DNA from: a virus
Virus record (IMG/VR): IMGVR_UViG_3300030329_001755
Span: 1 to 33,343 of that record
Length of the DNA: 33,343 nt
Strand: one strand, 5' to 3'
Positions within the stretch are counted from its first letter, which is position 1, and each line of letters starts with the position of its first letter. Below the pieces are notes generated by a model that ran no database searches, had not been told where the DNA came from, and saw only the letters and a program-made list of their open reading frames with translations. The translations under genes were made by a program, and so were the position numbers. Of this stretch, positions 1 to 33,343 are shown in pieces.

Positions 1-760
1 CTTCTACTCCGTTTTGTTTTGTAGAGGAGTAAATTACATCACCACGATTTTTTAAAACTGTTCCTAAATCCCCTCCAAGTTCTAAAGCATTATTTATTGT
101 AAACACTGTATCATCTTGGAATTTTTGGTGCATATCTTGAACACCTCTAGAAATTCTTTGCGACCTTATAGTAGATATGTGCCTGTTCTTAATGACATTA
201 AAAGCTGTTTGTACAGCTGCTGAATCACTGAACTGGTTTGATCCAAAATCAATAAAGTTTCTTTGTTGATTAAACCAAGCATCAATGTTTAAACTATTGT
301 CTTCTATAAGTTGAGAATAAGTTTCAGGGTCTTCAAGTAAACTATTGAAATGATTCTCCATTTGCAAAGTAGCTGTAGACTCCTCTTTCATCTGGTTTAT
401 CACAGGGCTGTACAAAGCCATGCGCTCATCAGTTTTTATTACATTAGCAAAAAACTGGTCAGCAAGAGCTTTCTTTTTATTAGGGTCTTTTTCAGCCGCC
501 ATACGATCTGCATGGGCTTTAAACTCTTTTTTTAACTCAGGAGTTAATTTATTTGCTTGAGCTTCTTTAAGGTTTTTTGACCTATCCCATTTAATAACTT
601 GATTCAGCACTGTTCCGCTTAAGCTTGCAAGCTGTTCAAACATTTTAGTCTTGGCAGATTTACGCTCTTTTGCGGGCATGAAAACTGAAGACGTGTCTGT
701 CTGCTGAACTTGCGTGGGAGCAAATCCAATATTAAATTCTGTTTTTTGTCTTTCTGGCAT
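1..760 (-). CDS. Large internal virion protein, N-terminal part (cut by window edge)
   Basis: The reading frame starts at the ATG at 760-758 and stays open to position 2, giving 253 residues beginning MPERQKTEFNIGF. It is the first part of a protein of about 711 aa: if the window is circular, position 1 plus 33343-33342 form the next codon (GTC) and the frame runs on into the minus-strand frame ending at 31968. It is rich in Lys, Gln, Glu and Asn and mainly helical in character. It has no signal peptide or membrane segment. Order after tail tube B, a gp13-like and a gp14-like gene matches T7 gp15/gp16, the ejected core proteins that form the DNA channel across the cell envelope. The role is assigned by synteny and size; I see no lysozyme-like motif in it. 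Confidence 0.75.
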   Translation of the reverse strand, partial: MPERQKTEFNIGFAPTQVQQTDTSSVFMPAKERKSAKTKMFEQLASLSGTVLNQVIKWDRSKNLKEAQANKLTPELKKEFKAHADRMAAEKDPNKKKALADQFFANVIKTDERMALYSPVINQMKEESTATLQMENHFNSLLEDPETYSQLIEDNSLNIDAWFNQQRNFIDFGSNQFSDSAAVQTAFNVIKNRHISTIRSQRISRGVQDMHQKFQDDTVFTINNALELGGDLGTVLKNRGDVIYSSTKQNGVE

Positions 761-773
761 TATTCTATTTTAA

Positions 774-1280
774 TTACGATTCACCTGCTAAATATCCTCC
801 TAATGTTGACAGACCAAAACCAAGTGCTTGCGCACCTGCATCAGGAGCTTCGCCTGGCCATCTATCGGCGATTGTATATTCACCCCAAAGCTCAATGTCT
901 TGCATTGTTAAACCAAAAGCCATTACTCTATTAACTTGCTCCTGATCTAATCGACCCATTGCTTCTAAACCTTCTTTTTCAATTTCAAGCTCAGTGTCTT
1001 GAAGAACTTGACCCGCAAGTAAGCCTGACGCAGAGTTATTGTTAATAGCAGTAGCCATTGCTTTATCTTGTGCAGAATCTATTTCTAATCTTTTTTGCGC
1101 CCTTGCTAAAGATTCTTGAGTAAATTTTATACCTTCTTTAGCGTATCGTCCTATAACAGAACGCTTCACTCTTTCAGCATTTTCTAAATAAAAATCTGCA
1201 GCATCTTGATATGCTGAATTCTGAGCTTGTATCGCTAAAATACTTTGACCTGCCGCTACTCCTGCACTTGCATTACACAT
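774..1280 (-). CDS. Internal virion protein, T7 gp14-like
   Basis: 168 aa protein starting MCNASAGVAAGQS, with an Ala/Gln-rich helical N-terminal half and a long charged helix at about residues 30-120. T7 gp14 (196 aa) is an ejected core protein that forms a channel in the outer membrane, and gp14-like proteins are usually short and helical like this one. Position between the gp13-like gene (8-nt overlap upstream) and the large internal virion protein (13-nt gap downstream) is the canonical T7 order. No catalytic motif is visible. The assignment rests mainly on synteny and composition. Confidence 0.7.
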   Translation of the reverse strand: MCNASAGVAAGQSILAIQAQNSAYQDAADFYLENAERVKRSVIGRYAKEGIKFTQESLARAQKRLEIDSAQDKAMATAINNNSASGLLAGQVLQDTELEIEKEGLEAMGRLDQEQVNRVMAFGLTMQDIELWGEYTIADRWPGEAPDAGAQALGFGLSTLGGYLAGES

Positions 1281-1749
1281 TACTTAACCTCGCAAATTCA
1301 TAAAAACTTTTCCGTTCTTCTCCATATTCAGGAACTTCTCGTAAAAAAGTGAATCCCATCCAACGAAGCCATTTAATATGCACTTTATTCCGTGCATCCA
1401 CATAATTACACAAAACGTCATATTCGATTTGCATTTTTTCTAACTCTTCTTTACATTCTTTTAAAAACTGTGTTTTTATTTTTTTAATGTCATTTGTACC
1501 TACCATCCACACCCAACCTAATTTTAAGTTTCTTTCGTGGCCATCAGCAACTCCAAAAACTCCAATAGGTTTACCTTTATACTCGATAACTTTAGCATTA
1601 GGAGTAACAGCTAGATTTTTAGCTAAAACACAAGGTATGTCAGAATCGTTACCAAAGGTTGCATAAAGCTCTTGTAAATCTGCATTACGCAAATTTTCAG
1701 ATAGATATTTTATATCTGTTAAACTAAAATCTCTGACTACTGCGTTCAT
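1273..1749 (-). CDS. GNAT-like protein, T7 gp13 position
   Basis: 158 aa protein with the layout of a GNAT N-acetyltransferase-like fold: a start of the type RDFSLTDIKYLSENLR, then a strand pair at about residues 53-80 (KVIEYKGKPIGVFGV) followed by GWVWMVG. A helix follows, and a final strand region RWMGFTFLREVPEYG occupies the usual C-terminal GNAT position. T7 gp13 and related podophage proteins (DUF2833-type) have this GNAT-like appearance and are needed for virion core assembly without proven acetylation. The start codon overlaps the stop of tail tube B by 4 nt, and the 3' end overlaps the gp14-like gene, so translation is probably coupled. Confidence 0.7.
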   Translation of the reverse strand: MNAVVRDFSLTDIKYLSENLRNADLQELYATFGNDSDIPCVLAKNLAVTPNAKVIEYKGKPIGVFGVADGHERNLKLGWVWMVGTNDIKKIKTQFLKECKEELEKMQIEYDVLCNYVDARNKVHIKWLRWMGFTFLREVPEYGEERKSFYEFARLSNV

Positions 1750-4700
1750 ATGTTCATCCTCCTGCTTCTAGCACTGTATTGTGCTTCATATTCAGCCGAC
1801 ATAAAGCTTACAGGGAAAGGTGATGAAGACGTTATAGTTAACGTGTACGCATCAGATTTAGTATGTATAGGTATTCTAAAGTCACCACTACTCACAGCCG
1901 TAGAGCCTTGAGTCGTAGATAGAACATCTGTAGCAGATGTAGTGTGCGTATAGGTGTATGTATTCGCACGTCCTGGGTTAGTTAATGAAGCTGTAAACGT
2001 AGTTGTGTCATCAAAAGAAACGTCGCAAGACATTATTTGAAAACGTCCTGATAGAAGCTGAGAAGATCCTTGACCTGCTGAACCTCGTATGACTGGTTTA
2101 GAAAACTCATATGTCATGGTGTAGTCTAAGCCGAACCATATTGTCGAGCCTGTCTTATCACCTGCAATTACAAGAGTACCTGCTGAACCGTTTTGAGTGT
2201 CAATTGTAAGTTCTGCTGCACCGCCGTCGCTATCCGTAGCTTTCGTATAAGCTTTTATTACATTACCACTCCAAGTGAATGGTAAGGTAAATGTAGTTTT
2301 ACTGCTGACAGGAGTGTTGTAGGAAGCTGTAACTGCATCAAATCCTACACCGTCGGTGGCATCATAAGATACTCTAGAATCAAGTTTAGTAACAAAGATT
2401 GAATTAGAATCTGTAAGATTGTTTTCAATCCTCATTTTATACAGATAAGTTTTACCGCCTGTAATTACATCACTAGCTACATAACGCCACTGGCAAAGTA
2501 CATATAAAATGTTGTCAATTGCGTGTATCCCAATGATTTGCTTTTGATCATCTGAGTCTCCTAGCAAAGGTAATGAATATTTAAACCAGGCTGACTGTAC
2601 TCTTTGATTACCTTTATCTAAATATTTGTACAAATACAAATCTTGCATAGTACCGTCAGTTGCTTCAGGTAAACCTATGATTAGGTTTTGTTGAGGCATT
2701 GACGCATACATTTTCCAAGAGTTTGGTATGTATTGTGGCACATGGTCTGCAATATCTACTGAAGTATAGTTGTCACCTTGAGCATCAAGTACAGCCATTT
2801 GGCGCATACCTGAAAACTCTCCACGATCATAACCGTAATAAAGAGATGAGCCAGACGCAATTGGAAGTGCGTTTATATTGCACTCGTCATAAGAAACTTG
2901 CGTTAAGGCTACAGTTTCATTAGATAGTGCAGTACGTCCTGAACCTAACGCAAATTGTTGGGTATCAGAAAATAATATTAAATTGTTTTTGTATGGAACT
3001 GCATGTCGAAGTGTCGCTATTTCATTAGAAGACACTGCAAGGTCAATACGAGCTGTATCGAGTAAATCGATAACAGTTGTTCTAAAAAAGTTAAAAAATT
3101 CTCCTGTTTCGGACATTACACAGTTTTCACCTGCTAAAAATCCTAGACGGTTTTCGTAGAAAAATATGTTGTTTATTTTTTTACCTACAAAAGAAGGGTC
3201 TGGGTTTGTGATTTCATCTCCAGCTCCTCTGCTTCCATATTTAAAAGCTGAGTAATCGGATTTTATATTAATAGTTACAGCTTCGTCATCTGGATAATCC
3301 GTAGCTACGGCAGCACTTAAAGTTAAAGTGACTTTTCCTTCAGCATCAACATCAATCGATTCGTCTATAACTTTGGTTGCTTCGCTTCCTGTTCCGATAT
3401 CAAAAACAATTTCAGAATATTTTGGAATTGATAAGAAAGGCGTTAGACCTTTTACAACAATTTGAGTATCACTTGTTGTCATTGCGTTATCAGGATCATG
3501 TATAGCACCTTCAACAGTTTGAGTAGTTACTCTAGGTATTTCCGTGGTACTTGCATTTATAAATCCATTTGCGGATTTAAAAAGAAAAGTTCCGTCAGCT
3601 TGTCTTATTAAAACATGAGGCACTGTGGCATAGTCAAAACGATACGGAATTTGAGAACCTGTAGTTTCTACCCACATACCTTCTCCATAATCTTCACCAT
3701 TTCTAGTTTCAAATTGTAAATAATAATCATCAATATTATTTTCAACATCACCGTCAATTCGTATTCTAAATCCATCTGTGCATTGTGCAGGGAGGTCTGT
3801 TAAATACTGTGTGCGGTCTTTAAAAGCATCTAAATAAGTGTTGCCAACACTGTCTGATGTAGACATGATAAAATCTCTGTCTTCATCTAAAGGTTTAACT
3901 ATTATATTACTGTCTTGTTGCGCAAACTCTAAATAGCTGAAATCTGTAGATTGAGTGTATTGACCTTTAATTTGCGATGTACCTGTAGGCTTACTGTAAT
4001 AATAAATTTTTTGGCCGTCAGCTCGTCTTAACGTAATTTCATATTGTCCTCCACCAACATCAGTGGTTGTATCAATAAAATAGTCGACATTAGTGTCAAA
4101 GTAAGTAGAAGTTCTATTTCCAGTATTGGCGTTAATATAATAATATCTAGGGTTTCCAGGTAAAGACGTAAATTGCACGGCTTTTCCCACAACAGTAAAA
4201 GCGTTCTGCGATCCTGAAGGAGTTCCAGAACCTGGATTAACTTTAATTGCTACAGGACTTAAAGTAGAACTTCCGTCTTTTCTCCAATCTGATGTAGGAA
4301 CTGAACTATCTGTATGGTAAGCATTTCCAGTTCCCCCATTTAAAGCTGTTACTAAATTGCTTGCTATAGTAGTTGTTTTAGCATCTCCTGCTGAGTTACC
4401 TGTAGTCACTGAATTAGACTGGCCATCTATTTTTACAATATATTCAGTGTTATAAGCAGCTTGTTTTAGTGTAACTAAACCTTGAGAACCAAATCTAGAT
4501 GTCAATTCAGAATGCATCTTAACTTCTCTCTCAGTGTTAACTATAAAAGTAACATCTCCGATTGTTAAAAATTTAAAAGCAGTCTTAGGGTCGAGAGCTT
4601 TTAGATACTCTCTAGGAGTTGTTTCTATTCTTGTATCAGTGGTTACTGAATTGACACCTGCTGTAAGACCGTTTTCTCCAAAGTTGTAGGCTTGCATATC

Positions 4701-5531
4701 TCCTGTGTTTCCAGTATCAACTCCTCCTCCTAAAGTTATATCAGTGTTTCCTGCTGTACCTTCAACATCTTGAACTAATACAACATCTCTACTAGAAGCT
4801 AACTCAGTGCTTCCTGAAGAGTAGTCAGGGTGGTTTGTTGGCAGTTCACCTTTAGTTAAAGGAATGTCATGGATTCCGTCACCATAGCATCTTAAAGCTG
4901 TTATTGAAAGACCACTAGCTGCTGAACTATTGATTGCATCTGTCAATTCTTGCGCTCTTAATCCTGTACCTGATCCTGAAGGAATTTTAACGTAAATACC
5001 AATGTCATACGTTACACCGTCAGCTACTCCTCCTGTATTAAATATGTCTCCAGTAGAAGCAGATGTTGATGTCCAATAAAAACGAGCTACATATCCAAAA
5101 GAATCTACTAAATAAATAGAATCAGTACTGTCAGGACTATAAACTCTGACATGACCTACAGCTTTTACACCTTGAGTAGTAAACTCCTCTCCTGATACAG
5201 CCTGATCGTAATAAACAGTAGCTTTAGAATTGTTAACTAAATCTACTATTTCTAACTCACCGTCATCTAAAAAAGTAGGCTTAACAGTGACAAGATACTT
5301 TTCCCCAGAATCTCTGTTAATAACGTGAGAAGAAGTGTCTGAAGCGTTATAACCTGTAACAGCAGTAAAATCATCCGTCATAAATTCTGTCGGATGACGT
5401 TTCATCAAGCCTTCTACAGGAGAGGGGTATGCATTAGTTTGTTGTGCGCAGTGCGTTGGACTTCTTAACGCATCTGCTTGTTGCGATACCCCACTTAAAA
5501 GATTGGGTAAAGAAGAGTTAAGTATGCCCAT
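1746..5531 (-). CDS. Tail tubular protein B (T7 gp12-like), enlarged
   Basis: 1261 aa nozzle protein. The N-terminus (GILNSSLPNLLSGVSQQ...LRSPTHCAQQTN) is characteristic of T7 gp12-type tail tube B proteins, which begin by naming a batch of loops that contact the gp11 ring. The central region near residues 790-960 (NIFFYENRLGFLAGENCVM, RIDLAVSSNEIATLRHAVP) carries the conserved gp12 propeller signature. T7 gp12 is 794 aa, so this homologue is about 60% longer. Much of the excess is Ser/Thr/Gly/Asp-rich beta sequence at about residues 190-560, plus a beta-rich C-terminus. It shares 1 nt with tail tube A upstream. The enlargement may supply host-contact surface, given that no large gp17-type fibre is seen. 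Confidence 0.9.
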   Translation of the reverse strand: MGILNSSLPNLLSGVSQQADALRSPTHCAQQTNAYPSPVEGLMKRHPTEFMTDDFTAVTGYNASDTSSHVINRDSGEKYLVTVKPTFLDDGELEIVDLVNNSKATVYYDQAVSGEEFTTQGVKAVGHVRVYSPDSTDSIYLVDSFGYVARFYWTSTSASTGDIFNTGGVADGVTYDIGIYVKIPSGSGTGLRAQELTDAINSSAASGLSITALRCYGDGIHDIPLTKGELPTNHPDYSSGSTELASSRDVVLVQDVEGTAGNTDITLGGGVDTGNTGDMQAYNFGENGLTAGVNSVTTDTRIETTPREYLKALDPKTAFKFLTIGDVTFIVNTEREVKMHSELTSRFGSQGLVTLKQAAYNTEYIVKIDGQSNSVTTGNSAGDAKTTTIASNLVTALNGGTGNAYHTDSSVPTSDWRKDGSSTLSPVAIKVNPGSGTPSGSQNAFTVVGKAVQFTSLPGNPRYYYINANTGNRTSTYFDTNVDYFIDTTTDVGGGQYEITLRRADGQKIYYYSKPTGTSQIKGQYTQSTDFSYLEFAQQDSNIIVKPLDEDRDFIMSTSDSVGNTYLDAFKDRTQYLTDLPAQCTDGFRIRIDGDVENNIDDYYLQFETRNGEDYGEGMWVETTGSQIPYRFDYATVPHVLIRQADGTFLFKSANGFINASTTEIPRVTTQTVEGAIHDPDNAMTTSDTQIVVKGLTPFLSIPKYSEIVFDIGTGSEATKVIDESIDVDAEGKVTLTLSAAVATDYPDDEAVTINIKSDYSAFKYGSRGAGDEITNPDPSFVGKKINNIFFYENRLGFLAGENCVMSETGEFFNFFRTTVIDLLDTARIDLAVSSNEIATLRHAVPYKNNLILFSDTQQFALGSGRTALSNETVALTQVSYDECNINALPIASGSSLYYGYDRGEFSGMRQMAVLDAQGDNYTSVDIADHVPQYIPNSWKMYASMPQQNLIIGLPEATDGTMQDLYLYKYLDKGNQRVQSAWFKYSLPLLGDSDDQKQIIGIHAIDNILYVLCQWRYVASDVITGGKTYLYKMRIENNLTDSNSIFVTKLDSRVSYDATDGVGFDAVTASYNTPVSSKTTFTLPFTWSGNVIKAYTKATDSDGGAAELTIDTQNGSAGTLVIAGDKTGSTIWFGLDYTMTYEFSKPVIRGSAGQGSSQLLSGRFQIMSCDVSFDDTTTFTASLTNPGRANTYTYTHTTSATDVLSTTQGSTAVSSGDFRIPIHTKSDAYTLTITSSSPFPVSFMSAEYEAQYSARSRRMNI

Positions 5532-6145
5532 TATCTAACTACATTTCCTCTATTTACTGTTCTAAGGGTGTCATAGTGGTCAAAGATAGAATGATCAGCA
5601 GTATCGCCTTCCCATTCTTTTAAATCTGCAAGCGCACGGAATTCATCTTTAGTATTAAACGTGTGATGATTACCTGAACCTACCATGCGGTCTTGGAATA
5701 TCCTCGCCGCTCTTATAGTGATGTAACGCTGTGCAGGTTGTGGAAGAGCTATGAAATCTAAGTAATAAACAATAGTAGCTTTTACATTGTTTTCAAATTC
5801 ATAAGTACGGTCTTTTTTATCGTAAAGCCTCCACTCACCGCCAGTGTATTTCATAATAACATCTAGACCGTTAATGTTTTCAGGTTCTAAATCGATACGA
5901 GCTACATTGGTATCTAAGACAATGTGCTTATCTCCCGCAGGAGTAAGCTCTACATCGTATTCAGTGTTAAAGTGCCAACCTTGAGCTTCTACTTCTTTAG
6001 TAACTTCATCCAGGATCTGAACAGCCATTACTACGTCAGCAGAAGAATTAGCTGAAATAATAGAGTCAGTAGTAGGTGTTTCACCTATCACAGATAACAT
6101 TGTGTTAACTGCCTCCAATTGAGTAGTTCTTCCTGGAACGGCCAT
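5531..6145 (-). CDS. Tail tubular protein A (T7 gp11-like)
   Basis: 204 aa, close to T7 gp11 (196 aa). The motif order is typical: TQLEAVNTMLSVIGE near the N-terminus, LDEVTKEVEAQGWHFNTE at about residues 47-64, and YITIRAARIFQDRMVGS near residue 140. These gatekeeper proteins form a dodecameric ring between portal and nozzle. The start follows the 146-aa virion gene by 1 nt, and the stop overlaps the start of tail tube B. Assignment is from direct family recognition plus synteny. Confidence 0.92.
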   Translation of the reverse strand: MAVPGRTTQLEAVNTMLSVIGETPTTDSIISANSSADVVMAVQILDEVTKEVEAQGWHFNTEYDVELTPAGDKHIVLDTNVARIDLEPENINGLDVIMKYTGGEWRLYDKKDRTYEFENNVKATIVYYLDFIALPQPAQRYITIRAARIFQDRMVGSGNHHTFNTKDEFRALADLKEWEGDTADHSIFDHYDTLRTVNRGNVVR

Positions 6146-6146
6146 G

Positions 6147-6587
6147 TTAGTAATTTACAATGATAAGTACGTCTTTGTCATCTGCTCCAGTTACTTTTAC
6201 AGATAGCATTGGGGGCATACAATCACCTCCAATAAAACCTGCACCTGTACTAGCAGGTACTACTACGTTGTAACCGACACCTATGTTTGAAGCTGTAAAA
6301 CTTGCTTGCATTTTCATATAACCTGTGTCATCTGCTGTGTCAAAGTTGTTTGTTGATGTAGCTGAATCAGCCGCTCCTTCAGCTAAAAGAGAAGGAATGT
6401 AATACTCAGCTGCTGTGTTACTCTCTACATGAACCCAAACTGATTTTGCTCCGTGTAGATCGATAGGTGTAGTGTACTTATTTTGAGTGGCCTCAGTTAA
6501 TCTGTAAATCAATGTTTTAGGTTTACGACCGTCTGAAGTTGCTTCGTACCTTTCATGTACTAACGTTAGTGCTTCTGTTGCTGCCAT
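6147..6587 (-). CDS. Probable small virion protein between capsid and tail tube A
   Basis: 146 aa protein, beta-rich with many Thr/Ala/Gly residues (for example GYNVVVPASTGAGF and a C-terminal VKVTGADDKDVLIIVNY). I do not recognise the family securely. It has no signal peptide, no membrane segment and no catalytic motif. It lies between major capsid and tail tube A, where T7 has no gene but many marine T7-like phages insert a small structural gene. A head decoration, stabilising or head-fibre role is inference. A strong hairpin lies just upstream, between it and the capsid gene. Confidence 0.6.
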   Translation of the reverse strand: MAATEALTLVHERYEATSDGRKPKTLIYRLTEATQNKYTTPIDLHGAKSVWVHVESNTAAEYYIPSLLAEGAADSATSTNNFDTADDTGYMKMQASFTASNIGVGYNVVVPASTGAGFIGGDCMPPMLSVKVTGADDKDVLIIVNY

Positions 6588-6614
6588 AATATAATATTTT
6601 ATTTAAGGGGTAAT

Positions 6615-6638
6615 GGAGGGCATCCAAAGACACCCCCC
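6615..6638 (-). other. Ten-base-pair RNA hairpin downstream of the capsid gene
   Basis: On the minus strand the two arms GGGGGGTGTC and GATGCCCTCC flank a TTTG loop and pair over ten positions (seven Watson-Crick, three G-U). No U-tract follows, so it is not a classic intrinsic terminator. The location, directly after the major capsid gene, matches that of T-phi in T7, so partial termination, RNA processing or mRNA stabilisation are all possible. Confidence 0.5.
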
Positions 6639-6658
6639 AAGAAAACCACCAGGATTAA

Positions 6659-7723
6659 TTATCCGTCGATGGTAAGAAGAACTGAAGCTTCAGGACGCAA
6701 CATGCCATGACCCATCGCGTATTTAGCTACCATAAGAGTAGATTGACGCTCAATCATGTATTCTTGCTCAACAGCCAAATCTAATAATTTAACTGTACCG
6801 ACAGCAGACTTGTGGAAAATGATTCCCAACACGTCATCGTCATCTTCACCTGAATAATCGTTTAGTGAACTAACACCTGTAACGTTATTGTAGTGAGTAT
6901 CCTCATGCTTAACATTGTTGGACTTGTAAATTTCAAATCCTGCAACCATTGGTACTACACCTGAACCGAAGCCTGAACCACCAATGTCTGAGTTAGCTAC
7001 AGATGTAGTGATATCAAACGCTGTACCTGCACCACCTGATAGTAGTGAGTAGTACAAAGTAGGTGTAAGAACTACATAACGATCTTGGTCAGGAACATCG
7101 TTCCCATCTAAAATCGCAGCTGCTTCAAACAAGTGAGTAACAAGCGTAGCTGAAGTAATAGAACTTTCAGCAGCACCACTACCACCGATAGACAATTGAC
7201 CGCCACCATCTTTGTAAGGCGCAGAAAGGCCTGTAAGCTGTGCGCCATTGATGATAGAGCGGATTAAGTGCCTGTCAGTTTGCTTGGCAAGAGCAGCACC
7301 CATTTGGCGAGTGTATTCTGCTCTGTAGTCATAATGACTTCTAGCCTCGTCAATAGATGGGATCAACTGAGGAACAACTAGCAAGTCATCAATACCGATG
7401 GTTTTTTCACCGTGTTTGATTGCTGCGTAATCGTATTCAGCCGCTCCATCTGCAGGAGTACCGTTGTTTGCACCATTATCAGTTATTACTGATGTACCTG
7501 GAGTGTGATAGTCAGCACTGGTTGTACCAATCACTGGAAACTGAGCGGATTTACCACTCGAAATAGTTCTGACTGTATGAAGAGGCATCATCACGTTGAA
7601 CTCGTCAAACGCTGCCAATACCTCACCTGAGAATTGTTTGAGGAACAAAGCATTATCGTTAGCCCAGTTGCCACCAGTACCTGATATCTGTCCTCCACGA
7701 CCCGTAATGTCCGTGTATGCCAT
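6659..7723 (-). CDS. Major capsid protein (T7 gp10-like)
   Basis: 354 aa, close to T7 gp10A (345 aa). The N-terminus (GNWANDNALFLKQFSGEVL) is a typical T7-type capsid start leading into an HK97-fold N-arm and E-loop. Features typical of the family follow: a Gly/Ala-rich central part, YVVLTPTLYYSLL at about residue 220, and FHKSAVGTVKLLDLAVE at about residue 306. It lies between scaffold and tail genes in the canonical order. The leader contains a strong Shine-Dalgarno sequence (AGGAGG) inside a small stem. No frameshift extension comparable to T7 gp10B was identified. Confidence 0.95.
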   Translation of the reverse strand: MAYTDITGRGGQISGTGGNWANDNALFLKQFSGEVLAAFDEFNVMMPLHTVRTISSGKSAQFPVIGTTSADYHTPGTSVITDNGANNGTPADGAAEYDYAAIKHGEKTIGIDDLLVVPQLIPSIDEARSHYDYRAEYTRQMGAALAKQTDRHLIRSIINGAQLTGLSAPYKDGGGQLSIGGSGAAESSITSATLVTHLFEAAAILDGNDVPDQDRYVVLTPTLYYSLLSGGAGTAFDITTSVANSDIGGSGFGSGVVPMVAGFEIYKSNNVKHEDTHYNNVTGVSSLNDYSGEDDDDVLGIIFHKSAVGTVKLLDLAVEQEYMIERQSTLMVAKYAMGHGMLRPEASVLLTIDG

Positions 7724-7726
7724 AAT

Positions 7727-7743
7727 AAACCTCCTAAAGGTTT
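7727..7743 (-). promoter_or_regulatory. Capsid ribosome binding site inside a 6-bp stem
   Basis: On the minus strand AAACCT and AGGTTT form a perfect six-base-pair stem around the loop TTAGG, just upstream of the capsid ATG at 7723. The Shine-Dalgarno AGGAGG spans the loop and the 3' arm. This is the strongest ribosome binding site seen in the virion block, fitting the most abundant protein. The stem could tune initiation or protect the 5' end of a processed transcript. Confidence 0.5.
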
Positions 7744-7849
7744 AAGAGAAAAAAAGAAAAAATTGTAAAAGAAATAGAATACTGCTTGGGTCGTAAAGTT
7801 ATCCTCCGCAGAGGGCCAAACACTTACGCTTAATTCTAGGTTTCTAACA

Positions 7850-8554
7850 TCAGAAAATGTTAGAGACTGAAAGCTTTTGTTCTACTTGCTTTCTGAAAGC
7901 AGGGTCAGTGCGATACAGTGGATTTTGCATATCACGTTTCATTTGATCTAATGACTCGTAAGCATTTGTAATTTTACCACTTGTATTGCCCTTAACCAGT
8001 TTAGGTTGTGTACCAACCTTTTGAGAATAACGAGCTTGCAATCCTCGAATTGCACTCATTACCTTGACTTGGTCACCTGACTGTACGGCTTCATCGTAAA
8101 CCTTAACTTCTTCAGGTGATAATGTTTCAGATGCCCATTGCATCATATCTCCGTAAGCTTTTTCACCGCCTACTTCGCTGTAAATTTTCTGAACTTCAGC
8201 TTCCTGGATAGCCATTTGACCTTGTATATAAGAATCAACGACATCTCTAGCAATACCCATATTAGCTAAACCCTGATAATCTTCTTCAGACAGTTCACCA
8301 TTTTGAGCATAGTTATCGGAATATTGTTGCAATTGTTCAGCAGTAGCAGGTTCAGAAACTTCTTCAACATCAGTTGATCCTAGCTTAGATTCTAATTCGT
8401 TATAAGCTTTCGCTAAATCTTCAGCGTTTTCAAACTTTTCAGGAAGCCACTCAGCGCGTTCGCTTTGTGTTTCATTAGTTTTTTCTGTAGCCTGATTAGG
8501 TTCTACAGCAGGTGTTTCCTCTACTGGAATAGATAGTTTTTCAGTTGCTCCCAT
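7850..8554 (-). CDS. Capsid scaffolding protein (T7 gp9-like)
   Basis: 234 aa and strongly acidic, with an N-terminal Glu/Pro/Thr-rich segment, a motif REWLPEKF-like (AEWLPEKFENAEDLAKAY at about residues 34-51) typical of podophage scaffolds, and a helical charged remainder. It lies between portal (3-nt gap upstream) and capsid, as in T7. Scaffolds direct prohead assembly and leave before DNA packaging. T7 gp9 is 307 aa, so this one is short. A 126-nt gap separates it from the capsid gene. Confidence 0.85.
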   Translation of the reverse strand: MGATEKLSIPVEETPAVEPNQATEKTNETQSERAEWLPEKFENAEDLAKAYNELESKLGSTDVEEVSEPATAEQLQQYSDNYAQNGELSEEDYQGLANMGIARDVVDSYIQGQMAIQEAEVQKIYSEVGGEKAYGDMMQWASETLSPEEVKVYDEAVQSGDQVKVMSAIRGLQARYSQKVGTQPKLVKGNTSGKITNAYESLDQMKRDMQNPLYRTDPAFRKQVEQKLSVSNIF

Positions 8555-8557
8555 AAT

Positions 8558-10105
8558 TTATGCGCCCTCCTGCGCTTCGATTTGAGCTTGAGTATTGTTA
8601 GCAGAGGTCATCGAACGCATAGCTTCAGGCCCTAATTGTTGAGCCATTTGCATTTGTTGAGCTTGTTGCATCTCTGCTTGGATTTCCTCTTGAGAACGTA
8701 CGAGACCTTCAGTTTCTATACCGAGTGCGGACGCACGACGTTCTAAATATTCACTTACATTTACATATTGCCCTAATGCTTCAGGGCCTAATACTTGTGC
8801 AATTCCTGCTACAAAAGAATCTAGTTTGTTCAGATCCTGACCACGACCTAAAGCGTCTATGCCTGTAACTACTACAGGAGTTACTAAATCTTTAGGAAGT
8901 TTAGGTAGCCTTTTACCTTTTTCCATTCTTTGCATAAGAATGCGTACTAAAGGTAATTGGAATTCTTGACTTAATGATGAGTATACACCGCCTAGTTGAC
9001 GTTCTAAACTTTGAGTAACAAGTCGAACTTCTTCAGCAGTGACACGTTCCGCTTTGCGGATTGCTCCTTCTGTGAGCATAAAAGCGTAATTTAAACGCTC
9101 TACAATTTGGTTTATAGTTTCTAAAGCTACGCGGAAATCAGCGTGTTTCTGAACTTGTAGCGTAGTCACATCTCCTGCGTTACCTTCTACAATTGCGCCA
9201 TTTTCAGATTTAGAGAGAGTGCGTTTACGAGTCGTGCCGTTTGGCGCAACCATAAATAAAACCTTCGCACTTGCTGCTGCTCCTTGAACAATAGCCGTTG
9301 ACAATCCTTCAAGAGATTCTAAATCACCTTGATATTGCTCAACAAAGCCTCTGGCATAGTCGTGACCATCCACATGGTTTAAGCCTAACGCCATGTAAGG
9401 CAACTTATCTTTAGCATAAGTGCCGTAAGAATCCTCAAGACGGATTCCATTTATCTCTTGAAATACTTCGTATGTAGTGTCGTTAATGGAGGAGACGCAA
9501 GTATATAGATCAACGGAATCCTTTTCTGAGTCTTCTCCCTCTAATGAAGCTAAAATTTCTTCAGGTACATGGTTAAGAGACATCGTCTCTTTTGTAACTA
9601 TTTTATCTACATTTCCCATAGGATCACGCTTAACAATGTAACGTGACAAATGAAAAACGCGCATCCCGCCTTCTTCAGGGATGTGAACTAAAACATTTCC
9701 TGCAACAATTAAATGTTTAAGAGCTTCAAATAAAGACACGCGGAAATTGTTTGATTCCACTTCACGCATTACTTCTCGCTCTATATCAGCCAAAGACTGG
9801 TCTATTTCACTCTCAACTTGAGCCATTCCTTGTATTTCACGCTTGGCTTTACTATCGAGCAATAAGCGGAAAAAAGGCGCATTAGGCGGTAACAAACTTG
9901 TCAACAGCGCATTAGCCAGTGAATTAACACCTCTAGAACCTACACTTTGGTACGGCGTGACAAAACGTGTACTTTCTCCTGCACCCTCATCTGGGATAAG
10001 AGTGGGCAGGGTCAAACGCGCCGCTTGTCTTGCACGTTCAAGTACAGGAGTACGGTCGACTTCACACTTTGTGTACAAGCCTTTTGCTGTTTTTCCGTAT
10101 GACAT
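8558..10105 (-). CDS. Portal (head-tail connector), T7 gp8-like
   Basis: 515 aa, close to T7 gp8 (536 aa). Family features: an N-terminal ARQAARLTLPTLIPDEG segment, VNSLANALLTSLLPPNAPFF at about residues 59-78, and RVTAEEVRLVTQSLERQLGG at about residues 354-373, the conserved stem/clip region of T7-type portals. The C-terminus is Gln/Met/Ala-rich (crown/barrel-like). It forms the dodecameric packaging channel at the unique vertex and docks terminase. It follows the small proline-rich protein by 6 nt. Confidence 0.95.
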   Translation of the reverse strand: MSYGKTAKGLYTKCEVDRTPVLERARQAARLTLPTLIPDEGAGESTRFVTPYQSVGSRGVNSLANALLTSLLPPNAPFFRLLLDSKAKREIQGMAQVESEIDQSLADIEREVMREVESNNFRVSLFEALKHLIVAGNVLVHIPEEGGMRVFHLSRYIVKRDPMGNVDKIVTKETMSLNHVPEEILASLEGEDSEKDSVDLYTCVSSINDTTYEVFQEINGIRLEDSYGTYAKDKLPYMALGLNHVDGHDYARGFVEQYQGDLESLEGLSTAIVQGAAASAKVLFMVAPNGTTRKRTLSKSENGAIVEGNAGDVTTLQVQKHADFRVALETINQIVERLNYAFMLTEGAIRKAERVTAEEVRLVTQSLERQLGGVYSSLSQEFQLPLVRILMQRMEKGKRLPKLPKDLVTPVVVTGIDALGRGQDLNKLDSFVAGIAQVLGPEALGQYVNVSEYLERRASALGIETEGLVRSQEEIQAEMQQAQQMQMAQQLGPEAMRSMTSANNTQAQIEAQEGA

Positions 10106-10111
10106 TTAAGT

Positions 10112-10291
10112 TTATGATAAAAGATTAGTCTGCGTTAACGGTATTGTTAAAGCTGCTACACCTCTTCTTTTATCACCGCCTGACCGTTGACGCTCTTTAC
10201 CTGTAACTTCTTCTGAAGCCATTGGGGTTGGGGCATCAGGTGGAGGTGGGGGAGCTTGTTGTTTAGGAGGTTTAGGAGGTGATAAACACAT
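10112..10291 (-). CDS. Small proline-rich protein upstream of the portal
   Basis: 59 aa from the ATG at 10291 (MCLSPPKPPKQQAPPPPP), with a proline-rich N-terminal third and a basic middle (TGKERQRSGGDKRRGV). An upstream TTG at 10303 in the same frame is possible but lacks a ribosome site and would overlap the preceding micro-gene. Short Cys-then-Pro-rich proteins next to the portal are common in T7-like phages, in the position of T7 gp7.3, a small tail/host-range protein. That link is by position and composition only. The ATG lies one base after the stop of the 33-aa gene. Confidence 0.6.
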   Translation of the reverse strand: MCLSPPKPPKQQAPPPPPDAPTPMASEEVTGKERQRSGGDKRRGVAALTIPLTQTNLLS

Positions 10292-10292
10292 T

Positions 10293-10394
10293 TTAAAATA
10301 CAAACATACCTAACAAGCAGCCTATGATAAACCAGAATATAGACTTGGTGTTGGCAGTTAAAAAGGATGTAATATAATCTTTGAAAGCAGACAT
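10293..10394 (-). CDS. 33-aa single-span membrane peptide (hidden micro-gene)
   Basis: An ATG at 10394 opens a 34-codon frame starting MSAFKDYITSF. A polar N-terminus of about 17 residues is followed by one hydrophobic span, residues 18-33 (SIFWFIIGCLLGMFVF), ending at the stop. It fits exactly between its neighbours: one base after the stop of the 63-aa gene and one base before the ATG of the proline-rich protein (TAAAATG arrangement at both ends). This tiling explains the gap and argues for a real gene. No family is recognised; it is a candidate small membrane effector or lysis accessory. Confidence 0.6.
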   Translation of the reverse strand: MSAFKDYITSFLTANTKSIFWFIIGCLLGMFVF

Positions 10395-10395
10395 T

Positions 10396-10587
10396 TTAAT
10401 TTAATATGGATTCGTTTTGCCGTTCGTAGACATCCTCTAAGAAGGAGACTACAGAACTTGCCCCTGCTTTATACCATATTTCACGGTCAGAATCTTGTAG
10501 GTCAGGAGACTTTTCTGGAAAAAGTTTTCTAAGAGCTTTAATTAAATGTATGTTTAAAGTTGGTAGTGTTGTTTCTTCTTCGTTCAT
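10396..10587 (-). CDS. Small conserved-looking hypothetical protein
   Basis: 63 aa, acidic, no Cys and no membrane segment, predicted mostly helical. Key stretches are LNIHLIKALRKLFPEKSPD and EIWYKAGASSVVSFLEDVYE. It begins one base after the phosphoesterase stop and is tightly packed before the 33-aa membrane gene. I do not recognise the function. The single-operon position upstream of the portal suggests late expression. Confidence 0.7.
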   Translation of the reverse strand: MNEEETTLPTLNIHLIKALRKLFPEKSPDLQDSDREIWYKAGASSVVSFLEDVYERQNESILN

Positions 10588-10588
10588 T

Positions 10589-11590
10589 TTATAAACGTAA
10601 CAAGTTTTCTGAAATTAATCCCTGCTTATCGAAGAAGCAGAGACGTTGTACTGGTGCGCCACCTTGGGCTAAAAACTCTTTTGCAAAATCGTTGTCAGAC
10701 TCAGGGCTTCCGCTTAAAAAGAAGTACAAATCGTTATTTAAAACACCAGAAGCGTGTGTGTGGTGGTGACCTACTGACAAATAATTCCAATCATCAATGT
10801 TTAATTGCCATCCCATAGCCTTCTTAAAAATGTTAGCAAGTGGCAATGGGCTTCCTCCGCGTATCTGATCACCATGTACACAAAGGATTCCGTGGCCACA
10901 CACCACCTGCTTAACATACCAATCGGTTGATATATCCCACGACACCTTGCTTAATCCCGATTTGTCGCAGAGTAATTTTGCAGTTTCATAACTGACAAGA
11001 TCCCAATTGGATTTTCTTGAATGACCTGAATGTTTTAATCCTGTACGTCCGTGATTGCCGTGAACAGCTGCCACTTTAATCTTAGGAACGTAAGAATACA
11101 GCTCACACACGACGTGAGCTATCAATTCAGGCACAGTACGCAACGATTGCGTCCATAGATCGCTGTCAATCTCAAAAGGTTGGCCAGGAAATATCGCTTC
11201 TCCCTCTACCATATCGCCTTGTAAAGCTATATGTAGGACTCTAGGTTTCTCATTCTTCAAGTATCTCTTTACTTCTTCGGTCAATTTGTGGATTCTCTTA
11301 ACAGCTATTTTAGAATTATATGTCGCAGTACGCTTTCCTACTTGCCAATCGGACAAACAAAGCCATGCTTCTACAGGATTCGTCTTCATTTTAGGCGGTT
11401 TCCTAGTAGGCTTTAAAGGTTTTATTCCTTTAATAGCTTCATTTACAGCGTGATTTAGTAGATATTCAGTAGTTTTAAAGTTCTGTATTTTACGACAGAG
11501 TTTTCTTATTTCTGCTCGTAACCGTTTTATTAAATTTACATCATCGTCTATTGATCCTGCCCATTCTTCAATATCAAATTTTTTACCCAT
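10589..11590 (-). CDS. Calcineurin-like metallophosphoesterase
   Basis: 333 aa. Metallophosphoesterase motifs appear in order: LSDWQVGK (D81), LQGDMVEG (G125-D126), VHGNHGRTG (N179-H180), CVHGD (H239) and VGHHHTH (about residues 273-279). The first motif has Gln83 where the canonical D-x-H has His, so metal binding at that site may differ. The N-terminal 60 residues are a charged helix (coiled-coil-like) ahead of the catalytic domain. Substrate is unknown; nucleic acid or nucleotide phosphodiester hydrolysis is plausible. It shares its start (TAATG) with the preceding HTH-like gene, implying a joint function. T7 has no equivalent at this place. Confidence 0.85.
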   Translation of the reverse strand: MGKKFDIEEWAGSIDDDVNLIKRLRAEIRKLCRKIQNFKTTEYLLNHAVNEAIKGIKPLKPTRKPPKMKTNPVEAWLCLSDWQVGKRTATYNSKIAVKRIHKLTEEVKRYLKNEKPRVLHIALQGDMVEGEAIFPGQPFEIDSDLWTQSLRTVPELIAHVVCELYSYVPKIKVAAVHGNHGRTGLKHSGHSRKSNWDLVSYETAKLLCDKSGLSKVSWDISTDWYVKQVVCGHGILCVHGDQIRGGSPLPLANIFKKAMGWQLNIDDWNYLSVGHHHTHASGVLNNDLYFFLSGSPESDNDFAKEFLAQGGAPVQRLCFFDKQGLISENLLRL

Positions 11591-11877
11591 TAGCCAAAAT
11601 TAGCCTTTTCATATTCATCAGGCAATCGGGTATTCATCCAATACCTTAGCCCCTCTGCGGAGTTATAACTCACTCCGTACTGTTCTTTTAACATAGATAA
11701 AAGTGACCTGATAGAAAACGCAGTCTTCTTTTCCGCACGAAGCTTTAAAAGTTTTTTAATAGCTTTGACTGCTTCTGGATTAGAATCTAATTCACTACGC
11801 GAGCTGTTTTTAGTATGATTTTTCGCCCACTCATCTAAAGAAAATGTGGTATCATCCGAATTATCAGCGTCACTCAT
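11590..11877 (-). CDS. Small HTH-like protein coupled to the phosphoesterase
   Basis: 95 aa from the ATG at 11877. The N-terminus is acidic and Ser/Asp-rich (disordered-looking), and the C-terminal half (LLKLRAEKKTAFSIRSLL, then GVSYNSAEGLRYWMNTRL) looks like a small helix-turn-helix DNA-binding domain. An in-frame GTG at 11892 would add five residues but has no ribosome site. It is translationally coupled to the phosphoesterase, so it may recruit that enzyme to DNA, or it may regulate the divergent terminase and virion transcripts. Both roles are inference. Confidence 0.65.
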   Translation of the reverse strand: MSDADNSDDTTFSLDEWAKNHTKNSSRSELDSNPEAVKAIKKLLKLRAEKKTAFSIRSLLSMLKEQYGVSYNSAEGLRYWMNTRLPDEYEKANFG

Positions 11878-11883
11878 AGCGCG

Positions 11884-11913
11884 AGTATACACATTATGAC
11901 AAACAATTTACAA
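11884..11913 (-). promoter_or_regulatory. Possible sigma70-like promoter for the virion arm
   Basis: On the minus strand TTGTAA (11913-11908) and TATACT (11889-11884) are separated by 18 nt. The -10 matches TATAAT at 5 of 6 and the -35 matches 4 of 6. The -10 sits only six bases before the ATG at 11877, which would give a leaderless mRNA, and the elements lie partly inside terS. Treat as weak. Confidence 0.25.
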
Positions 11914-12117
11914 GAATTATTGGCAAAATTGCACGAAGCTGTTGGCAATGAGTTGTTGCAAAGAATTATAACAGGTGATGCTACAAGTGCTGATTTATCA
12001 GTTGCTACTAAATTTTTAAAAGACAATGGTATTAATGTCGATGTAGAAGACAGTCCACCAATTATGAATTTAGTTAAGGAATTACCATTCACTGATGAAG
12101 AAAGGAAAGCAGAGTAA
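11896..12117 (+). CDS. terS: Terminase small subunit
   Basis: 73 aa, short and helical, with the pattern LLQRIITGDATSADLSVATKFLKDNGI that recurs in T7-like phage small terminases (DNA maturase A; T7 gp18, 89 aa). It would recognise concatemer DNA and present it to the large subunit. It overlaps terL by 23 nt. No clear Shine-Dalgarno is visible in the 18-bp divergent gap (11878-11895) shared with the minus-strand HTH-like gene. Confidence 0.85.
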   Translation: MTNNLQELLAKLHEAVGNELLQRIITGDATSADLSVATKFLKDNGINVDVEDSPPIMNLVKELPFTDEERKAE

Positions 12118-13783
12118 AGTAGTAGTTCCAGAAGAACTGAAAGATTTTAGAAACTTTGTATATCTAGCATGGGAACATTTAGGATTACCTGACCCTACAA
12201 AGGTTCAATACGATATCTCAAAGTATCTACAGCACGGCCCAAGGCGTAAAACTATATGTGCATTCCGTGGAGTCGGTAAATCCTATCTAACATCAGCCTA
12301 TGTAGTGTGGAAATTACTACTGAACCCTGATATTAACGTACTAGTAGTATCTGCGTCTAAGACACGATCTGACGATTTCTCTACATTTACACAACGTCTT
12401 ATTGCTGAGATGCCTATTCTGGAGCATTTAAGACCTCAAAAAGGTCAACGTGACTCAAAAATAGCGTTCGATGTAGGCCCTGCATCTGCTGCTCACGCGC
12501 CATCTGTAAAATCGGTTGGAATTACGGGCCAACTTACAGGATCACGCGCTGACATAATTGTAGCGGATGACGTTGAAAGTTTGAACAATAGCGCAACTCA
12601 AGGAATGCGTGAGAAACTTTCTGAGCTAGTCAAAGAATTTGAGGCGATTATTAAGCCTGGAGGAGAGATTACTTTCCTAGGAACGTACCAAACAGAGATG
12701 TCGTTGTACACAGTTCTCCCTGATCGTGGCTACGAAACAAGAATTTGGCCGGCAAGATACCCAGTAGAGAAAAAACTACCACGTTATGGCTCAATGCTTT
12801 CTCCGCTCATCTATGATGAGTTGGCTGAAGACCCCGCGCTCGAAGGTGACCCTACAGACCCAGGAAGATTTGACGATTGGGAACTGAAAGAGCGCGAGGC
12901 TTCTTACGGTAGGTCAGGATTTGCAATGCAGTTTATGCTTGACCCTAGCTTATCGGACGCTGAAAGATATCCATTGAAACTATCCGACCTCGTTGTGATG
13001 GATATTAATTCTGAATTAGCACCTGAAAAGGTCATTCATTCATCAGCTCCTGATAAACAACTTTCTGATCTACCTGTTCTTGGGTTTGCAGGAGACTATT
13101 TCTACCAACCTACGCAAGTCATAGGGGATTGGGTTGAATATAAAGGATCTGTAATGGCGATTGACCCTTCTGGTAGAGGCTCGGACGAGACATCCTACGC
13201 TATAGTGAATGTTCTTAACGGATTCCTATGGGTTCTCGAATGTTCAGGAGTAGAAGGCGGATATCAGGAGAAAACCATGCAAACTCTTGTAGATATCGCC
13301 AAAAAGAACCAAGTTAAGCAGATTCTCGTAGAATCCAACTTTGGTGACGGAATGTTCACTGAATTGCTCAAACCTTACCTACGAAAGACGTACCCAGTGA
13401 CCGTAGAAGAGGTAAGACACCACACTCAGAAGGAAAAAAGGATTATAGACACTCTAGAACCTGTAATGAATCAGCACAAACTGATCGTGTCTCCACAGCT
13501 TATAGAGAAAGATTTTGAATCTACAAAGCATTTACCTCCAGAGAAAGCTCCTCAGTACAGACTATTTCACCAAATGACACGGATTACTAAAGACCGTGGA
13601 GCTTTACTACATGACGATAGGCTTGATGCACTATCTATGGCTGTCCAATATTGGGTAGAGGCCGCTGGAAAAGACGCAGATCAAGCTATAAAAGACGCCA
13701 GAGAAGATAAACTAGATAGAGACTTAGAGAAATTTATGGAAGACGCTGTAGGACATTATCCTAAACCTCCAGTATGGTTCTAA
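12095..13783 (+). CDS. terL: Terminase large subunit (ATPase-nuclease)
   Basis: 562 aa (T7 gp19 is 586 aa). Walker A is AFRGVGKS (K62) and Walker B is IIVADDVES (about residues 154-162, D158/D159). The C-terminal RNase H-like nuclease shows MAIDPSGRGSDE, ILVESNFGDGM and LLHDDRLDALSMAVQYW with the expected acidic residues. It powers packaging and cuts the concatemer. The start used overlaps terS by 23 nt and lacks an obvious ribosome site, suggesting coupled translation. It is on the plus strand, opposite to portal and capsid, which is unusual for a T7-like genome. Confidence 0.95.
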   Translation: MKKGKQSKVVVPEELKDFRNFVYLAWEHLGLPDPTKVQYDISKYLQHGPRRKTICAFRGVGKSYLTSAYVVWKLLLNPDINVLVVSASKTRSDDFSTFTQRLIAEMPILEHLRPQKGQRDSKIAFDVGPASAAHAPSVKSVGITGQLTGSRADIIVADDVESLNNSATQGMREKLSELVKEFEAIIKPGGEITFLGTYQTEMSLYTVLPDRGYETRIWPARYPVEKKLPRYGSMLSPLIYDELAEDPALEGDPTDPGRFDDWELKEREASYGRSGFAMQFMLDPSLSDAERYPLKLSDLVVMDINSELAPEKVIHSSAPDKQLSDLPVLGFAGDYFYQPTQVIGDWVEYKGSVMAIDPSGRGSDETSYAIVNVLNGFLWVLECSGVEGGYQEKTMQTLVDIAKKNQVKQILVESNFGDGMFTELLKPYLRKTYPVTVEEVRHHTQKEKRIIDTLEPVMNQHKLIVSPQLIEKDFESTKHLPPEKAPQYRLFHQMTRITKDRGALLHDDRLDALSMAVQYWVEAAGKDADQAIKDAREDKLDRDLEKFMEDAVGHYPKPPVWF

Positions 13784-13880
13784 TAATAAATATTAAAATA
13801 ATAATATAAATTATTCTCTATTCACTCTCGGAGAAAGCCACCGCGACCCCCAAAATAACATAGAATTTTTAGAATTCTAG

Positions 13881-13950
13881 TAGGGAATATATGAATATTT
13901 TATATAGGGAAATATAGTGCAGTACATTAATAGGAAATATATTTAATATT
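13881..13950 (+). repeat. Three TAGGGAAATATA-like motifs, candidate phage promoters
   Basis: TAGGGAATATATGAATATT (13881-13899), TAGGGAAATATAGTG (13905-13919) and TAGGAAATATATTTAATATT (13931-13950) occur within 70 bp. T7-type polymerases start at GGG or GGA after an AT-rich unwinding element, which these motifs resemble. They could equally be protein-binding repeats at a genome end. No match to the T7 consensus itself is claimed. Confidence 0.35.
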
Positions 13951-14267
13951 CTTGAGATATTAGTAGGTCGGTTATATTAAAATCAAAGCGGTGAGTTTTC
14001 ACACCCTGAGTTGAACAGATTTTTGGTTATTTTAATCTCGGATACTCCCTCTGGGTTTCTCTTTCTCCTTTACTAGAGGTGCTAGTACAGCTAGCGGGGT
14101 GTGGACTTTTTAAAAAACTACATCCCTTGTGATCTATCTCCTATGCATGTAAACGCCCTGGACGATAGGCGAGGCACTGATGTAGTTATACATTCCCTTT
14201 GCAGACTATCTTTAAAGTAGGCCATTCTATTACTATTCTTCCATAAGGGATGGAGGAAAAATTCATC

Positions 14268-14372
14268 ATGGTAGGTAGTCTGTATAGGGCTTATTTTTGG
14301 CAAAAAAATGTGAGCGGGTATAACGTATACGGCGGCCGGCGACTCCCCCCGAGCGGCCTCGGAATGCGCTAG
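14268..14372 (+). CDS. Possible 34-aa ORF with a GGAGG leader
   Basis: An ATG at 14268 opens 34 codons (start MVGSLYRAYFWQ, end PPSGLGMR). A GGAGG at 14252-14256 lies about 11 nt upstream, a good Shine-Dalgarno at slightly long spacing. The peptide is basic and Gly/Tyr-rich and is unrecognised. Its 3' half coincides with the GC-rich hairpin, so this may instead be structured RNA or packaging DNA. Low confidence. Confidence 0.25.
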   Translation: MVGSLYRAYFWQKNVSGYNVYGGRRLPPSGLGMR

Positions 14373-14377
14373 ATCAG
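14368..14377 (-). repeat. Intergenic 10-mer CTGATCTAGC, copy 1
   Basis: On the minus strand this reads CAACTGATCTAGCGCATT. The 13-mer CAACTGATCTAGC is identical to copy 3 near 17731. Function unknown; candidate binding site or phage promoter core. Confidence 0.45.
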
Positions 14378-14569
14378 TTGAAAAATGCACAGGGGGCGGT
14401 CACCTTTTAACGCATCAGACGCAGAATGCGCTGCGCACTTGTTAACAAAACAATTGCACAACACAAACACACGCCGCCCAAATTTTCAGCAGTCTCTTCT
14501 TCTTTTTTCTTATTTTAATAAAAGAGAAATTTTTGTTTAATACATCCTAGACCAGACGATAGCAAGCAT

Positions 14570-14740
14570 ATGAAAACATCTAAAATAATACGCATCCTAG
14601 CTGAAGCCTTTGCGCTCGGCCTACTCATACCGATAGTGATAGTGCTATCAATCGACCTACTCAAATATCTAATGCCTATCTTGGCTGTCTTTGTTTGGGT
14701 CGGGGGCACTTACCTTTTTTGGAGCGATAATAAAAAATAG
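14570..14740 (+). CDS. 56-aa two-span membrane protein, holin candidate
   Basis: An ATG at 14570 opens 57 codons ending in TAG at 14738-14740. The product starts MKTSKIIRILAEAF and has two hydrophobic spans, residues about 10-28 (LAEAFALGLLIPIVIVLSI) and 34-52, with a short linker and a Lys-rich C-terminus. A rho-independent terminator follows 21 nt after the stop, which supports a real transcript end. T7 holin gp17.5 (67 aa) is encoded next to the terminase genes, so a class II holin is plausible by size, topology and neighbourhood. Against this, the Shine-Dalgarno is poor and the gene lies about 790 nt from terL. Confidence 0.5.
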   Translation: MKTSKIIRILAEAFALGLLIPIVIVLSIDLLKYLMPILAVFVWVGGTYLFWSDNKK

Positions 14741-14761
14741 TCTGCTCTACTATCCAACTTG

Positions 14762-14788
14762 ACCGCATCTAAATGGTGCGGTTTTTTT
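14762..14788 (+). terminator. Rho-independent terminator
   Basis: ACCGCA (14762-14767) and TGCGGT (14777-14782) form a six-base-pair stem with a nine-base loop, followed by a run of T to 14788. It ends the terS-terL/two-span gene transcript on the plus strand. Confidence 0.8.
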
Positions 14789-15059
14789 ATGGCCTCAACA
14801 GATCTAAAAGAGGTGCGCGTGATCACGCAAGCCGCTTAAATCTTAAAAGCTCTACTCAAATATAGAGCGATTTAAATAACGTTTTTTCGCCTCACAACAC
14901 CTAAAACATAGGGTAATTCATGCTAAATGAGGTAAAAGAATTCAATAAATATACAGCTGGTCGCTGTCTGGTCTACATTTTTATTGCGAAACACCTATTA
15001 TTAAATTAAAATTTAGGTATTCAAAGGCCTAGAGCCTATTAACTCAAAATAACAAAACA
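14789..15059. other. Intergenic region with palindrome and nested hairpin
   Basis: It holds a perfect 12-bp palindrome GCGTGATCACGC at 14817-14828, a likely site for a dimeric protein. It also holds a nested stem: TTAAATC (14836-14842) pairs with GATTTAA (14869-14875) and, inside, GCTCTA (14849-14854) pairs with TAGAGC (14863-14868). Six T residues follow at about 14882-14887, so this could be a second terminator or attenuator. A host-like promoter occupies the right end. A 29-codon ORF at 14920-15009 is not convincing. Confidence 0.45.
14984..15012 (+). promoter_or_regulatory. Sigma70-like promoter for the 15060 gene
   Basis: TTGCGA (14984-14989), a 17-bp spacer and TAAAAT (15007-15012). 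The -10 matches 5 of 6 and the -35 matches 4 of 6, with optimal spacing. This gives a leader of about 40 nt before the ATG at 15060. It suggests early expression by host RNA polymerase. Confidence 0.5.
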
Positions 15060-15386
15060 ATGTACTACTTAAAGAAAGAACATCAAAGAGCTTTAAAATT
15101 TGCTCTATCGTATGACTCTAAAACTAAAACAGCTCCGCGTCATTTTACAAAAATGATTAATGCTTTAAAAAATGCGCGTGAAAGTGTGTCTAGTCTTATT
15201 GACATAAACAACGACAACCTATCCATGGCTATAGATGAAGAATGTAAGGCGGATAAAAAATTAGTAATGAAAGAAATTAAATATTACGCTGAACAAATTA
15301 AAAAAGATTATTTAAGCTTTATTCTACTTAGTGAAATTATTGAAGCTCTAGAAATAGATTTAGACCTAGAACTAAATCAAAAATAA
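15060..15386 (+). CDS. Hypothetical helical early protein
   Basis: 108 aa, Lys/Glu-rich and almost entirely helical, with no Cys and no membrane segment. It starts MYYLKKEHQRALKFALS and ends with an acidic tail (EIDLDLELNQK). It is a single-gene transcription unit with its own host-like promoter and a strong terminator 17 nt after its stop. Small, independently transcribed early genes in T7-like phages often encode host-takeover or anti-restriction proteins, but nothing here identifies the target. No clear Shine-Dalgarno precedes the ATG. Confidence 0.7.
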   Translation: MYYLKKEHQRALKFALSYDSKTKTAPRHFTKMINALKNARESVSSLIDINNDNLSMAIDEECKADKKLVMKEIKYYAEQIKKDYLSFILLSEIIEALEIDLDLELNQK

Positions 15387-15402
15387 AGGGCTATAAAATT
15401 TT

Positions 15403-15441
15403 AAAGAGGCTAGGGAAATTAATCCTTAGCCTCTTTTTTTT
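15403..15441 (+). terminator. Strong rho-independent terminator
   Basis: AAAGAGGCTA (15403-15412) pairs perfectly with TAGCCTCTTT (15427-15436) around a 14-nt loop and runs into a T-tract to 15441. It ends the 15060 gene. The mirrored A-rich side may also slow transcripts arriving from the minus-strand operon. Confidence 0.9.
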
Positions 15442-15448
15442 ATTTGCA

Positions 15449-15458
15449 CTGATCTAGC
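15449..15458 (+). repeat. Intergenic 10-mer CTGATCTAGC, copy 2
   Basis: It reads GCACTGATCTAGCAAC and lies just past the terminator and just downstream of the minus-strand 43-aa gene. Identical core to copies at 14368 and 17734. Confidence 0.45.
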
Positions 15459-15463
15459 AACTA

Positions 15464-15595
15464 TTATCTATCGCTTATCCATGCAATTAGTAACGTAAAA
15501 AATACGATAATACAACCGCCTACCAAATAGATGAGAGCATGAGATATTAAAAAGATTACTGCCTTTAAAGTTTTAAATATAAAATTATTTACCAT
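15464..15595 (-). CDS. 43-aa single-span membrane peptide (hidden micro-gene)
   Basis: An ATG at 15595, one base after the methyltransferase-like stop (TAAAATG), opens 44 codons to the TAA at 15466-15464. The product starts MVNNFIFKTLKAVIF and is strongly hydrophobic through residues about 12-40 (including IYLVGGCIIVFFTLLIAWI), ending SDR. Coupling to the upstream gene and an almost continuous hydrophobic profile support coding. Function unknown; it is the last gene of the minus-strand accessory operon. Confidence 0.55.
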   Translation of the reverse strand: MVNNFIFKTLKAVIFLISHALIYLVGGCIIVFFTLLIAWISDR

Positions 15596-15596
15596 T

Positions 15597-16415
15597 TTAA
15601 ATTCGGCCTTCAATAGCTTCAAAAATTTCTACAAATAAATCACGCGGTATAGTTGACCTCTCGCGATTACCTTTAACGCCTTGCGTACCTGTTGCGCTAC
15701 CGCGTGGCGCGGGGTCGTGGCAGTTTTGCTTTAGCGTTTCTGGACGGTCTTTTCTTATTGGCTTACACATTGGACGCGGCGTCCAAACTCTCTTTGGGAT
15801 ATTTGTCCAAAGGTCGGTAGGTTTTTGGCGGCGGTACTTATCACCGTATTGACAGTAAGCTATTGTATGTCTAGTAAAATCGTGGATACTATAATCTTTA
15901 AAAATAGGTTCAATAACTTTACGCATCATGCCTCTAGGATTTTCTATTATCCAATAGAACTCAGATTCTCTAACCATGCTGTACATGATAGAAATATGTT
16001 CAATTGTTCTTTCCAACATATGCAAGTGATGTTCTACCTCTTCTGTTTTAGGTTGAGGCGCTTCACCAAAATAACATTTTATCGGTTTTGTCCAATATTT
16101 GCCGATACTTGCTACTGAGAATTTTTGGCATGGTGGGCTTGCCCATAAAAGAGAGCATCCGTCTAATCTTAAATCGGGATTTAATATGTCAACGATATTA
16201 TGTGTACCCTTTTTAATTTCACTTGATGTAGGGCTACTATCATAAGATAGAATTGCATGGCCTCTCTCATGTGCAATTTTTGAACATGAACCTGTACCAC
16301 TAAACAGATCTAGCACATATAAAGATTTAGGATTGTTGACCACGTCATCGTTAGCACCGTCCGCAAAATAGCGATTAAGTGGGCCGTCATTTTTATAATT
16401 AAAATTATGTTTCAT
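15597..16415 (-). CDS. DNA cytosine methyltransferase-like protein
   Basis: 272 aa. The N-terminal SAM-binding motif I is YVLDLFSGTGS (about residues 33-43), motif IV with the candidate nucleophile is ASPPCQKFS (Cys96), and the motif VI equivalent is IIENPRGMM (E158-N159-P160; ENV in classical C5 enzymes). The C-terminal part is short, with little room for a large target-recognition domain, and contains RQKPTDLWTNIP and a basic tail. It probably acts on cytosine, either as a DNA C5 methylase or a related base-modifying enzyme. It overlaps nothing upstream (4-nt gap) and is followed by the 43-aa membrane gene. Confidence 0.75.
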   Translation of the reverse strand: MKHNFNYKNDGPLNRYFADGANDDVVNNPKSLYVLDLFSGTGSCSKIAHERGHAILSYDSSPTSSEIKKGTHNIVDILNPDLRLDGCSLLWASPPCQKFSVASIGKYWTKPIKCYFGEAPQPKTEEVEHHLHMLERTIEHISIMYSMVRESEFYWIIENPRGMMRKVIEPIFKDYSIHDFTRHTIAYCQYGDKYRRQKPTDLWTNIPKRVWTPRPMCKPIRKDRPETLKQNCHDPAPRGSATGTQGVKGNRERSTIPRDLFVEIFEAIEGRI

Positions 16416-16419
16416 TTTT

Positions 16420-17085
16420 TTATACTTTAAATTTTTTAGAATTGATTTTGTTACCGTGTAAAGGGTAAACGATTGTTGTTATTTTTTTAGACCAACACGC
16501 TGTACATGAAGCGCATTTGCCTTTTCTTTCATAAGCTCTACAAATAGAAACACCTTTAGAAGATTTTATGTCTTCTGGACTAGGTGTTATCGTTGAATTG
16601 TAAGAACTATCCAACACAGCGCCGTTAGTGCTATCGCTACTAAAACGGACTACTGCATTATCTAGCGTGTTCATTCTATCCAATATAACTTTTATTTTTT
16701 TATCTTTATATTGTCTAGTTGGTATCCAATGCCGAATATTAGGAGTGGCTTTTAAAACTTGCTCTATCTTTTTTGCTAGATCTGAGCAATAGATATCGCC
16801 ACTATCGAACCAACGAAACAAATTCTTTTTGTTTCGCTTACCCTCTTTATTAATTAGCATGACCATATCATCAACCCAAGTTTCAAGTTTCCAATTCTCT
16901 AAATTGTATGCTCTCAACTCTTTGGCTGGCCGCCATTGATAAGCACCTTGCAAAGCGTAGCAATTACTGCAAGCGTCAACAGGTTTACCATTTTCTAATT
17001 TAGCACTTGGGCAAGTTTCCCATGCGGGCAAGCTCCAAGATTTACAAGGCATTTTTGACGTGCCCGATAGCTTAGGTTTACTCAT
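16420..17085 (-). CDS. GP88-like Cys-rich phage protein
   Basis: 221 aa. Two cysteine clusters frame the protein: CPSAK then ACSNCYALQGAYQW (C25, C39, C42) near the N-terminus, and ICRAYERKGKC-ASCTACWS (C182, C191, C194, C197) near the C-terminus, followed by ITTIVYPLHG. This pattern resembles the phage 'gene product 88' family, whose function is not known to me; metal or cluster binding is likely. A central FRWFDSGDIY segment (about residues 90-99) is also typical. It sits directly before the methyltransferase-like gene, so the two may act together on DNA modification, which is inference. Confidence 0.65.
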   Translation of the reverse strand: MSKPKLSGTSKMPCKSWSLPAWETCPSAKLENGKPVDACSNCYALQGAYQWRPAKELRAYNLENWKLETWVDDMVMLINKEGKRNKKNLFRWFDSGDIYCSDLAKKIEQVLKATPNIRHWIPTRQYKDKKIKVILDRMNTLDNAVVRFSSDSTNGAVLDSSYNSTITPSPEDIKSSKGVSICRAYERKGKCASCTACWSKKITTIVYPLHGNKINSKKFKV

Positions 17086-17266
17086 GGCTTTTTTTCCTCA
17101 TCTCTAGTTCTTGTATATGCTCTTTGATTAAAGATAAATCACCTATCAAATTTTCAACTTTATGAGACAAGTCGCAAGTGTCGCAGAATTTGCCTTCAAT
17201 AAATGAGCTAGGATTTTCTATAGCGTATCCACAATTTGCACATCTCAAAATTTCTTTTTCACTCAT
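17078..17266 (-). CDS. Small zinc-ribbon protein
   Basis: 62 aa. Two CxxC pairs, CANCGY (C9, C12) and CDTC (C28, C31), form a zinc-ribbon knuckle at residues 9-31. A helical, Glu/Leu-rich C-terminal tail (VENLIGDLSLIKEHIQEL) could dimerise as a coiled coil. It overlaps the downstream GP88-like gene by 8 nt and the upstream gene by 4 nt, so the operon is tightly coupled. A nucleic-acid or protein adaptor role is likely; no specific function is claimed. Confidence 0.7.
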   Translation of the reverse strand: MSEKEILRCANCGYAIENPSSFIEGKFCDTCDLSHKVENLIGDLSLIKEHIQELEMRKKSHE

Positions 17267-17637
17267 GCGTACACCTCAACATCATAAGATTCGCGGTGAC
17301 TAGATGAACTTTTTACAGTTCCCTTAAATTCATCTTCTTTAGAAAGTTGCCAAGCCTTACCCCATAAATGGCAATAATCTGCATCATCAATATCATTTTC
17401 TGAAAAGCTAGGCCTAGGTACATTACATTTTTCCATTGCTTCATCCATAGCCATATTAGCATCCGAATAGTCTTGCGTAGCACAAAGAAGATTGTCGTAT
17501 CTTCTTTCTCTATTCTCTTTATTTATTTTCTCTAACTCTTCTTGAGTAAACCACTCTCGAATAATTTTTGAAAATTCATTAGCTATCTGGACTTCTAGAT
17601 CTGTTGACTGAACTATAATTTTTTTTCTTTTATACAT
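17263..17637 (-). CDS. Hypothetical protein, first gene of the minus-strand accessory operon
   Basis: 124 aa. A basic start (MYKRKKIIVQ) is followed by an acidic, helical body (about residues 15-60, EFSKIIREWFTQEELEK) and a C-terminal half with DIDDADYCHLWGKAWQLSKED. No family recognised. It heads the operon that continues through the zinc ribbon, GP88-like and methyltransferase-like genes. Its ATG has no Shine-Dalgarno. A TATAAT lies on the minus strand at 17684-17679, but the matching -35 is weak. Confidence 0.65.
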   Translation of the reverse strand: MYKRKKIIVQSTDLEVQIANEFSKIIREWFTQEELEKINKENRERRYDNLLCATQDYSDANMAMDEAMEKCNVPRPSFSENDIDDADYCHLWGKAWQLSKEDEFKGTVKSSSSHRESYDVEVYA

Positions 17638-17733
17638 GTTATTTTATGGGCAGGCACACGACCGACCCTGTTTGAAATATTATATATTTTTTTACTATCT
17701 ATAATAAGCACTAAAAATAAAAAAAAATAGCAA

Positions 17734-17743
17734 CTGATCTAGC
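17734..17743 (+). repeat. Intergenic 10-mer CTGATCTAGC, copy 3
   Basis: It reads CAACTGATCTAGCACTTTTG, with GCGCATT following closely, as in copy 1. It lies in the divergent control region upstream of the minus-strand operon. Confidence 0.45.
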
Positions 17744-17864
17744 ACTTTTGCGCATTATATATCCCGCGAATTATCTTGCTCTAACACCTGGGCCTATAGA
17801 ACTATAGTGCACAGTGAAATATAAATCCTATTTAATTAAAAAAAGTGCAAAATATTTCCTTAAC

Positions 17865-17964
17865 GTCTGATAATTTATTATTCGGACGATCATGAAAATT
17901 TTAAAAATTCGCCGGATTCGACAATTTTAGTCCGATAACATTTATTTTAGTCCGATGACATTTA
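17865..17964 (+). repeat. Tandem 20-bp repeats, candidate operator
   Basis: Two adjacent units at 17925-17944 and 17945-17964 each read TTTTAGTCCGAT-R-ACATTTA and differ at one base. A degenerate third copy, GTCTGATAATTTATTA, lies at 17865-17880. The 20-bp period is about two helical turns, so bound protein would stack on one face. They sit 35-75 bp upstream of the early promoter, as expected for a regulator site. The wHTH protein encoded at 19918 is one possible ligand. Confidence 0.6.
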
Positions 17965-17999
17965 TTTCTGCTTAACCAGTAAAAATAATAAAAAAAAGT

Positions 18000-18028
18000 T
18001 TGCAAATATATTACCGCACTCTTAAATT
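18000..18028 (+). promoter_or_regulatory. Sigma70-like early promoter
   Basis: TTGCAA (18000-18005), a 17-bp spacer and TAAATT (18023-18028), each matching consensus at 4 of 6. A strong Shine-Dalgarno AGGAG (18046-18050) then precedes the ATG at 18057. It likely drives the early operon that leads to integrase and RNA polymerase. Confidence 0.45.
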
Positions 18029-18056
18029 AGGGGTATGAAGAACATAGGAGAAAAAA

Positions 18057-18515
18057 ATGAATAGAGATACATTAGTAATGGCGTTGATCCTCATAATGAC
18101 AAACGCAATAACTTTCTATTCAGCTAGTCAAATAGCTAAAAAAGAAGCCCCGCCAACTCATAGAGAATTGTTTAACGCAATTGCTCGTTATGAGTCTGGG
18201 GGAGTGGATAATGCGATAGGTCTTGCCGGGGAGCGCGGACGCTACCAGCTCTTGAGAATCTTCCACCAAGATGGTTTAGATCATACGCCGGAGATAGGTG
18301 GCACATATATGGACGTATTAAATCCAGAATATGCGGAGAAGATTATCACTAGCTATATGTTGCGCTATCTAGGCGCGGACGTTTGGAATAATCTAACGGA
18401 TGAAAATATCCGTCTGATACTACGAACATTTAATGGAGGCCCAAAAGGCCCAAACAAACGCAGCACTTACGAATACGGTGAGGCTGTACTCAAAATTTTA
18501 AAGGAGAAAAAATAA
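18057..18515 (+). CDS. Lytic transglycosylase-type lysin with N-terminal membrane/SAR segment
   Basis: 152 aa. Residues about 5-26 form a hydrophobic but Ala/Thr/Ser-containing segment (LVMALILIMTNAITF), like a signal or signal-anchor-release sequence. The lysozyme-like domain follows: ARYESGG with candidate catalytic Glu46, a GERGRYQL motif (about 58-65) equivalent to the G-x-x-Q loop, and RTFNGGPKGP (about 123-132). It should cleave peptidoglycan. It has the best ribosome site of the early arm and shares TAATG with the next gene. Placement at the head of the early operon is odd for an endolysin; alternatives are a virion-associated or entry enzyme. Confidence 0.75.
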   Translation: MNRDTLVMALILIMTNAITFYSASQIAKKEAPPTHRELFNAIARYESGGVDNAIGLAGERGRYQLLRIFHQDGLDHTPEIGGTYMDVLNPEYAEKIITSYMLRYLGADVWNNLTDENIRLILRTFNGGPKGPNKRSTYEYGEAVLKILKEKK

Positions 18516-18910
18516 TGTGTGTGTGCATTGAAGAAGGTAGCTATAGCCAACAAATGATGGTGTTCCCTACTAAAAAGAAAGCTGAAGATTTTATAAAAGA
18601 TTGTCAAAGCCTTGAGAGTAGTTCTTGCGACTTAGTAAATCATGTAGTTGTAACTTATATCATTAATGATGTGAAGCCTCGTGTTGAAAAAGGAGAGGGA
18701 AAAAACGAGGGGCGTTGGATTGTCACTTGGGATTGTCCAGAATGCGAGGAAGATGAAAAGCTTGAATTTATACATAACGTTATGTATGAACTTAAAGATA
18801 AAATTTCATCCTCATATCAAATAGAATTTTTAGAACCCGCTTTAGAATGTGTTAAAGATATCAGAAAGGATAATTGGCGATACAAAGTTGAAGTAGCGGA
18901 GGCAAACTAA
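18515..18910 (+). CDS. Hypothetical early protein
   Basis: 131 aa, with CVC near the N-terminus and four further Cys (including CPEC at about residues 71-74). It is acidic overall, with no membrane segment. It starts MCVCIEEGSYSQQMMVF and contains RWIVTWDCPECEEDEK. Some Cys spacing suggests metal binding, but no known family is recognised. The start overlaps the lysin stop (TAATG) and its stop overlaps the next start in the same way, so it is part of a coupled early operon. Confidence 0.65.
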   Translation: MCVCIEEGSYSQQMMVFPTKKKAEDFIKDCQSLESSSCDLVNHVVVTYIINDVKPRVEKGEGKNEGRWIVTWDCPECEEDEKLEFIHNVMYELKDKISSSYQIEFLEPALECVKDIRKDNWRYKVEVAEAN

Positions 18911-19290
18911 TGAAATATAAGCTCGAATGGTTACGTTATGGGCGCACAAAATACAGGCGTGTAGATATTCCTGAAAAGGTATTTGACTACGCTAAAAAAG
19001 TATGGCCAAAATATGTTGTTGATAAAATGAAAAAGGAAAAAGATGCTTCAGATATTGTTAGCGTAATAATTGAAAAGGCTAGAAATACATGGCATCTTAC
19101 ATGGAAAAGAAACGGCTCAATTGATGAGGGAACTTGTACTGTTGGCTGTGCTATAAAAACGCCTTATGGTTCAATCTATAACACATGGGCGCAAGGCAGT
19201 CTTTCTGCTGATGTAGGATCAAAAGAGGCTGTAGAGTATTTAAAATCTTTTGATATTGATGCGTACTACAATGAAGGGAGCGTGAACTAA
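18910..19290 (+). CDS. Hypothetical early protein
   Basis: 126 aa. The N-terminal half is basic (LEWLRYGRTKYRRVDIPEK) and the C-terminal half beta-rich (NTWHLTWKRNGSIDEGT). The segment 'W-xxx-W' with polar flanks resembles part of the preceding gene (RWIVTWDC versus TWHLTWKR), so the two may be distant paralogues. No function recognised. It is coupled by TAATG on both sides. Confidence 0.65.
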   Translation: MKYKLEWLRYGRTKYRRVDIPEKVFDYAKKVWPKYVVDKMKKEKDASDIVSVIIEKARNTWHLTWKRNGSIDEGTCTVGCAIKTPYGSIYNTWAQGSLSADVGSKEAVEYLKSFDIDAYYNEGSVN

Positions 19291-19568
19291 TGAGCATGAG
19301 CGAATACGAATGCCGACGTGAAGAGGCTACTATCAGTAATGTTAAAATTGATTTAGACAATATCGATGCAACAACTGAAAAAGGCTATCAACACTTTACC
19401 GCTAAAGGTCACGCCGTTTTATATAAAGGTGAAGACTGGGAAGTTGATCTAGAGGTTTTTAACGATACAGATGAAAACCATACTTTTAAAGTAGAAGAAA
19501 ACAATCCAGACTATGACCTAGTTTTTGAACAAATCTACGAATTAGTAGAAACAGGAGAAATACAATGA
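19290..19568 (+). CDS. Hypothetical acidic early protein
   Basis: 92 aa, acidic, predicted mixed beta/helix with no Cys pair or membrane span (one Cys at residue 8). It starts MSMSEYECRREEATIS and ends LVFEQIYELVETGEIQ. The acidic profile is compatible with a DNA-mimic inhibitor, a common early phage strategy, but nothing proves this. It overlaps the next gene by ATGA. Confidence 0.6.
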   Translation: MSMSEYECRREEATISNVKIDLDNIDATTEKGYQHFTAKGHAVLYKGEDWEVDLEVFNDTDENHTFKVEENNPDYDLVFEQIYELVETGEIQ

Positions 19569-19720
19569 GTGAATACAGCGATTTATGTGAAATATGTGAA
19601 AGGGATACGTCATACGGTTCAGGACTTTTTGTCAACCGTATAAGTTCTGATGAAGGTCACATATGCCGAGAATGCTTGGAAAATTTTGAGAAAGAAAAAG
19701 AAGAGGATGAAGATCAGTAA
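19565..19720 (+). CDS. 51-aa zinc-finger protein (hidden small gene)
   Basis: An ATG at 19565, overlapping the previous stop as ATGA, opens 52 codons. CEIC (residues 8-11) and CREC (34-37) form a treble-clef or zinc-ribbon-like pair with an HI before the second knuckle, followed by a very acidic tail (EKEKEEDEDQ). The two CxxC pairs with about 22 residues between them and the coupled start make coding likely. It is too short for default gene-length cut-offs. Partner unknown. Confidence 0.75.
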   Translation: MSEYSDLCEICERDTSYGSGLFVNRISSDEGHICRECLENFEKEKEEDEDQ

Positions 19721-19721
19721 G

Positions 19722-19931
19722 ATGGAAAAAACAGATAACATACTTTTAATGCGCTACGAAGTGGCTTCGGAGCTTGTAAAATCCCTCAACGGAATGGATA
19801 AAGATTGGACTTACAGTATGACACCGCATCAAGTGGAATTTTACTGGTTGTGGTCTGTCGATATTTTTGACGCTGAAGGTAACTATATATCAACTTTTAA
19901 AAAACCAAACGAAAACAATGAAGACGCATAA
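19722..19931 (+). CDS. Hypothetical early protein
   Basis: 69 aa from the ATG at 19722, one base after the preceding stop. In-frame ATGs at 19707 and further upstream are possible but would overlap the zinc-finger gene. Body: MRYEVASELVKSLNGMDKDW then VEFYWLWSVDIFDAEGNY, an alpha/beta pattern with a Trp/Tyr-rich strand. No family recognised. Its 3' end overlaps the wHTH gene start. Confidence 0.6.
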   Translation: MEKTDNILLMRYEVASELVKSLNGMDKDWTYSMTPHQVEFYWLWSVDIFDAEGNYISTFKKPNENNEDA

Positions 19932-20232
19932 TTTAATAAAAATTTTTGAAACTCTGGAAAAAAGAGTTTTAAGTAATAGTTATAAAGCTTTTAAATTGCT
20001 ATTAATTATTATGTCAACTGATCCAAACCCAGTTCATGTGAAAGAACTTGTACGGATGAATGGCACAAGTGCTATGAGAACTAGTAAGCTTTTAGATTCT
20101 TTATGTGCAAGTGGATTAATTACAGTTATAAAGAGTGCTGATGATATGAGAAAAAAAGATGTCACACTTTCTAATCAAGGTAGAAAATTAAAGGAGATTT
20201 TAGAAAATGCCGATTACAAAATTAAAAACTAG
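19918..20232 (+). CDS. Winged-helix (MarR-like) DNA-binding protein
   Basis: 104 aa from the ATG at 19918. A MarR-type wHTH is visible: helices around KAFKLLLIIMSTDP, recognition region VHVKELVRMNGTSAMRTSKL (about residues 38-57), LCASGLITV as the third helix-strand turn, then a wing (SADDMRKKDVTLSNQGRKL). It lies directly upstream of integrase, overlapping it by 26 nt, a usual location for a phage repressor or excision control protein. It may bind the 20-bp repeats at 17.9 kb; that is inference. No Shine-Dalgarno is evident. Confidence 0.75.
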   Translation: MKTHNLIKIFETLEKRVLSNSYKAFKLLLIIMSTDPNPVHVKELVRMNGTSAMRTSKLLDSLCASGLITVIKSADDMRKKDVTLSNQGRKLKEILENADYKIKN

Positions 20233-21196
20233 CTACAAAGCTACGTTAAGCCATAATAATAAAAGGTGGAGGAGGAGCTTTAAAACTTCTGAGGAGGCCA
20301 CTATTTGGGAAGCAGAGTCCAGATTAGCACTTTTAAAAGGTGAAGAACCTACATTAAGCGTAAGATCTAAACCTCAAATGCGTACCTTGCGTGATCTACG
20401 GAATGAAGTTTTTGAGATAAGATGGCAGGGAACTAAGGCTGAGGACAGCCAGCTTCACTACACAAAATCTGTACTAGACATTTTTAGTCCGTCGAGTTTA
20501 ATTAAAAACATAAATCAAAACAATATCGATTTATTAGTTAAAAAATTAAAGGGTATAGGTAATTCTAACGCAACTATCAATCGTAAATTAACATCCCTTT
20601 CTGTGATGATGAACCACGCATTAGATAGAGGCTACATTAACAGCGTGCCTAAAATAAAGAAACTTCCAGAAAACAATGAGGTTGTTGTTTGGTTTACAAA
20701 GGAGGAACAAGAATCTATGTACTCATGTCTACACTCAAACGGTAAAAGCCATATAGCAGATTTAATATTGTTTTTGTGTAACACAGGAATGCGTGTTGGG
20801 GAGGCGTTACAGTTAAAGTGGAAAGATTGTAGCGATCAAAACATACTAGTATTGAAGAGTAAGACTAATAAGCCTAGAACAATACCTCAAAATAAAACAG
20901 TTGCTGAACTGTTAAATAACATTTCAAAGGATTATGAAGGGCCTTTTTACAATATCACTTACGCTGAAACACGTCATGCTTGGGATAAAATGCGTACGCA
21001 GTTAGGTAAAAACAATGTAGAAGGTTGGACTATTCACGGTTGCAGACACACTTTCTGTTCTGGACTTGTCCAAAAAAATGTACCTATTCAAATAGTGGCT
21101 CAGTTGGCTGGTCACTCTGACATACGCACTACTATGCGATATGCGCATTTAAACACTGAAGTACTTGAGAATGCAGTAGGTAAATTAGATGGATGA
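20207..21196 (+). CDS. int: Tyrosine integrase
   Basis: 329 aa with an N-terminal arm-binding-like domain (basic, residues 1-35), a core-binding helical domain (about 60-150) and a catalytic domain. The catalytic set is complete: R196 (TGMRVGEALQLKW), H277 and R280 (HGCRHTFCSG), H303 (LAGHSD) and Tyr312 (TMRYAHL). It would integrate phage DNA by site-specific recombination. It overlaps the wHTH gene by 26 nt and the RNA polymerase start by 8 nt, the arrangement seen in integrase-bearing marine T7-like phages. No attP core was found nearby. Confidence 0.93.
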   Translation: MPITKLKTSYKATLSHNNKRWRRSFKTSEEATIWEAESRLALLKGEEPTLSVRSKPQMRTLRDLRNEVFEIRWQGTKAEDSQLHYTKSVLDIFSPSSLIKNINQNNIDLLVKKLKGIGNSNATINRKLTSLSVMMNHALDRGYINSVPKIKKLPENNEVVVWFTKEEQESMYSCLHSNGKSHIADLILFLCNTGMRVGEALQLKWKDCSDQNILVLKSKTNKPRTIPQNKTVAELLNNISKDYEGPFYNITYAETRHAWDKMRTQLGKNNVEGWTIHGCRHTFCSGLVQKNVPIQIVAQLAGHSDIRTTMRYAHLNTEVLENAVGKLDG

Positions 21197-23561
21197 AATA
21201 GAACTTGAAAAGAAAAATAAAAAGATATCTGAAAAAAGATATCACCAAAAAAATAAAGCCCTCATATCGATGGGGGCTGAATCCCACACTAAAGTGGGTA
21301 AGATTGCAGTAAGCCACGCTATAAACAATTTAATAATCGGTATTGAAGAGTTTCTAGATAATCCCAGAGCTGATAGAGGTAAGAAATACAAAGAATATTT
21401 CAGACTCTTACCTACAGAATTGACTGCGGTATTGATTGCTAGAACTGTAATTAACTCTATATCTCAAGAAAAGAAAAGAGCTTCTATGGCTGTAAAAGTA
21501 GGACGATCTATCGAGCGTGAAGTAGCCTTACAAAAATTTAAAGAGGTTAAGAACTTACATTTTGAAAATCTTCTGGTCGAGCATAAAGATTTAAAAAGCG
21601 AATCTAAAAAAGCGCATCAAATTTTAACCGATGCAAGAATTAAATACGGTTTTAATTATTCAACTTGGGGTGTTAAAACTTGCGGTGCTGTAGGATTAAC
21701 AGCAATAACGATTATGGCTAAATATACTAGCATGATTGAAACGTATGAAAAAACTGAGTTCGGTAAAAAAGTAGGTTATGTTTCACCTACGAAAGGTATG
21801 GTTGAGTGGCTTGATCAAGCCCATGAGCAGAACGCTCTCTCCGAACCTTTGTATAGACCTATGATTAGTCCGCCGAGAAATTGGACAAATAATTTTGACG
21901 GTGGTTACTACCTTGATCAGTTTCAAGACAAGCGGTTAGTTGATGACCGTAAACATTATCACGACAATTTGACAGATAAAGAATGCCCTAAATTGTTTAG
22001 TGCTATAAACCACTTACAGTCATGCCCTTGGTCTGTTAACGAAAAAGTTCTTGATGTAATTAAAAATCTATGGCTTCAAGGTAACGCGATAGCAGGACTT
22101 CCAGACCCTAACAATAGACCTGAACCTGAATGGAATGAAGCTTATAAGGAAAACAAGATGTTAACTAGTATGTATAAATCTGATCTATATATGGCTCGTA
22201 CATTTAATAGTAGAAATGTAGGATTACGTTATAGGTTACAATCATTACTAGAAATCGCTGAAGCTTATAAAAACAGTGTTATGTATTTTCCCTACAGTTG
22301 TGATTTTAGAGGTCGTGTATATCCTATACCCAAAGTTTTACAGCCTCAAGGTGACGATAAAGCTAAGGGTCTTTTACAGTTCTTTGAGGGTAAGCCTATA
22401 GAAAACAACAAACAAGAAGACTGGTTCTACATCCACGGTGCAAATTGTTGGGGTGAAGACAAAGTAAGTTTTGAAGACCGAATAAAATGGGTAAACAAAA
22501 ATGCAAAATTTATAAGAGAGTGTGCAGACAATCCTTTAGATTTTACAAGGTGGGCAGAAGCTGATAAACCTTTCCAGTTCCTGGCTTGGGCTTTTGAGTT
22601 CAGGCAATATCAAAGACTAGGAAGTAAATTTATGAGTCGTATTCCAGTAGCGATGGACGGTTCAAATAACGGCTTGCAGATTATGTCTTTACTTTTAAAA
22701 AATAAGAATATTGCTGAACAAACTAATGTATTGCCTACTGATAAACCTCAAGACATTTATCAGAATCTATCTAACAAATTAATAGAGAGGTTACAAAATG
22801 ATCCTACTAAAGAAAACTTAAACTGGTTACGCTATGGCATTGATCGGAAGCTATTAAAGAAAGCTATTATGGTAGTGCCTTACGGCGGTTCATTTACTAC
22901 TTTATTAGAAATAATACAGTCAGAAGTTTATACACAATCTTTAATAAAAGGTGAGCTACCTTTTAAAAATCTTAGAAAGCATTGTGCAATTTTAACACGA
23001 ACTTTGTGGACAGTAATCAAAGAAGAGCTAGTAGATGCTGTGGATTTAATGATGTGGTTAAAGCAAACTATTAGACCTGCCCTCCACGAAAACATCGAGC
23101 CTTCATTTGTTAGTCCGCTAGGTTTAAGGGTAAATCAAGGATATCGCAATACTAGAAGGCACGTTGTAAGAACAGCCCTGGGGTACAAAATAAAAAGATC
23201 GTGTAATGTTTTAGTAGACACAGATTTTTTAGCTTTTGGTAAAAATTGTAGAAGTATTTCCCCAAACTTCTTTCATTCGCTTGACGCATCCGTTATGCTG
23301 TCAACTGTGGAAAGGATGAAAGGATTAGGTATAAACGCGCTGTCTATGGTGCATGATAGCTTTGCTACTCACGCCCACAACGCGCCTCAACTTTCTACTC
23401 AACTTCGAGAGTCTGTTGTCGAGATATTCTCTGACAACTTACTTGAGAAATTTCAGCAAGACATTAAATCCTTAGTGCCTGATGCTGAGTATCCAGCCGT
23501 ACCAGATCTGGGCGATTTGGATATTAATCTTTTACATAGGTCACGCTATTTCTTTAGCTGA
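21189..23561 (+). CDS. Single-subunit DNA-dependent RNA polymerase (T7 gp1-like)
   Basis: 790 aa (T7 gp1 is 883 aa). Catalytic landmarks: AMDGSNNGLQ with D490 (T7 D537), KKAIMVVPYGG with K557 and Y565 (T7 K631 and Y639), SPNFFHSLDASVM, and MVHDSFATH with D723 (T7 D812). The N-terminal promoter-binding region is shorter than in T7, so promoter recognition will differ. It starts inside the integrase end (8-nt overlap), so it is expressed from the same early transcript. It should transcribe replication and virion genes. Its promoters are not confirmed here. Confidence 0.97.
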   Translation: MDEIELEKKNKKISEKRYHQKNKALISMGAESHTKVGKIAVSHAINNLIIGIEEFLDNPRADRGKKYKEYFRLLPTELTAVLIARTVINSISQEKKRASMAVKVGRSIEREVALQKFKEVKNLHFENLLVEHKDLKSESKKAHQILTDARIKYGFNYSTWGVKTCGAVGLTAITIMAKYTSMIETYEKTEFGKKVGYVSPTKGMVEWLDQAHEQNALSEPLYRPMISPPRNWTNNFDGGYYLDQFQDKRLVDDRKHYHDNLTDKECPKLFSAINHLQSCPWSVNEKVLDVIKNLWLQGNAIAGLPDPNNRPEPEWNEAYKENKMLTSMYKSDLYMARTFNSRNVGLRYRLQSLLEIAEAYKNSVMYFPYSCDFRGRVYPIPKVLQPQGDDKAKGLLQFFEGKPIENNKQEDWFYIHGANCWGEDKVSFEDRIKWVNKNAKFIRECADNPLDFTRWAEADKPFQFLAWAFEFRQYQRLGSKFMSRIPVAMDGSNNGLQIMSLLLKNKNIAEQTNVLPTDKPQDIYQNLSNKLIERLQNDPTKENLNWLRYGIDRKLLKKAIMVVPYGGSFTTLLEIIQSEVYTQSLIKGELPFKNLRKHCAILTRTLWTVIKEELVDAVDLMMWLKQTIRPALHENIEPSFVSPLGLRVNQGYRNTRRHVVRTALGYKIKRSCNVLVDTDFLAFGKNCRSISPNFFHSLDASVMLSTVERMKGLGINALSMVHDSFATHAHNAPQLSTQLRESVVEIFSDNLLEKFQQDIKSLVPDAEYPAVPDLGDLDINLLHRSRYFFS

Positions 23562-23583
23562 CCGCAACAACATTTTAAATATC

Positions 23584-24237
23584 ATGGCAAAAACAATTGC
23601 AAGTGAAAAGGGAAGGGCTTTGTTTCCTTCATTAACTCCGGGTAAACCCAACGAAAGATTCTACGATGGTAAAGAAGGGAGCAAAGCTCCTTATGAAGTT
23701 TTACTTTGTGGAACTCCAGAGGCGTTAGAACCTACTATTAAAAAGCTACAAGCTATCCACCAGAAAGCAATCGACGCTCGTAAAGCTGAGATTAAAGGTA
23801 CTAAAAAGAAACTTAAAGTGTTTCCTTTTCCCATACTAGAAACAGTGGAAGATAAGGACGGCAACCCAACAGGTGAGGTCGCTCTTAAGTGTAAGCTTAA
23901 TGCTGAAAAGGATGACAGTGGTCAATGGAGAACTGATCAGTTTACAGTTTATGATTCTCAAGGTAATGAGTACACAGGTACTGAAGAGATAGGAAACGGC
24001 TCTACTATTAGAGTTGGTATCTTACCTAAAGTATGGCGTACTGATTCTTTGGGAGTAGGGATTACACTTAAAATAGGCGCAGTTCAAATTGTTGAGCTTA
24101 TGTCTAAATCAGGTGTACCCTCTGATGCTGAAGGTTGGGGTTTTGAAAAAGAGGAGGGCTTCACAACTGCTGAAGAGTCTACTCCTAAAACCCCATTTGA
24201 AAAAGAAGAAGATTCTGAAGTGAATTTTAACTTCTAG
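23584..24237 (+). CDS. Single-stranded DNA-binding protein (T7 gp2.5-like)
   Basis: 217 aa from the ATG at 23584 (T7 gp2.5 is 232 aa). Upstream in-frame codons back to 23482 overlap RNA polymerase and are not used. The start KTIASEKGRALFPSLTPGKP, an OB-fold-like middle (TDQFTVYDSQGNEY, IGNGSTIRVGILPK) and a strongly acidic tail ending in Phe (EEDSEVNFNF) are the hallmarks. The acidic tail of gp2.5 contacts polymerase and helicase. It follows the RNA polymerase by 22 nt and precedes RusA by 3 nt. Confidence 0.88.
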   Translation: MAKTIASEKGRALFPSLTPGKPNERFYDGKEGSKAPYEVLLCGTPEALEPTIKKLQAIHQKAIDARKAEIKGTKKKLKVFPFPILETVEDKDGNPTGEVALKCKLNAEKDDSGQWRTDQFTVYDSQGNEYTGTEEIGNGSTIRVGILPKVWRTDSLGVGITLKIGAVQIVELMSKSGVPSDAEGWGFEKEEGFTTAEESTPKTPFEKEEDSEVNFNF

Positions 24238-24240
24238 AAA

Positions 24241-24747
24241 ATGCAATTTAGTCTTCAACTCTTGCATGAACCTGTCGCAGCTAGTAGACCAAAAGTGACT
24301 CGGTGGTCTACTTTTTACGGCAAACGCTACACGGAGTACAGAGGTGCAGCTCCTGAAGCAATTGCTAAAGCTGTTAAGGTAGCGGGAGTTGAAGATTTTT
24401 TACCTATAAAAGAACACGTCCTTATAGTTGCAATCTATGAGGTCAAAAAACCTAAAACAACAAAACTCGATTTTCCAAAACCAGATATAGATAATTACGA
24501 CAAGGCTCTTTTTGACGCTCTAAGTAAGGCAGGAATTTGGTTGGACGATCACCAAATATTAGCCTCGTTTTCTATGAAACGTTGGGCAAAGAAAGAACCA
24601 TGTACAAAGATAATGATAATGACTCTCAATTCGTCAGGCACATACCCTGCGACAAATGCGGAAGTAAAGATAACGCAAGCTTATATTCAGACGGCCATAC
24701 GTTCTGTTTTGGATGCAACCACCGAGAACCCGGTGAAGGTGAAGTAA
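24241..24747 (+). CDS. RusA-like Holliday junction resolvase
   Basis: 168 aa. The RusA core ends near residue 125 and carries the metal-binding aspartates in DFPKPDIDNYDKALFDAL and IWLDDHQI. It replaces T7 gp3 endonuclease I at the same genome position, and would resolve branched DNA. Residues about 121-168 run out of frame through the start of the primase gene, overlapping it by 148 nt. Typical RusA is about 120 aa, so this C-terminal extension is atypical and could be a by-product of the overlap. Confidence 0.85.
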   Translation: MQFSLQLLHEPVAASRPKVTRWSTFYGKRYTEYRGAAPEAIAKAVKVAGVEDFLPIKEHVLIVAIYEVKKPKTTKLDFPKPDIDNYDKALFDALSKAGIWLDDHQILASFSMKRWAKKEPCTKIMIMTLNSSGTYPATNAEVKITQAYIQTAIRSVLDATTENPVKVK

Positions 24748-26246
24748 GTAACTATAAACCTAAACCTAAAGTGTCCTCAGAGCTGAGAGAAATTGAATAT
24801 TCTAACCTCGAAAATAGAAAGATAAACGAGGAAACTTGCCGTAAATGGAAGTACGGTTATGGCTACAGTAAAGAAGGTAGGCCAGTACATATAGCAACTT
24901 ACTGTGACGATTACGGTAAGCCTGTAGCACAGAAGCTACGCGGTGCAGGAAAAGAATTTTCTATAGTAGGTGACGCATCTAAGATGGGTTTATATGGAAA
25001 ACATCTTTGGCAATCAGGTGGCAAGATGGTCACGGTGGTAGAAGGTGAGATAGATGCTTTATCAGTTAGTCAACAAACAGGTAACAAGTACGCAGTCGTA
25101 AGTGTTCCAAACGGTTGTCAAGCAGCTAAGAAAATTATAGCTAAAGAATTAGAGTGGCTCGAAACTTTTCAGTCGTGTGTGTTCATGTTTGACCAAGATG
25201 AGCAAGGTCAGCAAGCTGCTAAAGAATGTGCGCTGATGTTGAGTCCAGGCAAAGCAAAGATAGCTTACCTTCCATTGAAAGATGCTAGTGAGATGTTACA
25301 AGCAGGTCGAGGGCATGAGATAATTCAGGCTCAATTTGGTGCAAAAATTTTTAGACCAGATGGCATAGTCAGTGCAGATACACTTTGGGAAAAGGTATCG
25401 GAAGTCAACGACCAAGAATGTATTCCTTACCCTTGGAATGGATTAAATGATAAGAGTGGAGGAATTCGTACAGGCGAACTAGTGTGCCTGACCGCAGGTA
25501 CTGGTATTGGGAAATCCTCAGTGTGTCGAGAGCTTGCGTATTACTTGTTAAAACTAGATAAGCAAGTTGGCTATATAGCTCTAGAAGAATCTGTTAAAAG
25601 AACTGCTCAGGGGATTATCGGATTAGAATTAAATAAACCCATTCACCTGCACGGTTACGAAGTCGATGAAGCTACGTTAAAAAAAGGATTTGATGCCACG
25701 CTAGGACGTGGAGGTCTAACGCTGTATGATCACTTTGGTTCAACGAATGCAGACAATTTATTAAATAAAGTGCGGTACATGAGCGTGGCTATGGGCGCAG
25801 AATATATTATCCTCGACCACCTTTCTATTGTTGTTTCTGGCTACGAGGATGGTGACGAGCGTAGGCGTATTGATGCTGTGATGACCAAGCTCAGAAGCCT
25901 CGTCGAGGAGCTAGGTATCTGCCTCTTCCTTGTGAGCCATTTAAAGCGTCCTATGAACACTTCTCACGAAGAAGGGGGTCAAACTAGCTTGGCACAACTG
26001 CGTGGCTCACAGGCCATTCCACAGCTTAGTGACATAGTGCTAGGCTTTGAGAGGAATCAACAAGATCCTAAACTCGCTCACGTTACTACAGTGCGCGTAT
26101 TGAAAAACAGGTACTCTGGGGAAACAGGCATTACTTGTTATTTGAAATACGACCGCGACACAGGTAGGCTACATGAGTGCGAACCTAGCTTTGAAGCTAG
26201 TAAGCCTAACACTAACAATCACACTAAACAAACCGTACCATTTTAA
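24600..26246 (+). CDS. Primase-helicase (T7 gp4-like)
   Basis: 548 aa from the ATG at 24600 (T7 gp4 is 566 aa). An N-terminal primase zinc motif, CDKCGSKDNASLYSDG then CFGC (C17, C20, C36, C39), matches the gp4A layout. TOPRIM follows (VVEGEIDALSVSQ, FDQDEQGQQAA), then a RecA-like helicase with Walker A TAGTGIGKSS (about residue 300) and LDHLSIVVSG plus SQAIPQLSDIVLG. The start is placed here because an earlier one would add non-homologous sequence and the zinc motif begins at residue 17. It overlaps RusA by 148 nt. Confidence 0.95.
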   Translation: MYKDNDNDSQFVRHIPCDKCGSKDNASLYSDGHTFCFGCNHREPGEGEVSNYKPKPKVSSELREIEYSNLENRKINEETCRKWKYGYGYSKEGRPVHIATYCDDYGKPVAQKLRGAGKEFSIVGDASKMGLYGKHLWQSGGKMVTVVEGEIDALSVSQQTGNKYAVVSVPNGCQAAKKIIAKELEWLETFQSCVFMFDQDEQGQQAAKECALMLSPGKAKIAYLPLKDASEMLQAGRGHEIIQAQFGAKIFRPDGIVSADTLWEKVSEVNDQECIPYPWNGLNDKSGGIRTGELVCLTAGTGIGKSSVCRELAYYLLKLDKQVGYIALEESVKRTAQGIIGLELNKPIHLHGYEVDEATLKKGFDATLGRGGLTLYDHFGSTNADNLLNKVRYMSVAMGAEYIILDHLSIVVSGYEDGDERRRIDAVMTKLRSLVEELGICLFLVSHLKRPMNTSHEEGGQTSLAQLRGSQAIPQLSDIVLGFERNQQDPKLAHVTTVRVLKNRYSGETGITCYLKYDRDTGRLHECEPSFEASKPNTNNHTKQTVPF

Positions 26247-26255
26247 AGGGGAAAA

Positions 26256-28151
26256 ATGACTCAACACAATATCACTACAAATGAATATAACCACTACACC
26301 GCTCAAGTAACTAACGCTATCCAAGAACTAGGCAAGAGGCCGTTCAAGGATACGTTTATTTTTGACATAGAGACTGATGGCTTTGATGCTACAAAGATAC
26401 ACTGCGTAGGTTTATCTACACCTCTAGGTGAGAGAGCAATATATTCAGGTAAAAGTTTAAAGATGGGCCTTGATCATCTAGCTAATGCTAAACATTTAAT
26501 AGGCCACAACATAATAGGATTTGATATACCTGTTATTGAAAAGCTTTATCCAAAGTGGAAGACTAGGGCAAAGATAAGTGACACTCTAGTGATGTCTCGT
26601 CTAGGTTATCCTGATGTTCTTAACTATGATTACACTGATGTTAATAAAAACAATCTACCTAAATCTCTTTACGGTAGGCATAGCTTAGAAGCTTGGGGAT
26701 ATCGTCTAGGAATTCTTAAAGGAGATTTAGGATCAGAAGGCAATGAAACTGATTGGTCGGAATACACTGACGAGATGGGTGACTACTGCTTACAAGACGT
26801 TTCTGTAAACCTAGTTTTATATGAACACTTACTTAAGAAAGGCGTGTCAGAGAAATGCTTAGAGCTTGAGCAAGACTTTATGTTAGCGATACATAACATG
26901 ATGCAAAACGGTTTCCACTTTGATACCCAGAAAGGTGTTGAGTTATATGCAAAGTTACAAAAGCGTAAGGGAGAGATTGAAGGCGGTCTGCAAAAGATAT
27001 TCCCACCTCAGATTACTTACATGAAAACTCCTCAATACTATATTGACCGCTATGATAATAAATATAGGATAAAATCTGAAGCTCCTAAAGATGAGCGAGC
27101 CTCTTTGAGAAGAGGGCCTTTAAAAGAAAAGCGTGTACCTTTTAATCCAAACAGTCGTGATCAAATTGGTAAAGCTTTTATTGAGAAGTATGAATGGAAG
27201 CCTGATAAGTTTACTCCAGAAGGTAAGCCTAAAGTTGATGAAGCAGTTCTTAACTCTTTGCCTTATCCTGAAGCTAAACCTTTAGCGGAGTACATGATGC
27301 TCACTAAACGTATAGGCCAACTTGCTGAAGGTGATGCCGCTTGGTTGAAGCTAGAGAAGAACAATAGAATACACGGATTTGTGAACCACAATGGTGCTGT
27401 TTCGGGCCGCTGTACCCACAGCCGACCTAACTTAGGTCAAGTGCCTGCGGTACGCGCTCCTTACGGTAAAGAATGTAGGTCACTGTTTAACGTACCTCCA
27501 GGATATAAATTAGTAGGTGCAGATATGAGTGGCTTAGAGCTACGTTGTTTAGCCCATTATCTACATACATGGGATGAGGGGGAATATGCAAATGAAGTTG
27601 TATCAGGTGACATACACGCTGTTAACCAATGGGCAGCAGGTTTAGAAACTCGCGATGAAGCCAAGCGTTTTATCTACGCATTTCTTTACGGTGGAGGATC
27701 AAAGCTTATAGGAAGTATTGTTGGTGGTAACGAGCGTGACGGCATGATGCTGAAGCGTAAGTTTCTAAATTCTCTACCTGCTTTAGACTCTTTGATAGAA
27801 GCTGTGCAAACAAAAGTATTAGAGAAAGGTTATTTAGTAGGATTAGATGGCCGACCTCTACCTAGTCGTTCAGTACATTCTGCACTTAACTTATTACTAC
27901 AGAGCTGTGGCGCAGTGCTGATGAAGAAGGCCACTGTTAAATTAGTAGAGCAGATTAAACTGAAAGGATTGGACGCTAAGTTGGTAGCTCATGTTCACGA
28001 TGAGGTGCAGATTGAGGTACATGAGCAAGAGGCCGACTACGTTGGGAGGCTTGCTGTGAAATGTTTCCAGTACGCAGGACAAGCTTTTAAATTGAATTGC
28101 CCACTTGATGGTGAGTACCATATAGGCGATAATTGGTCGGAGACACATTAA
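26256..28151 (+). CDS. Family A DNA polymerase with 3'-5' exonuclease (T7 gp5-like)
   Basis: 631 aa (T7 gp5 is 704 aa). Exonuclease motif FDIETDGFD (D37, E39), polymerase motif A GADMSGLELRC (about residue 420), O-helix AKRFIYAFLYGGG with K470 and Tyr474, and motif C HVHDEVQIE (H581-D582-E583). Position 474 corresponds to E. coli Pol I residue 762 and is Tyr, as in T7. In marine podophage surveys Tyr is usually linked to virulent phages and Leu to temperate ones, at odds with the integrase. No thioredoxin-binding-loop claim is made. Confidence 0.96.
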   Translation: MTQHNITTNEYNHYTAQVTNAIQELGKRPFKDTFIFDIETDGFDATKIHCVGLSTPLGERAIYSGKSLKMGLDHLANAKHLIGHNIIGFDIPVIEKLYPKWKTRAKISDTLVMSRLGYPDVLNYDYTDVNKNNLPKSLYGRHSLEAWGYRLGILKGDLGSEGNETDWSEYTDEMGDYCLQDVSVNLVLYEHLLKKGVSEKCLELEQDFMLAIHNMMQNGFHFDTQKGVELYAKLQKRKGEIEGGLQKIFPPQITYMKTPQYYIDRYDNKYRIKSEAPKDERASLRRGPLKEKRVPFNPNSRDQIGKAFIEKYEWKPDKFTPEGKPKVDEAVLNSLPYPEAKPLAEYMMLTKRIGQLAEGDAAWLKLEKNNRIHGFVNHNGAVSGRCTHSRPNLGQVPAVRAPYGKECRSLFNVPPGYKLVGADMSGLELRCLAHYLHTWDEGEYANEVVSGDIHAVNQWAAGLETRDEAKRFIYAFLYGGGSKLIGSIVGGNERDGMMLKRKFLNSLPALDSLIEAVQTKVLEKGYLVGLDGRPLPSRSVHSALNLLLQSCGAVLMKKATVKLVEQIKLKGLDAKLVAHVHDEVQIEVHEQEADYVGRLAVKCFQYAGQAFKLNCPLDGEYHIGDNWSETH

Positions 28152-28153
28152 CG

Positions 28154-28954
28154 ATGAAGATATTAGTAGCGTGCGAAGAAAGCCAAGCTATCACTAAAGA
28201 GTTTAGGAAGCGAGGACATCAAGCTTTTAGTTGCGATTTACAGCCGTGTAGTGGCGGTCATCCAGAATGGCATTTTCAAGATGATGCTTTAAAGGTCGCT
28301 CACGGATGGTTCGACAGTAATGAAGTTACATTAAATGATAACTTTGATTTAAAGTTTGACGTTTGGGATGATGAACATGAATACGAATATGATGAGCATC
28401 GTATTAGGAGAATAGGCTGGGAATGGGATATGATGATTGCTCATCCGCCTTGCACCTATTTATCAGTGAGTGGAGCGAGATGGATGTATCACCCTGATGA
28501 TGGGCATTTACCTATTAAAGAAAGAAGGAGGCATCCTAAACATCCAAACAGAAAGGAGCAACAAAAAGAAGCTTTAGATTTTGTTCAAGCTTTAATGGAT
28601 GCTCCTATTCCTAGGATTGCTATTGAAAACCCTGTCAGTGTAATATCTTCTAAGATTAGAAAATCTGATCAAACAATACAACCGTACCATTTTGGAGATG
28701 AGGCTACAAAGACAACTTGTTTGTGGTTAAAGAATTTACCTAAACTAGTACCTACTAAAATTGTAGGGAAAGGAGAATTTGTTGATTTTAAAAGCGGTAA
28801 AAAAATGAGTAAGTGGTACTACGAATTATCAAGATTACCGCATAAAGAAAGAGGGATAGCTCGGAGTAAAACATTTCCAGGTATAGCTAAAGCTGTTGCA
28901 AATCAATGGGGTACTCTATCTTCATTTCAAAAAAACTTATTTGATATAACATGA
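28154..28954 (+). CDS. Second cytosine methyltransferase-like protein
   Basis: 266 aa from the ATG at 28154. A SAM-like start MKILVACEESQ, then SCDLQ, a PPC motif IAHPPCTYLS (Cys100), and IAIENPVSV (E158-N159-P160). It differs clearly from the 272-aa protein at 15597, with only the PPC and ENP motifs shared. Many phages carry this type near replication genes as a putative DNA C5 methylase; whether it methylates or makes another modification is unknown to me. It overlaps the exonuclease start by 4 nt (ATGA). Confidence 0.7.
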   Translation: MKILVACEESQAITKEFRKRGHQAFSCDLQPCSGGHPEWHFQDDALKVAHGWFDSNEVTLNDNFDLKFDVWDDEHEYEYDEHRIRRIGWEWDMMIAHPPCTYLSVSGARWMYHPDDGHLPIKERRRHPKHPNRKEQQKEALDFVQALMDAPIPRIAIENPVSVISSKIRKSDQTIQPYHFGDEATKTTCLWLKNLPKLVPTKIVGKGEFVDFKSGKKMSKWYYELSRLPHKERGIARSKTFPGIAKAVANQWGTLSSFQKNLFDIT

Positions 28955-29712
28955 TTAAAATCCTACAAGACCCTGAACCCCTTCTGCTGATAGATGCCGA
29001 CATACCCCTGTACAAATCCTCGTTCTCTGTTGAGCAGGTTTGGGATTGGACTGACGATGTAGTAGCTATTGAAGCTGACATAACAGAAGCCGAGCTTGTA
29101 TTTGATATGTGGATAGATAAAGTAGTAAAGGCTTTTCCTCGCTCATACACCCCAATACTCTGCTTTTCAGGCCACGGAAACTATAGAAAAACAATTCTAC
29201 AGACGTATAAGGCCAATAGAGCAAAGAAGCGTAAGCCTGTATTACTGAAAAGTTTGAGGGAAATTGCTGAGGAGAAGTACCTTTGCATGAGTCTCAGGGG
29301 CTTGGAGGCAGACGATCTACTCGGCCTTCTTTCAGAGTCAGGTATTATGATTTCTATTGACAAAGACCTGCGGACTGTCCCAGGCATGTTGTATAATCCT
29401 GATAAGCCTGAAGACGGCGTTGAGCTAATCGACAAAGAACAGGCTGACTATAATCATCTATATCAAACTCTAGTCGGTGACTATACAGACGGATACTCAG
29501 GATGCCCTAGGGTAGGGCCAATGAGAGCATCAAATATATTACGAAAAGATAACTCTTGGGAAGCTGTAGTAGAGGCTTATAAAAGTCGCGGGCTTGATGA
29601 GGAAGATGCTTTAGTGCAAGCTAGGGTAGCTCGTATTCTTAGGCCAGGCGAATACGATTTCCAATTAAGGAAGCCAAAACTATGGTCACCAAATGAATAT
29701 CAAACTAATTAA
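28951..29712 (+). CDS. 5'-3' exonuclease (T7 gp6-like)
   Basis: 253 aa (T7 gp6 is 300 aa). Flap/5'-nuclease motifs are present: an N-terminal LLLIDADIPLY, LRGLEADDLLG with clustered acidic residues, GIMISIDKDL, and a helix-hairpin-helix-like GDYTDGYSGCPRVGPMRAS. It removes RNA primers and degrades host DNA. It is coupled to the methyltransferase-like gene by ATGA and followed without a gap by the HExxH protein. Confidence 0.93.
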   Translation: MIKILQDPEPLLLIDADIPLYKSSFSVEQVWDWTDDVVAIEADITEAELVFDMWIDKVVKAFPRSYTPILCFSGHGNYRKTILQTYKANRAKKRKPVLLKSLREIAEEKYLCMSLRGLEADDLLGLLSESGIMISIDKDLRTVPGMLYNPDKPEDGVELIDKEQADYNHLYQTLVGDYTDGYSGCPRVGPMRASNILRKDNSWEAVVEAYKSRGLDEEDALVQARVARILRPGEYDFQLRKPKLWSPNEYQTN

Positions 29713-30087
29713 ATGCCTCTACCAGATACTATAAACGTCCTAGGATCACTCTTCAAAATTAAACAAACTACATTATTAGATAATGAAGAAAGCCAATCAT
29801 ACGGAGAATGGGACGGTAGTGACTTTACTATCTATTTAGAAATTAGTAGCCCTCCAGCACATAAGGCCATAACAGTTTTGCATGAATGCATTCACGGCCT
29901 GGACGAGCTGACCCACATGAGGCTTAGTCATCAGAACGTGTATATCTTATCTCAGGCTTTGTTTCAAATAATAGTGCAGAACCCTGAGCTAATTAAATAT
30001 ATAGCTGATTCCCCTATGCTAGAAGAAGAGTGGAATCGGAGCAGAACACGCCACGATAATAAAAGCGAGGATGGCGAGAACGGCTGA
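29713..30087 (+). CDS. Putative zinc metallopeptidase-like protein (HExxH)
   Basis: 124 aa. TVLHECIHGLDELT contains an HExxH motif (about residues 57-61). The preceding NVLGSLFKIKQ, a strand-rich middle (GEWDGSDFTIYLEI) and the C-terminal helices (ILSQALFQIIVQNPELIKYI) match the common layout of small phage ImmA/IrrE-like proteins. The third ligand is not certain. It may cleave a repressor, but no target is visible. It follows the exonuclease TAA directly and precedes the terminator where the two transcription arms converge. Confidence 0.65.
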   Translation: MPLPDTINVLGSLFKIKQTTLLDNEESQSYGEWDGSDFTIYLEISSPPAHKAITVLHECIHGLDELTHMRLSHQNVYILSQALFQIIVQNPELIKYIADSPMLEEEWNRSRTRHDNKSEDGENG

Positions 30088-30119
30088 ATAAAATATAACT
30101 TGTCTTTTAATTTTCATAC

Positions 30120-30179
30120 TTAATATTTAGGCTTACGCTTCCTAGGAGTGGGAGGCTTCTTTTTATTTCTTTTCTTCAT
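30120..30179 (-). CDS. Possible 19-aa Lys/Arg/Pro peptide
   Basis: An ATG overlapping the end of the two-span gene (ATGAAGAAAAG) opens MKKRNKKKPPTPRKRKPKY and a TAA at 30120. It is highly basic. The frame crosses the plus-strand terminator hairpin, and such hairpin sequence can produce chance Pro/Arg codons. It could be a real tail peptide gene or an artefact. Confidence 0.25.
   Translation of the reverse strand: MKKRNKKKPPTPRKRKPKY
30137..30173 (+). terminator. Terminator at the arm convergence
   Basis: GCTTCC (30137-30142) and GGAGGC (30151-30156) pair over six positions (one G-U) around an eight-base loop, followed by a T-rich run. It stops the plus-strand replication arm just before transcripts from the minus-strand virion arm arrive. 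Confidence 0.65.
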
Positions 30180-30696
30180 GATCATTCTCTAATTGTTGCT
30201 GAACAATATCGTGCATAAGTTCAGTAGGGTCGCGTTTTTCAGCGACATCTGTAATACCTTTTAATATAGAAGATATTTGTGTAACCACTAATGTAATCAA
30301 AGTAGCTACGATAGCAAGGTTTTCTCCGTCCATGTATTGCACAGATAGTAGAAAAGCAAGTACAAGTAGGCATAAATAAAACGCACCAAACTTAGCTAGG
30401 TGCTTGCCACCAACTTCCTTCGCGGACTCAGTTGCGCGGATTTCTTTTATACGCCCACTTAATTCAGCCTTACGAAGAGCTAAAGTAGACTTCAGTTCTG
30501 CCATCTTTAATTGAATTGCTTCCTTTGTAGAACCTAAGAGCTGTGCTTCTTTAGCAGCTTTGTCCATACCATTGCCGTTACCATTACCATTTTCTTCTGG
30601 CAGTTTATACGGAGGGTCACCACCGTTAACAATCTTAGAAGCCTCTTCAGGCTCTAAGTATTTTTTATCATCATCAGTTTTCTTTTTATTAGGCAT
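30163..30696 (-). CDS. Two-span membrane protein with charged coiled-coil N-terminus
   Basis: 177 aa from the ATG at 30696; an in-frame GTG at 30708 is possible. Residues about 1-50 are polar and Asn/Gly-rich (NGNGNGMD), followed by a charged helix at about 55-95 (LKMAELKSTLALRKAELSGR). Two membrane spans follow: AFYLCLLVLAFLLSVQY at about 103-119 and NLAIVATLITLVVTQI at about 125-140. The C-terminal tail is charged (QQLENDHEEKK). Topology fits a holin or a membrane anchor. It is the last sizeable gene of the virion/lysis arm. Confidence 0.6.
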   Translation of the reverse strand: MPNKKKTDDDKKYLEPEEASKIVNGGDPPYKLPEENGNGNGNGMDKAAKEAQLLGSTKEAIQLKMAELKSTLALRKAELSGRIKEIRATESAKEVGGKHLAKFGAFYLCLLVLAFLLSVQYMDGENLAIVATLITLVVTQISSILKGITDVAEKRDPTELMHDIVQQQLENDHEEKK

Positions 30697-31012
30697 CTCT
30701 ATTACCACCGTATTTCTTGTTGTAAAGCATACGAATATGCGTAACTGCTAAATCAGGAAATAATGCAAGCAACCCAAAAATACTTTTAAGGAAAAAAACA
30801 ATAGGTGCGCGGAGCGAGGGGAAACAGAAAGTGAGAATTATTGCGATCCAACTGTAATTATATAAACTGCTTTCTATATCTTTAGACACCTGGCCTACCG
30901 CTGTAGTAGCTGTTGGAGTAGTTGTTGGAGTCGGAGAAACATTAGGAACACTGGGTAAACTAGGAGTCAGCAGACTGCAAGAACTCAGTGTTAATAATAA
31001 TAGATAACGCAT
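30689..31012 (-). CDS. Small lipoprotein-like membrane protein (spanin candidate)
   Basis: 107 aa. The N-terminus MRYLLLLTLSSCS has a lipobox-like LSSC (Cys12), followed by a Pro/Thr/Ser-rich stretch (PSVPNVSPTPTTTPTATT) as in outer-membrane spanins (Rz1-like). Unlike Rz1 it has further hydrophobic spans at about 53-64 and 68-85. A spanin-like or lipoprotein role in lysis is plausible but unproven. It shares TAATG with the fibre-like gene upstream. Confidence 0.5.
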   Translation of the reverse strand: MRYLLLLTLSSCSLLTPSLPSVPNVSPTPTTTPTATTAVGQVSKDIESSLYNYSWIAIILTFCFPSLRAPIVFFLKSIFGLLALFPDLAVTHIRMLYNKKYGGNRDA

Positions 31013-31545
31013 TATGTGTTGTTTTCAAATACCGCAAATGTAACGCTTTCAGAATCATCACTTAAACTGTTTGATGCATCTCTGATCGCTATGTTGAATC
31101 CAGTTGCAGCAATTGAACTTGCACTACAGGTCATAATCGTTCCTGCGGAATCCTCATATGAAAGTAAAACTGTATAATTCGTTGTGGACATATCAGTGTC
31201 GATAACCACACTGTACTGCCCTGCACCACTTCTAGATATCGATGATACATTATAGCTAGTTCCAAGCAGTGCTGGAGAAGATACTGTCGTAAATCTGCCA
31301 AAGGCTTTGGGAATAAACTGCATCTTTGCTTCAAGTGCGGCGATCCTAGCCTCGTATCCTGAAAGCCCTGCGGGTAACGCTGCCACTGCTGTGTTCATTG
31401 TGTTTAAATTTACTGAACTAGTAACAGTAATATTATCTGTTTTAGCTTTGATACCTATAATTTCTACATCTTTATCTAGCTGATTGGCCTGGCCTGTAAG
31501 AGCTTGATTCTGACGGCGAAATTCGTGTGGATTGCGACCTCTCAT
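31012..31545 (-). CDS. Small fibre-like tail protein candidate
   Basis: 177 aa from the ATG at 31545, which overlaps the preceding stop as ATGA; an in-frame TTG lies upstream. Layout: a basic start (MRGRNPHEFRRQNQAL), a helical/coiled-coil region (about 20-85, AVAALPAGLSGYEARIAALE), then a beta-rich C-terminal domain (about 85-177, SSPALLGTSYNVSS, YSVVIDTDMSTTNYTVLLSY). This trimeric-coiled-coil plus beta tip is typical of short tail spikes or fibres. It occupies the T7 gp17 neighbourhood but lacks a gp17-type N-terminal domain, so it is small. The beta domain may be a receptor tip. Confidence 0.55.
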   Translation of the reverse strand: MRGRNPHEFRRQNQALTGQANQLDKDVEIIGIKAKTDNITVTSSVNLNTMNTAVAALPAGLSGYEARIAALEAKMQFIPKAFGRFTTVSSPALLGTSYNVSSISRSGAGQYSVVIDTDMSTTNYTVLLSYEDSAGTIMTCSASSIAATGFNIAIRDASNSLSDDSESVTFAVFENNT

Positions 31546-31754
31546 TTTGCTAACCAAGCGACTCCTGCGCTAATTGCTGTTGATAATATAGCTACCGCAC
31601 CTATCAATGCCGACCGTGAATTTTCTAGCTCTCTAAGACGCTCGTCATGCTTTTGTATAGTTTCATTATGAGCATTTGTAATAGCAATTAATGCGTCCAT
31701 CTTGCCCTCTAAACGGCCTAGTGCTAAAAGTAAATCTTGTTGTTGATCAGTCAT
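31542..31754 (-). CDS. XhlA-like coiled-coil membrane protein
   Basis: 70 aa from the ATG at 31754; the in-frame GTG just before it would overlap its neighbour. A soluble coiled coil (LLLALGRLEGKMDALIAI, then ETIQKHDERLRELENSR) is followed by one C-terminal hydrophobic span (ALIGAVAILSTAISAGVAWL). This is the layout of haemolysin XhlA-type proteins, which in phages often accompany a holin and endolysin. It overlaps the fibre-like gene by 4 nt. Confidence 0.6.
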   Translation of the reverse strand: MTDQQQDLLLALGRLEGKMDALIAITNAHNETIQKHDERLRELENSRSALIGAVAILSTAISAGVAWLAK

Positions 31755-31968
31755 CACGCCTCATTGTTTCATCTATAGTGTAATCAGATAGTTTACGGCC
31801 TAGAGTTGTAAGCCATTTAGAGCGTTCACTGTTCCAACGCTTGCGTTCTTCATCAAACCTTAAAGACAGCTCCTCCATTTTCTTAAGGAGAAACCGCTCT
31901 CTAAGTATTGAATAGACTACCCAACATCCTAATACGCCGTAGTCTATAAGTGTTTGTGTGAAATCCAT
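31747..31968 (-). CDS. BhlA/UviB-like small membrane protein, holin candidate
   Basis: 73 aa. An N-terminal span at about residues 5-22 (QTLIDYGVLGCWVVYSIL) is followed by a long charged helix (LKKMEELSLRFDEERKRW). This matches the layout of BhlA/UviB-type holins, although an i-spanin with one N-terminal anchor could look similar. It shares TAATG with the internal virion protein stop and overlaps the XhlA-like gene by 8 nt. Together they form a tight lysis-like pair. Confidence 0.55.
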   Translation of the reverse strand: MDFTQTLIDYGVLGCWVVYSILRERFLLKKMEELSLRFDEERKRWNSERSKWLTTLGRKLSDYTIDETMRRDD

Positions 31969-33343
31969 TATTCAAATATATTTGATTGGAGGAGTAATTT
32001 ACCTGCTTCTACAGCAGCTTGGTCTTTATCTTCTACCAAATTATCTAAAGCTTCGACATATTTAGCTTTCATGTCAGGATTCTTTTTTATATGCTCCACT
32101 GCTTTGCCTAAACTTAAATTAAAATATAGACCTAACATTTGCATATCATCGTCATCACTATTCAAAAGGTCTGTAACCATTCGAGCTTTTGCCAAATCTC
32201 TATAAGTATTTTGAATCTTTTTTATCACGCTGATTTTATTTTCTCCTAATTTAACACTAGGGTCAAAATCTGGTAAAGCTTGATATTCTTTAGTTTTTAT
32301 AAAAGCTTCTATAGCTTGCCTTTGATTAAATCCATTTTCAGGGTTCTCTAAAGTACCTGCTAAGTTTTGGTATTTTGAATACATTGTCCAAGTACGCTTC
32401 ACACCGTCAGCTTCAAATGTCCAATCAAAGTTTCTTAAATCTATCGGAATGTTTTTAACATTTAAAATTGGAGAAGGATTTGATATTGGAAATCCTGATT
32501 CCTCTCCCCAATAAGGTTGCCACTGTCTCATAACTTCTCTAGCTATAAGATCATCTTGAAATTTAGAATACCCAATAGCACCTGCTACTGTAGTACTGCT
32601 TATTTCGTTTTTACCTGTAAAAGCTCTAAACCAACTTGGGCCATTCCAATACTCTTGTACTTTTAAAACACCCCCAAAAGGTTCAAAAACAGGGTCAATT
32701 TCTTTCGACATCCCAGGTGTACGAGCTTTTAGTATTCTTCCAAACTCGACAAACATTTTAACTTCATCTGAAATATTAGGATTACGTTTAACATCATCGT
32801 GAACAATTGATATTCTTTTCGTTAAACTGCCTCCAGGATTTAAATTACCTACAATATTTCTTATTGCTACTTGCTTTTGATTAGTATCATCTGAACTCAT
32901 CAGTGCCCCTAAGTTTGAAACACCTCTAGCCATTGACCTATCATCTAAACTTTTATGTGCGCTCATCGCACCGATAGCAATCAAATCGTTTAAGGAAGCT
33001 TCATCTAAATTTTGACCTGAAGTAAATTTATATGATTCTGAAACATCTGCAACAGTTGCAAGCCATGCCGCATAAGGGTCAGCTCTTAAGTATGAAATAT
33101 AATTATATGACATATAAGTTTCACCTGTAAGAGGGTCAACTTTTTCACCTGCCTCAACTCTGTAAGAGTAAGATTTCCATCCTGTTTTTTCTAACATCCT
33201 ACGAGCTTTAGGATCTGCAGGGCCTCCTCCAGTTATTCTACCCTCAGTTGCTAAACCATAAGCCCAAGTTGTCATTGCAGCACCTGTTGTTGCTTTCGCA
33301 TAAAATTGACCTGCAGCTTCTTTTTCAGCTGGGGTCTTAGGGA
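31968..33343 (-). CDS. Large internal virion protein, C-terminal part (cut by window edge)
   Basis: The frame is open from 33341 to a stop at 31970-31968. In a circle it is the continuation of the minus-strand frame that starts at 760: the junction codon is GTC, then CCT (Pro) and on to GQFYAKATTGAAMTTWAYG. An internal Met at 33275 is not expected to be the real start. This part contributes about 457 residues, for a total of about 711 aa. It is helical and contains FRAFTGKNEISSTTVAG and YAAWLATVADVSES. It is ejected core-protein-like by synteny (T7 gp15/gp16). No transglycosylase motif was seen. Confidence 0.75.
   Translation of the reverse strand, partial: PKTPAEKEAAGQFYAKATTGAAMTTWAYGLATEGRITGGGPADPKARRMLEKTGWKSYSYRVEAGEKVDPLTGETYMSYNYISYLRADPYAAWLATVADVSESYKFTSGQNLDEASLNDLIAIGAMSAHKSLDDRSMARGVSNLGALMSSDDTNQKQVAIRNIVGNLNPGGSLTKRISIVHDDVKRNPNISDEVKMFVEFGRILKARTPGMSKEIDPVFEPFGGVLKVQEYWNGPSWFRAFTGKNEISSTTVAGAIGYSKFQDDLIAREVMRQWQPYWGEESGFPISNPSPILNVKNIPIDLRNFDWTFEADGVKRTWTMYSKYQNLAGTLENPENGFNQRQAIEAFIKTKEYQALPDFDPSVKLGENKISVIKKIQNTYRDLAKARMVTDLLNSDDDDMQMLGLYFNLSLGKAVEHIKKNPDMKAKYVEALDNLVEDKDQAAVEAGKLLLQSNIFE

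Follow-up and report, generated by a model that had tools for sequence, protein, structure and literature searches.

Why would a T7-like phage encode a putative peptidoglycan-cleaving protein ahead of its integrase and RNA polymerase genes, and when, in the course of infection, would such a protein act? The question is raised by the IMG/VR record IMGVR_UViG_3300030329_001755, positions 1 to 33,343, a linear fragment of 33,343 nt (called here the window) of a T7-like virus that has integrase and RNA polymerase genes and is known from sequence alone. The initial annotation of this DNA placed a lysin at the head of an early operon, far from lysis-like membrane genes of the other strand, and considered an early role, a place in the virion, or delay of lysis by a signal-anchor-release (SAR) mechanism.

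The lysin gene and its closest enzyme kin

The open reading frame has exactly the extent first given for it, 18057-18515 on the plus strand, and encodes a lysozyme-fold, putatively peptidoglycan-cleaving protein of 152 amino acids, with a ribosome binding site, AGGAGA (18046-18051), 5 nt before the ATG. The motifs first ascribed to the protein are likewise all read from the sequence: the putative catalytic acid Glu46 (codon GAG, 18192-18194), the GxxQ-like motif GRYQ (codons 61-64, 18237-18248) and FNGGP (codons 125-129, 18429-18443). The lysin of the related contig L002 is 94-95% identical; in this one pair dN is 0.032 and dS 0.447, and because dN is so much lower than dS, the gene is judged to be under purifying selection.

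The sole Pfam match near a cut-off is to the SLT family (PF01464; 20.1 bits at E 4.7e-4, marginally short of the cut-off of 21.3 bits), and the lysins of L002 and of Cellulophaga phage Calle_1 also fall below that cut-off. Destabilase (PF05497) gives no row for the window protein at E up to 10; among its relatives, L025-L029 score above the PF05497 cut-off and L003, L017 and L019 below it. A PF05497 scan of 11 records, which failed to pick up the weaker matches of L017 and L019, found the domain in two (G010 and G001) and in none of 14 control genomes. Family profiles retrieve the i-type lysozymes. A profile of ten sequences (five clade members, L025 and four bacterial relatives) matches the i-type PDB sequences 3ab6, 4pj2, 8bbu and 2dqa with E 1.6e-16 to 5.6e-12; these are four of its six matches within E 0.1, the other two being designed repeat proteins (3.9e-5 and 0.011). 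The profile of the five clade members also retrieves i-type lysozymes from PDB, mixed with designed repeat-protein noise.

Comparison of folds points in the same direction, the nearest relatives with solved structures being lysozymes of clams and leeches. The AlphaFold model of the window lysin (pLDDT 86.9) is closest to leech destabilase 8bbw (Z 12.3; 107 residues aligned with an rmsd of 2.8), with 2dqa at Z 11.8 and 3ab6 at Z 11.5, whereas the transglycosylases score below the i-type enzymes (MltC, the best, Z 9.2; Cj0843, Z 9.0). When set against predicted viral structures, the model finds its best match (E 9.5e-8) in an uncultured phage, in a protein that bears the name 'Destabilase'. On these profile and model comparisons, i-type lysozyme, and not the transglycosylase of gp16, is the closest enzyme kin of the lysin. 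Since PF05497 does not match the window protein itself, the lysin is, as judged by its sequence, a divergent relative of i-type lysozymes and not itself a Pfam Destabilase.

It shares with the i-type enzymes (PF05497; 8bbw, 2dqa, 3ab6) the lysozyme fold, a Glu in an ES motif, GxxQ and NGGPxG; unlike animal i-type lysozymes, which have many cysteines, it has none and carries a hydrophobic N-terminal helix. It also departs from i-type lysozymes in the second acid, an Asp replaced by Leu, and in a shortened AGE loop. The transglycosylase consensus is AGxxGxxQ, and the AGERGRYQ loop of the window lysin has the same spacing; this and the lone near-threshold match are what would suggest an SLT-family lytic transglycosylase proper, a rival in enzyme class that fits any role. 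We consider it quite improbable: the family profile and the fold point to i-type lysozymes, and the clade sits in an i-type-like tree beside Asp56-bearing sisters.

One scan, with patterns that include NGGP and the YM stretch, gave 58 viral loci with relatives of the lysin; four of these (L036, L037, L038, L003) belong to clade contigs that had been found before. A search of the phage collection found no relative of the window lysin and none of the L019 lysin; the L025 lysozyme matched seven Cellulophaga phage records there. The small Calle_1 lysozyme (YP_010356583), reached through L025 (32.8%), is described in its record note as 'lysozyme (Destabilise-like protein)'. It resembles the window lysin in its SLT match just below the cut-off, and differs from it in belonging to the Pervagoviridae, in its branch of the tree and in keeping the Asp. 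A table in the Calle_1 paper gives an amidase as the lysis gene (PMC8776804). In the available part of the PhaLP 2.0 text, 'destabilase' domains are mentioned once (PMC13237592), and among the literature matches listed, mostly from outside subscription journals, there were passing mentions of phage i-type lysozymes and no paper dedicated to the class. The family is of interest as a set of kin of the animal lysozymes that have few cysteines or none, and it includes cases in which the lysozyme gene sits with an integrase gene.

The active site and the second acid

Conservation was assessed in 65 aligned cores, 54 of them from the 58-locus scan; six identical ones were dropped, leaving 59 distinct cores, and four open reading frames that start too early (L050, L051, L074, L085) were cut back to the core region. 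Since an N-G/A-G motif served to select each core, residues 126-128 and, in part, Tyr100 are conserved by construction, and so, in part, is FNGGP; Glu46, Gly55, position 56 and Gly61 lie outside the selection patterns. Glu46, which aligns with the Glu of animal i-type enzymes, Gly55 and Gly61 are invariant in all 59 distinct cores, and Gln64 is found in 58. Position 56 is Asp in 55 cores, Leu in two (the window and L002) and Ala in two (L060 and L065). All four have a shortened loop of sequence AGE, in which Glu occupies position 59 (as it does in five of 59 cores overall); in the window, the loop Leu-Ala-Gly-Glu is encoded by codons 56-59 (18222-18233). The two proteins from other branches of the tree that have lost the second acid and have the same AGE loop lie at 4745-5359 of L060 and 493-933 of L065. 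The four Asp56-less sequences fall in three branches of a tree several deep nodes of which have support of 0.17 to 0.24.

Judging from the alignment, Glu59 may replace the lost acid, or Glu46 may suffice alone, as in goose lysozyme, which is reported to work with one Glu (PMC9572377). Because Asp56 is absent, activity of the window lysin is less sure than that of most of its relatives. Asp56 is lost in three branches of the weakly supported tree, and each time a Glu stands in the shortened loop; this offers a natural test of the need for a second acid.

Gene neighborhood in the window and in its relatives

Downstream of the lysin, on the same strand, lie three small genes (18515-18910, 18910-19290 and 19290-19568), each overlapping the stop of its predecessor. 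They gave weak PHROG matches and no Pfam match near a cut-off, and are followed by a MarR-like regulator (19867-20232, true start uncertain; PF12802, E 1.5e-6, over the cut-off), a tyrosine integrase (20207-21196; PF00589, E 1.2e-27) and a T7-like single-subunit RNA polymerase (21189-23561), which in tblastn is about 32% identical to the RNA polymerases of Pelagibacter phages such as HTVC019P and HTVC022P over 100% of the query. The order of these last three genes is common to the window and HTVC019P, where they are annotated as transcriptional regulator, integrase and RNA polymerase. The second small gene, 18910-19290, has a weak match to a PHROG endolysin family (E 0.018); on that match its product might be another endolysin candidate, which we do not count.

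The stretch directly preceding the lysin, 419 nt (17638-18056), has no open reading frame of at least 50 amino acids on the lysin strand. In this gap, at 17924-17963, there is a 20-nt tandem repeat, ATTTTAGTCCGAT(A/G)ACATTT, possibly an operator or attachment site. Farther upstream, on the minus strand, lies a methyltransferase-like gene (15597-16415; motifs recognized by eye, no Pfam match), 44 to 51% identical to genes of four relatives. The lysin is thus first in its operon in the window, as initially annotated, but not in the four relatives whose contigs include the lysin start (L002, L003, L017, L019), in all of which the homologue of this methyltransferase-like gene lies upstream and shares 7 or 8 nt with the beginning of the lysin gene.

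RNA polymerase relatives were found at eight loci, and the lysin is seen in three of those contigs (L015, which is G001, L017 and L019). In each of the three, as in the window, it precedes MarR, integrase and RNA polymerase, the MarR of G001 having been identified by eye; the other contigs (L014, L016, L018, L020, L021) start downstream of the place of the lysin or too near it, and in L016 a different gene stands directly before the integrase. In L025, L054 and L060, the lysozyme reading frame overlaps the end of the primase gene, and in L025 and L054 a polymerase gene is next. Counting L075, there are seven contigs of relatives in which the lysozyme gene keeps company with early or replication genes; gp3.5 of T7 is placed likewise. 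In L075, from another branch, the stop of the lysozyme gene (4316-4948) overlaps the start of an integrase gene (4945-5970), and a T7-like RNA polymerase gene comes next.

On the minus strand, small genes for proteins with hydrophobic segments (30163-31968, with one other open reading frame among them, 31012-31557) are candidate late lysis genes; they have no Pfam match over a cut-off, and their PHROG matches are all of unknown function. The separation of the lysin from these genes, put at about 13 kb in the initial annotation, holds, at 11.6 to 13.5 kb. In T7, the lysozyme is the product of gene 3.5 and the holin of gene 17.5. As T7 and LUZ100 exemplify, a lysozyme encoded far from the holin-like genes is nothing unusual in a T7-like phage. 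T7 gp3.5 and the amidase gp15 of HTVC019P are both lysis enzymes of T7-like phages coded away from the late genes, as the window lysin would be; they belong to Amidase_2, to which the window lysin, lacking that domain, is unrelated. The accessible text on LUZ100 describes its T7-like lysozyme with the replication genes (PMC10134795). Beside the lysis-like genes, at 29713-30087, is a gene for a small HExxH protein matching phrog_1233 (unknown function; E 6e-8).

HTVC019P has all its annotated genes on one strand, whereas in the window the structural genes are opposed to the RNA polymerase gene. Within 1-13783, the structural genes are on the minus strand and the terminase gene on the plus strand. 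An assembly fault is an unlikely explanation, because opposed blocks recur in relatives: terminase and structural genes are on opposed strands in L005, nozzle and RNA polymerase genes in G001, and in L002 terminase and lysin are opposed to the block adjoining terminase. G001 (locus L007) also has continuous gp16-, gp15- and gp14-like genes through to the nozzle, and since it spans that region, the two ends of the window appear to be neighbors between which most of gp15-gp16 is missing, about 5 kb as estimated from the gene lengths of L007. What the window retains are the N-terminal 253 residues of a gp15-like virion protein (2-760, minus strand; no Pfam match; so named because it follows the gp14-like gene, as its L007 counterpart does) and the C-terminal 457 residues of a gp16-like internal virion protein (31968-33341, minus strand; phrog_6651, E 3.2e-19), both genes being cut by the record ends. 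An IMG/VR search with this gp16 C-terminus found no relative. The nozzle protein of the window (1746-5531) has 1261 amino acids against 794 positions in the Pfam model, and its L006 relative has 1447.

Promoters and timing of expression

Scanning 13700-21300 for a sigma-70-like consensus turned up 26 sites, compared with a mean of 26.5 in shuffled sequence; with consensus sites at chance level, the host-like promoter that had been proposed for the lysin is not supported. The nearest plus-strand consensus site upstream is at 17781-17808. An exact 14-nt repeat, TATTAAATTAAAAT, occurs at 14999-15012 (plus strand) and 10393-10406 (minus strand), with 0.01 expected; it also precedes the structural operon in L002 and L005, and may be a promoter of the phage RNA polymerase. 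With no or one mismatch, there is no copy before any lysin in the 12 sequences searched. With two mismatches, nine copies are found against 2.2 expected, one of which, located 215 nt before the lysin (17829-17842), may be a weak promoter.

For related phages, early expression has been described: in LUZ100, a host promoter drives the joint transcription of MarR and integrase, and most of its transcripts end behind the integrase gene (PMC10134795), and in HTVC022P the RNA polymerase, MarR and integrase are expressed early (PMC12753301). A wall enzyme made early would need a brake, and the hydrophobic N-terminus of the lysin would be a natural candidate.

The N-terminal segment

Residues 5-26 (18069-18134) make up a predicted hydrophobic helix, signal-anchor or SAR-like, and residues 3-26 are helical in the AlphaFold model; sequence and model support a wall-cleaving enzyme with a hydrophobic N-terminus, encoded ahead of the RNA polymerase gene. 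On the Kyte-Doolittle scale, hydropathy over 19 residues peaks at 1.76, and eight of the 19 residues are G, A, S, T, N or Q; a weakly hydrophobic N-terminus rich in small and polar residues is a SAR-type feature. Such a segment is present in all five clade members, with maxima of 1.34 to 1.76 (1.34 to 1.63 in the four besides the window). Between L017 and L019, dN is 0.40 in residues 1-33 and 0.054 in the remainder, and the segment stays hydrophobic. In composition, the N-terminus suits an anchor or SAR segment; it is possible, too, that it is a cleaved signal, with SAS-Q at residues 22-25 picked out by eye. SAR endolysins are released on loss of membrane potential (PMC6116005), and we favor a signal-anchor-release delay for the window lysin as well. 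The same source cites a report of a SAR endolysin with a pinholin in the lysis cassette of the T7-like phage phiKMV (PMC6116005); the window virus would be a further T7-like phage with an anchored endolysin, and differs from phiKMV in that the phiKMV gene lies in the lysis cassette.

Other wall enzymes and the gp16 question

The initial annotation had noted that the large internal virion protein of the window lacks the transglycosylase domain of T7 gp16. That none is seen there stands, but the statement misleads, as the window lacks the part of the gene able to carry the domain, and the contrast with T7 is weak, as the copy in HTVC019P (gp37, gp16-like) has no transglycosylase by sequence either. 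The longer gp16-like proteins of L007 (1749 amino acids), L005 (1388) and L006 (1068), the latter two with open ends, have no muralytic match in Pfam or PHROGs. A regular expression for E...GxxQ followed by NxG, which recovered three of three lysozymes tried, finds no pair in the gp15- and gp16-like proteins of L005, L006 and L007, in the gp16 part in the window or in HTVC019P gp37; the nozzle has both elements in reversed order. Absence of transglycosylase from the gp16-like proteins is a statement about sequence: the AlphaFold model made for a 1000-residue part of the L007 protein (pLDDT 40.4) is too poor for excluding a hidden domain.

Four muralytic families (SLT, Amidase_2, Phage_lysozyme and PF05497) were sought across 11 records, all fragments, namely the window and ten related ones. 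SLT appears in two of the 11 (the window and L002), in both cases as the lysin itself, below the cut-off, and in eight of 14 control genomes; Amidase_2 and Phage_lysozyme are found in none of the 11, and in six and four of the 14 controls, respectively. The cultured pelagiphage HTVC019P carries genes of both these families, the Amidase_2 one between endonuclease and primase, the Phage_lysozyme one behind terminase. The endonuclease/primase junction of the window holds no gene, the RusA-like gene (24241-24747) overlapping the primase reading frame. Because the lysin is the one well-supported endolysin candidate seen, lysis is favored over entry as its function.

Role of the lysin

The reading that we prefer, and hold to be somewhat better than an even chance, is that the lysin is a phage endolysin anchored by an uncleaved N-terminus and activated late. 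A small glycosidase of i-type lysozyme kin would be made from the MarR-integrase-RNA polymerase region; its weakly hydrophobic N-terminal helix, left uncleaved, would carry it across the inner membrane, where it would stay bound and little active until late holin-like proteins, for which the membrane genes at 30163-31968 are candidates, collapse the membrane potential, and the lysin is freed or activated. That the protein is an active enzyme, that it is exported, anchored and released, that it serves lysis, and when it acts are all inferred in this scheme.

Export by a cleaved Sec signal, with no control by an anchor, would make the lysin a secreted endolysin. The possible SAS-Q site and the resemblance, by eye, of the L025 and Calle_1 lysozymes to proteins with cleavable signals would fit this, but the aligned L003, L017 and L019 proteins show, also by eye, no common cleavage motif, and a free lysozyme made early would be expected to harm the host before assembly; we take this course to be unlikely. 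A further possibility is a role early in infection or in lysogeny, in which a membrane-held lysozyme belonging with the MarR-integrase unit would serve superinfection exclusion, by acting on the wall near new infections, or envelope preparation. The position of the lysin ahead of MarR and integrase, common to the window, G001, L017 and L019, the overlap of lysozyme stop and integrase start in L075, and early expression of the module in related phages (PMC10134795; PMC12753301) are all in its favor. Yet it would leave no other well-supported muralytic gene for lysis in the records searched, and related lysozymes follow primase in L025, L054 and L060, so that such a role appears rather improbable. 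We give little credence to a variant in which a T7-like, integrase-bearing lineage makes a membrane-held, i-type-like lysozyme as part of an early or lysogeny unit, the second acid having shifted from position 56 into the shortened AGE loop; the wall enzyme would then already be there when infection begins, or in the lysogen, and would act in exclusion or in preparing the envelope besides bringing about final lysis.

As for entry, the suggestion that the lysin is carried in the virion and opens the wall in place of the gp16 transglycosylase is in accord with the lack of that domain, by Pfam and PHROGs, in gp16-like proteins of three relatives. The HTVC019P protein lacks it too, however, the lysin gene is outside the virion operon, and a hydrophobic N-terminus would be ill-suited to packing in the capsid core; we regard this reading as very improbable.
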